A stretch of 64,000 nt of DNA from NCBI GenBank assembly GCA_026874595.1, contig CM049322.1, forward strand, positions 38,845,340 through 38,909,339, given 5' to 3'. Within the stretch, counting starts at the first letter, position 1. The number at the start of each line of letters is the position of its first letter. This document shows positions 1 to 64,000 of the stretch, one piece after another. The stretch comes from Sipunculus nudus. Lineage: Eukaryota > Annelida > Sipuncula > Golfingiida > Sipunculidae. The notes beneath the pieces are model-generated. The model did not search any database, was not told the DNA's origin, and saw only the letters and a program-made list of their open reading frames with translations. Made by a program: the position numbers and the translations under genes.

Positions 1-254
1 ATAAATATTTCTCTCTCTCTCTCTCTCTCATGGTAAACTGAACTATGGAACCAACATTATAACCATAGTTATTAATAGGATATATATATATATATATGTT
101 TATGTGTGATTTGTACAATAGATTAAATGACATCCATTGGGGAATTTTTTTTTAAATTGCATGTAAAATTATAAAAAATAGGAATTTTTACATATAACAT
201 GCATATTACAAAAATCATCCATACAGACTCAACATTGGCTGTATAAATTTGGAG
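1..254. other. AT-rich flank with short microsatellites
   Basis: This stretch has a (CT)n tract at 11-29 and a (TA)n tract at 81-97 in AT-rich sequence. I see no gene here. It leads into the 340 bp satellite array. Confidence 0.7.
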
Positions 255-3200
255 TTTTGGGCTAAATTCTATGTTATTACACTGATTGGTCTGAAATGTT
301 TGGGCTGAAGTAAACCCTTGGGGAAATTACAAACAAAAATTGGGAGAGGTGGCTGAGTTTGTGTGCCAATAAGGTGCGAAAAATGGATTTTTAGCATTTG
401 ACAGGGCTTTTGTGCACATGATCAGGTTAAAATTCAGCTAGGGTGTTCAAAATGCAGGATTTTACTGATACTTTGGTGAACATACATGGTTGGAATTTGC
501 ATATGGCTTCTGTTAATACCTACCATTTTGAGGTATCCTTTAAAGTGTTTTCATCTGTACTGACTCGACTTGGCTTTAATACATGTGGTGTCTTGAGCTT
601 AAATCTGTGTCATTTGGCTGATTAGTCTGAAAAGTTTTGGGCTGCAGATGACCCCTTGGAGGAATATGTATACAAAAATTGGGACACCTGGCTGTGTTTT
701 TGTACCAATGAGGAGCAAAAATGGATTTTTAGCACTTTACAAGGCTTTTCCTGCATATGATCAGGTTAAAATTTAGCTAGGGTGTTCAAAATGCAGGATT
801 TTACTGATACTTTGGTGAACATACATGGTTGCAATTTGCATATGGCTCCTGTTAATACCTACCATTTTGGGGTATCCTTTAAAGTGTTTTCATCTGTACT
901 GACTCACCTTGGCTTTAATACATGTGGTGTCTTGAGCTTAAATCTGTGTCATTTGGCTGATTAGTCTGAAAAGTTTTGGGCTGCAGATGACCCCTTGGAG
1001 GAATATGTATACAAAAATTGGGACACCTGGCTGTGTTTTTGTACCAATGAGGAGCAAAAATGGATTTTTAGCACTTTACAAGGCTTTTTGTGCATATGAT
1101 CAGGTTAAAATTCAGCTAGGGTGTTCAAAATGCAGGATTTTACTGATACTTTGGTGAACATACATGGTTGCAATTTGCATATGGCTTCTGTTAATACCTA
1201 CCATTTTGGGGTATCCTTTAAAGTGTTTTCATCTGTACTGACTCACCTTGGCTTGAATACATGTGGTGTCTTGAGCTTAAATCTGTGTCATTTGGCTGAT
1301 TAGTCTGAAAAGTTTTGGGCTGCAGATGACCCCTTGGAGGAATATGTATACAACAATTGGGAGACCTGGCTGTGTTTTTGTACCAATGAGGAGCAAAAAT
1401 TGGATTTTTAGCACTTTACATGGCTTTTTGTGCATATGATCAGGTTAAAATTCAGCTAGGGTGTTCAAAATGCAGGATTTTACTGATACTTTGGTGAACA
1501 TACATGGTTTCAATTTGCATATGGCTCCTGTTAATACCTACCATTTTGAGGTATCCTTTAAAGTGTTTTCATCTGTACCGACTCAACTTGGCTTTAATAC
1601 ATGTGGTGTCTTGAGCTTAATTCTGTGTCATTTGGCTGATTAGTCTGAAAAGTTTTGGGCTGCAGATGACCCCTTGGAGAAATATGTATACAAAAATTTG
1701 GAGAGCTGGCTGTGTTTTTGTACCAATGAGGAGCAAAAATTGGATTTTTAGCACTTTACATGGCTTTTTGTGCATATGATCAGGTTAAAATTCAGCTAGG
1801 GTGTTCAAAATGCAGGATTTTACTGATACTTTGGTGAACATACATGGTTGCAATTTGCATATGGCTCCTGTTAATACCTACCATTTTGGGGTATCCTTTA
1901 AAGTGTTTTCATCTGTACTGACTCACCTTGGCTTTAATAACACATGTGGTGTCTTGGGCTTAAATCTGTGTCATTTGGCTGATTAGTCTGAAATGTTTTG
2001 GGCTGCAGATGACCCCTTGGAGGAATATGTATACAAAAAATTGGGAGAGCTGGCTGTGTTTTTGTACCAATGAGGAGCAAAAAATAGATTTTTAGCACTT
2101 TACATGGCTTTTTGTGCATATGATCAGGTTAAAATTCAGCTAGGGTGTTCAAAATGCAGGATTTTACTGATACTTTGGTGAACATACATGGTTGGAATTT
2201 GCATATGGCTCCTGTTAATACCTACCATTTTGAGGTATCCTTTAAAGTGTTTTCATCCGTACCAATTCAAATTGGCTTTAATACATGTGGTGTCTTGAGC
2301 TAAATTCTGTGTTATTTGGCTGATTAGTCTGAAATGTTTTGAGCTGCAGATGACCCCTTGGAGAAATATGTATACAAAAATTTGGAGAGCTGGCTGTGTT
2401 TTTGTACCAATGAGGAGCAAAAATTGGATTTTTAGCACTTTACATGGCTTTTTGTGCATATGATCAGGTTAAAATTCAGCTAGGGTGTTCAAAATGCAGG
2501 ATTTTACTAATACTTTGGTGAACATACATGGTTGGAATTTGCATATGGCTCCTGTTAATACCTACCATTTTGAGGTATCCTTTAAAGTGTTTTCATCCGT
2601 ACCAATTCAAATTGGCTTTAATACATGTGGTGTCTTGAGCTAAATTCTGTGTTATTTGGCTGATTAGTCTGAAAAGTTTTGGGCTGCAGATGACCCCTTG
2701 GAGAAATATGTATACAAAATTTGGGAGACCTGGCTGTGTTTTTGTACCAATGAGGAGCAAAAATGGATTTTTAGCACTTTACATGACTTTTTGTGCATAT
2801 GATCAGGTTAAAATTCAGCTAGGGTGTTCAAAATGCAGGATTTTACTGATACTTTGGTGAACATACATGGTTGCAATTTGCATATGGCTCCTGTTAATAC
2901 CTACCATTTTGAGGTATCCTTTAAAGTGTTTTCATCTGTACCGACTCAACTTGGCTTTAATACATGTGGTGTCTCGAGCTAAATTCTGTGTCATTTGGCT
3001 GATTAGTCTGAAAAGTTTTGGGCTGCAGATGACCCCTTGGAGAAATATGTATACAAAAATTGGGAGACCTGGCTGTGTTTTTGTACCAATGAGGAGCAAA
3101 AATTGGATTTTTAGCACTTTACATGGCTTTTTGTGCATATGATCAGGTTAAAATTCAGCTAGGGTGTTCAAAATGCAGGATTTTACTGATACTTTGGTGA

Positions 3201-3790
3201 ACATACATGGTTGCAATTTGCATATGGCTCCTGTTAATACCTACCATTTTGAGGTATCCTTTAAAGTGTTTTCATCTGTACCGACTCAACTTGGCTTTAA
3301 TACATGTGGTGTCTTGAGCTAAATTTTGTTATTTGGCTGATTAGTCTGAAAAGTTTTGGGCTGCAGATGACCCCTTGATGAAATATGTATACAAAAATTG
3401 GGAGAGCTGGCTGTGTTTTTGTACCAATGAGGAGCAAAAAAAAAAAATGATTTTTTAGCACTTTACATGGCTTTTTGTGTATATGATCAGGTTAAAATTC
3501 AGCTAGGGTGTTGAAAATGCTGGATTTAACTTATCTTTTGGTGAACATATACAGGATTGCAGATTGCAGATGGCCGCTGTTAATACTTGCCATTAGGGGG
3601 TGTCTTTAAAAAGGGATTTTTAGCATTTAACAGGGCTTTTTGTGCATATGATTAGGTTAAAATTCACCTAGGGTGTTGAACATGCAGAATAATACTGATA
3701 TTTTGGTGATTATACATGGTTGCAATTTACATGTGGCTGCTGCTAATAAATCCTGCTGCTCACAAGTGGCTGTGATAAATGCATTTTGGA
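255..3790. repeat. ~340 bp satellite array, about ten units
   Basis: Units begin with the anchor GTGTTCAAAATGCAGG at about 442, 781, 1120, 1460, 1800, 2145, 2487, 2827 and 3167, so the period is 339-342 bp. A divergent unit leads in from about 255, and two eroded or truncated units close the array near 3509 and 3675. The central units differ by only a few substitutions, which points to recent homogenisation. Several units carry a 60-codon open frame beginning MFKMQDFTDT. It is broken in the units after 2145, so it is most likely a by-product of near-identical copies and not a gene. No transposase or reverse transcriptase motif is visible. Confidence 0.95.
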
Positions 3791-3849
3791 TAACCTTTGA
3801 TCTATATACTTGTAATTACAATTGTGTAGCGTGCTTTTTAACAACATTC

Positions 3850-6800
3850 ACCGCTTTTCAATGTGTCTGATACATTGCGTTTATCTGCCGGAAAACGTCG
3901 GGAATATATCCATATACACAACATGTTGAGTGTAACATACTGCATATGTTTCAGTGACGTTGAACGTTATATTACTGAGTATGGGAGACAACAGATATTT
4001 CACGTCCTTTACACGTTTAATGTATGTTGCATGCCGTATCATATAAAACCACATTGTGATTGGTGGCTAATTTGCAACGTTAAGGATACGTACATAAAAA
4101 TCTGTATTTTCATCAGCTTTACATTGTGCACCGTATTGTATATAAAACCGTAAATTAATGTTTGAAATAACGTTGAGTATATTTGTAATTTAAACATATT
4201 GAACCGACTAATTTGCAACGTTTAGGATACGTACATTTTACGTGCAAAACAACGTCGCAAATGTATCCACATGCACAACATGTGAAACGTTGTGTGTAAC
4301 ATATTGCAGACGTCTCTTCGACATTGCCTAAAATGTTATACTTCCGGGTATCGCAGACGTTCACCATAACGTTCCCAACATGTTTCCTCACCGTTGTATA
4401 CAGCGTCGTAAAAATCTGTATTTTCTTCAGCTTTACATTGTGCACCGTATCGTATATAAAACCGTATATTAATGGTTGAAATAACGTTGTGTATATATGT
4501 AATTTAAACATATTGAACCGACTAATTTGCAATGTTTAGGATACGTTAATTTTACGTGCCAAAACAACGTCGCAAATGTAACCACACGCACAAAATGTAT
4601 AACGTTTTGTGTTACATTTTGCAAACGTCTCTATAACATTTCCTAGTATGTTATACTTTCCGACTTTTAGGACGTCCAATAAAACGTTCTCAGCATGTGT
4701 CAAATACGTTGTATACAGCGCAGTAAAAATCTGTATTTTCACCTGTTTTAGATTGTGCACCATAACTTATATATAAGAGTATATCTATATTTTAAATATC
4801 TTTGTGTATATTTGAAAATTACATTCACAGACCCGACTAATTTGCAATGTTTAGGATACGTACATTTTACGTGCAAAACAACGTCGCAAATGTAACCATA
4901 TGCACAACATGTGAAACGTTATGTGTAACATTTTGCAGACGTCTCTTCGACATTGCCTAAAATGTTATACTTCCGGGTTTTGCAGACGTTCATCATAACG
5001 TTCCCAACATGTTTCTTGACCGTTGTATACAGCGTCGTAAAAATCTGTATTTTCATCAGCTTTACATTGTCCACCGTATCGTATATAAAACCGTATATTA
5101 ATGTTTGAAATAACGTTGTGTATATTTGTAATTTAAACATATTGAACCGACTAATTTGCAATGTTTAAGATACGTTAATTTTACGTGCCAAAACAACGTC
5201 GCAAATGTAACCACACGCACAAAATGTATAACGTTTTGTGTTACATTTTGCAAACGTCTCTATAACATTTCCTTGTATGTTATACTTTCCGACTTTTAGG
5301 ACGTCCAATAAAACGTTCTCAGCATGTGTCAAATACGTTGTATACAGCGCAGTAAAAATCTGTATTTTCACCTGTTTTAGATTGTGCACCATAACTTATA
5401 TATGAGTATATCTATATTTTAAATATCTTTGTGTATATTTGAAAATTACATTCACAGACCCGACTAATTTGCAATGTTTAGGATACGTACATTTTACGTG
5501 CAAAACAACGTCGCAAATGTAACCATATGCACAACATGTGAAACGTTATGTGTAACATTTTGCAGACGTCTCTTCGACATTGCCTAAAATGTTATACTTC
5601 CGGGTTTTGCAGACGTTCATCATAACGTTCCCAACATGTTTCTTGACCGTTGTATACAGCGTCGTAAAAATCTGTATTTTCATCAGCTTTACATTGTCCA
5701 CCGTATCGTATATAAAACCATATATTAATGTTTGAAATAACGTTGTGTATATTTGTAATTTAAACATATTGAACCGACTAATTTGCAATGTTTAAGATAC
5801 GTTAATTTTACGTGCCAAAACAACGTCGCAAATGTAACCACACGCACAAAATGTATAACGTTTTGTGTTACATATAGCAAACGTCTCTATAACATTTCCT
5901 AGTATGTTAAACTTTCCGACTTTTAGGACGTCCAATAAAACGTTCTCAGCATGTGTCAAATACGTTTTATACAGCGCAGTAGAAATCTTTATTTTCACCT
6001 GTTTTAGATTGTGCACCATAACGTATATATAACAGTATATCTATATTTTAGATAACTTTGTGTATATTTGAAAATTACATTCACAGACCCGACTAATTTG
6101 CAATGTTTAGAATACGTACATTTTACGTGCAAAACAACGTCGCAAATGTAACGAAATGCACAACATGTGAAACGTTGTGTGTAACATATTGCAGACGTCT
6201 CTTCGACATTGTCTAAAATGTTATACTTCCGGGTATCGCAGACGTTCACCATAACGTTCCCAACATGTTTCCTGACCGTTGTATACAGCGTCGTAAAAAT
6301 CTGTATTTTCATCGGCTTTACATTGTGCACCGTATCGTATATAAAAACGTATATTAATGTTTGAAATAACGTTGTGTATATTTGTAATTTAAACATATTG
6401 AACCGACTAATTTGCAATGTTTAGGATACGTTAATTGTACGCGCCAAAGCAACGTCGCAAATGTAACCACACGCACAACATGTATAACGTTATGTGTTAC
6501 ATTTTGCAAACGTCTCTATAACATTTCCTAATATGTTATACTTTCCGACTTTTAGGACGTCCAATAAAACGTTCTCAGCATGTGTCAAATACGTTGTATA
6601 CAGCGCAGTAAAAATCTGTATTTTCACCTGTTTTAGATTGTGCACCATAACGTATATATAACAGTATATCTATATTTTAAATAACTTTGTGTACATTGGA
6701 AAATTACATTCACAGACCCGACTAATTTGCAATGTTTAGGATACGTACATTTCACGTGCAAAACAACGTCGCAAATGTAACCATATGCACAACATGTGAA

Positions 6801-9800
6801 ACGTTATGTGTAACATTTTGCAGACGTCTCTTCGACATTGCCTAAAATGTTATACTTCCGGGTTTTGCAGACGTTCATCATAACGTTCCCAACATGTTTC
6901 TTGACCGTTGTATACAGCGTCGTAAAAATCTGTATTTTCATCAGCTTTACATTGTCCACCGTATCGTATATAAAACCGTATATTAATGTTTGAAATAACG
7001 TTGTGTATATTTGTAATTTAAACATATTGAACCGACTAATTTGCAATGTTTAAGATACGTTAATTTTACGTGCCAAAACAACGTCGCAAATGTAACCACA
7101 CGCACAAAATGTATAACGTTTTGTGTTACATATAGCAAACGTCTCTATAACATTTCCTAGTATGTTAAACTTTCCGACTTTTAGGACGTCCAATAAAACG
7201 TTCTCAGCATGTGTCAAATACGTTTTATACAGCGCAGTAGAAATCTTTATTTTCACCTGTTTTGGATTGTGCACCATAACGTATATATAACAGTATATCT
7301 TAATTTTAGATAACTTTGTGTATATTTGAAAATTACATTCACAGACCCGACTAATTTGCAATGTTTAGAATACGTACATTTTACGTGCAAAACAACGTCG
7401 CAAATGTAACGAAATGCACAACATGTGAAACGTTGTGTGTAACATATTGCAGACGTCTTTTCGACATTGCCTAAAATGTTATACTTCCGGGTATCGCAGA
7501 CGTTCACCATAACGTTCCCAACATGTTTCCTGACCGTTGTATACAGCGTCGTAAAAATCTGTATTTTCATCGGCTTTACATTGTGCACCGTATCGTATAT
7601 AAAAACGTATATTAATGTTTGAAATAACGTTGTGTATATTTGTAATTTAAACATATTGAACCGACTAATTTGCAATGTTTAGGATACGTTAATTGTACGC
7701 GCCAAAGCAACGTCGCAAATGTAACCACACGCACAACATGTATAACGTTATGTGTTACATTTTGCAAACGTCTCTATAACATTTCCTAATATGTTATACT
7801 TTCCGACTTTTAGGACGTCCAATAAAACGTTCTCAGCATGTGTCAAATACGTTGTATACAGCGCAGTAAAAATCTGTATTTTCACCTGTTTTAGATTGTG
7901 CACCATAGCGTATATATAACAGTATATCTATATTTTAAATAACTTTGTGTACATTGGAAAATTACATTCACAGACCCGACTAATTTGCAATGTTTAGGAT
8001 ACGTACATTTTACGTGCAAAACAACGTCGCAAATGTAACCATATGCACAACATGTGAAGCGTTGTGTGTAAAATTTTGCAGACGTCTCTTCGACATTGCC
8101 TAAAATGTTATACTTCCGGGTATTGCAGACGTTCACCATAACGTTCCCAACATGTTTCTTGACCGTTGTATACAGCGTCGTAAAAATCCGTATTTTCATC
8201 AGCTTTACATTGTCCACAGTATCGTATATAAAACCGTATATTAATGTTTCAAGTAATGTTGAGTATATTTGTAATTTAAACATATTGATCCGACTAATTT
8301 GCAATGTTTAGGATACGTTAATTTTACGTGCCAAAACAACGTCGCAAATGTAACCACACGCACAACATGTATAACGTTATGTGTTACATTTTGCAAACGT
8401 CTCTATAACATTTCCTAATATGTTATACTTTCCGACTTTTAGGACGTCCAATAAAACGTTCTCAGCATGTGTCAAATACGTTGTACACAGCGCAGTAAAA
8501 ATCTGTATTTTCACCTGTTTTAGATTGTGCACCATAACGTATATATAACAGTATATCTATATTTTAAATAACTTTGTGTATATTTGAAAATTACATTCAC
8601 AGACCCGACTAATTTGCAATGTTTAGGATACGTACATTTTACGTGCAAAACAACGTCGCAAATGTAACCATATGCACAACATGTGAAACGTTGTGTGTAA
8701 CATTTTGCAGACGTCTCTTCGACATTGCCTAAAATGTTATACTTCCGGGTATTGCAGACGTTCACCATAACGTTCCCAACATGTTTCTTGACCGTTGTAT
8801 ACAGCGTCGTAAAAATCCGTATTTTCATCAGCTTTACATTGTCCACCGTATCGTATATAAAACCGTATATTAATGTTTCAAGTAATGTTGAGTATATTTG
8901 TAATTTAAACATATTGATCCGACTAATTTGCAATGTTTAGGATACGTTAATTTAACGTGCCAAAACAACGTCGCAAATGTAACCACACGCACAACATGTA
9001 TAACGTTATGTGTTACATTTTGCAAACGTCTCTATAACATTTCCTAATATGTTATACTTTCCGACTTTTAGGACGTCCAATAAAACGTTCTCAGCATGTG
9101 TCAAATACGTTGTATACAGCGCAGTAAAAATCTGTATTTTCACCTGTTTTAGATTGTGCACCATAACGTTTATATAACAGTATGTCTATATTTTAAATAA
9201 CTTTGTGTATATTTGAAAATTACATTCACAGACCCGACTAATTTGCAATGTTTAGAATACGTACATTTTACGTGCAAAACAACGTCGCAAATGTAACCAT
9301 ATGCACAAAATGTAAAACGTTATGTGCAACAATTTGCAGACGTCTCTTCGACATTGCCTAAAATGTTATACTTCCGGGTATTGCAGACGTTCACCATAAC
9401 GTTCCCAACATGTTTCTTGACCGTTGTATACAGCGTCGTAAAAATCTGTATTTTCATCAGCTTTACATAGTCCACCGTATCGTATATAAAACCATATATT
9501 AATGTTTGAAATAACGTTGCGTATATTTGTAACTTAAACATATTGGACCGAAACTTTGCAATGTTTACGATACGTCCATATAACGTGCCGAAAAACGTCG
9601 CAAACCTAACCGCATGCACAACATAAAAAACTTTTAATGCAACGTTTCTAAAACGTCCGTTTGCCGTTGCCAATAATATTTTACTTTAGAGTAGTTAGGA
9701 CGTTAAGTATAACGTTCGCACCATGTTTTACAAATGTTTTTAAACAATATTGCAGAATAAGGAACCTTATCGAAATTCAGAACGTGCCCATTAACGTGTA

Positions 9801-10045
9801 CATAACGTTTGATGTACGTTACATAATAACAATACAATGCGTTTTAACAAAAGGCGTTTTGGAAGTACAGGACAACGTTCTTTAAATGTAAATACAAGGT
9901 TATATTTAAACGTTACATAAAGTACCTTGGACGGACGTTCCTGTATTTCAATATGACGTAAACTTGACGTTGCCTGCACGTTTCTAAATAATGTTATGAC
10001 CTGTAACTTTCCACGAACGTTACGTTTACGTACTGTGTTTGCAGG
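3850..10045. repeat. ACGT-rich satellite: ~315 bp monomers in 629 bp dimers
   Basis: Two related monomer types alternate. Type A carries ATACGTACATTTTACGTGC and type B carries ATACGTTAATTTTACGTGCC after a shared ACCGACTAATTTGCAATG. Type A starts recur near 4203, 4832, 5460, 6087, 6719, 7345, 7977, 8606 and 9235, giving a period near 629 bp. The edges (3850-4200 and 9546-10045) are strongly diverged but keep many ACGT words. One A monomer (about 4849-5150) contains eight ACGT tetramers where about one is expected. The right edge ends near GTGTTTGCAGGGTTG. Open frames of 75-140 codons on the minus strand simply repeat with the array and match no family I know, so I do not call them genes. Confidence 0.93.
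5546..8061. repeat. 1258 bp higher-order duplication inside the ACGT satellite
   Basis: Segments 5546-6803 and 6804-8061 correspond monomer by monomer at an offset of exactly 1258 bp, equal to four monomers. Frames beginning at 5546 and 5792 recur at 6804 and 7050 with identical or near-identical translation. The following dimers at 7891 and 8520 are offset by 629 bp and are also near-identical. This is higher-order-repeat organisation made by unequal exchange of a tetramer. Confidence 0.85.
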
Positions 10046-11872
10046 GTTGCATTATCCAAGTGAACAAAATGTTATTAAAATAATTTAATTTAGATAATCC
10101 ATTAGAAAAAACAAAAGTTGCTGCGTATGTGTGTAAAATGATAGGTGTTTGAATAATGTATTTTAAACGGTACTCACGGATGACGGCAAAATAGATTCAT
10201 TGTGTACATAGGTATGCAATAATGTTACATGTGTTTATGGCATAATTTATTTTTCATTATAAGATTGTTACTTTATATTATATTGTTGTAATTGTTGAAT
10301 TGACTGTTTATTTAAATGTATATGTGTTTATACTCACTGATGATGGCAAAATAGATACATAGTGTATGTAGGTATGTAGTAATGTTACTTGCGTTAATGA
10401 CATTGTATATAAGAAAATGTAAGACTGCTACCTTACGTTGTATTAATATATTTGTTTAATTGATTATTTATTGAAATGATTGGAACTCTGGGCCTGAGGG
10501 CTTTTTTCCTGAATAAACTCCTGTCCTGTTATATTCAGATTTCCATGTTAGCAATGAGGCATTTTTTTTTAATATTTAAAACAAAATTACACATTAATCC
10601 TGCAAAAAAGTGTGGCATTTTTACGTGAGGTATATACAGTAAATGAGAATACACGCATTCTAAACAATATACAACCAGGGTATATCTTAAATGCGGAATT
10701 ATGGTAATAAAGTTTATCACTTACCTATATAAGTTAACTCTAGGTTGCCAATGAGAACATACTGTAGATTCAGATAAAATGGAAGGCTTAACATTTCGTG
10801 TTTTTTTAAACGCATATCGTGGGGTGTTTGAATTCGTGGACAGGAAATGAAAAATTTAGAAAACCATGGTTATTAATATCTCCGTGAGCACAAGGAAGAG
10901 GAGAACTATGTACATAGGTAGTACATCTATGGCTCGACTTAGATGCTTATCACGCGGTGTGCCTGTACCGCGGTTAATCAGGTCAGTGTTGAGCAAACAA
11001 GCTTCGCCTAACAAAAGAATTAATCAGCCGTGACACGTGCCGAACGATAAATCCGCTATTAGTTGAAAAGTCCGATACAACGGCTATTAGTCATAATACC
11101 CGATCATACCACGTCCACAGAAAACGTAAACCCTCACTTGATCGGAGGAAAAATGAAATGGGACCGTCCACGTGAAGGTTTTAAACTTTTATTTATTTAT
11201 GGTGGTAGTCACATGAGGCGCCTGTAAATCCCGGACGGGGCGGGTGAGAACAGTGACCAGGTTCGTTCGGCATTCAACGTGTCAACTCTTTGGTGATTTA
11301 AAAAAGTAGAAACCAGCTCGATGGATTGACCAGACAGGAATTTTACTCGTCTAAAAATTAGCTGGGCATAATTTGTATACTAGTATTCTGCGACGCTTAC
11401 TTGCCCTTACATGTTACGTACAACTATTATATCGGCAGTATACGGAAAAGTACCGCCTATCTTATTAATGGCTCACTGTTATGCACGCAACTGTAGTCAA
11501 CAATATTCGAAAGTGGTCCCGCAGCAATGCAAATGAGTTTTTTTACATGGCCCTTCCTTTTAAGCCAGAATTTTGGTAGGGGGTTATTTTCACCAGTGTA
11601 ACAGAAAAGCAGTCATGCTACTTAATCTTTTATGTGTAACCATGTTGAAACCATTTCTTGTCACACTGAGTGGACCTCGTTTTTATATATGAATGTATAT
11701 GTTCACAATGGTTTGTGTTGTGGGATTTAGGCTACTCCTGTAATGTTAGCTGCGCACGCTCTTGTATTCAATGCGGTATTGCTGACAGATATTCTCTGGG
11801 TTGTTACTTGTTCACTGATTTGAGCTAATTCCGGTATGAGTGGACACACTGTGTTTACGTAATATCTGACAA
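10046..11872. other. Gene-free spacer with one imperfect direct repeat
   Basis: The spacer is AT-rich, with a more GC-balanced part at about 10920-11350. An imperfect direct repeat of about 80 bp sits at 10170-10250 and 10329-10410, sharing the core CAAAATAGAT and a following GGTATG. I see no splice-bounded open frame or protein motif. Confidence 0.7.
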
Positions 11873-13245
11873 GCCTTGTGCCTAGACCTTGTTCAGAAGA
11901 TACACATCTGACCTTACCTTGTGCCTAGACCTTATTCAGAGGACATACATCTGGCCTTACCTTGTGCCAAGACCTTATTCAGAGGACATACATCTGGCCT
12001 TACCTTGTGTCTAGACCCTATTCAGAGGACATGCATCTGGCCTTACCTTGTGCCTTGACCTTATTCAGAGGACATACATCTGGCCTTACTTTGTGCCTAG
12101 ATCTAGTTCAGAGGAAACACATCTGGCCTTACCTTGTGCTTAGATCTAATTCACAGGAAACATATCTGAACTTACCTTGTGCCTAGACCTAGTTCAGAGG
12201 ATACACTACTGGCCTTACCTTGTGCCTAGACCTAGTTCAGAGGATACACATCTAGCCTTACCTTGTGCCTAGATCTAATTTAGAGGATACACATCTGACC
12301 TTACCTTGTGCCTAGACCTATTTCAGAGGATAAACATCTGACCTTACCTTGTGCCTAGACCTTAGTAAGATGATACACATCTGAAATTACCTTGTGCTTA
12401 GACCTAATTCAGAGGACACACATCTGACCTTACATTGTTCCTAGACCTTAGTAAGATGATAGACATCTGACCTTACCTTGTGCTTAGACCTAGTTCAGAG
12501 GACACACATCTGACCTTACATTGTGCCTAGCCCTTAGTAAGATGATACTCATCTTACCTTACCTTGTGCCTAGACCTAGTTCAGAGGATACACATCTGAA
12601 CTTACCTTGTGCAGAGACCTGATCAGATGACACACATCTGACCTTACATTGTGCCTAGACCTAGTTCGGATGATATACATCTGGCCTTACCTTGTGCATA
12701 GACCTAGTTCAGGGGATACACATCTGACCTTACCTTGTGCCAAGATCTAGATCAGAGGATACACATCTTGTCAGATCTAGTGCCTAGACCTAGTTCAGAG
12801 GATACACCTGGCCTTACCTCGAGGATAGACCTAGTTAAGAGAATAAACAACCGACCTTACCTTTGTCAAGATCTAGTTCAGAGGATACACATCTTGTCAG
12901 ATCTAGTGCCTAGACCTGGTTCAGAGGATACACCTGGCCTTACCTTGTGCATAGACCTAGTTCAGGGGATACACATCTGACCTTACCTTGTGCCAAGATC
13001 TAGATCAGAGGATACACATCTTGTCAGATCTAGTGCCTAGACCTAGTTCAGAGGATACACCTGGCCTTACCTCGTGGATAGACCTAGTTAAGAGAATAAA
13101 CATCCGACCTTACCTTTGTCAAGATCTAGTTCAGTGGATACACATCTTGTCAGATCTAGTGCCTAGACCTGGTTCAGAGGATACACCTGGCCTTACCTCG
13201 TGCATAGACCTAGTTCAGATGATACACATTGCCCACATCTAATGC
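11873..13245. repeat. 43 bp minisatellite, about 32 copies
   Basis: The unit reads approximately CCTTGTGCCTAGACCTAG followed by TTCAGAGGATACACATCTG and a linker, for 43 bp. Because 43 is not a multiple of three, successive units shift frame, which explains the odd repetitive open frames here. Units near the left end differ by point changes. From about 12741 the array becomes ordered into a longer period, listed separately. Confidence 0.93.
12741..13240. repeat. 253 bp higher-order unit in the 43 bp minisatellite
   Basis: CAAGATCTAGATCAGAGG occurs at 12741 and again at 12994, 253 bp apart, and the intervening variants (AAGATCTAG, CAGATCTAG, the GTTAAGAGAATAAAC variant) recur in the same order. 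About two copies are present, the second being a near copy of the first. Confidence 0.8.
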
Positions 13246-13966
13246 CTAGGATTAAATAATAGAGTACATATCTTGCCATTTATATACATTTCCCTTTGTC
13301 AGTTTTATCACAGGGGGTCATACAATAAAGATCTTATGGTAGAACGTTACAATATTTATCCCTATCCTTTCTCCTAACATGACCATGGGAAAGCAATATT
13401 TTTGCAATATCAACATAACATGGCATATCTTGATGATCTTGTTTTTATTTGGACCCAAAAGATTTTGAAAATAGTTTATACTGAACAAACATTACACAAA
13501 GAAGGAAGTATATGAAAGCCACAGAAACCAGCAGGCTGAATGAAACTGGATAAGTAAACTGTTTGTAAACATTTTAATAAAAAATATACATTTGTACATG
13601 GTCATAAAATATACATCATAAAAGTTTCATAATAACATTATAGTTGAGTGATAACAAAAAGGAACATGCGGCATTTAATTTATTTTCATAATTAATACAA
13701 ATGCTGTTTAGATTTTATAGGTTTTGGTGCAGGTGCAAAATGAAACTCTCGCGAAGTGGAGAAACCGCCAAATTGCAGCCTTGCGGAATGTAAAGCCAAA
13801 CACAGTATATAAAAGGATATATATATATAACATACAAAATATAACAAGTATACAAAAGAGACAGTGCCTCGTTTTGGTGGAATCTCGAAAATGAAATCCT
13901 CTCGAAACGTCTAAAAATAAAGAAACCGCGAAATGTTTAGCCCAACCCCCTCCGGAATGCAAACAC

Positions 13967-14019
<53 letters not shown>

Positions 14020-14337
14020 AGATATATCAACTATACAAAGAGGCAGTGCAACCGTATAGATAATAAACAATCACAAGACATAAATAGGTATAATAAATAG
14101 GTATAAAAACAATACCAAAATATACCATCTATATATTAAGGAGTAGAAGATCAGTGTCCTGAGGTCCTAGGGACGGGAAATATACCGCATTTTATTCCTG
14201 GGGCAACATTGAGACTTTTCGAGTAAAGAAATATCAGAAAAGTCAAATGTTACCTGATCAAAATGGTCATTTCAAATTGGGAAATCAATATACGAAAGGA
14301 TGTCTGTAAAATATCGTAAGTTACTATTTCAAATTAA
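13246..14337. other. Gene-free spacer with (TA)n and a worn direct repeat
   Basis: A (TA)n run occupies 13975-14014. The sequences around 13735-13830 and 13885-13980 are diverged direct repeats: each has AAATGAAA, then GAAACCG, then a CGGAATG box and a CAGTATATA end. No gene is visible. Confidence 0.6.
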
Positions 14338-14343
14338 TTTATT
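14338..14343 (-). terminator. Candidate poly(A) signal of the peptidase gene
   Basis: TTTATT on the plus strand reads AATAAA on the minus strand, about 125 bp downstream of the peptidase stop codon. It is the first canonical hexamer downstream, so it is a plausible cleavage signal. Confidence 0.45.
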
Positions 14344-14465
14344 ACGCAAATTTAGGTTGCTTTGCTCCAGTCTTGAGTTCAATTTGATTTCAAGTTGGTC
14401 CCAGTGGATGCAATTACTGCCAGCGTAACTGTAACACTGAAATAAAAGCGGTAGGAATAAAATTT

Positions 14466-16220
14466 TTACCCAACTGGCTGGCAGCTTGAAAAGTATTCGG
14501 CTATTGCTGGTATGTGAGAGAAATTCTCTTTCGCGTGAATCATTATAGGTTTAATGGTGGTCCCACACTGGAACTGATGCAGCCTTCCATTTTCACAGTT
14601 GTCCCAACTCCCGTTTTGATGGAGCGCTATGGCCTCACACTGCCTGTTAAATACAGGGGATCCACTGCTGCCTTCGTACATTTTGCAATAATAGTACAGT
14701 ACGTCATCCTGAAGTTGGCTATAGGAATTTAGTTCACAGTCTATGTTGAAGCCAGTATTATGGTCATCAGGAAATCCAATAATGTGAACTGCGTTCCCTA
14801 AATAAACTGGAGAATTCAATCGAATTTTAGGCAACGGGGCCTCTTTCGCGCCTGGTACTTCAACAAAGGCATAGTCATATTCCTTACTATGGGCGAGGAC
14901 ATGAGGTATTTTGAACACCATGGTTGGCAGGTGATCGCCAAGGAAGAATTTCGCCTCTGCTGACAGTGTAACAATCCCAGTCGATGGCCGAAACTGTCTT
15001 TCGAATGACCCTTCCATGACATGGTGACAGGTTAAAACTAGATTGTTGCCAATATAAAATCCTGTTTCGCTTCCAGTTTGGGTCTTGATGGAGCATATTC
15101 CTGTGGAAATAGTTTTCATCCGATCATCGACATCTTCTCTTGTGCAAACAATACCTGAAATGGGAATTGGAAAGATCTACAAGGCAACAAATGATGAACT
15201 TTAGTAGATTAAACAAAATGTTCTCTCTAAATTTTCTAATTTACTTCCAAAAGTATTAGCAAACATTTACTTAATATTTAACCCATATGTAGGGGCGTCA
15301 ATACAGGGGGGATGGGGGTTTATATCCCTCACTTTTCAGCAAAGGGGAGGGGGTCAATGTGATCACCATTACCCCCACCCCCACCCCTGATATTCAGAAA
15401 ATAATATTTATATATTGGAAGTGATATAGTTTGTTTATTAGAACAATAGACTTTGGTTTTATTTCCGAGTTTACTTTGAAATATTACATATTTAAACCTG
15501 GTTTAGAAGTAACATATACTGGAAACATAAACTTTATTTTTAAACCTCATACTTAATAGTAATATATTCGAAATGTGCCCATATGCACACTATTCGGAGA
15601 ATATGAAAAGCCATAGCTGGTCATATAAGATTCTTGGCTACGGCTGAACATTACATTATACATAACGGAAAGATAATAAAAAAAAGACGTTAACCATGCT
15701 ATATTTCAAGCATAATTATTACATAATAAATGATCAATGCCATATTTCATTTGAATCTGTACCCAAGTAGGTTATTGCTCTCTATGTCACCATTGATTCT
15801 TTTCCTTAATGTGGTTAAAAAGTTATATACATGTATTGACCCTTAAGAAACCGTGCATATGCAACTGAAATGACATTCACTTCATCAATGATTTCGAAAT
15901 TTAGAAAAAAAATCTTATATTTTCATTTAAGTACCTGAAGCAGGATGATGGATATCTCTGCTTGCATTGCAAAAACAATGGACAATGAACTTGTTTCGAA
16001 AATGATGCAAGCCTGAAATGAGTAAAAATATTCCTGAAGAGAGTCATGAAAATCTAGTAGGAAAATAGGTATATTCACACCGAAATAGATCTTGGTTATT
16101 AAATTTATATTGCTTTTGTGATTAAACAATACTACTGGATTAAATAACACTATATTAACAAAATAAACAAGATATACTGTTGATTGTATTCTAGATTATT
16201 GTTTTTCGAAGATAGGAAAA

Positions 16221-16269
<49 letters not shown>

Positions 16270-16351
16270 AAGAGAGAGAGAGATCATTAGATTTACCCCC
16301 AGTTCTCAGAAGATCGACTATTGGCTGTCGGTTGTAATAAAGCTCAGCCAT
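14466..16351 (-). CDS. Cytosolic trypsin-like serine peptidase, two exons, 247 aa
   Basis: Exon 1 is 16351-16297 (55 nt) and exon 2 is 15154-14466 (689 nt, stop TAA). The donor GGTAAATC after ...ACTGGGG and the acceptor TTTCAG before GTATTG join in phase 1 to give 247 codons with no stop. The product has the trypsin fold of the Trypsin_2 (HtrA-like, PDZ-less) type. After a G-x-G-F-Y-I-G start, VLTCHHV places the catalytic His at residue 63, YDYAFVEV places Asp at 112, and YEGSSGSPV places Ser at 182. There is no signal peptide, so the protein should be cytosolic. The N-terminal ~30 residues (MAELYYNRQPIVDLLRTG...) form no domain I recognise. Family knowledge says such peptidases are processing or effector enzymes; the substrate cannot be read from sequence. 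The catalytic core is clear. The exon join is inferred from phase. Confidence 0.8.
15155..16296 (-). other. Intron of the peptidase gene
   Basis: The intron is 1142 bp with GT...AG ends on the minus strand. It contains (TA)n at 16223-16270 followed by (AG)n at 16271-16283 near the donor end, and a G/C-run block at about 15300-15390. No other coding signal is seen. Confidence 0.6.
16297..16351 (-). CDS. Exon 1 of the peptidase gene (start codon exon)
   Basis: The ATG at 16351-16349 lies in GACAAAATGG, with purine at -3 and G at +4, a good metazoan start context. The exon encodes 18 codons and ends in G before the donor GTAAAT. The alternative start is the internal Met at residue 31 within exon 2, but that would leave the open, phase-matched upstream part of exon 2 unexplained. 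Confidence 0.65.
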
Positions 16352-16370
16352 TTTGTCCCCAGTGGTCCAC

Positions 16371-16400
16371 CAGAGTTAAACTCTGAATAAAATACGTCAC
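16371..16400 (-). promoter_or_regulatory. Candidate promoter-proximal sites of the peptidase gene
   Basis: A 15 bp inverted repeat CAGAGTTAAACTCTG (16371-16385) lies 20 bp upstream of the start codon, and GTGACGTA, a CRE-like word, reads on the minus strand just beyond it (about 16392-16399). No TATA box is obvious. Function is inferred from position only. Confidence 0.25.
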
Positions 16401-16993
16401 CGTGTTATTATTTTTGTATTATTAAAATATCTTGGATAAATGCGTATCGGGCAGAGGGAGTGAAGAGATATTAAAAATTCTGTTATAGACTTTAGCAGCT
16501 CTGTGTTGAGACTATATCTACTATCCTTGGACATTATTAAGAATATAAGTAAAAAATGCGTTCAACATTCTGGTTTTAGCTGTCTTGGTTCCGCTAAAAT
16601 CCCGTCTTAGTACTCTCCCACAGTCCTTCATGTCTTTAGAACCTTTCATCTAAAAGTAAAAATACACTTTATAGTATTTTTTCATTTACTTTTTCATTTA
16701 ACCTTTTAAAGGATAGGTCCTGTTGATGGCTCTGTGTTTTCATATATGATAAATACAACAAAACAATGACTTAATTATTTATATTGTTTAGTTATTATTT
16801 TACTATATTATATTTATGCTTAATATTTATCGAAAGTTAATCGAGGGTTTGATGGTTTATGGGGAATTTACCGTATTGCCAGTGAGGCCTTCACGGAGTT
16901 TTAACCGGAAACGTTCAGCTCTGGGCCAAACGACCTAACCATATTTCTACGTCGTACGAATACAACAGTTGTTATAATGAGCTTATATGTGAT
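16401..16993. other. Spacer upstream of the peptidase gene
   Basis: This AT-rich sequence has no recognisable gene or repeat and lies between the peptidase start and the inverted-repeat element. Confidence 0.5.
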
Positions 16994-18344
16994 TACCTTA
17001 TTTCCTTGATGAGACGCCCGGGCGTTATTTGCTTTGATCCGGCGTCTAAACAAGGCCGGCTTCTATTTAAGGCCGGCCTTTATTAAAAAGTACTTTATCA
17101 GGCTCGTCAGACAAAACTGAAAAAAAGAACACGTCGGAACAATTAACTCCCCGGTCACTACTTAAGGACACAATTGAAAACATCGCAGGTAAACAGATTT
17201 TGTTAACGAAAATTCCTTAGATGGCCCTTCTATTAACTCTGCACCACGTAAACTGGTAACTGGCAACTGATTCCATAGAAATGCGAGGGGTTGGTACTTA
17301 TAACAGCACAACGTAATTCATTGTCATGAAACTTTCCTTCCGTCATTTAACTGGTTCAGCTTGACACAGCGTATTCGAGCGTTTCCAACCTGGTATATAC
17401 GAACACGTATTAACTGTGCACCGCGTACAACTGACAATAATGGTTTCATCGAAATACGGGGGTTTGGTTCGTATAACAGCATTGCGTACTTCGTTTTCAT
17501 GACACCTTCCTTCCGACTGTTAACTGAGTCAGATTGACGCTGCGTTTTCGAGCGTTTCCTGCCTGGTATATACTGAACACGGGGTGGCTCTTCCTGGTAT
17601 GTGACATTTACTGCCGAGAATTTCCAACTGAATGTATAGTTTTCGACAAGAGTAAATGCCATTTTTAACTTTTAAGATTATCTCAGAAGCGTGGTTTGTT
17701 TAATTGGGGACGCACTTAAAAGCGCTTCAAAAATGAAATCAATGAGCAACATTTGGCTTGACAGTAGCCACAAATTGTACCGCTTGACACCATCATTTGG
17801 TGTCTTCATGCTACCCAAGAAATATGTGCCCAACCGTAATTGAACAGTTCTGTTCAACCATCGGTGAGGTAGACTCTCCCGTTTCAACTTGTACCGCTTG
17901 TGATAAGCGGTACTACTTTTACCTAACTTGACAGCAATGATAATGTTAGCCTCTCGCTGCTGAGGTATTTGTATAGCGTTTATTAGGATCGGTGATCGGC
18001 TTAACCATAATGGACGAATCGGGAATATTTGGTGTCCCTTATGGAAACAGGCATGCACGTAAGAAAATAGAAAGATTTATAGAGGAATTCAACATATTAT
18101 CAACACAACCCGAAATTTATACAACAATATCCGGTCAATTAGACCGGTAAATGCACCAATTATATTGACGGGAAAAGACATCTGGCGGCAAATATGGCAA
18201 CCACTCTGACACCAGGCCTCTGAACAAGATCAGCGTCTATTTATTAAGGCCAGCGTTTATTTTTCTGGGACATTGTTTTATCCCGGCGACTGAATTAGGC
18301 AAGCGGCTATTTAAGGCCCGGCGTCAGATCAAGGAAATACGGTA
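16994..18344. mobile_element. 1.35 kb element with TACC..TATTTCCTTGAT inverted ends
   Basis: The left end reads TACCTTATTTCCTTGAT and the reverse complement of the right end reads TACCGTATTTCCTTGAT, 16 of 17 identical. Similarity continues inward through a GACGCC/GGGC box and repeated AAGGCCGGC / CTATTTAAGG words. The inside holds two minus-strand open frames (17662-17324, 112 codons; 18058-17678, 126 codons) with no motif I recognise. The size and ends fit a non-autonomous or decayed DNA transposon. I cannot name the superfamily. A target-site duplication is not certain. Confidence 0.65.
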
Positions 18345-18392
18345 TATATTTCATACTTATCATGAATTATATTTACTTCATAGGATACATAC

Positions 18393-18450
18393 CGTTTGAT
18401 GCTGAAACCAAAGTTGTCCAGGAATAGCCATCTATGTACCTCCGACCATC
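18393..18450 (-). CDS. Candidate internal exon of an unassigned gene
   Basis: A pyrimidine-rich acceptor ending GGTCACGCAG precedes the segment and the donor GTATGT follows it (58 nt). Joined by phase to the exon at 18961-18872 it reads GWSEVHRWLFLDNFGFSIK, rich in Trp and Phe, as in a folded extracellular or beta-type domain. I do not recognise the family. Splice signals and phase are the only support. Confidence 0.35.
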
Positions 18451-18485
18451 CTGCGTGACCAAAGTCAAATAGAAATATCAGTAAT

Positions 18486-18718
18486 ATAAATTTATTAAAA
18501 TGTATTATTATATATGTTATTCATTCTTTTATCTAAACAAGAACTGATAACATTTAATGTAGCCTCTGAATGCCATTTTCCTGATGAATAACTCGATTAA
18601 ATAAATTTATTAAAATGTATTATTATATATGTTATTCATTCTTTTATCTAAACAAGAACTGATAACATTTAATGTAGCCTCTGAATGCCATTTTCCTGAT
18701 GAATAACTCGATTAAATA
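18486..18718. repeat. Tandem duplication, two copies of 115 bp
   Basis: The sequence from 18486 is repeated from 18601 with no difference that I can see over about 115 bp. It is a very recent local duplication, or an assembly duplication, immediately upstream (in minus-strand sense) of the candidate exon at 18450. Confidence 0.9.
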
Positions 18719-18871
18719 ATAATATATTGACAATATTAAACCCACAAGATTTTTAACAACATTATGATTGACGAATATCAAGTTCATGGTAAACCACACG
18801 TATTATTTTAAACGGCAACCCCCATATGTTACAGAAAGGACGATTTAAAATTATCAGAACATTGATCAGAC

Positions 18872-18961
18872 CTTCAACAACTCCCCCATACATTCGTTTG
18901 TAGCTAAATCCGTTATGTCGCTTGTAAGCAAATGTATGAATAAGGTAGTTGCCTTCATACT
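18872..18961 (-). CDS. Candidate internal exon of an unassigned gene
   Basis: The acceptor TATGTTTTTCAG and the donor GAAG/GTCTGA bound a 90 nt open segment with phase 1 at both ends. It encodes YEGNYLIHTFAYKRH then NGFSYKRMYGGVVE, an aromatic and basic sequence. It joins in frame to the exon at 18450-18393. No family was recognised. No matching start exon or stop exon was found nearby. Confidence 0.35.
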
Positions 18962-19498
18962 CTGAAAAACATAACAATAACATGTAATACTCAATTGGTA
19001 ACACGGACAACATAGAAAGGGAATTGCTGCGTGTAATTGCTGCTTTAATGTGTAAATCTGGGGGGAGGGGACGCCGATTTTGGTTACAGGCTATAACTCA
19101 AAGCTGACTTGGCGTTTATTATGCTGTCATCTACAGGGTTCTGGTTCTGATAAACCTATTCTAAATTATGACTTTCCTACTAACAGTAACTGAAACAATT
19201 CTTTTTTAACCAAACCTAACAAATGTGATTTACTGACTAAATATACATTTACTTTTGTGAAATACCGATTCTTCAGAAGTAATTTAAATTTTAATCGGAA
19301 CATTTGGGATGACTTTTTTTACATGACTCATCATGTGAACAAACAGGACATGGTGAACTGGAGAATGGGGAGACGGGACAGAAACTTGAACACAATATGA
19401 ACTGATTTGGGTGTTTTTAATAGTATTTAACACATTTTTAACAATTGTTTTTTGTTGTTTGAGGTAACCCTCATTTTTTTAAATTTAATACCATTCTG
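18962..19498. other. Spacer without recognised features
   Basis: AT-rich sequence with a short G-run near 19060. I see nothing codable. Confidence 0.5.
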
Positions 19499-19792
19499 GT
19501 TTCGGACCCCGTGACAGTATCACACGCTTCCTCTCATTTATTTATTCTGCTATTAACCAGGCCCTTGACTACTGCACCTACGGGGCCTGGGTGTGTAATC
19601 GTCCCTACTGATGGGTCATAACACCGAGGAACCCCGATAGGCGTATTCGTTTGTGAGTGAAACAGCCGTTGGGCACGGCCTTCCCATAATGCCTGCAGAG
19701 CGCTCAATCTGGGTGAGGGCCTAACGGCTGAGATTCGAACTCAAGACCTCACGGTTTTGAGTCCTGTGCTCAACCCATCAGCCACAGAAGCC
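19499..19792 (-). mobile_element. tRNA-derived SINE, copy A
   Basis: On the minus strand it begins GGCTTCTGTGGCTGATGGG, an A-box-like start, and carries GAGTTCGAATC, a near-consensus pol III B box, about 50 bp in. The body is shared with the copy at 26744-27078 (shared words include CACACGCTTCCT, GTCATAACACCGA and GTGTGTAAT on the plus strand) and, more weakly, with 57140-57360. This is the head-and-body structure of a SINE. No target-site duplication was established. Confidence 0.8.
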
Positions 19793-20288
19793 TGTATTTA
19801 ACACATTCTGGCGTACACATTAATATTAAATATACAGGATACAGTCTGTAATTCGAGGTCCATGCTCATAGAGCAATAAATGGAAAAAGACCTGTTTATC
19901 TAGACCTCTCATTTAATGGTGTCTCAGGATGAAAAAAAAAAAACAGGCGATCATACTGAACCTGTTACATTCACGCCATAGGTGAGAGCAAGACAACTTA
20001 CATATCTGAGCTTATATATTACAAATTAATACGAAAGGTGTGCCTTTTAAGTTTGCGTACAGTTGTGCAAAACATGGTGTCCACATTCAGAGCATGGGTT
20101 ACAATATATAATCCAATCTAAACCGTATGGTGTCCTTTAAATTTGAAAATTGCTTTAACAAATATAACAGATAGCAAACCATATTGCTTCAGGAATAATC
20201 TTAAGAAATCCTCATGGAAAGTTCAAAGGAATTTATCTCAGATCCCAAATGGCAATGAGGCGAAAACATTTATTGGAAAGCATGTTGC
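19793..20288. other. Spacer leading into the 40 bp minisatellite
   Basis: AT-rich sequence with an A-run near 19931-19941. An open frame at 20143-20340 runs into the minisatellite and shows no protein-family motif. I see no gene. Confidence 0.5.
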
Positions 20289-21722
20289 GCTAAACAGAGT
20301 AAACAGCATAAAATTGATACTTAATAGCGCTGAATGGTAGAAACAACATAAAATGGATACTAGGTAGCGCTAAATGGTGTAAGCAGGACAAAATTGACAC
20401 TAGCTAGCGCTAAAGGGTGCAACCAGCATAAAATGGATATTAGGTAGCGCTAAATGGTACAAACAGCATAAAATGGATACTAGGTAGCACTAAATGGTGC
20501 AAACAGCATAAAATGGATACTTGGTAGCGCTAACTGGTGTAAACAGCTTACAATGGATACTAGGTAGCGCTAAATGGTTTAAACAGCACAAATTGATAGT
20601 AGGTAGCGCTAAACGGTGCAAACGGCACAAAATGGATACTAGATAGCGCTAAATGGTGAAAACTGCATAACATGGGTATTAGGTAGTGCAAAATGATGTA
20701 AACAGCTTAAATGGATACTAGTTAGCGCTCAATGGTGTATACAGCATAAAATGGATACCAAGGAGCGCTTAATGTTGCAAACAGCATAACATGGATACTA
20801 AGTAGTGCTAAATGGTACATACAGCATAAAATGGATAATAGGTAGCGCGAAACGGTGGAAACAGCATAAAATGGATACCAAGCAGCGCTAAATGATGGAA
20901 ACAGCATAAAATGGATATTAGTTAGCGCTAAATGGTGTAATCATAACGTGGATAATAGGTAGCGCTAAATGGTGTAAACAGCATAAAATGGAAATTAGGA
21001 AGCGCTTATGGAGTAACAGCATAAAATTGATACTAGGTAGTGCTGAATGGTGGAAGCAGCATAAAATAGATACTAGGTAGCGCTAAATGGTGTAAACAGC
21101 ATAAAATGAAAATTAGGAAGCGCTTAATGGAGTAACAGCATGAAAATGGATACTAGGTAATGCTTAATGGTGTAAACAGCATAAAACAGACAATAGGTAG
21201 CGCTAAATGGTGCAAACAGTATAAATGGATACTAGTTAGCACTAAAAGGTGTAATCAGCATAAAATGGATACTAGGTAGCGCTAAATGGGGTAAACAGCA
21301 TAAAATTGATATTAGGTAGCGCTGAATTGTGCAATCAAGATAAATTGGATGCTAGGTAGCGCTTAATGCTGTAAACAGCATAAAATGTATGCTAGGTAAT
21401 GCTAATAGGTGTAGACAGCATACAATGGATACTATTCATGCAGTGCTGAATGGTGTAAACAGTATGTAATGAATTATAGGCAGCACTAACTGGTGCAAAC
21501 CACATAAAATGGATACTAGTTATAGCGCTAGATGGTGTAAACAGCATTAAATGGATAATAGGTATTGCTAAATGGTGCAATAAACATAAAATGGATACTA
21601 GGTAGCGTTAAATTGTGTAAACAGCATTAAAAGGATACTAGGTAGTGCTAAATGGTGTTAACAGCATAACATGGATATTAGGTAGTGCTAAATGATGTAA
21701 ACAGCATGCAATAGATACCATC
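20289..21722. repeat. 40 bp minisatellite, about 35 copies
   Basis: The unit is about TAGGTAGCGCTAAATGG then TGTAAACAGCATAAAATGGATAC, 40 bp, repeated with 5-20 percent variation across the block. The invariant part is the near-palindromic AGCGCT, which mutates to AGTGCT in many units, a pattern expected from CpG decay. No coding role. Confidence 0.93.
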
Positions 21723-22355
21723 GGGCTCTTATGTCAATATTTTCAAATTTGAATTTGTGGTTTTCTTAGAAAAAATGTGGTTATGAGGCAAATTTAACGA
21801 GTGACATGGATTCATGTAAATCTAAAGCATCGAATACAATGATTTACTGAATTTATCCTGTCTGATAATGCTACTATAGACACTTTATCAAGTTTTAATC
21901 GAATATATGCAAATGCACACAATTCTTTACAAGGTGGTTAGAATCAGGATTCAGCATAAGTTACACTCACAGGATAGTGCGAATGTGAGTCTCTAGAAAT
22001 AACCCGATCGGTTAATATTCACAAATGAGAAAGCCTGTTCAAAATCAAGTTAAACGAAACAAAGAATACGCACATTATTCTAACAAACTTTACCGAATTG
22101 CCTAATTTCTCTGTACTAAGATATGAACTGCTTTCTAATATATACTGCTAGTTATTTTAGTTTTAGCTGGAGATTAGTTGAGGATGCTAGAATACTATAG
22201 TAAAACTTAGAGTGATCTTAAACCAAAATTTAAAAATAGATACTCCTGTAAAGGTGTTATTCCATTGAAGAATGTTTGGGACCACATAAATTGACAAGGG
22301 CGTTCATTGGCCGCATCAAATTACTGCATGTCTGCCCTACCCTTATATATATATA
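21723..22355. other. Spacer without recognised features
   Basis: AT-rich unique sequence. I see no gene, repeat or RNA signal. Confidence 0.5.
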
Positions 22356-22430
22356 CAGTCGAACCTCTATAATGTCGGCACCCTTGGGACTGGGCCAAAC
22401 TGTCCACTTGACAAAGGTGCCCACTATATG
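22356..22430. mobile_element. Solo DNA-transposon end (CAGTCGAACCTC type)
   Basis: TA-CAGTCGAACCTCTATAATG followed by CGGCACCC is typical of the terminal inverted repeat of mariner/pogo-type elements. No matching second end was found in the next few kilobases, so this is a truncated relic. Confidence 0.45.
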
Positions 22431-23443
22431 GAGGTAATAGCTGCGACATTCTTTGCTGCCACCTATACATTGAAATATTACTATAGTTGCTCCAGTTTTA
22501 AGAGTACTTCATTAATTAACTTGATGCATATAAATTCGTCCTGTTTTTAAACATTAAGGTTAATAAGTAACAATTTATAACTATTATAATTATATATATA
22601 TATATGTGTGTGTGTGTATGTCTATGGGTGTATATGTCTATGTGTGTATGTCTGTGTGTGTGTTACAACATATATCGATGAATATAATCTACAAGCATTG
22701 ATCTTGCTATTTAAATCTTTCTAGTATTTTGATAAGTCCCAAAGCATCCTTAGATATACCATTCTGTTCTACAAACTTTCTGTAAGACAAGCCACTCTCA
22801 GAATCTGTGAACAGGTACATCTTTGAAATTATATTTCAGTCTGGGGTTGACATTTTATAAGTCACAGTAACAGTGAATATGAAACAGAATGCATGCGAAT
22901 GACCAGTGTTTGGTGTTGATCATCAAGTGCAACTGCAAAGTAAACATTGATCTGAGACCGGGGAACCTTACCCTATTACCTTAACTCAGAGTACCAAGTA
23001 ATTGGGTGAATCAGCAGGGCTTCCACTCATGGTATTAACTATAGCAGTCATTTGCTTCATTTACATAAGAAAGTCTAGCGACTGTCAAATCAAGGTATGC
23101 CTATCAATCCAATATGAATGGCTACTGAGAGGTTCATTTACTGTTGGCTATAAACAGCACAGCCAGTCTGGGCTGGAGTCTGACCAGAGCATGTGCAGGC
23201 ACATTAAAGTAGTCTAATTAGTATGCATGTGTCCCATGCCTAGCCTTGAATCAAGGAGGCTATTATTATGATTATGCAATAAGAAAGTTATACACCTCTG
23301 ACCTTTGTTCATCTGCTTGATCAATATCATTAATAGTTGAAATATAAATATTTAATAATTAGTGGTTATTCTGAATACTAATAATTAAACATTAACAATA
23401 AATTAAGCTCCTAAAGTTTAAATAAGAGGACACTTCCAACTGG

Positions 23444-23445
<2 letters not shown>
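22431..23445. other. Spacer with TA and TG microsatellites
   Basis: A short (TA)n(TG)n tract lies at about 22589-22670. An open frame at 23002-23217 has no family motif and no splice support. Confidence 0.5.

Positions 23446-23509
<64 letters not shown>
23446..23509. repeat. (TA)32 microsatellite
   Basis: This is an uninterrupted TA run of 64 bp. It is self-complementary, so it can extrude a cruciform and is prone to slippage. Confidence 0.97.
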
Positions 23510-23511
<2 letters not shown>

Positions 23512-24529
23512 CAGTGTAGTCCGTTATTCCAGTTGACCCGCAAATGTGACTGCACAATATTGGCATTAACTTCCTCGCCAAACCGGTGTATATTCCAACC
23601 ACGCTCCGTTACACACTCACTTATACACATGACATTACATAAATATTCAATTGAATCGGTCCAACATTATTGCGTTAATACAATAATGTAGTATGTAGCA
23701 GTATGTGGTATGTAGGAGTTTACAACAATATAATCTTCTAGATGCTCTTTGCACAGGCATTGATAAGCATACATTAAAGAGGCTCCTCCAAATATCGCCG
23801 GGAACTTCCAAAGTGTGACCGTGTCTATCTAAAAAAAATGATGCTACTTACCCATATATGAATGTGGCAGACCTGTCCAACACACGTGTGATAGACATTT
23901 TATACGCGAGAATTAGCTCAATCATGACGTGTAGACTACTCGCATATTGACGTTAAACGTCTCGGTTACACGACCACATGTTTATATTGGACCAAAGGTG
24001 AAGCACTTGTGAATAGTTATCAGCTCACTCGGCTATAATAAACGAAATCAAGGGATTCTGTAGTGTTAAATCGATTTTACGGTTCGTCAAGCCTTTCTAT
24101 GTTTGGTTTTACTTAGTACACAAGTTACATGATAATCCTCCCAATCAGCAGTGCTTTTTTAACTTACACATATCTGTATTTTTATTATATATACATATAT
24201 ATGTAGGTGTGTATGCGTTTGCACATAATATGCACATAATAAACAAAATAAACAGGAGAATAACCACCCATGCTTTTATGATATATAATCTGATATCTGT
24301 ATTTTTATATAACCCAACGCAGAACCCTTCTCCATGCATAGCCTACTCTTTCATACCCAACGTTATCATGTACAATCAATTGAAACTTATTTATTACTTA
24401 CCTGCACTAAGATCACGAAAGTATAACAGGTGTTTACATACTACAATATAAATTGACCTTTCGACTATCCTTGAATGTGATTCAATAAAGATCTTGTGAT
24501 TAAACACTGTGTGACATATGAAATTTTAT
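23510..24529. other. Spacer without recognised genes
   Basis: Mixed AT-rich sequence. Open frames at 24145-24451 are antisense pairs across low-complexity AT sequence. I see no coding evidence. Confidence 0.5.
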
Positions 24530-24690
24530 AAAGAAATCCCCACGGAATTTCCAGAAAAAGCTGCGCGTGTCCGACACCAGACGGCGCTGTTTGAACGACA
24601 ATATAGTGAAAAGGGCGTGGCTCAGTGGCTAAGGCGTTGTACTAATCAGTCAAAGGTCTTTGGTTCGAACCCAGCCCTAATCGCAAATAA
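24530..24690 (+). repeat. Interspersed repeat with tRNA-like module
   Basis: ATCCCCACGGAATTT and GGCGCTGT (24536-24590) recur at 26474-26532. They are followed here by a tRNA-like A box (TGGCTCAGTGG) and B box (GGTTCGAAC). The acceptor and T stems do not pair properly, so this is not a functional tRNA. It fits a tRNA-derived SINE or tRNA pseudogene. Confidence 0.6.
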
Positions 24691-24921
24691 ATAAGAAAAA
24701 ATTGAAAAGCGCCATAATGTTTTTACGATAGTTGATGTCTGCTTGGTTATTTCTAGCTCCATGTTGATAAAACCTCAACTTCATTCTTACGATATGATTA
24801 CATTTCTCTATTTAATATACAGTATTTTTTTTATGTAAATTTAATGAGTTATGATTAATAATTTACGTATCAATCTGAGTTTGATTTTCTGAAATCTGAT
24901 TTTCATTAGGTCAAATGCATA

Positions 24922-24969
<48 letters not shown>

Positions 24970-26039
24970 TTATTCACAACAACACACAAAGTTACATTCC
25001 ATAGATAAATGTCATACTACCTTTCTCGTTGGACTACATAAACCATACGTCATTTATCTGTTAAACTTCCTAGATAGTAATTGGAAAATATGTTTCACAG
25101 CATAATTACATCGGAATAAATTAATTATAAAAGTGATATTTATTCTAGCATTTGTTGTTTTCCTCACTTTGTTAAAATGTCACCGTTTAACATAAATACG
25201 AGTGTTGTCTGAATATAATGAAAATATAAATACATTAAATAAATCAAAGATAGACACATTCAAATATTTACAAATATATTGATGTGATGAGTTAATCAGT
25301 TATTATACATATGTAATTCTCATTATACAGCTTGAACAAACATCATATTGTTAATCAATACAACATTTTACATTTCAGATTGGCAAGGAGATTCTTCAGG
25401 AGCTCCCTTAATGTCAAGTTACTAAGTCCAACGTTAATGATATGTGCTCTGTTAACCGAACAGCCGGATCTGCAAAGCAAGATCGCTATAGATCAGATCA
25501 CTTAGGCAGCTAAGCTAAACATTAATACTAAGTATACTGCTGTTTGCCCATATAAATATATCAGACCCCAATACGTGGATCTAGGCACTCAGGAAACGTC
25601 TGATAGATTACTTTATATTCGAGGCGAACCTCGAAAATGCTGTGTATATACAATGATTGTAAAACACTGTGTATAATGGACTTAACGTAAAACACGTGTG
25701 AATCATTATTAGCTCTTTAGGCTTTGGTCAAGCATGTTAGATGAAGAGTTTTCATCAACAATACGAAAAATTCACGCACACAAATACAACAGGCAATTGG
25801 AATACCAGTTGAAAATTAATCTCATTGGCAGTGAACCGAATAGTCTGTGTGTTCATGTTCCATTTGTGTATAAAATTAATTAGCTGATCTATTTTACAAA
25901 CATCTGTATAATATGTGCCGCACACACTATAAGGTCACAAGTTCTCCCTGTTGCATGTGTTAACATGTAGTGGGTAGTGCCCTGACGTCACTATTCTTAT
26001 ATCATAAAAAGTGTGTAAATACACAGAGGGGATGGAAAT
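24691..26039. other. Spacer with (TA)n at 24925-24967
   Basis: A 43 bp (TA)n run lies at 24925-24967. The rest is AT-rich. A segment after TACATTTCAG at about 25379 looks like an acceptor but the following frame closes after ten codons. No gene is supported. Confidence 0.5.
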
Positions 26040-26112
26040 CTATTGTAGCTCAGTGGTATAGAAGACGACCGGTAATCAGAAGGTTATGGGTTCGATTCCC
26101 ATCCGCAGTGAA
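26040..26112 (+). repeat. tRNA-like sequence, probably SINE or pseudo-tRNA
   Basis: TAGCTCAGTGGTATAGA is a good A box, and ATGGG-TTCGATT-CCCAT forms a perfect five-pair T arm with a consensus B box. The presumed acceptor arms (TCTATTG and CCGCAGT) pair at only a few positions and the anticodon arm is poor, so I do not call a functional tRNA. Confidence 0.55.
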
Positions 26113-26184
26113 CCTACCTTTCTGTGTTTTTATGTTTTATTTCTACATAATAGCATGGCCATTCGTACACAAACACATATACTA

Positions 26185-26185
<1 letters not shown>

Positions 26186-26255
<70 letters not shown>

Positions 26256-26260
26256 AGAGA
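26186..26260. repeat. (TA)n(GA)n compound microsatellite
   Basis: A TA run (26186-26217) passes directly into a GA run (to about 26260). The same arrangement recurs at 16223-16283 and 55279-55359. Confidence 0.95.
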
Positions 26261-26743
26261 AAGTCACATTTGCCCACCGTTAACAACCTTTTTTATACAA
26301 TATATGATATTATATCGTGTTTTTAACAAACACATGCAGAAAAAAACATCAAATGCGGATTAATCATACTCATGTGTTATCCAGGACAATTGAGGACAAT
26401 TCATAAACTTTAATAAATTAAACAGCAATAGTGTGTTTTAACACTTTTATGACACCTGGAATTTTACTAAAATATCCCCACGGAATTTCAACAATAAGGT
26501 GTGCCATTTAGGTAAGAGTTGGCGCTGTGTAAACAACACGTAAAGGATGAAACAGACTACGTTGGTAAAGATAATCTTTTCGAAACACGCCAGAGCCTCG
26601 ATACAAAATCAATGTCGATATCACCTCAAAAACTAGTCCTAGTGTTTTAGCATCAGGTTATCAGTAAAAGCTGATTCCTAAACCGGTGTTGTGCCTATTA
26701 ATCTTGTAATCCATTTTTACGTGTTAACATCATAGTTTTTCTG
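26261..26743. repeat. Spacer containing second copy of the CCCCACGGAATTT repeat
   Basis: TATCCCCACGGAATTT (about 26473) through GGCGCTGT (about 26525) matches the block at 24536-24590, including an upstream AATTTTA...AAA context. Nothing else is recognised here. Confidence 0.5.
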
Positions 26744-27078
26744 CGATTTCGGTTTGGGACTACGTGATAGGGCGGTAGCACACGCTTCCTGTCATTTTGT
26801 TTTGTATTCTGTTGTTACCCAGTTCCGGTGTCTACCGCAGCTGCTTGTCTTGGATGTGTAATAATTCCCATTGTTAGGTCATAACACCGATGAACCTCTC
26901 AAATATGCACCGTTTGTGAATGATAAAGGGCTGTGGGGTACAGCCTTCCAATTATGTCGGTAAATCGCTCACCCTGGGTGGGAGCCGACCGTGGAAATCT
27001 CACTATTCCTCGGCTAAGATGTGAACTCACGACCACCCGGCTTCGAGTCTTGTACTCCATCCCTGAGCCTCAAAAGCC
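26744..27078 (-). mobile_element. tRNA-derived SINE, copy B
   Basis: The body matches the SINE at 19499-19792 (CACACGCTTCCT, GTCATAACACCGA, GTGTGTAAT) and ends with the same ...AAAAGCC boundary at the tRNA-like head. It is more diverged in the B box than copy A. Confidence 0.75.
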
Positions 27079-27762
27079 GCTCACGAACGGTGAATTTATA
27101 AAATTTCTAAATTGATTTCTAAACGGATTTGAAGCGGCAAACTTGTTTACTTACTGCCCGTGTGTAATACACCTCGTCGGGCTCGGTAACATAATGTTGA
27201 CCAATGTGACAGCGGTGATCGGTGTTAGGCAAGAAACCCTAGGGTTGATACAGCGGTATTAAATTTCTTTAATATTTTGGTGAAACGTGCGGAAGCAAAT
27301 TACTTTTCAGAACTCAATATCTGGTAGACGTGAAGAATGAAAATACATTTGGCAAGTTCTTTCAAAATTGCAATATATACCGAATATGCTAGAGAACTTG
27401 GTCTGTCCTGTGTATCAAATCTAGGAAAAACCACACATCACATCAGCCCTGGAACCTGGGTGACAGCTGGTATAATAATTATTCGTAAGGGAAGTGTCCG
27501 AAAGCCAAAGGGAGACCCATGGTTAATTGTGCGGTATTAATACCATAGGAAATATGAACATATTAATGGAATAACACAAAATCACCAAAATATAATTAGA
27601 TTGATTCTTCTGGGAAATGGCATATCAAATTTATAGGGAAAATCATTAATACTTCAAAAGTTATAAGAAGGGGGATTAGGCAATACTTTCAAAGTTATCA
27701 TTTTCATTTTTTAAAATCCCCAGTACTTCAAGTTATGTCGTTCCCAAAAACATGACATTTTG
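27079..27762. other. Spacer without recognised genes
   Basis: Open frame 27337-27540 has no family motif. The sequence is AT-rich and otherwise featureless. Confidence 0.45.
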
Positions 27763-27797
27763 GGTGATTTGACCCTGCATATCAAGGTCAAATCACC
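27763..27797. repeat. Perfect 12 bp inverted repeat (hairpin)
   Basis: GGTGATTTGACC at 27763-27774 is matched exactly by GGTCAAATCACC at 27786-27797, with an 11 nt loop. It could be a transposon end, a structured RNA element or chance. The arms contain a TGACC/GGTCA half-site. Confidence 0.85.
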
Positions 27798-27848
27798 TGT
27801 TTCCCAACTCCTCCAAGATTTTGGTAGAAATCGTTTGGGTTTCAAATT

Positions 27849-28044
27849 TCAAATGAGAAAAGAAGCAGCACTTGTAGCAGCAACAGTAATTGCATTCACA
27901 AAGACTGCCGCCGACAAAAGACTGGACTGAAAATAATATGTCTCAGCCAAAGACGGAGACATAAGCAACACATCATGTTTCAGGACACCAGATGTAACCA
28001 TAGCTGAGAATCTGGCAACATTGATATCTAAACAATAAAGGAAA
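27849..28044 (-). CDS. Candidate terminal exon, unassigned
   Basis: A strong pyrimidine tract ends in TTATTGTTTAG at about 28045, followed by a frame of about 60 codons (DINVARFSAMVTSGVLKH...) to a TGA at 27849. The C-terminal half is small, aliphatic and could be membrane-embedded. No family is recognised and no upstream exon was found, so the call rests on one acceptor and an open frame. Confidence 0.22.
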
Positions 28045-28656
28045 AAAAGGCATAAATCTAGAAACAAATACAGGTTCCACCAGTCTCAATGGACTGATCA
28101 AGTAGTCATGATAATAAAAAGACACCACGTGAAACACAGCTTGATACGATCGTTGTCATTTGTTGGTGTCAACATTAGAGGGAAAATGGGTGAAAAAAGA
28201 ACATTTAAGTGGGGCCACAAGACTCTAGCGGCTGATTGACCCATCCATAAACGAATGCTGAACGAATCCAGCAGTGCTTAGCCTGATGCTAAGAGCTGAT
28301 ACACAGAGTGTATATCAAAAGTGGTCAGTGTTTATTCTGAATTTACATCACATATATATATATATACATGAACACGTGTATTTCTGCAGGTAGAGCGTAC
28401 GGTAAAAACTAGCTTCCTTTCACGTTCGAGGGCTTCCTATAACAATTGGTCTGTGCAAACACACGGCCTGGCCAGTAGTAAAAACGTTACTGTAGTGTTA
28501 TTGCGAGGAGCCTTATCTTAAGTATGATTGATTAGCCCACTGAACCGACAAGGGAAATGTAATGTGATTTATCATTCTCGCCTTTATATAGACCTGGTCT
28601 TAATGCCAAACTCATTTAAGGATCCAGCAGACCTGGAAATTGATATTTCTGCTTAA

Positions 28657-28658
<2 letters not shown>
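28045..28658. other. Spacer without recognised features
   Basis: Unique sequence with a short (TA)n at about 28353-28367. No gene is visible. Confidence 0.45.

Positions 28659-28718
<60 letters not shown>
28659..28718. repeat. (TA)30 microsatellite
   Basis: Uninterrupted TA run of 60 bp. Confidence 0.97.
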
Positions 28719-28721
<3 letters not shown>

Positions 28722-28740
28722 CGTTGCTACTTACTTGTAA

Positions 28741-28795
28741 AAAGCCCTGTCTTTTTTATGCTGAAGAGGTCCTGAAATGTATAACATTTTGTAAA
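28741..28795 (+). pseudogene. Possible relic of the CTGAAGAGGTCC exon
   Basis: CTGAAGAGGTCCTGAAA at 28761-28777 is identical over 17 bases to 37187-37203 and near-identical to the 12 bp cores of two CARD-like exons on the opposite strand. In the GAA-GAG-GTC frame it reads FYAEEVLK and closes after eight more codons. It may be a detached exon copy. Confidence 0.25.
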
Positions 28796-29040
28796 TTCTA
28801 AGCCTGTTGCGAAATATATTTAACTTTTGGTGGATAATAGTTTCACAAGAAAAGTTGTGTTTGTAGGGAATAAAAACAGTTTACCCTACATAATGAAATA
28901 TCTTATTTTGATTTTTTTCTAATGCATATGTGAGCCATATCCATTTACTTTTATCCTGTAAAGTTAATTTAGTTAGTAATTTTGCCCGTACATAAGTCTT
29001 TGGGCTTCGAACAACGGTAAATTATAAAAGCTTTACTCAC

Positions 29041-29117
29041 CAACACCCAGCCTTCGTTTTCCAGGCTTGTCCGACAAGAGACCAGGTGCCAGTCGGTCCC
29101 CGTCTAATAACACTTCA
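29041..29117 (-). CDS. Candidate exon with strong donor, unassigned
   Basis: On the minus strand an open segment reads EVLLDGDRLAPGLLSDKPGK then RRLGV and ends at a good donor (G/GTGAGTAAAG). The only nearby acceptor, CTAATCTGAAG, is weak. Codon use and composition look coding, richer in GC than the surroundings. No family is recognised. Confidence 0.25.
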
Positions 29118-30429
29118 GATTAGCCCGGGAACTAGGATAACTACTTAGTAATATATCACAGAGCAAATGCTAGAAAACCAAAGGCAGAGCCTTTGTGAAT
29201 TGTATGATTATAAACTTATATATATAATAATAACTTATATGCACTTATATGCACTTATATATATAAATGTCTTAGATATTTACAAGTCGCTTGCAAATAC
29301 AGTGAACAGGGGCCTAAGGAAACAAACATGAGCCCAGATATGGTGTATTGAGCATTAGCTATTATTGGGAAGCAACCCTATATTTTGTTTTGTGCTACTA
29401 GCAAAAATACAACCAACAGAATTAGCACAGAGGGAGTCTTTGTTGCTGTGAGGGGCCATTTGGTCAACTGCTAGTCATTCATTCCTATGGCCAACAGTGC
29501 ATTTTATTGAGGTAAAGAGGTTCCAATGGGATATGTTACTATTCATATAATGGCATATAAATAAAAAATATTATAAATATTGTATGAGTATATATAAACA
29601 TAATATGCATGTGGACATGATATGCATGTAAAACCCTCATGATTTCAGGAGTACACTGACATGTTAATAAAATCATCTTTTTCATCTTTTTTGTTTTAAT
29701 TGTTTGTAAAATTGAAAAAAGGGGTTATGTACATGTGTTTACACCAGTTTACACTTTATTTTCACTAATTCATCTCAGACTGTGGCTCTTACATACGTAA
29801 GCTAAAGTAATTTTAATGCTGACAAAAGTTAACCTCTCACTTAAGTTTATCCACTTATCTCCCCTGCACAATGTAGACAACTCCCGCCACCAACGTTCTG
29901 GACACCTATCAATTGCCATTACAAAAACAAGAAGAAACCTTAGCCCTAGTACACGTATAGATAATATGTTCAATACCAGATACCTTATTGAGCGTACCTC
30001 ATAAAGGCTGTATGTAATGTATGATTAACACAGGAAATCGCAAGTTAAATCAGAAAGGAACCTTACCCTCTTTCTGTATAACAAAAAGGTTACATACAGC
30101 TATTCGCACGTATAGTTTTCTTTACATTCTGTCTACAAATAGACCTGGAACCTAGAGCAAAACTCTTATAGTCTTATATACGGGAGACGGGAGGTCTACC
30201 ATACTACAACTGTGTAATAGCACGCGTGTATGAGAAACTGAAATGGAGTCACCTGCGCTGTAGCTGTCGGGTAACATGATACGCTACCATGTCTAAGTTT
30301 AAGCTCCAGAGGAATAGGAGAGTTAATGTCCACATAAATACTTAACTATCCTTATATGGTAGAGGACTAAGGATAATGTATATATATATATATAATGTTA
30401 CGGAAACATTTTGCTAGAGGGAAAATATT
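29118..30429. other. Spacer without recognised genes
   Basis: AT-rich, with a short repeated TTATATGCAC near 29235-29262. Overlapping antisense frames at 29770-30004 show no motif. Confidence 0.45.
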
Positions 30430-30505
30430 GGGCCGATCACGGATTCGAACCCATATCGTGGTGCACATGTCCGGCGTTACAACCGCTTAGCTAGAAAAGC
30501 AAGCC
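30430..30505 (-). repeat. tRNA-like SINE head or pseudo-tRNA
   Basis: On the minus strand TAGCTAAGCGGTTGTAACG resembles an A box and GGGTTCGAATCC is a consensus B box. Stems do not close, so it is not a functional tRNA. It is flanked by (TA)n tracts at 30378-30394 and 30552-30588. Confidence 0.5.
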
Positions 30506-30551
30506 TCACGAGCGATACAGTTCGGTCTGCTTTTATATGCATCATGTAACA

Positions 30552-30588
<37 letters not shown>

Positions 30589-32114
30589 CACACATTTATA
30601 TAATACATCAAGTTTGAGCGAATGTCACATTAAACTGTGTGCATGGCTCCCTGCTAACCAACCGACCTATAAGTTGATATGAGACTATGAACAAGTATTA
30701 ATACCAATGGATGGGAGCTCATTCAGATAATATGAATGATCACATCAAGGGGTGGGGAGCTATTTTCATTCACTAGAAACGTGTTCGTATAATCTTAAGG
30801 CTCATGTTGCTACACCTTACACTATATAAACTCTAAGTTGTTAATCAAGCTCTCGTGCAAACGTTCGTATGGGCACCACTCCAACTCAAACATTTATATA
30901 CAAAGGTGAACTTTGTATGTATTGGGCTAGCTCTATATATTGTCATATGTTCAAATGATTTAATATAGATTTATAATTACCTCATATTTAGTATAACTCC
31001 ATTTTGCGTGTTATCCATGTGTTTATGTTAATATAACACTGTAATGTCCTCCATTAATATATTACAAACAATATCATTTTAACATGTTTACTTTCACTTT
31101 TTTCTGAATACCACAATACACAATTTTAATGGGTTTGTGCTTCATATAATATGTTGTATTAAAGTGTGTAGTAATACAGTTAATAAAGCAATAATTGAGC
31201 ATTCATTTATAGGAAAATCGGAAGTTTCGGAAGTTATGGAAGTTACAATAAGTAAACCCTAGCTCTACATGACGTAACAAACTTAACTATAATATTTACT
31301 TCGTTAAATACACTGCTGCCGCTACAAGCGTTAACTAAATGCTGCCTTACTCTGTTCTAACTTATACAGCTTAAATCAAAACATATTCTGCGTGGTTCTC
31401 TCTCTATATATGATATCAGAAGAAACATGGGTCAGTGGGGCATATGCCTGCGACAATAACTATGCTCTCTCACATTTAATGAATCTTTTGTCATATTCAG
31501 CATCATCATCATCATCATGATTGTCATCACCATGATCCTTTTTTAATGCTATCACTTTATGTGTACATGGATCTTTGATACAAACTATTCTTCATTTACT
31601 CGTGGGGACGGTATTGCAGTAATGGTGTAACAATAAATCGAATATATCGAGGACTGGTCATCTTCTTTGAAAATCATTAAAGTCTTTGCATAACCGATCA
31701 AAAAGGAGTATGTATGCACCTCCACAAAAGTCATATTATCCCGAACAAAAAATCTCACCCTGTCAGACATATGAGAAAGACGTTAACAAACCCAGCCGTT
31801 ACCTTGATCTTTCAACGTGATTTACATCAAGACTATATGTTAGGTACAATTCTATACGGCAGATTTCACGGTTTAATAGAAGGTACATAAAATATTTCTG
31901 TCAATGAACTTGGTTTTATAACTAATTCTAATCACTTCATTTCAGGCATCATCATCTTTGTCATTTACGTGAGCAGTACAGTTTTCTGTACATGTAATAC
32001 TGTTTCTAACTCTGTTTGTTATTATATGTATCGTTTAATTAAATTATATTGCTACACCTGGAAACTGTGTAATTCCTTTACCCAAAGTACTTGCCACAAT
32101 GAACTATAAATATG

Positions 32115-32159
<45 letters not shown>

Positions 32160-34280
32160 TATATTTATAATTATATTTATATTTATATATGTATATATAT
32201 ATAAAGGGACAAACTTGGTGCAATGTAATATTATACTCATAGAAAAGATAATATAAACGTTCATGTGGACAGTCACGTTTTATTAACTATTATTGTAAAT
32301 ATATCAATTTGGATTATCATCATATGCATGTCAAGGTGAAAGTCCACTGCAGTTCACTTCATATTGGCCTCCCAATTATATACTGTGATTGCCCTTTCCA
32401 CCTAACAAAATATACTCTGGTTTTTATGAGTAAAAGTCCCACCGTGTTTGTTTCATGTCAAAACTTTGAACTTAGTATGAATTATTCAGAAAAGCTAACT
32501 AGATAAAATTAAGGGAAGGTAATTTAAGAAAAAAAAGAATTATATCAACTCTCAAAATACAATTTCTTTTTCAAAGTCACCAAATACCTTGCATATACTC
32601 AGCACTTATCCTGAATTCGTTTGAACAAACTTCGTCCATCATGATAACTTTTACAATGGACACATATGGCCTTTACATTGTTCTGTATTGTTTTTATCAT
32701 TAAAAAGCTATCAGTACTTGACCTGTATGGAAATTGGGCCCTACAAGCAATTTTCAATATCAAATTATATCAGCGGTCACGCTTAGCATGCGTCATTTTA
32801 AGCAGTTAAACAGTCACTTGTTTCATATTTGCAGTTGTTTTCCACACGGTATTCGTTACAAAATTACAGTATTGTTTCTCGCAATAGGATTAAATATAAT
32901 GTGTTAATGGAATTCCATAAGTAGTTGTGTATAAACATATTTCATCATACATCTTCAGATACTGGAGACCTCTTGGCATTAATAAGTTATTAAGTAACCC
33001 ATACTAGAAAATTTATATGGGCGTCTACTTTCAATATAATGTTGTTTTGGCATATGTTACCCATATTTTACATAGCATGGCAGCTGGAATAAAAATATCA
33101 GCCAGGGTCCCAAATCAACATTTAATGTAATGGAAACATTAAGAAGAAATGGAGAAAGATGTGAACGCAGATTCAAGTAAAGGTGTTGGGATTTGAAAAT
33201 ATATAATAATAAGTAACAATATTTTAGCTAGAAAAAACACTCAGAGAGCGGAGACTTCATTCATATGACATTGCCAGTAATGGAGCATGTTTTCACTTTG
33301 AAATTCCTTGATCCAGATGGTGATTCTGATCACCCCCAAAATTTAAATACTTTCCATGCATCATTGTCGAGCTACCATGGAACATTCATCAAAATCCGTT
33401 AATATTTTTGAGTAATGTTACAAACAGAAAAAAAACTCCTTAATTGGTGGAGGATACAACAATGAAAAGACTACAAGCTGGTAACTATCAAACAGAATAA
33501 CCGAAATTGTGACAAGAACAGTGCGTGGATGATGAACGACAATGGGATAATGTACAATGAGGCTTACAAACCTTCCAAATATTCATTTTAAGGGTTTTTT
33601 ACAATTACTCTATTAAGGATAAATCCATTTTATTTGAAGATGCATATTATTTCATTTAAACCAAATAATCGAATATGCTAGTGTAAAAGGGTTAAATGTA
33701 CTTTCATAACTCTAGTTTTGAATTGTTGTAATTTGGAAAAAAATGATATAATTGAAAAACATGTAAATAATTCCCCAAAGTTTACCAAGTTGTATATTAT
33801 TCACGATGGCTCCCCAGTCCCCCGGGCTTTACCAATAAAAGAACTGCCCGTATTATCCGCTCGCAGGCGGGGGTATCATCCGGTTGCCAACCAGACTCAT
33901 TGTCGCTGGGATGCAAAAGATACCTATTCACATGCGAAATCTTAGCTTAATATTTGGTTTAGGAAAACGTTTAAATATATCTACGTCTACGTGAAACCAA
34001 ACATTGTTCGCATTGTCCCAGTTATTTTGCATATACAATTATCTGATAGATGAAGTCAAATCAAGAAGACTAAGTGAATACCAACGCTGCTTCAGCCATT
34101 ATGTGATTCGCGCTGTCATTCGATATCATTTTTACAGCTTTTAACCAAATAATACGCCTGTTTCGTTGAAATAATGTATAAGTATAAAAATGTCTTGATC
34201 TTACTACCATATGTCATGCTCTTTGTTCAACAGAAACAATAAAACAACATTTAGCGTTTTATGGAATAGTGTGTGAGTCA
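30506..34280. other. Long gene-poor spacer
   Basis: AT-rich sequence with a CAT-repeat block (31500-31530), a (TA)n run (32119-32155) and a following TTATAT-rich stretch. Open frames at 31585, 32309 and 33718 lack family motifs and splice support. I see no gene. Confidence 0.5.
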
Positions 34281-34490
34281 TATTGCCAACCCTCCTCCTT
34301 TTCCCGGGCTTGGGACCGGCAGGATGCTGTCTCATAGACGACGGCCATCCAGGCGGAGTTGATCAAGGTTCGGGTGATGTTCTCCGAAAGAGCGCTTAAA
34401 CTCTAAGAATCCTTGCCACATTGACAAGCCTACAGGGGTCCTTGTTGCCCGAACCTGTGTTGGGGTTTATCCTTGTTCAAAGTGTTCTCG
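34281..34490. repeat. GC-richer block, probably repeat-derived
   Basis: The composition changes abruptly to GC-rich (CTTTTCCCGGGCTTGGGACC ... GATGCTGTCTCATAGACGACGG) inside AT-rich DNA and then returns to background. That pattern suggests an inserted repeat or retrotransposon end. I could not find a second copy in the window. Confidence 0.3.
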
Positions 34491-34933
34491 CTTCTTGGAA
34501 AGCAAGTTGATTTGGTCACTTGTTTAACCTCTCTTACGGGCTGAAACAGCATCGATTGTGCACTCAATTAGAAAATGAAATCATACTAAACAAAAAATCT
34601 TTACCATTTCACATCCTAAACATTAAGATTAACTGTTCTCTATTTATTATATATTTTCCTTGTAGCTGTTGGTTATGATGCCAATAAGATTTGAACCTAG
34701 ATATTTTATTTTTAATAATAATATATTGAACCAACTAAAAACATTCAATTTTCTCAAAAAGTAAATCAGCATTTGCTTAAGTGATTTGTATATAACATAA
34801 TAAATGCTCTCAACCAATTCACATTGCAGTAAAATTACATAATAATTTTCCTATTACCGCTCAAAAAAGCTCAGAAAAATTCTTGGTCCTAGTAATACGA
34901 ATTAATTTAAGTCGATGCTGTTGTTTTACAAAC
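34491..34933. other. Spacer without recognised features
   Basis: AT-rich. Possible intron downstream of the exon at 35127-34934. Confidence 0.4.
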
Positions 34934-36132
34934 CTTAAGTGACAATACGTTTATATGATTCTCAGGCAGCATAATATTGTTTTGTCCTTTGGTGTCCTTT
35001 AACCTAGCAACACCGTGCCAGCTACATGCAGGATCAACCAAGGAGGTACCATCTATTGTACACTGAATACATTTGTCAGCAAGTGTGCTCACGTGAATCT
35101 CTGTTCTACGGGCCTTAACAGTTTTCCCTGGAAAATCATAGGTTACGACATTTACATGTAAAAACATCCGCACAAATGCGGATACAGATAACTAATCCGT
35201 ATAAAGCATGAAGAACGGTGATTTCGAGGGCAGGGGAAGTGTTATAACCTTTACTTATATTTTCCCCTATGCACAAAAGTTTGCATGCACCCAAGTGTCT
35301 TAATAGCTTATTTCCTTTTCAAACTCGAAGAGATTTATCTTTGAGGTTTACTTTATATTCAAGGCTACATTCCACTCTGTATTAAAACGATGAAAACTTC
35401 AACATACAATTAAACTGAGTTTTATGTTTTGTTTAGTAAATACCAAGTATAATCACGTCTTTATATAATGATGATCATAACATTATGGAATAAATAGGGC
35501 CTCTGATGTTTTAATACATTTACCTGATGGGAGAAATTTAATAACGTGTGCCTTCCCGACCTCTTCAGGCATTTTTTAATCGTTTAAAAGACCTATCTGA
35601 TTTATATTTCAATATTTGAAATAGATGCATCACTTTACTTGTATTTGATGGCTGGTTCTGAAAAATATGTTAATGCTGGTATCAATATGATATAAAAATA
35701 CCATAAAGTAGACTTAAAAATGCACTTAGTCACAAACTAGACAGCATGGGGATTTCATTTATTATATATCAGCAAAACCGTGTTTTTCCAAAAGCCTACT
35801 TCATAGATATAATATATACACATATTTATATACACTTAAATATACACACACACAAATAATTTAAAATGGTAGCTTAGTGATTTCCTTTTACCTGTAACTT
35901 GCTTAATTTATCTGAAAAGGTTTCAATAATATTGGAAATATTCTAATAACCGCAAATTATTAGAAACATCACATTAAATTGGCAAACCTCAATTTCTTCA
36001 AGCTCCTCCTCTAACAATACATTTGTTGATAATATCTCAACCTTAAGCTTAACATCCCAGCGCAGATATTTGACGATATCTGGCAAGGCACGATTAATGC
36101 CTGAACGAAGTTTCTCTGACATCATTGGAGCT
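34934..36132 (-). pseudogene. CARD-like gene fragment, three phase-matched exons, one in-frame stop
   Basis: Exon a (36132-35988, acceptor CTTCTTCCAG, donor GAG/GTTTGC) encodes a helical segment with LPDIVKYLRWDVKLKVEIL and ends EEELEEIE, as in helices 1-3 of CARD domains. Exon b (35596-35524, donor G/GTAAAT) continues LLND-stop-KMPEEVGKAHVIKFLPS, resembling helices 4-5. Exon c (35127-34934, acceptor GATTTTCCAG, donor AAG/GTTTGT) encodes 64 residues (KTVKARRTEIHVSTLADK...) with three Cys and no recognised family. Phases chain correctly (0 after a, 1 after b, 0 after c). The TAA in exon b is the only lesion. CARDs are homotypic adaptor domains in apoptosis and innate signalling. The CARD call is by pattern only. 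Exon b could instead be a true first exon starting at its ATG. Confidence 0.42.
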
Positions 36133-37140
36133 CTGGAAGAAGAAGAGATAAATACACATACTACAAATCACATACACATACACAATACTACAATACAGAT
36201 AATATTATTTATGTATACATGTATATATAAAGAAAAAAACGCGACAATTAAAAAATAGCTGAACGGGCGTAGGAAACGAAATATGATTGAAAAAATGGAA
36301 TTAGGAGTCTGGTTTGTGAAACATCAAGTACTATAGCATATATACAATGAAGCATAAACCTAAAAAACAGTTCTCGACTTAACAAGGGATCTAAAAGACG
36401 CTTCTGAAGAAGAATTACCGTGTTAAGCAAGAGCGACTGTATGAAAACAAACATGTTGATCCGTTGCCTATTCCTCTAATTGACGATTACAGATTTTTTC
36501 AGTTGGGTCAAGAATAATACCCTGACACCTTGATTTGTATTTTAACGACTGCGGTAATCGTTCTAACGTGTTTGTTGCAACATACTGTTCAACCCTTGAA
36601 TTTCAGTTATTTTTTACCAGGAATTATAATTTTTTTAAAAATATGAAACATCCCAAGAACATTGCTTTGTAGCCTGCTCGAGGATACTGGCTATGATTAC
36701 TCGTGCAATTGCATCAATACTAAAGCAATGACTAGAAGATCGCTGTTCCCTCCAACAGATCATTATGAGTCTCAATACCTATGAAGCAGGTTTCTGATCT
36801 ACAAATTTGAACTGCGCTTTTGTGAGGGAGACGGCTGGTGAATGCATTGGATCAGAGCCAATGATCTGGGAATTAGACTGCTGATCAATTAAGATGATCA
36901 GTGCCACTGCCCAGGGACAGTGATGGTTGATCCTGTCATTGGATCAGTGCCAATTCCCTCGAAAGAAGATTGCTCATAATGATCCAGGGCAGTGTCAATC
37001 CCCTCGCACAGACAATTCTGATTCTTCAAAGATAATACATGTGAAATCCCGGAGCTTTGAAATATATCCTGTAACGTTAACTATCTTTGTTGATAATCTT
37101 ACAAACTGCTAACATACACAGAGTTGTGTTTGGTTCATTT
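36133..37140. other. Spacer with loose GATCAGTGCCA repeats
   Basis: Words like GATCAGTGCCA and CAATTCCCTCG / CAATCCCCTCG recur irregularly at 36840-37010. A short open frame at 36248-36454 (minus) lies just upstream of the CARD-like exon but lacks a donor in phase. No start exon was identified. Confidence 0.4.
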
Positions 37141-37149
37141 GGGAAGAAT

Positions 37150-37220
37150 GCTTCACCTGTTTGTGATAAAAATGCTTCTGTTTATCCTGAAGAGGTCCTG
37201 AAAGAAGAACAATCAAGCTA
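37150..37220 (+). pseudogene. Possible relic of the CTGAAGAGGTCC exon
   Basis: CTGAAGAGGTCCTGAAA (37187-37203) lies in an open frame reading DKNASVYPEEVLKEEQSS before a TAA. It shares the EEV.K core with the exons at 35596-35524 and 43818-43744, but on the opposite strand. It lacks clear splice sites. Confidence 0.25.
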
Positions 37221-37378
37221 AAATTCAATTTGGCATGAAAAGTTGGAAGCGTTGCTTATATAGTGATGCACAAGACAGCGCATATATTGGTATCATTAAT
37301 ACTGTTTATAATCCTTGCTTTATCAAAATCTCAAAATACTTATTGGTGTCAAGATTCCTAGATGAACACACACAAACA

Positions 37379-37400
37379 TATATATATATATATATATATA

Positions 37401-37434
<34 letters not shown>
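37379..37434. repeat. (TA)n microsatellite, interrupted
   Basis: TA runs at 37379-37400 and 37403-37434 are separated by AACA-type interruption. Confidence 0.95.
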
Positions 37435-37436
<2 letters not shown>

Positions 37437-39223
37437 TTGGTAAACGTTGTAATTTTCTATATTACAGTCAATATAATTGGAGACAAGCTCACAACCAACT
37501 TACCTCTAGGCTTCCTCCTTATCATGTGCGGTGAGTGTTAGGCCTATTGTTGTATAACTATGTAGGGTCGTCATGTGAGATACCAGGGTCAATGATAAAG
37601 TTAATTAATCTTAATTGTTTATGAGACAAGTACATAATAGGCATAATGCACAAGGTAATATCTCTAGAATGTAACACTCACTTAATTCAGTACATCCCAT
37701 TTTGCTCCTAATTTAGATAACAATCTAAATGTATGTTAATAAAACATACGCTAAACAAATTTATCTAAAAGGAACTGTCACAGGTGATAAATTAAATCAT
37801 TATGAGATGAAAGTACGTAGATGTTTGTTTCAATCACGGCCCGTATTAAACTCCGGCAGGCAAGGCATTCATTCTCATTGTCATGGAGAGGCCGTTATCA
37901 TGGAAGTTGGGTACGATGTAAAATCAATGGCAATAATATCATAATTATAACTATAAAACGACGGAGATAGCTCTTCACTGTTTTGAGATACTTTGTGAAA
38001 GACAGAAATGGACATATTCTTACATCTTCCTGACGCTTTCCTTAACAACACGTTAAACGAAACAAGCTACCTAACCGTAAACGCGAATGAGAGCCAGCAG
38101 ACGCTACAGAAGTAGTGTTTTCAAAGTAGTGAGCTCCCATTTACCGTTCTTGGGTACATCTGGCTTCTGCCTTGTTGGGTAGCTTTTGTGCCCCCTCCCC
38201 TCGTATCCAGTCTTGGTATATTTTTGCGGTCAGCTTGTGATTTTTCCAGGGGCGTGGTTAGCATTTCCGAGGGGCTTAGTTTTTATACTTTAATTTCTCG
38301 AGTGGAGGGAGCTAGACGGTCGGATCCCCCTCCCTAACGTCAAAGCTCGGGCACTCGATAAAGATGGAAAACCTTAAGATTTCATGAGCTCCTTCTTTTT
38401 GTGCAGCTTCAGTGATCACATTCTCCAGTAAGCATATCAATTGGCAGTGTTCGGCCTTTCATTCCATGTTTTTTGTGTGCTCTTGGATACATGCTTGGTG
38501 ATAATTGTCCAACAGCCTTGTTTTAAGCCATGAAAGCATGGATGTTGTCAATGTCTACTGAGTGCTTGATGTTGTGACATCAGTTAAATCATAGACTTTA
38601 TCTGGGGGCCATCATGTATATAATGAATGCATCACACTCGGTCTCAAACTATTGCCTGGAAGATATGCAAAGCAAGAGTTGTAGAATATAGTCTTACCTT
38701 ACTTATACCTGAAATATATACATACGCCAGCAATGTACTGGATTATTTGGTCCAACAAAGAACTACTAGTTTCAACTTTAAGAAGTCGGTGAATATTGCT
38801 TGTTGCTGGGTAGACTTGAGTGACATCAGAGCTGTTTATTCTAGATATATTTTGAGCCCCAACAGTTGACGAATTAGAGGTAAACATTAAGGATCAGCTC
38901 AAGTTAACCCATGATCGTTGAACACGTGTTTCAAACGAGTTTCAAAGATCACCACATGGACGGTAAACATATAAAACACTGGACCATAAGTGTGTCTGTG
39001 GTTCAATATTTTATATGCGCAGAGAGATATATGTTATTTATTGATATATTCGCCCGATTCTGTACTCAATTTATGCTAAAAGATAATGTATATTAGTCAT
39101 TATCGAAAAACGAGGAGAGTGTATAGAGTGATATACATAGTGATTTATAAAACTTTCCTTGTTTCTGCAAGGAAATTCATTGCATTTTCTGTGATTTTTT
39201 AAAAGTTTTTAAAGAAGGAAAAG
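37435..39223. other. Gene-poor spacer
   Basis: A GC-richer patch lies at about 38100-38600, but no reading frame there is long or splice-bounded. Antisense frames at 38627-38887 overlap each other and show no motif. Confidence 0.45.
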
Positions 39224-39241
39224 ATGGCGCTCGAGCGCCAT
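39224..39241. repeat. Perfect 18 bp palindrome ATGGCGCTCGAGCGCCAT
   Basis: The sequence equals its own reverse complement and contains an XhoI-type CTCGAG core and four CpG or GpC steps in AT-rich surroundings. AAGATGGCG at its left edge resembles a YY1-type site. It may be a protein-binding site. Confidence 0.8.
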
Positions 39242-39885
39242 ACTTGAACAAGTCAGGAATCGCCGCCCTAGACGCTCCTTCAGCAAATATAAAGATGATA
39301 TTTTAATGAATATTTAATTACATTCTATTTACTATTAGGCCCAAAGAATAGGAGAAATTCAGAGGAGATAAAGATGAATAGCTAAGGTCATAAATATTTA
39401 ACGGAGCGGAAGGTAAGAGAATGCTGCTTGCTTAGTGGATGTGAAGTTAATTTCTTTCTAGGATGTGGTAGGATTATGTCTAGAGGAGAAACGATTTTAT
39501 TTTTGGCTATTGTATGCTTGTAGTCATTTGTTAAGATTTGTATTGAGTTTATATGTTTTATCATGTTGTAAGTGTTGACGGATTGTTCTATCATGTAATT
39601 TTTAACAATCGGTGTGTTTGTGCATGCTCTTAGTTCTGATATTTCAGTGAACCTGCTAACTGTTAACGCTGCTCTGAGGGCTTTATTTTGTTTTGAATAT
39701 TAGTGCCAAAGTTATGTAAAGGGTATCCATTGTGTTCCCTGTGATTCAAAGATGATTATAAGATGTTAATAGTGAAATACGTTGCTTTTCGAAAATGTAA
39801 AGGAGACATTATGGAGGAAATAGGAATAAACCCAGCAAGTGAATAAGGTAGACGAAATTAGACACAGAGCCAGTGATGGTGAGGT

Positions 39886-39888
<3 letters not shown>

Positions 39889-39937
<49 letters not shown>
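39889..39937. repeat. (TA)n microsatellite
   Basis: Uninterrupted TA run of about 49 bp. Confidence 0.97.
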
Positions 39938-39940
<3 letters not shown>

Positions 39941-40209
39941 GAAAAACCAATAGCTATTCATAAAGCCCATTGCATTATAAATGCTTGCAAGTTCCAGCGG
40001 TTCACTGTATGTTCTTGGATGTAAAACACGACCCATTAATCACAATTGGAAACGTAATGTATAATTTGATAAAGCTAGACAGCGATAAACAAAGAATGCC
40101 CAGGGTTCAGTATATAGGCTGATAAGACCATGAATGTTGGAAAACACATGTGCAAACGTAGCCGTGATATCACGACTCAAATACGTCAAATAATTGTTTT
40201 TACATAATG

Positions 40210-40413
40210 TTAATCCAACATAGGTATTCCAGAAAGATCAATTTGTACTTTAAAGCCTATATTGCCTAACAATTCGTAATACGTCTTTGATATTTCTAGG
40301 CGTGAGACAAGTACAACCAGTGACCATTCAAGAGATATTTTCTTGAGCAGAGTAGTTTTTCCCATTGAAGGTGCACCATGAATCATCATTCTTTGTGTAG
40401 GTCCGCGAATTTT
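40210..40413 (-). CDS. P-loop (NACHT-type) NTPase exon, partial gene
   Basis: An acceptor (CCTCATTTTCAG) at 40415-40414 opens a 67-codon frame in phase 0: KIRGPTQRMMIHGAPSMGKTT then LLKKISLEWS. GAPSMGKTT is a Walker A motif, preceded by a hydrophobic strand (RMMIHG) and followed by LLKKISLEW, the usual start of NACHT domains in NLR-type receptors. The frame continues to a TAA at 40212-40210. Whether coding stops there or at an internal donor such as S-L/GTTGTA is undecided. No Walker B or further NACHT motifs are seen downstream. Phase 0 entry fits the phase-0 exit of the exon at 35127-34934, and CARD-like exons lie upstream at 44 kb, so a CARD-NACHT gene is plausible. Other STAND or AAA families remain possible. 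Confidence 0.55.
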   Translation of the reverse strand, partial: KIRGPTQRMMIHGAPSMGKTTLLKKISLEWSLVVLVSRLEISKTYYELLGNIGFKVQIDLSGIPMLD

Positions 40414-41049
40414 CTGAAAATGAGGTTGTCCTAGCATAAGGGAACATATTAAGGCGATACTTTATGTGAGTTAGCGACAACAATGCTCTTTGATATATTG
40501 GAACTGAATATAACTAATAAAGTAAATTATATAAAATTATGGTAAACACCGCTATTTACAATTTGTAATACGAAGTTAAAAATAAACAGGTAACTATAGA
40601 AATACTCTCTGGAAAAAAATACCCTCGTATCATTTAAATTGATTGTATCAACTGATACACAGGTCTGCATTGCTTGTTTAATTCTTAATAATATATTATT
40701 TATGTCTATTTGTAATAAGTTATGGCATGTAAGCATAGTCAAGCAAAATTACTTTTGAGTAAAATTAACGACAAGACCAGTTGAGCTTTGTGTCTTCTGA
40801 TTTCTGAGATTTAGAGCTACAGTCTGCTGTATATAACGTAACACTCGCCTTTTCATTTATATGACCATGATGTAATAAACATGAGTCTTCCCCAAATACC
40901 ACAGCATCCAATTGCACATAGAATTAAAAGTAATAACGTGCTTCTAGAATCGTGTTCGCTATCTTTCTTCGGATCACTTTCGATGTAGAATTTACTGAAA
41001 CAGAATTTTATTCAATGCAAAAAATTTGACCAAATTTGTATGCAGACAT
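40414..41049. other. Spacer or intron without recognised exons
   Basis: AT-rich sequence between the P-loop exon and the repeat element. No coding signal is visible. Confidence 0.4.
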
Positions 41050-42131
41050 TAAAAAGTGAAGTGACCCATGGGTCATGACACTCAGCTGACCAGCAGGTCA
41101 TTTTAGCCTAACATTCACAACAGGAATTTTAGCATCTAAAGCTATATTGAGATTAACTTCAGATGTGATCTTGACCATTGATCTTCTGACAGCACCGTCG
41201 ACATGGTTCTTCCGAAAGTCATGGATCACACGTGCAAACTGAATCCACTCATGACTAGTCTATACAGGTTGTATGAGAGAAGAATAAGATCAAATTCCAG
41301 ATCACCAATTTTCAAGCTACAAAGAGGACTTGATTGAAACATTTTGTCTGTCAAAACTAAGGACAAAATAGAAGTTATCACGTTCACAAGAATCTCCAAA
41401 GCACTTTAAAATATAAAGAAATTGGGTAAAAAATAAAAAAAAACAGGTGCCGCCATTAGTCATAACTGATATAACTAGTCATGCTAAAAAATGTAGGAGG
41501 TTTCACTACACTAGATCAAACCAGAAATGAGAAACTGACATCTTGCTGTGATAAGACAGTCTAAACATTTAGGAAAAAAGGCGGGAAAATCGAAAAAAAA
41601 CAGTGGTTCCACAAATCTTCGGAAAATGATAAAACTAGTAATCATCAATAAAAAATATGAGGTTTCAGGACGCTAGATGAGACCACAGATGAAAAACTGA
41701 CACCTTGCTTCAATTTGGCAGTCTAAAAGTATAAGAAAAATATGCCTGACAAAAAAAAATGTGAAGCCACCAGTCTTTGGGAACTAATCATGATCAATAA
41801 ACATATGAGGTTTCACTACACTAGATGAAACCAAGAAAGAGAACCAGTCTAAACATGCAATCTATGCATTAATTATTGAGATACAAGAGATCTTGTATCA
41901 AATTTTGAATTATTATGGGGGTAGATTCAAGCCCCTTAGGTCAAAGAATATCGGCCACAGTGACCTAATTTCAAGAGTCAAGGGAGATATTTAAGGACCC
42001 TCCTGAATCTTAAATTAGAACATTCTACTTTTACCCTGTTAATGGACAACCGGAAGAACTGACGACCTGACGGCCAGATGGACGAAGATAAAAGAGTGAT
42101 CTCTGTTGCTCAGATGAGAGTCATCTGAGCT
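41050..42131. repeat. Interspersed repeat with ~157 bp internal units and hairpin end
   Basis: Three internal units start near 41448, 41604 and 41764, each with a CCAC/CCGCC..AGTC box, AACTAGTAATCAT-like words, ATATGAGGTTTCA, ACACTAGATGA and a CAGTCTAAA end. A 14 bp palindrome TGACCCATGGGTCA lies at 41062-41075 near the left edge. The right edge is a hairpin, GCTCAGATGA (42108-42117) and TCATCTGAGC (42121-42130), followed by an A-run. This is the layout of a non-autonomous mobile element; the class is not determined. Confidence 0.65.
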
Positions 42132-43120
42132 TAAAAAAAGTATTCCATATATTCAGTAAAATCTTTCCGTCCATGGCCAAATTTAGACAATAAAAATATT
42201 ATTCAGTCACTGAACGTTTCTTTCTCCAACATTATGATCCAAAAATTAATTCGTCACTATGTGTATTCAAAATTCACAATTTACTCGCTGGTGCGCATTT
42301 ACCTTGAATCACAAAGATTTTTTTTGTAAAATAAAAAAATGCATGTTTTTATTGATAACTGAGATGACGAGAACATGCCTTAGTCATTTTGCTCAAAATA
42401 TGCGAGCCCAATGACCTGTTATCTGTGTGTTTGTTCTCTACAATATATGGATGCCACAATGGATACAGATGATAATAAAGATATATCCAACGTTTATATA
42501 TTTGCATTTAAGCCCAGGCTAGATATTCTGAAGAGCGTTAAAAATACACAAAGCTTTGTCCACTCATATGAAAAACTTATGTGATCGGTTGTGTGTGTGT
42601 ATATCAGAGAAATATCTTCGAAAGAGTATTGCTATGAGGTTTTGGGGAATGACGGGCCATAGGTGACACCAGAAGCTTTTAAATTTTGTTGACTGATCGG
42701 TGGAATAAGTGTGCTGGTCTGGATCCAGGCAATCCAAGCTCCAAGTAAATTCAGAACTTTTTTAGGAATTCCTTTGGACATGGAAGGTAACTTTAACTTC
42801 CATGGATACTTTAACTTTTATAATGAGTAACCGACATTGTCTTGTCGTCAACGTCATAGAACTCTGATGCTGGACCATGACGTCAAATTACGTTTCAAGG
42901 TCCTGACAAGTTGCTGTTTGCGCCATTACGGTGTTTATCTTGATCATGTGGCCCATGGCCACTTCACTCCTTCATTACACGAAGCCGCCCATGGAGATCC
43001 AACAGTACATTTTTTTTAAATATGTTCATATAAAGCGTAATTAAGAAGTCCATTCACACACACGTACACACACACACACACATATATATTATATTTATAT
43101 ATGGGCTAGTCCATATACAT
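42132..43120. other. Spacer or intron without recognised exons
   Basis: AT-rich. A (CA)n tract lies at about 43058-43082. Open frame 42837-43019 has no motif. Confidence 0.45.
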
Positions 43121-43375
43121 ATGGGCTAGGTATCGTCAAGCTTAGTACGCTGGACTTGTGACCGTAAGGTTGTGTGTTCGCGTCCTGTTCTGACCGCCGT
43201 CTGTGATAAGACTCCTAGCTAAATATTTACAACAAGGATGCACCCTATCGATCCAGGATTGAAAAGGTACTGGTCATGATCGGCAGGCATATGTAAAAAG
43301 AATAACCTTCTAAAGCGCCTGTTATGGCTGCATGGGTTGCATGTTCCCCTGGGAGCCGATAAAAGCTAAAAGGAG
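43121..43375 (+). mobile_element. tRNA-like SINE, different family
   Basis: GGTATCGTCAAGCTTAGTACG resembles a degenerate A-box region and TGTGTTCGCGTCC a B box, at tRNA-like spacing. A body of about 190 bp follows and ends near GATAAAAGCTAAAAGG. The sequence differs from SINE copies A-C. A duplicated ATATGGGCTAG at the left edge may be a target-site or copying artefact. Confidence 0.55.
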
Positions 43376-43448
43376 GAACAGGCCCAAAAGACCAGGAAGG
43401 CAAAGTGCAAAGTCGGACGAGACTGACATCATCAGTGAGAACACACTA

Positions 43449-43500
43449 CCCCCCCCCCCCCCCCATCTGTTACCTTCGATCAAAGGGGTGGGGGGGGGGG
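43449..43500. repeat. C16 tract facing G11 tract
   Basis: Sixteen C (43449-43464) are followed 25 bp later by GGGGTGGGGGGGGGGG (43485-43500). The tracts are complementary, so they can fold as a hairpin; the G run can also form a quadruplex. Such sites are unstable and difficult to sequence. Confidence 0.9.
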
Positions 43501-43743
43501 ACTGGGATCAGATTATTCATCATCAGTCAGCAGAGCCTGTACAAAACCACATATGCTACACATCTTTAATAGTTTTTTTCAGAACTGGAGAGCTCCAAAC
43601 GCACTTAATGCTTCTCATTAAACGTGTGGGAGTATCGGATTAGGCATTTGTTCCAAGTTATATTTTTAGTGCAGATACAGGTGTGGGCGGAGGTATTCGC
43701 TCTGTTAGTGCCTTCTAGTCAATGCATACATCTTTGTATTTAC

Positions 43744-43909
43744 TAGAGAGTATGCATTTCACAACATGCTTCTTTCCGGACCTCTTCAGACAGTAAAGCC
43801 GTTCAGTTTATTACGACGCTTTCAATATAGTACCTGTACCCAGCTTCATAACACATCTTTCTTTATTAGGTACGAGTGTACAAGATATCAATATATATAT
43901 ATAAATATA

Positions 43910-43975
<66 letters not shown>

Positions 43976-44383
43976 TGTCCAACCACTAAATGAAAATATT
44001 TCTACTTTACTGTACTTGTTTCGAATTGGGTTACCTCGACTTCCTCTAGTTCGTCCAGTGATAGTACGTCATGTGAGAATAACTTGAAGAAAGCAAAATT
44101 TTCTACCAAGGAACTGGCTGCGAAAGGTAGACACATCCTTCGGAGATGCCTAAAGGCCTTAAGTTATGTTTGCAAATGTATACATATATAAATACAAAAC
44201 ACGTTAAATAAGATACTGTACAGTCGCAAATCAAATACTAAACAAGAACTTTTAAATCCCTATGAACAACAAATGTTAAGTGGTTATGTAAAAAAAATCT
44301 CAACGTAAAGTTTTATGTATTCCTGCATAAGAAATTAAAAAAAAAAAGGAAAACGTACCAGTGTCTCTTCAATTTTTTTCCAT
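43744..44383 (-). pseudogene. Second CARD-like gene fragment, frameshifted
   Basis: Exon 1 (44383-44359) starts with ATG in ACATGG and ends at donor G/GTACGT, but an A7 run puts a TGA in frame. Eight A would restore both the frame and the phase required by exon 2. Exon 2 (44149-44035, acceptor CCTTTAG, donor GAG/GTAACC) encodes HLRRMCLPFAASSLVENF then AFFKLFSHDVLSLDELEEVE, paralogous to the exon at 36132-35988 in phase, donor position and ending (LEE[IV]E). Exon 3 (43818-43744, donor A/GTAAAT) contains the EEV-type core CTGAAGAGGTCCGGAAAG, with HVVKCILS in a different frame from the entry frame. With at least two lesions this is probably a pseudogene, although homopolymer sequencing error could explain exon 1. 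It may be the 5' part of the gene containing the P-loop exon at 40.4 kb. Confidence 0.42.
43890..43973. repeat. (TA)n microsatellite inside the CARD-like locus
   Basis: A TA-dominated run of about 80 bp lies in the intron between CARD-like exons 2 and 3 (44035 and 43818). Confidence 0.95.
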
Positions 44384-45756
44384 GTCAGCGAGGGAGATGA
44401 TTAATGTACATATCCGTGTGCACTAAGAAATATGAGAAGCGTTTTGTATATAATGTACCTAGGGTGTGCACTGAGAAATTTAAAGAAACGCTTTATTTGC
44501 ATTTATGTATAGACAAGTAATAAACAAAAATGATTGTTCTGCTTTACATTTTTTTAAAGAATATATTAGGTAGAATACACGGTAATACTGTTTATAGCGT
44601 GGTCCTATCAATCTGTCGTGGCATCCATCATGTGATTCAGCTGTTTGAAGAAAAAATAAGAAGATTTCCTTTAGGCTCCGGCCCTTGTATGCATGCCACA
44701 CACACCAGAGGAAGTTTTCTGTTCCTAAATGCTACTCATCGACTAATAGCGCATTAGTTTTCATTTCTTTCCGATTGATTTAGCCAGAATTACACAATTC
44801 ATAGTACTTAAGTCATACATCCAGAAGAGGGTTCTTGTGATTGTATGGTTTCTATACTTTTCTTATTTTGTAGGGATGTTTGTTTTGAGTAAACTTACGT
44901 CACTAATAACACCAATTGCAGACTGAATTATATATTGCAATTATGCCATATCTTGTCCAATTATAGTTCTCTACATATAAACCTTAATCTGTATACATCC
45001 AAACCATATGAACCGAATATTGAAAATTACTACACCGAATTAAACCAGTAGCGACATTTTTCGCGCATAATGCAAAGAGTTTAACAGAGCAACCGTGCTA
45101 CACAAATTATAAAATAGTGATTTTCATTGATCTGTTTCAATATATAATCGTACATATTAAAATCTTTATACATAATTTATGCTCTTATTTGGGTTTTGTA
45201 TCTTTGTTATATAATTGTTAAAGATATAGATAATGGGGTTGATTTTGATCCGCCGTGCTGTATCACACAATCTGTCTCCCTACATATGCAGTTAATTTAC
45301 TTTATGAAAATAAATAATAACAATTTTACATTAACTTGTTTTGACAGAAGCCTTACAACAAATTAAACATGATGGTGACTTTTTACAAAGATTTTCATGT
45401 ATTTCTTACCAGCCAGGCATCGGCCCCCTGACTGGTTTATATAGAATAGATTAAATTGATTATATGTCTGTACTGGTTGAAGGAGCTAACATTTTATATT
45501 ACCAAAGCCTGGAATCTGAATGTCATCAACCTATTTCACCTTTACTTGAGGTCGTCTGGGATGACATGCATAGATAGCTTTGATACCCTTAGATTTCATG
45601 GATGAAGCGCAATCATACAGTCATACAGACATATGCTAGTATGACCACCCTAGAACCACTGCACAGGAGAAATTTTACCTAATGACTCGTGGCCGCAGGA
45701 ATTACATGAAATGACTTAAATGTTTAGGCATTTCATGAAATGCCTGAATTCACATT

Positions 45757-45810
<54 letters not shown>

Positions 45811-46498
45811 GTATATATATGTGTATGTACTTGATACGCTTTTTCACGAATTATGATGGTCTCATAAGCACGGCACATATACCGCGGGCTTTGGGGTTAC
45901 CTTCCTAGAGTTAATAATAAGGCAACGGCTAACCACTTCATGGCGACGTTAAGAATGCCAACATGGATCTTAACTAATGACAGAGAGATAGAGTGTATGA
46001 CATTGGGTATATACCATTAACGAAACGGTCAGTTGTAATTGCTGTATAATTTAAATCAAAGCAGTTTAGTGTATTTTTATGGAGAAATGTAAAATTACAA
46101 ATGGATTTTGCTGTACCCCTGCCTTCATTATCCTACTGAAATATTACATAACGAATCAATTTTAATATTGTTATAAGTGATATACGTAATGTTACTATAG
46201 CGGATACCCTCAACGTATTATTTTAGATCGTACAGAAAAAAATAAGACACTTGTTTGATACCGCTTATGAAGGGAGGTTGTAGTTGCCCGTCCAAGGTCG
46301 GTTGTTTTCCCCGGGTTCTTCGGCATTCTCCATCTCTAGAGACTACCAAACGCTACCTTCCGAGCTAAGGAGTCTGTATAATATTAATTATTATAACTAG
46401 TTGTACAATTCATGTAAAAATTAAATTTATAATTTAAAGAAATTTAGAAAATATCTCAAATATTGTTTTTATCACGTTAATATGTTCTTCCCATGTAG
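44384..46498. other. Gene-free spacer with (TA)n at 45759-45807
   Basis: AT-rich. The (TA)n run is about 49 bp. Overlapping frames at 44480-44757 are antisense to each other and lack motifs. No exon was recognised. Confidence 0.5.
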
Positions 46499-46651
46499 GT
46501 GAATTGCACAAACTGGAAGCCTGGACGGACTTCAAATATGAAAAAAACACCACCCTTTTCTCCTGTGTATTTCTTACCAATAACGGCTCTTGGTTTGATA
46601 ATGCATGCCCAACGGTGCATCGTTTCAAATGCTCCAGAGACACTCTTGCAG
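46499..46651 (+). pseudogene. C-type lectin domain exon with A7 frameshift
   Basis: The exon opens in one frame as VNCTNWKPGRTSN and, after seven A, the next frame gives FSCVFLTNNGSWFDNAC and VHRFKCSRD, the usual conserved Cys-Gly-x-Trp-x-Asp-x-x-Cys ending of a C-type lectin fold. One base added or removed in the A run would unite the two. KPG replaces the more common QPD/EPN motif, so sugar binding of a calcium type is not expected. Confidence 0.65.
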
Positions 46652-47582
46652 GTATGTTGTTTATAAAAAACCATATCCTACTATGTGTTATTATTGTGCG
46701 ACAGCTTGGTTAAGGTCATACAAAATGTCCGAAAATTTCCCTGCTGGTGTATTTCAATCTTAATACAGAGGAGACTTTGTTTGATATCTATGTTATAATC
46801 TGTATCAGCGGTATTCCGTTGTGTTTGCAACTAACCAAGTCTTGACAACTGCCAAATGAATGAAGAGACACTTTCGAGCTGTGGGACGTTTGCTGTCGTG
46901 AGGGTTGAATGCTCATATCCATATATCAAGGTAAGATTTCCAAGATACTCTCTAAGATATTTACCAGAAGATTGAGAACTTAACAGTAATTTACTAGAAT
47001 AGGCGTACCATGATTCCAGTTAATAATAATTCCATTCTCACTGCTGACAATTTAGGGGAAAGAAATCGATGGGGCTCAGTTAAAAACAGAAAAAAATCAT
47101 TTAAAACTGAGATTTTGTTTTCAATATTCCAAATTATAATTTACAATTGTAAATGAACGGATAATCGAGGCAGATGAAAACAAATCCGTGAGACCTCACA
47201 ATTGTCACTTTCATATGTGGTATTAATTTGTATGAATACTATATTTCGTAAAACATTTTTCGTGTCACTTTATTGTGCATAGATATTTCTATATCGGAGC
47301 ACACTTAGTGCTTGAATTAGAGAGAAACTTAAGTTGTTTCATTTTTTTATATTTTATCAGACATCATTTTTGGAAAGGTTTATTTAGATAAATTAAAAGC
47401 TTATTGATCAAAGCAGAATTTAATCGCTAAATAAATCATTTTTAATCCAGTCATTTTCGAAAAAGACCTGGACCAGAAACTGCACCCTAGTCGCACAAAT
47501 ATAATTCGGATATTGTCCTGTAACACACACACACACACAAAGACATATAATGCTATTAGTTTCTTAGTTTCTTTAACTTTAG

Positions 47583-47875
47583 TCAGAAGAATATGGGAAA
47601 AACTTGCTCCTGGTTATTCGAGAATACCTCCAGATCTAGCATACCGACAGGTGGCGCTATGTTTGCGACGCTGGATTCATTAAAGAAAATAGTGAAGTTG
47701 TTTGCAGAAAATTTATGAGTAATCCGAGTTACGTCGTGAGAATAACAGATGAAGGAAAGGGTATGGAACATTAAAATTTGATAAGTTTGGTCATTTACTT
47801 CTGATGATCCTGTTGTCGCCAAATACAATTTAGCTTGCACAGGAAATTTGACTTTTAAGGGTATGGCTCAAGAAA
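47583..47875 (+). pseudogene. SRCR-like domain exon with nonsense codon
   Basis: After acceptor CTTTAACTTTAG the frame reads EEYGKNLLLVIREYLQI, TAG, then HTDRWRYVCDAGFIKEN and SEVVCRKF, which match strand and Cys positions of the scavenger receptor cysteine-rich fold. A second part, VVAKYNLACTGN, lies in another frame at about 47820-47855 and fits the later Cys of the same fold. Confidence 0.55.
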
Positions 47876-48273
47876 GGCGTGAGATATACTTGCGGGCGCC
47901 AGTGTGGAAGCGTCAGGTGTATTCATGTATTTTACATAACTTCTTACATTCTTGTATCAAATATAAAAAGGGTTTTTCAGTACCTGAACAAGTTCGCGTA
48001 AAAAAGTGTAGATGTGATTTCAGATTGTTTTTTAGCAAAAGCCATGTCGAGGTTGTGACAACAAAAAAATTGATATTAACTAATATTAATCAAAATAAGA
48101 CAGATAAAAACAACCTATCAAATCACAACGGCTGAAAAGAATTTGAAGTAACACAGAAACAACCGAACCAGTACATGTCCTAGTTTTTTTACTTTTATAC
48201 CAGAATAATGAAAATTCTGTCGGTCGTTTCGGGCAAATTTGTAGTTGTCGGTATAACCATTGTGGTTATGCAG

Positions 48274-48613
48274 GGGTCACGTGCTCTTCTGTTGACGGAA
48301 CCTGTTTGGCGAGAAATTGTGAAGCGGGATATGTGGGCTGAAAGTGTGACAAAGGTGTTCCTAATTGGAATACCATTGTATCGGAAAAATATATCATTAC
48401 ATCAATACTATTACATTTGTACTAAAAAGCTTATTTGCGCAATTATAAGTGACCGCTCTTACTTTAACTGAAAGATAAAGGGAAATGACAAATTGTGAAA
48501 ATTAATACTTGTATACCTTTAATATAAACTTCAATATCACATTTTATATTTAACAACAAGCTTGCCGAGATGGTTATTGGGACATGAACTGTTCAACTCC
48601 ATGTGGCCATTGT
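48274..48613 (+). pseudogene. Two EGF-like exons, first with stop codon
   Basis: Cys spacing and the glycine-aromatic pattern (NCEAGYVG-stop-KCDK, then ACRDGYWDMNCSTPCGHC) match the tandem EGF repeats of MEGF10-type receptors. The exon edges are phase 1 to phase 1, the standard arrangement for shuffled EGF exons. The TGA stands where such repeats usually have a tryptophan or similar residue. Confidence 0.6.
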
Positions 48614-49053
48614 GTAAGTTAATTAAAAAAAAATAAATGTTTAGAACTTCTTTAAATTTGCCAACACGACTATGTCCTTATGTAGTGTAATGTCTGGTTT
48701 AATATGCAACTAATATATATTTTTCTTTAACATAGAATATTTCACTCATCTGAAGCACAGAAAAACAGTGAGAGAGAACGAAAACATTTGAAGACGGAAT
48801 TAAAAAATGACAAAACAAGACATCCTAGGAGTCGAATTTCCAAAATGGTTAATTTTTTTTAATAGATAACGCCCACATTTTTGTTCCAAAAACAGAACTT
48901 AAAGATTCATTCACTCAGTAGGATTTTTTATTATTTTTTTTTAGTTTATTTTTGCTATATGATGTATTTCCACATATCGGAGCGCGTCCTGTATGATTCT
49001 GTTGACGATTATACAATATATACAAGTGCATTTATAACACTTAATATAAACAC

Positions 49054-49093
<40 letters not shown>

Positions 49094-49427
49094 GCAAAAT
49101 GATGCAAGTAAAAAATACAGCAACCGGTTTTCTTTCTTTACCTACACATTCCAGTTTAATAAAAGCAACGGTGATATTTGCTTAGAATTCGGCTCAATCT
49201 GTCCTTCTGCTTACCCATATGTGTTAAACAAATTTATATTCTGCAAAAGCACGCGCTTATGATGTACTAATTATTATGTCTGCTAGTAATCATAAGTAGT
49301 CTGAAGAATATTACCCGTCGATTTTATCTGAAGTAAAATACAACCATGTACATGAATATAATTTAAGTTGAAGTTAAATATTTGGTTAGAGTTGTATTTT
49401 CATACGTAAGAGTGATCCGTAGAACTA
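48614..49427. other. Intergenic spacer with (TA)n at 49057-49091
   Basis: This region lies between the tail-to-tail decayed receptor and the C-type lectin gene. A TA run is present; no further EGF exon was found. Confidence 0.5.
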
Positions 49428-50970
49428 TTAGTTCTTACTGTATACGGGAATGGCGTACACCTCACATATTGCTTTAAAATCTTCAGAACATTTAAAGTTT
49501 GCCCAAGCGTACCTCATTAGAGGCATTATTGCTCCGCAATCTTGTTGAACAACTGTGTTGTCAGGTTGTCCCGGCAGCCAATTGTCATATTGCATCTTTT
49601 CACCATTAGCAGCACACACCCACACGTTTTTATCCCTTTTAAAAGTAGCAGAGATCCAATATTTGGTGTTCTCTAGGCAGATACGCAATTTACCTGAAAA
49701 AATATTGAGAGCTTTCATACTAATATATCGTAAGAAATTGTTCTTTTAACATAAACTCCATCAGAAAATGCTGTTTGTACATATGTACATATTGCTTTGA
49801 AAATGTACAGATGTGCAGATGTACCAATGTACAGATGAAAAGATGTACAAATGTACACATGTACAAATGTACAAATGTGTAAATAAAAATGTTGCTTGGA
49901 TGATTATTATCATACTTTGTGCCCAGTTATATTCTAAATGTCCACTTAAACTAAAACTTTAACGTTAATATCACAGTAATCAGGGATACATTTCTTTTCA
50001 CTGGTATCCTGGTCCAAGAAATAGTCATTAAATCAACACAATAGGCACCATAGTATATAAAACACTGCAAGTGCTGAAGGAAAAATTCACGAATAAGGGA
50101 AACAAACATATGTTTCAGAATACAAATAGGAATTGAACCAATACCGTTACCTTTTTTTAATGTAAATCAAATGATCAATGTTAGGCTCGACAAAAATTTA
50201 AAAATGGTTAGTTTATTAGTTTTAAAGACTATATGTTGAGAAGCTGAGATCAAATGTTAATTAATATGACGATTATATAGATTTTATTCTGTATTGACAG
50301 AATATGATATAATTTAACATAAAATTATATCATAGAGACTAAAATAAGACGAAACCCAAAAGTAGACATCATATAAATTGAATTAAACCCATTTTTATAG
50401 CAAATTGGGCACGATTTTTTTTCAAATTTTCAATGAATGCGACAATACAGATACCAATACATAAAAAATTAAATTTTTTACTAGAATATCTATCTTAGTC
50501 AAAGGGTAAAGATAACAATAACTGATGGATGTCCCGTTCTGGTTGTATATTTGGAGGAATATTTTCATGAATTCTTTTTTATGTTTTCATTGGTATATCG
50601 TTTATCATGACAAGGTAAAATGTGATCAGCTCTTTTGACTTTTCGCATAAGGTAAAAGGCTACTAATACGTCGACATACCTTTGTCTGGTCAAGTAAGAA
50701 TATTAAATGATATACTGATAGGCAAATGCAATTTAATGAAGAGTATTCAAATCATAGCATCATCCCATATATCTAACTTTTTTTACACAGACAGGGATAT
50801 ATTTTTACCTTTGCAACCCTTATGATTCATTTTGCTCTCCAGCATAATGTATAATATCCTAGGACCGTCTTGGAAATATTGATAAAGAACTGTAACGTAC
50901 TCCTGGTGAAATCTTTGATAGAGTTGTGACAAAGTCATGGCATTTACTATGCTCAAAGGTGATTTTAGAG
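49428..50970 (-). CDS. C-type lectin domain gene, two 3' exons (partial)
   Basis: The terminal exon (49693-49428, acceptor AATATTTTTTCAG) encodes a C-type lectin C-terminal half: CLENTKYWISATF, a W-rich strand, DNWLPGQPDN with a QPD motif, QQDCGAIM, WANFKCSEDF, KAICEVY, then a TAA. QPD is the galactose-type calcium-site signature in family knowledge, and WANF stands where WND is usual. The upstream exon (50970-50809, acceptor TTTGTCAG, donor G/GTAAAA) is open, phase 1 at both ends, and encodes 54 residues (LYQRFHQEYVTVLYQYFQDG ...) ending NHKGCKG. It joins in frame to the lectin exon. That exon does not look like the first half of a lectin fold and I cannot assign it. No start exon or signal peptide was found within 51-52.4 kb. 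The gene may be intact but incomplete here. Confidence 0.68.
49776..49883. repeat. ~10 bp ATGTACAAATGTAC minisatellite
   Basis: GATGTAC / AATGTAC words recur about ten times over 100 bp inside the lectin intron. Confidence 0.8.
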
Positions 50971-51690
50971 CTGACAAATTTTGTTTAGAGTTAAGTTAAA
51001 TCTTGGTTTCAAGCGACACTTCTTTGCTTATTCACACTTAAATTATTATTAAAAAATTAAACTTTAGTCGCTGCTCTCTCCTTTACTCATTGATAATATT
51101 TATGTAAATTTATTAATGACTTATGAGCTTAGAGGGATTCTTCAGTCTGAGAATAGAACACGACGTTACAGTTCAGAACTAAACAACATAGAATTGCAAC
51201 TGCCCATTTCCAATTGTACAATTGTATAACTGCACAAATTGAACTGTACGTCAAAATATATCTTTGAAAAAGTCCTATGGTTTATAATTATATGAGATGG
51301 TTCAGGAGAACGGCTGAGGTGTCCTGCTAGGAGTTGAATATTTCACGGGACTGACAGTTTGGTGATTTATCCATGTGTCATGACTGGGACTCTCCTACTG
51401 ACGCACTGGCTGAGCTGCAGGTACCCTTAACAGACCATTCATCAGACCATCGGATTGACCGAATCGCTCATATATAAGATCTCCCTGTAAAGATTGCCAG
51501 TCAGGCTTCAACAGAAAAGGTAACTGGCTATCATGCTGCTGATATTACGTCCATGATAACAGGATCGTTTCTTGTTGGAACATAACATATAATAAATCCT
51601 GAACTGAGTGCTTAATATGGAAAGCACCCTTAGCTTTGTTTGTTATCACCTAAACCTGCTTACATGTATGTTTGAACTGATAGATTTATG
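50971..51690. other. Spacer or 5' intron of the lectin gene
   Basis: No further exon with splice signals was recognised. CAATTGTACAATTG, a 14 bp palindrome, lies near 51212-51225. Confidence 0.4.
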
Positions 51691-52021
51691 CAGAAAAAAA
51701 AGAGCGATTCAGACAAACAGAATGTAGAGGTTCAGTCAAAAAGAACAGAGATATTCAAATATAAAGAAAAGAGAGATTAAAAAATCGGGGAGGTTCAGAC
51801 AAAAACAACAGAGAGTTAAAAAAAATAATAGAAGGATATAGACAGAAAGAGTAGTGAGGTTCAGTCAAAAAGAACAGAGAGATTAAGACAAAAAGAACAG
51901 GGAGATTTTGATTAAAATAACAGAGAGATAAGAGAGACTCAAACAAAAGGAACAGAGAGTTTCAGACATAAAGAACAGAGAGGCTCAGAAAGAAATAGAG
52001 ACATTTAAACAAAAAGGAACA
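51691..52021. repeat. Degenerate purine-rich repeat
   Basis: Variants of CAAAAAGAACAGAGAGATT and AGGTTCAGACA recur every 20-30 bp over about 330 bp, with the plus strand almost free of C outside the CAGAC words. Old, diverged tandem repeat with strong strand asymmetry. Confidence 0.75.
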
Positions 52022-52454
52022 ATGCACCACGTTTCAAGTATTGGGAAACAAGGTAAAAATTAAGCAATGTATGCCCCTAGTTATAAATTTAAGTAAAAAA
52101 TATGTAGATATTATGATGCGAGGGGCGATACCTTTGCCAAGAGCACAGTCCTGTCTAAAAGAGACCATTTCCCTGTAGAATACATAAGCTCCAGTTAGGG
52201 TTATAAACTCTACCCTTATTGGTAGGCAGAATTGTTAGGCAGGTGCGCACCTACGGATATTTTGGTTACATATCGTACTTAACGATAAAATAAAAACGAG
52301 GTTGATCAGCATACATCACTGGTCTTCTATAATCAACTGAGCTGGACAGAAATTGCTCTGGAAGTGGGTAGTGTATTTCTACGGTTAATCAAGGTTGAAG
52401 CATATATTTTGAACACTTGCGTCTAAGATATATAAGCTTTATTCAAAAGGTAAG
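52022..52454. other. Spacer without recognised features
   Basis: No gene or repeat was recognised between the purine-rich repeat and the TA-flanked element. Confidence 0.45.
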
Positions 52455-52456
52455 TA

Positions 52457-53252
52457 CAGTAGAGCGCCGTTTTTCCGAAAGCGTCGGGGGACAAGCTTTT
52501 TGTTCGTAAAAACGAACATTCGGAAATGCGGACAAGGGTCTAGCGGCAAGTTCGTGCGAAGTTAATGATTAACTTAATGCCATTTTACCCGAGGAACACG
52601 GTGTTTCTTTTCTATATTCGTAATTGACGACCGGGACATATAAAAGATATTTTATTATTGCTGAGCATAATTGGCAAAGATCAGTCTAACCTGCTTTAAG
52701 GATACGTGCGTGCTCTTTTTTTCATCAAATTCACTGGAGGGAAAGGTCAAATGACATCGCGAAAGAACACGGTGTTTCTTATCGATCTACGTAATTGAAG
52801 ACCGGGATATATAAAAGTTGCTCGAGCACAAGCGTTTAATGAATTATACCTCATCAATGAAGATGCGAGTAAACTGCTCAGTTATTTGGCATGACATCCT
52901 GTCCCAAGCCGACGAACCATGCTTGCTTGAGTACAAACGAGATGTAGTTGATAACACACAAGTGCTCTTGGATAAACTGCTCAGGGGTACAGGGGGCCGA
53001 GCGTGCGGGGCTAGCTGTACTTTTCACACCTTTGCCCCGGCGACAACAACGGCCCAGAACTAATTAATTAGGGTCACCACTGGGCTTAACACATGACTGC
53101 AGGCCTCGTGACTCGTAATTACAATACTCAATTTAGTTTTTTACATACTTGAAATATATTTTGGAAATACGAATAAATTTCTGTTCCCCATTTTAATTTT
53201 CGGAAAAACGAATTTTCGGAAATTCGGCATTCGGAAATACGGCGCTCTACTG
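52457..53252. mobile_element. 796 bp mariner/pogo-type element, copy 1
   Basis: The left end CAGTAGAGCGCCGTTTTTCC and the reverse complement of the right end CAGTAGAGCGCCGTATTTCC differ at one base, and both ends are flanked by TA (52455-52456 and 53253-53254), the hallmark target duplication of the Tc1/mariner superfamily. An internal frame (52818-53063) includes LLEYKRDVVDNTQVLLDKLL, shared with copy 2, and may be a transposase remnant. No intact DDE domain is present, so the copy is non-autonomous or dead. Confidence 0.88.
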
Positions 53253-53254
53253 TA

Positions 53255-53685
53255 TTGTGAAGCTGGCCTGCTCCTTTTGGACAGAATCAAGATTCCTAAG
53301 GTAATGGAAAATCCCAGCTTCAAACACACAAGTTACCAGGTAAACTCATAACCAATGTTTGTGAGGTTCCTTCATCTCATTATTTCTGGTTATGCAGAGG
53401 AACTGAAGTGTGCAATCTGCATATTATTTTTATTTGTTTTATTTATATGCACCTACCTTATTTTAAACATAAAAACATGAGTCCTCATCGATTTTCGCGC
53501 ATGAATTCGCTCCAAAACTGGCTCTTTGCCTTTCTGTGATGTCTAGTTAAAGAGTTATAGGGATTCTGAAAATTTACTCCCTGTGCTTGACCTAAAAAAA
53601 TATGCATATTAATTAATGTAAAGATGAAAAAAGAGATACGTTGTTAAATTATTTCTAAATGATACTATAGTTGGGGGATTTTCTA
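53255..53685. other. Spacer without recognised features
   Basis: AT-rich sequence between the mobile element and the LINE relic. Nothing recognised. Confidence 0.45.
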
Positions 53686-53990
53686 AGTGATGTGGGAAGT
53701 GAATACCAAACTTTTGGGGCTAATAAACGGAAGGAACGTTCATCGAGTTTGTTTCATATTACACTTTTGTACTTTAAGAAAATGTCCACCAAAGGCCGAT
53801 AGGTTATTATTTTTCCAGACAAATATGATGGAAGTGAGATATCGAAATGGTGATAAACATAGAACAGCAATTTTGTATTGTGTGCGGTACTTCACAGGAA
53901 GCCAATGGAGCTTTTTAAGCAGCGGCGTGACGTGTTCGGTTCTACTATGTTCTTTCGTCCTAAAGTATGACTGAATGTAATTATCATAGC
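53686..53990 (-). mobile_element. LINE 3'-end relic
   Basis: On the minus strand the sequence EHVTPLLKKLHWLPVKYR followed by TQYKIAVL is the highly recognisable segment downstream of the reverse-transcriptase domain in many non-LTR retrotransposons (pattern H[IV]TP.L..LHWLPV..R..[FY]KI). The rest is frameshifted and has a stop, ending in a worn serine and proline region. This is a 5'-truncated, long-dead insertion. Clade not determined. Confidence 0.75.
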
Positions 53991-54771
53991 GGACTCTCTG
54001 AAATCCTTGGGGGGAAACACACAGTTTCTTTTACACATCATTATCCATAAAAGCAAAAACCATCAAGGAATAAGGTTTTCAAAAAATAATCCTCTACTTG
54101 CAGTGAGGGACTAAAGCAGGTTTGACCTCACACTTGACCCAGTTACTGTCTCACTTGTATGATCAGTAAATTTCAACAACATATGACATTCGATTTCTTA
54201 GCAACCGTGTCCGCATGAAATAATAGTTAATCCCTATTTATGCAGGTCACCCTTTTGCATCATGCTCAAAAGACCTGAAAGACATCACCGTCCATTTTCC
54301 CTATTTAACTATTGTCGAAATAGTGGTGTTACGTGATCTACCCAAGGAAGCACGTGCATCCGTTTCTATTTATATAAATTTTCAATACCGCATCACGGAT
54401 ATTACACCACAAAATTGATCGACAGGTTTATCAAGGTATAGAATATGTTCACGGACAATTACCTTTTGTTGGTTATATATGGTATGGACGTGGACGAAGA
54501 ATACTCTCTGTTTCCTCCAATTAATTTAATTTTTGTAAGTTACGCTTCTCAGGCGAAATGGCTTTATTTCTGTTTGAAAGGGTGCAATGGACACGATTGT
54601 GTGCGTGAGAGCTGTTCTTTAACTTCATAGACAGAACTCATGTGTGGCGAATGGCATAAAAGCACGAGAAACGTTATGAGACGTGCATTAGACATATATG
54701 TGGCCGCTCGACGTCCTTTTGCAACGAGCCGCAAACCCACACAAAGAATACAACTTAATAATATTACCCAG
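53991..54771. other. Spacer without recognised features
   Basis: Open frame 54445-54630 has no motif. No repeat was recognised. Confidence 0.4.
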
Positions 54772-54983
54772 GTCTCCTACCCTCACTGAAGCCTTACGGC
54801 CTGGCATTCTACTCAGATGCTGGTGTTCTTCGACTAGACAACGAGGAGCACCTATGTGACTTAGATATTAAAGACCCAGAATACCGCAGATACGAAGGTC
54901 AGGAGGAACCACTTGAGCTTAAATGTCTGATTGGGAACAAATACGAAACACGGTTCTGGCATACTTCTCTAATACTTAGATGA
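54772..54983 (+). CDS. Candidate terminal exon, unassigned, 69 codons
   Basis: A good acceptor (TAATATTACCCAG) precedes an open frame that ends at TGA 54981-54983. The translation includes LKPYGLAFYSDAGVLRLDN, EEHLCDLDIKDPEYRRYEG and ELKCLIGNKYETRFWHTS. Its composition (acidic and aromatic mix, two Cys, no low complexity) and GC content differ sharply from the AT-rich flanks and look like real protein. No start codon lies in frame, so it needs an upstream exon, which I did not find. An internal donor-like AAG/GTCAGG exists. The family is not recognised. Confidence 0.45.
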
Positions 54984-55276
54984 TACTTTGTACTGAATAT
55001 TCTCTCAAACCGCGTTGCGTCTGACACTGTGTTTTACCTCATTAAAAGGTGATTATTCCCGCAGTCAAGTTGGTGATATATGCATAAATATCTTTAAATA
55101 TACACATCAGTTTCAGTACTTTTTGCGTGGCTTTAGAGCCAGTTTGTTACAAGTCAATTTTTATACGTTTAGATGGTAAAATTCAAATAGGTAACAATAC
55201 CGAAAAATAACCCTGGCCACGAACATTTATTGCTTATGTCTTCATATTTTGAAAATAAGATAAATAAGTTGCTGTT

Positions 55277-55362
<86 letters not shown>

Positions 55363-56289
55363 GTGGGAATATAAAGCAGTGTTGTCATATGTAATCCTAT
55401 CAGCTAAGTTAGAACTCCTTTTTTATTTATATTTGTTCTTTTAGCAAGCGTAATTTGGAACGAAAATAGGGCGTAGAACAGGTGCGACACTGAATGAGCT
55501 AGAGATAACCCGATTTTCTTATAAGAACGGTTGTCGTGCCTTTTTTATAGGGTCGCCCCTAATTGTATCATGACATAAAGAAACGGGTAAATGGAGAGTT
55601 GGACTCAGCTTACTTGAAATCATCATTGACAACTCGGCTTGTGTTCACTCATGGTTAATTCACCTTCTGTAAATACGTAAAATTACAATGGTTATATAAA
55701 ATAGCCATGTAAAACAAAATGTTTTAACCAAACCGACGAGCCGAACACTCGTGAAAATACAAACACAGGTCCTATGACTCCATTGCTTTGTATATTCAGG
55801 TCAAACAACTGTGGCCGAGTATTGGAAATTCCAAATTGTAGCGCCATCTCTCAGCAGATAGTGAAACTAAAATAAATCGGATTATGGGGGTTGACATACC
55901 TAGATGCATAAACAAATCACAAAAAAATAAAATTAAATAGCATCAGCCAATAGGTTACGCTATGCAAGTTTAATTACTTTTTAAATTCAATCTAAACTTA
56001 AATACAAAGTGAATATTGGCTTTTAACTTCTTAGAGAGCAAGCAAACAAGTGTGTTCAGGGTTAGCTCCATTTGTTGTGACCTGCAGGCTGGATAGAAAA
56101 TGCAGGATAGAGCAGGGCTAATTAGGCAGGAACTTGGGTGGGTTACTCTCTGTGACTAATTGGCTGACGTGTTAGCAAATGAGAGCTGGGTTTAGTGGTG
56201 GCAGTGGATTGGACTGTTCCACACAATAACGTGTGAACATATTAGCAAAGCATGGAGACTATGTACTAAAATTTAAAAAACCACACAGC

Positions 56290-56294
<5 letters not shown>
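54984..56294. repeat. Spacer with (TA)n(GA)n at 55279-55359
   Basis: The compound microsatellite is about 80 bp. A GC-richer patch at 56040-56230 lacks an open frame. No gene was recognised. Confidence 0.55.

Positions 56295-56352
<58 letters not shown>
56295..56352. repeat. (TA)n microsatellite
   Basis: Uninterrupted TA run of about 58 bp. Confidence 0.97.
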
Positions 56353-56355
<3 letters not shown>

Positions 56356-57139
56356 AAACAACAAAAGATTTCATTCAGAGTTTATGTTTAACCATATAAT
56401 TATTTAAAGTGCATAAATGATTCATCTTTATATATATTTCATAAGAAAATTTAGAAATATACATACGGCGAATAGATTATCCCTACAATATAATCAGAAT
56501 TATTATAACAAATTAATGAAATATTGAAAAAAATATATATATATGGATAAGATATTATCGTTTAAAGTTGATGACACGTTTGTTAAAATTAATTAATTAC
56601 CAGATTTGGATTTAATTACATACGTAACATAACCGTTGATAAAATACAATATTAAATACATAATTTTCTTTATAAAAATTACCATAATGTTATTAAACAT
56701 ATTGGAAATCTATGATATGGATTAACTTAGCCAATAAAAAAGTTAATGCATTTCAATATCACAATTTCAGAAAAAGACATATGTAACAGTAACAAAAATG
56801 TTACTGTGTTATTCATCAAAACTACACAATCGTCCAAGGCAGTCCCGTTTCTTTATATGAATCGGGCACAACCAGTTACTTTTGTTATTATAAACCACAA
56901 ACCATTCTGCAAGAAAAAAAATGAAGACCTCTTATTATTATTATCATAAAATGGTTGAACAATTACCCATATTTTGATTAATAGATTAATGATGTGACGG
57001 GAAAATTAATTGTCAAAGATTATTTTTTTTACTTACTAGCAATTGAATTATTAATTTATCCACAGTTTATGTCGTCCTGATTCATTAGCTGTGGATGTTA
57101 AAAACATCCACAGGTTTCTATACTGAGGGAGGGAGCTTT
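56353..57139. other. Very AT-rich spacer
   Basis: No gene or repeat beyond short AT tracts was recognised. Confidence 0.5.
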
Positions 57140-57360
57140 TCCTTATTACAGTCTGCTCGGCCATAACGCCAAGAATCCCCCCCCCCCCCCCCCGATCCGT
57201 TACACATTCGTCTACGAGTGAGGCAAGGCCTTCTTATTAAACTACGGAAAACAGCTTGGGCTAAGTCGACCGTGAAAAATCTCACGGTTCATCGGCTGAT
57301 AATCAAACTCACGATCTGTGCTCTGTTGAGTTTTTTTGCACTGCCGGGCCGAAAGAAGCC
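57140..57360 (-). mobile_element. tRNA-derived SINE, copy C (degenerate)
   Basis: CCATAACGCC, GAGTGAGGCAAGGCCTTC, GTCGACCGTGAAAAATCTCA and a ...GAAAGAAGCC end follow the same order as in SINE copies A and B. A run of C at about 57178-57193 has expanded inside it. Confidence 0.6.
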
Positions 57361-57775
57361 GGTAAAATGCAAAGTTTAACATACAACGTGAACCCAGAAA
57401 AATTATATTACTACGAGAAATACATTTAAACTATGATATGTTGCAAATTTAAGATATAGTAGATTCACATTTTCACCATAAACGTATCGACATGTTCAAA
57501 ACGATTGAATGTTAGGACTTTCCAGTTAATATCTGAATTTTGAAGAAATTTACATATTATAAATGAGAACCTCACCCTATGAAGTCTGACTACGTTATAA
57601 AAGTCATTAAAGAGAACAATAGTTGAGGAAAAAGAAAACCATCATTTTTTGTGAAGGTGCTTCTAAATTTTCTCTTGACTTTAAAAATTCTCTCAGTGTG
57701 GGAAGTGGACACCCTCTACCATATCTTTCCCTTTTACCTGTAATTAACTTTCATAATAAACATGGTTTAAGATAT
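57361..57775. other. Spacer without recognised features
   Basis: No coding or repeat signal before the second TA-flanked element. Confidence 0.45.
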
Positions 57776-57777
57776 TA

Positions 57778-59004
57778 CAGTAGATCGCCGTTTTTCCGAA
57801 AGCGTAGAGGGACGAGCTTTTCTTTTGGAAAATATCATTTAAAAAAATAGGTCAGAGATCAAGCATCAACTCGTACGACAGTTAATGATTAATTTAACGT
57901 CATTTTACTGAGAGGAAACCATGTTTCTTTTCGACCTACGTGATTGACAGAAAAAAATATGATCTAATGCGTAGCTTGATTGTTCAAGATGAGTCTTTTG
58001 TGTTTTCAGATACGTGCGTGACCTTTTTCGAACAGATTCACCGGAGGGAAAGGTCAAATGACATTGCCATTGGTAAAGCTTGGTTAGTTTCTTAAACTGC
58101 CCACAGGGGCGCCAAAGTGGCACGCGCAAACGAGTGAAATGCAAGGGATGAAAGTTTTTGAACGGTAATAGAGCCTATTTATAATTTACAGATCTAACGT
58201 AGGTTAAAACTCATTCAATACCTTGACCGACGTCGCATATTTTACTTCCTGACTCCGTTTTATAAGAATGTCCTCTCAATTTTCTAAAATCTGGATGATG
58301 GCAGGCTTGTCACCACGGTCGAGCCCCTCAAGGATTATCAGCTATTCATCAAAGCGTAACGCCGTCGGTTTCTCTTCTTTGACTATATATCACTGATAAC
58401 TGACAGCAAGACGATCGTGTTTGAGTTGTGTTATTCTTGGCAGTGAAGTGAAATGAAGAATAAACTGAATAGCAGCACGTTCAAAAAGATGACACAAGTT
58501 TCTCTTAGGAAATGAACTTAGCATTTGCATGGCCAGACCCGTATTTTTTTGGCCTTCCACATAAACCTGTTAGAGCAAAAGCGTTGTATTACCTCACCAA
58601 TATACATGCGAGTAAACTGCTCAGTTATTGGTTTGCCTTCCCAACGAATTATACTTGCTTGAGTACAAGCGAGATATAGTTGATAACAACCAAGTGCTTT
58701 CGGTGAAACTGCTCAGCTGCTTTCTGGGGGTATCGGGAACTCAGCGTTGCACGACTAGTTGTAGTTTTCACACCTTTCTCGGCGACAATATTGGCCCAGA
58801 ACTAATTGAGTAAGGTAACCGCTGGGCCTAAAACACCTGGTTACAGGCCCTTCAGGGTCGTAATTACGAACAAATATCATTTGAGATATATACACGCTTA
58901 AAAGAGATTTCATATATACGAATACATTTTCAGTTCCCGATTTTAAATTTCGGAAATAAAAAGATTTTTTGGAAACTCGGCATTTGGTAAAACGGCGGTC
59001 TATG
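57778..59004. mobile_element. ~1.23 kb mariner/pogo-type element, copy 2
   Basis: The left end CAGTAGATCGCCGTTTTTCC follows a TA and matches copy 1 at all but one position. The right end (TTTGGTAAAACGGCGGTCTA) is a worn version of copy 1's end. Shared internal blocks include TTCACYGGAGGGAAAGGTCA (Y = T in copy 1, C in copy 2) and the peptide core LLEYKRDIVDNNQVL. It is longer than copy 1, so copy 1 is probably an internal deletion derivative. No intact transposase is present. Confidence 0.82.
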
Positions 59005-59224
59005 TCAAACTCAGCCGAGTTTCAGGGTCTATGCCCAATGTTGTTATATTTATATATGATAAATGATTTACCCTTCATCTTTGTATAATCCGTACATAGT
59101 TCAGTTGACGGAATGTATAGGAATGTCGCATTGTCCTGACCTCTGCCCATCCGTTCAAGGGGCACAAAACGTAATCGCTAACCAAAGAAACTTCTAAGTG
59201 ATCATCCGGGAAGTTATAATAAAA

Positions 59225-59925
59225 ATCTGCTTGGAAACCTGATGTTAGGTCACAACATTATTTCTTATTGATGAATCCATTTCGGATTGATATATTGGAT
59301 TGACAGATCGGTTTGATTTTCGGGTCACGAGGTCAAAGGTCGAGGTCACATGACCCGCTTCTTTAAAAGATTGTGATTGCATTTTAGCAATTTTTTTTTC
59401 ACCCCAATCCTTCCTTTTTACCTTTATAGCTGACATGTCAATAGGGAAAGAACCCTTTTTTGGTATTGGAATCACAAGGTCAAACGTCAATGTCACAGGA
59501 GCCATCTGTCTTCGAATTTGTTCCAGATGAAAACTCCAGTCTGGATTACTAAATTGGTTTCATACTTGACTTATATATAAAACATCAATAAAGAAAAATC
59601 CTTTTGATTTTGGAGTTTGAGGTCAAAGTTCAAGGTCACAGGGTCCACTTTCTTTTAAGGAGTGTTGATGCATTTAAAGCAAAATTTATCATCACATTAT
59701 AATACATCAGATATAATTATCCAGTCATCACTCAGCCAACACTGGCATATTGAAGGAATTAGTAACCTATCAGTGGTCTAATTATGTCAATAATTAGTGG
59801 ATGGATTTTGATGAAAATTTTGTCATTGCTCAGATTATTCGCCTACTATGTCAAGGGGGATGGTTACAGGACCCCCATTGTAAAAAAGGAACATACAAAT
59901 ATCCTTAGAGCTCAGCTGAGCGTGG
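59225..59925. repeat. Repeat with ~145 bp units carrying AGGTCA half-sites
   Basis: Units centred near 59330, 59476 and 59620 each contain a block like AGGTCAAAGGTCGAGGTCA followed by CA.G.(G/A)CC. The first block has half-sites at 59330-59335, 59337-59342 and 59343-59348. The right margin has a 12 bp palindrome GCTCAGCTGAGC (59910-59921), similar in design to the GCTCAG...CTGAGC hairpin ending the repeat at 41050-42131. The open frame on the minus strand here (59505-59245) is a by-product of the repeat. Confidence 0.65.
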
Positions 59926-60810
59926 AGACCAATGGGTCCCGATAAATTCAACGCACAGGGATCTATTATGCCTTCTTTTGCAAAACATACACTGAAATCA
60001 TATCATTTTATTGTGTATCACTTGTTTTATTAGCACGTATTTCACTATTATAGTACAGATGTGTATGGTACTTTGTACAATCACATCTAAATCACGCATA
60101 ACAATGAAATTCAAAGAAACAATCATGAAATGCTGTGTAAAAGGACAGCAGTACGTACAATTCTGACTTGAATTAATCATCATCACAATTAAACCTTAGG
60201 TAATCTTCCAGGTAGTTTATAAATAATTGTTTTAATTCTGTGCACATATCAGTTAAACCCCTCTACAATTCATGTAAATTACAATCGATGTTATTCCTCA
60301 AGCATTAAGCATTCGTATGTTTTCTATTTATTATATACAACTTCAAGACCGATAGGAAATTTGTAAAGTGAAATATATATTCAAGTAGATAAGACGACAA
60401 GCTTAGTATCCTATCTTTCAAACAAGTTTTTACCGTACTGGCCATTACACTCATTTCAGTAACATATGATCAAGGAAATCTATCGGCATTTCGTAAAGAG
60501 TAAAAATGCATATACCAATGAAAAAAAGAGTAACGATATGAACTGCAGAAATATCACGTTTATATATGTTTACATAAGCAGTTAATTGCATTGATCTCTT
60601 ATACTTTACATCAAGTAAACGTTCTATAAACAATTATGAATCGACAGAGTGACTCTGGCTTTATCAAAACATATATAAGGTGCACGGCGTACGTATACAC
60701 TTATCGTCTATATTCAGTTAAACATATTCAATGACTAATATTAAACTAAAAGTAACACGGTACAAACGTTCATTCATGAAAATAAACAATCACATTGATA
60801 AAATAGAAAA
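59926..60810. other. 3' flank of the GPCR gene
   Basis: AT-rich. The nearest AATAAA on the minus strand downstream of the GPCR stop is at 60332-60327, so the 3' UTR could be about 480 bp. No other gene is seen. Confidence 0.4.
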
Positions 60811-63532
60811 TCAATTTGAAGAATGACCGTTACATTTCAGTCTTTGATAGAATTCCTCCCTGGTTTTGCGGTTTGTTAATAGGTATATGAACAACGGGCT
60901 TATATCATAAAATGACAATAACATTTCTAACACCATAAGTATCCCCCGAGACTGAATAAAATCTTGAAACACTATACTTACAAATCGACCCACCGCCATG
61001 GGAACATGGCACAGAATAAACATAGTAGTAGTAACGAAGGATGTTAATCTAAATCGGGAAATGACGCTTTCCCAATCGTTATTACCTGACTGCCCCGGCC
61101 TTGCTTTTTTAGCTTTAACAAGATATGACAGAATTGCAATGTTACAAGCTATCAAGATTGCCATACTTATAAAATAAATAGCGATAGTGATAACCGTACC
61201 TACACGTATAGCAAAGGGTGAACACTTCTCACTCTTGTAATCATTTAGTGTAAGAGGGACGGCACAGACAATTAGATTAAAAGTAATGATAAAAGCGGTA
61301 GAAATCGCAATCCTCTTATGTGACCAGAGTCTAGCTGCCGAAAATGGCAGAGCCATTCCTCCAAGTTGCATACATGCTATTGCCGAGATAAGAAAGTTGA
61401 TGCAGTCATGGCAAAATGCAGTTGTAAACATAAACCAGGGGCAAATATGTCCTGGTTGGGTAAAAACATAGCCATAATGAATTAAAACCAGTTGGGCAGC
61501 GCTGCGTAAAATCAGACACACAGACAAAGCAATATAGTATATTGATACGGCTTTTGAGATCATGCTTGTTTTACATATCACTAATATGGCCAGTAGGTTT
61601 AGGGGAAGCGAAGCCGACCTGAAGGTTGTTGTTACGATTTGTAAAACGTCCTCTATCTTTGTGCCATGTTCGCCAGGAAAGATTGACGGTGGAACATCAA
61701 AAGCGCCCCCTGTGCCTCCATGAGTAACATTATTGGTTTGTTTGGTTTGCGTATCATGCTCGATGGTCCTTGGATTTATTGTGAAACTTTCATTGACACC
61801 AACATATTCCAAGGCATCACTGCTTAGAAGGCCCCTGAAGAGGAATTTGTATTCATATTATACCTTTAACTAATATTAGAAAACAGTAATATGAATATGG
61901 TTTTGTTTTAAATGTTACATCATGAGGCTGTTCATCAACTTAACCATAGTAATATGTATTAATCCTTCTTCCTACGTCCAATCACTGGATACTGTGAGCA
62001 GAAAAATTAATCATGTTTAACATTTTTTTTTAACTTTATGGTATAGTTAAATACAATGCACTTATGCGGACCCTAGATGTACCAATACATAACAAAAAAA
62101 TTATACAAAGATATATACGTACAGCTAAGAATATAAAAAAGAGGTATGAAAGTTTTGACAAGTTTGGCAAAATAAGGACCGGACTACGCGGTAATACACA
62201 AATGCCAATCATACAATTTGTTTATACTTCCGGGCTGTTCACTACTTCATTTACAATAAGAAAGTTTATTGGGTATCACTTTAGCATAATAAGCTCGACT
62301 TGGGCGATATATCTATTTCATGCAGAATAATTGTATTTTTAATTTCAGACAGATACGAGAATAAACAAAACACTTTTTATACCTGATTAAAGTACATGTT
62401 ATATTTTATTTTTTCTAAGAATTATAAACATTATTAGACAGCTTTCACGCCCGGAAAAGCTTTAACTCATGAAAGCTAAAATCTATTTCTTTTAAAAAGC
62501 ATATAACATAATTTTATAAAATTTCCTTTTTTTTTTTACCTTATTTAAGTATATACTATATTTTGTCATTTAATACTGTAAAGGATAAGCATTACTTGGC
62601 AGTATAGAAATGTCTGATACATTTCAAATATCGACATAATCTGCTACTTCATATTTATCTGATAACCTCAAAGTCAAGTTATTAATATTTACTTTTCTGG
62701 CGAACTTAATTGTTGGGACCATTCAGCATCTATCGCCAATAGTAACTTCAGCTGTAGTGGGACCGCGTTAACAGCAAAATACATTTATTTTTTTTGTTGC
62801 ACAACATTCTAGTACAGGATAATTATTGAAGTGAATGTTACCTGTATTGCTGGAACACATTTGATCAAAAACATCAAATAAATGAAAATTGTAAAATTGT
62901 TTTAGATGAGTCGAAAATCTGTTTTAGTTATTAACAGCACCAGCTGTTTTGATCAGCTGAAATAGTTGGACTTGTGACCCTTTGTTGAAGGATTTGTTAC
63001 AGTTTTGATTTAAACTCTATCGAAATACATGTTGAAGTTCTTTTTTTACATGTATAAGTTTGAAAGTTCCAAAATGTTATGGGTGCATTTCAATGAAATT
63101 CAGAACACAAGTAACCTAATTATTAAGATACTTTCTTGATTCACACAATATCCAACGAGAAATTCAACATGCAACATACCAGAGTCAGCAATCTATTTAG
63201 TTCTTTTAAATCAATTTAATGAAATTTCATTCAATATTTAAAAAACAATTATAACTCAATAAATGAAATCTAATTATCGTTTGATGGACATAAAAACAAA
63301 AAGACTTTAGTCCAAATAAAATTTGAAATCTTTATTTTGAGCGATTTATACAACCCATGCCCAAAAGCAATTGCATGAACATAAAAACAGCACAATTTAC
63401 ACTTGTGCCTTTTTGTTTAAACGAAACTGATTAAAATAAAAACTAAAACACCTGAAATAAGGAAATATACAATGTGGGAAAAAGCGATTTAAAAAGATTA
63501 AGACCTTACCTACTCAATGTAGACGAATCCAT
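60811..63532 (-). CDS. Rhodopsin-like (class A) GPCR, two exons, 348 aa
   Basis: Exon 1 (63532-63510, 23 nt) starts ATG in ATCATGG and ends AG/GTAAGG. Exon 2 (61834-60811, acceptor ATTCCTCTTCAG) completes a 349-codon frame in exact phase. The N-terminus has two glycosylation sequons (about Asn23, Asn43). Seven hydrophobic helices lie at about 71-95, 104-127, 139-168, 184-203, 217-246, 272-298 and 304-327. Cys139 at the top of helix 3 and Cys212 in the second extracellular loop can form the usual disulfide. Helix 6 has CHVP; the helix-3 end reads SAARLW where DRY is usual, and helix 7 reads DISPLFIYLL where NPxxY is usual. It ends in a short basic helix-8 region. The ligand is unknown. The intact frame over ~1 kb shows selection. 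Likely a plasma-membrane orphan of a lineage-specific family. Confidence 0.82.
61835..63509 (-). other. Intron of the GPCR gene
   Basis: The intron is 1675 bp with GT-AG ends, and is AT-rich. The open frame on the opposite strand at 62064-62330 has no family motif and I treat it as chance. Confidence 0.55.
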
Positions 63533-63598
63533 GATATATCAGTCAGGTCACCGGAGTAGACGCTCTTAGTGCTTGTCTGTTTATGGTTGTGAATCGGT

Positions 63599-63610
63599 CA
63601 TATATATCCC
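63599..63610 (-). promoter_or_regulatory. TATA-like box upstream of the GPCR start
   Basis: GGGGATATATATGACC reads on the minus strand about 70 bp upstream of the ATG. That spacing would allow a short 5' UTR of about 40 nt. In such AT-rich DNA the support is only positional. Confidence 0.3.
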
Positions 63611-64000
63611 CTTAACTTTATTCATCAATCAATGCTATCATTTACATACCTGGCAAAGCACTCCAATCACCATACGAAAACGGAGCTCTTAGCAACATAC
63701 TATATGGTCCAGTAATGAATATGAACATTTAAACAGAAACATCTGGTGCACTATTGATCAAATATAATGATGTTCAGGTCCGGTAGGCGGAGGACTGTAA
63801 AGCCCCACCCATTTCCACAAAACGCACTGGATCTTCTAAATTCAGTATTGTTGACATAAATGTATTGGAGGGCTTAGTTTATAAACATCCAAACATGTTT
63901 GATCAACCTTGTTTCAAGGCAAATTACATGCACATGAAATTTTTTAGTATGAACTTAATGAAATGAGTAACATCTCGAAAACAAGCATTTGTTCAATGTA
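63611..64000. other. Upstream flank of the GPCR gene
   Basis: No additional exon or repeat was recognised up to the window end. Confidence 0.4.

Follow-up and report, generated by a model that had tools for sequence, protein, structure and literature searches.

Sequence comparisons indicate that the 64-kb window, that is, the whole stretch of DNA analysed here from contig C17 of a 1.43-Gb genome whose gene content marks it as that of an animal, probably holds the decayed remnants of CARD-NACHT (NLR-type) genes within a duplicated block of an NLR-rich chromosome, NACHT matches being abundant on this contig. The copy of the block in the window is frame-broken at CARD-B, partly recognisable at CARD-A and truncated at the P-loop exon (Table 1). 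Its paralogue, which lies about 238 kb off (39.11 Mb on C17, against 38.88 Mb for the window locus), has CARD-B and the 64-residue exon intact. The original prediction of a duplicated NLR-type locus thus holds for its CARD and P-loop calls and for the duplication, but not for an architecture in which a CARD, the 64-residue exon and an NTPase follow one another. On the minus strand the window reads, 5' to 3', CARD-A, P-loop exon, CARD-B and 64-residue exon, and the paralogue reads CARD-A, CARD-B, 64-residue exon, CARD-C, pre-NACHT exon and NACHT.

Table 1. Coordinates and characteristics of features in the window
Feature	Position	Strand	Characteristics
CARD-A exon 1 remnant	44035..44160	-	end LDELEEVE, donor GAG/GTAACC
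CARD-A exon 2 remnant	43745..43807	-	LKRSGKKHVVKCILS; CARD exon-2 profile match
P-loop exon	40213..40430	-	NACHT start, Walker A GAPSMGKT; frame closes after 73 codons
CARD-B exon 1	35988..36125	-	ATG to donor GAG/GTTTGC, phase 0
CARD-B exon 2	35524..35657	-	two 1-base deletions; donor CAG/GTAAAT, phase 1
64-residue exon candidate	34934..35127	-	phase 1 in, phase 0 out
Block alike in the two copies	33393..34500		50-base stretches mostly 76-98% alike

The CARD exons are genuine. CARD-B exon 1 joined to the open front of exon 2 matched the Pfam CARD profile (PF00619) with E 4.2e-5 and 23.9 bits, a score that equals but does not exceed the cut-off of 23.9 bits; the CARD-B of the paralogue reached 36.8 bits, and both matches support the reading of a CARD-NACHT remnant. 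Searched singly, none of the CARD exons matched Pfam; in PDB sequence searches the joined CARD gave no match at E up to 10, and the CARD-B exon 1 frame gave two weak, unrelated matches (E 0.84 and 1.4). The ending LEE[IV]E, which the two CARD sets had been said to share, was confirmed: it occurs only twice across all six frames of the window, each time on the minus strand and with GT next. The CARD-B exon 1 region (36140-35988) aligned without gaps to the paralogue, 127 of 153 bases being identical. Because of the deletions in CARD-B exon 2, found by comparison with a paralogue whose frame is open, the frame in the window does not stay open through both CARD exons; the two are only a short distance apart and might in principle stem from errors of assembly. 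Decay is supported by these deletions and by the gaps at CARD-A, of 1 base near the end of exon 1 in the paralogous copy and of 4 bases in exon 2 in the window relative to the paralogue. On the other hand, the dN/dS values of CARD-B (about 0.5 for exon 1 and about 0.6-0.7 for exon 2, from 46, 30 and 11 codons) suggest that there may have been some constraint after duplication, which counts against plain decay.

CARD-A is a decayed second CARD copy, recognisable in part. No in-frame ATG was seen in its exon 1, and what can be recognised of its exon 2 is only the last portion of a CARD exon 2, which matched the CARD exon-2 profile with E 1.8e-4 when close relatives were among the seeds and with only E 0.029 when the seeds were all distant. 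The DNA of CARD-A and CARD-B is scarcely similar: exon 2 gave a score of 54, which was reached by none of 300 shuffles, with scores of up to 53 elsewhere in the window, and exon 1 gave a score of 33, which was reached by 11 of 300 shuffles.

The P-loop exon, whose start at 40430 (phase 1) was chosen by eye, is a truncated NACHT start. Its match to Pfam NACHT (PF05729) was weak (E 0.0019, 18.5 bits) and covered the Walker A part only, so that the predicted NACHT call found a match in the profile search but stayed below the cut-off of 26.7 bits; over 65 aa, however, it was 38% identical to the paralogue's full NACHT exon (E 2e-9), which itself scored 29.5 bits and shows a Walker B motif (YYLLDGLE). 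No Walker B was seen by eye in the P-loop exon frame, and the window thus lacks the pair of Walker A and B. Stop-free GxxxxGK[ST] occurs twice in the six frames of the window, one occurrence being this P-loop at 40377, and Pfam found NACHT once among the 97 window frames of at least 70 aa. Using NACHT exons as queries, tblastn (in one of the searches only 4 of the 8 queries were true NACHT frames) gave no second NACHT place in the window at E<0.01. Neither a pre-NACHT exon nor, by Pfam and tblastn, any NACHT piece beyond the P-loop exon was found in the window, and no pre-NACHT exon and NACHT therefore follow a CARD there. The segment that holds the P-loop (40145-43555) had no match in the paralogue, which has about 400 bases in its place. 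By analogy with established NLR biology, working relatives would act as sensors in the cytosol, with oligomerisation of the NACHT ATPase and recruitment of CARD-bearing partners through the CARD. The copies in the window would be expected to yield no working receptor.

A different reading, which we consider fairly unlikely, is that of a small CARD-only gene made up of CARD-B and the 64-residue exon. It would be intact in the paralogue and, should the deletions stem from faulty assembly, perhaps in the window as well, and its product would be a CARD decoy or adaptor. In the paralogue the CARD exons are open, an ATG stands at the position matching that of the window, and the donor of exon 1 is kept, as are the splice sites that flank exon 2 and the 64-residue exon, whereas in the window CARD-B exon 2 is frame-broken. 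The 64-residue frame is open in the window, and one other copy of it was found in the genome; the two copies are 82% identical, compared with 62-73% for three introns adjoining the exons in the alignment, and the two 6-base gaps between the copies are both in frame, but dN/dS against this single relative is about 1.1, and in 5000 neutral simulations, run with 35 substitutions, the frame stayed open in 33% of cases. An AATAAA lies downstream of the exon in both copies (224 bases in the window, 255 bases in the paralogue), although this hexamer is common by chance in A/T-rich DNA, and the residues past the exon up to the stop are unlike in the two copies. That the product of the paralogue is a CARD protein whose 64-residue tail is lineage-specific and evolves fast, perhaps an NLR-derived CARD decoy that lost its NACHT and gained a new terminal exon, appears unlikely. 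Judged from these comparisons, the 64-residue exon is most likely either the tail of the CARD-B gene, whether terminal or followed by a further exon that escaped detection, or a decaying exon, and its being a domain between CARD and NACHT is disfavoured. In the block alike in the two copies (33393-34500), likeness equals or exceeds that of the exons, and no coding signal was found. The frame 34540-34433 was rejected as an additional exon (dN/dS about 2.1, at the edge of this conserved-looking block). A protease exon (15176-14469) was set aside as a candidate piece of the CARD-B gene, from which it lies about 20 kb off with no linking exon found. By eye, the start phase of the protease exon would suit the CARD-B gene.

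The originally predicted architecture, an NLR in which the 64-residue exon encodes a new domain lying between a CARD and an NTPase, is very improbable. CARD-B exon 2 and the 64-residue exon do join in phase (PSG/GKTV), but on the coding strand the P-loop (40.4 kb) precedes both CARD-B (36.1 kb) and the 64-residue exon (35.1 kb), so that this exon lies downstream of it, and the CARD-B frameshifts also speak against this architecture. In the paralogue a NACHT does follow further downstream on the same strand, but CARD-C (23.8 bits, barely below the Pfam CARD cut-off) intervenes with its own in-frame ATG, as do 2,500 bases, part of the interval from the 64-residue exon to CARD-C, that were left out of the comparison. 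Among 20 sampled NACHT loci of the genome, the 64-residue exon had no match, and a pre-NACHT exon was present in 18, several of which had supplied the profile seeds. With leave-one-out profiles, 10 of the 20 showed a CARD exon 2 on the NACHT strand and upstream of NACHT, against none on the opposite strand at E<0.4; L010 and L021 have C-type-lectin-like exons upstream of NACHT instead. Judged by candidate splice sites, a phase-1 donor follows CARD exon 2 in 10/10 CARD loci, and in 9 of these 10 a phase-1 acceptor precedes the pre-NACHT exon, although several loci also offer other phases, two offer phase 2 only and one offers none; the 64-residue exon, with phase 0 out, misfits this usual phase-1 join. 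A scan of the paralogue's own pre-NACHT exon found no acceptor. The 64-residue exon had no Pfam match and no match in a PDB sequence search at E up to 10, and its predicted structures were of low confidence (mean pLDDT 43.0 from two sequences, and 52.1 for the paralogue's frame modelled by itself over 70 residues), too low for the models to serve in a structure search. A resemblance to L010 4322-4444 (E 0.006 with one sequence) was discarded, as a two-sequence profile with a larger set gave E 3.6. The CARD-NACHT combination is ordinary in this genome and already in print, and the suggestion of an undescribed domain combination does not stand.

That the frames are open by chance, with no kinship to CARD or NACHT, is refuted for CARD-B and the P-loop exon, given the paralogue's score above the CARD cut-off, the conserved splice sites and the match of the P-loop exon to the NACHT exon, even though openness by itself is no proof (1.7 frames of at least 90 aa expected by chance against 2 seen, per 11.5-kb strand), the single CARD exons lack Pfam matches, the P-loop exon stays below its cut-off and CARD-A and CARD-B DNA are barely alike; for the 64-residue frame, which also lacks a Pfam match, chance may still be the explanation.

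As decayed CARD-NACHT remnants, the locus illustrates the duplication, breakage and rearrangement of such genes on one NLR-rich chromosome, and its intact relative, if expressed, would clearly exemplify the turning of part of an NLR into a small CARD protein. CARD-only proteins exist, for example human CARD16 and CARD18, and the possible product predicted from the paralogue's CARD-B and tail would be of this kind. As in invertebrate CARD-NACHT NLRs (NLRC type), the paralogue and half the sampled loci have a CARD ahead of the pre-NACHT and NACHT exons, whereas in the window the copy is in broken, scattered pieces and comes with a 64-residue exon that was not found in the sampled relatives. AjNLRC4, an Ig-NACHT membrane receptor of a sea cucumber (PMC8699970), is likewise an animal protein in which NACHT goes with an unusual N-terminal region, but one in which Ig is combined with NACHT, in contrast to the CARD-based locus of the window.

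The window contains genuine CARD and NACHT-type domains from a duplicated locus, of which it carries a decayed copy. Read 5' to 3', the minus strand carries two CARD exon pairs (CARD-A and CARD-B) and a Walker A exon (the P-loop exon) in the order CARD-A exons 1 and 2, P-loop exon, CARD-B exons 1 and 2, and then a frame of 64 residues. The position of the P-loop exon between two CARD sets on the same strand is as originally noted, and so is the LEE[IV]E ending shared by both sets: in six frames of the window the motif occurs exactly twice, each time followed by GT.

Exons of the CARD and NACHT-type locus in the window
Feature	Position	Strand
CARD-A exon 1	44160-44035	minus
CARD-A exon 2 remnant	43807-43745	minus
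P-loop exon	40430-40213	minus
CARD-B exon 1	36125-35988	minus
CARD-B exon 2	35657-35524	minus
64-residue frame	35127-34934	minus

That the CARD exons are real is indicated by CARD-B, of which exon 1 together with the initial, open part of exon 2 reaches the Pfam CARD cut-off (E 4.2e-5, 23.9 bits), and by a paralogous block ~238 kb away on the same contig (C17), in which both CARD-B exons are open and score 36.8 bits. The NACHT call for the P-loop exon holds insofar as Pfam NACHT matches it, but at 18.5 bits the match lies below the 26.7 cut-off; among 97 window frames of at least 70 amino acids, NACHT was found in one. At the DNA level CARD-A and CARD-B are barely similar overall: exon 2 scored higher than all 300 shuffles, with almost equal scores elsewhere in the window, and the exon 1 score, equalled or exceeded by 11 of 300 shuffles, is unremarkable. 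Other features of the window include a trypsin-like protease in an open exon (14469-15176, minus strand), with His, Asp, and Ser motifs apparently present by eye and FAM111A as best solved relative (E 1.3e-10), a match that points to this exon as the source of the Trypsin_2 hit in one of 54 scanned frames (9.5e-17). A 348-aa open frame (60814-61857, minus strand) has several hydrophobic stretches and looks receptor-like by eye, with no Pfam match at E <= 0.1, and 430-10000 holds tandem arrays of ~340- and ~630-base units, recognised by eye from open frames that recur at regular spacing.

The paralogous block aligns with window 27604-47064 in ten collinear pieces (67-83%), with a few extra short matches out of order or within AT repeats. 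Decay is visible in window CARD-B exon 2, which carries two 1-base deletions relative to the paralogue (117/132 bases identical, two gaps), while exon 1 is ungapped (127/153); in CARD-A, the paralogue has a 1-base gap in exon 1 and the window a 4-base gap in exon 2. Identity is 62, 66, and 73% in three introns, with many gaps, and 50% in the stretch 5' of CARD-B exon 1. The P-loop-bearing part of the window has no match at the equivalent place in the paralogue. There, CARD-B and the 64-residue exon are instead followed downstream by a third CARD (CARD-C; 23.8 bits, slightly below the Pfam cut-off), a pre-NACHT exon (the exon normally preceding NACHT in this genome), and a NACHT exon that has both Walker motifs, A and B (29.5 bits, above cut-off), and whose frame has an apparent break close to its end; the paralogue sequence examined comprised all but 2,500 bases between the 64-residue exon and CARD-C. 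In the block 33393-34500, which corresponds to L031 4343-5500, the two copies match each other as closely as the coding exons do or more closely, with no coding signal; it is possibly a younger repeat or the product of gene conversion.

The 64-residue exon had been proposed as a new piece between CARD and NTPase. Because the P-loop lies upstream of both CARD-B and this exon, that order is not the order of the sequence. Its only second genomic match at E <= 0.1, with four candidates scored, is in the paralogue (C17:39118396-39118587, 60% identical). The intact paralogue may encode a putative short CARD protein whose C-terminal part comes from the 64-residue exon. In favour of this, both copies retain the splice sites of CARD-B exon 2 and of the 64-residue exon as well as the exon 1 donor, the differences within the 64-residue exon (159/194 bases identical) include two 6-base, in-frame gaps, and an AATAAA lies nearby. 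Other results lend this reading no support: Nei-Gojobori estimates between window and paralogue, based on few codons, put dN/dS of the 64-residue exon near 1 (dN 0.22, dS 0.19; the corresponding values are 0.16 and 0.31 for CARD-B exon 1 and 0.17 and 0.27 for the front of exon 2), its frame stays open in 33% of neutral simulations, and structure prediction gave no confident fold.

The usual layout was sought in 20 of at least 99 listed NACHT matches, each with ~8 kb upstream (16 of the 20 on C17). By leave-one-out profiles, CARD exon 2 was present on the same strand in 10 loci (E 2.9e-5 or better) and on the opposite strand in none at E below 0.4. A pre-NACHT exon, searched with profile seeds drawn from several of the same 20 loci, was found in 18 (the exceptions being L019 and L024); the profile found none in the window. 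All 10 CARD loci have a phase-1 donor candidate at CARD exon 2, some with other-phase candidates as well. A phase-1 acceptor candidate precedes the pre-NACHT exon in 15 of the 18 loci (in 10 as the sole candidate phase; two others have phase 2 only and one has no candidate); the 15 include 9 of the 10 CARD loci. At the paralogue's own pre-NACHT exon the same scan detected no acceptor. Because phase-1 candidates prevail on both sides, the standard junction appears to link phase 1 with phase 1. Inserted there alone, the 64-residue exon, with phases 1 in and 0 out, would break the frame. In the 20 loci a two-sequence profile of this exon matched nothing better than E 3.

The window spans positions 38845340-38909339 of C17, in a genome (1.43 Gb in 153 contigs) whose introns and CARD, NACHT, and C-type lectin domains point to an animal. 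C17 holds 55 of the at least 99 NACHT matches listed (hand count), compared with 61 of 1427 Mb; the match count is a lower bound because just 98 of 417 candidates were scored. Two sampled loci have C-type-lectin-like exons (L010, 4804-5103 and 6871-6984; L021, 2242-2601 and 3551-3694) and a hydrophobic exon, membrane-span-like by eye, upstream of their pre-NACHT and NACHT exons; Pfam Lectin_C scores are 22.5 and 18.4 bits, both below the 22.6 cut-off. The window has a C-type lectin exon of its own (49431-49745, minus strand; 29.6 bits, same cut-off). Judged from sequence, L010 and L021 are possibly lectin-TM-NACHT membrane receptors. CARD-NACHT proteins have already been described in many invertebrates (PMC11508797), and in a sea cucumber NACHT is combined with Ig domains (PMC8699970), in a protein of which the L010 and L021 candidates might be the lectin counterpart.
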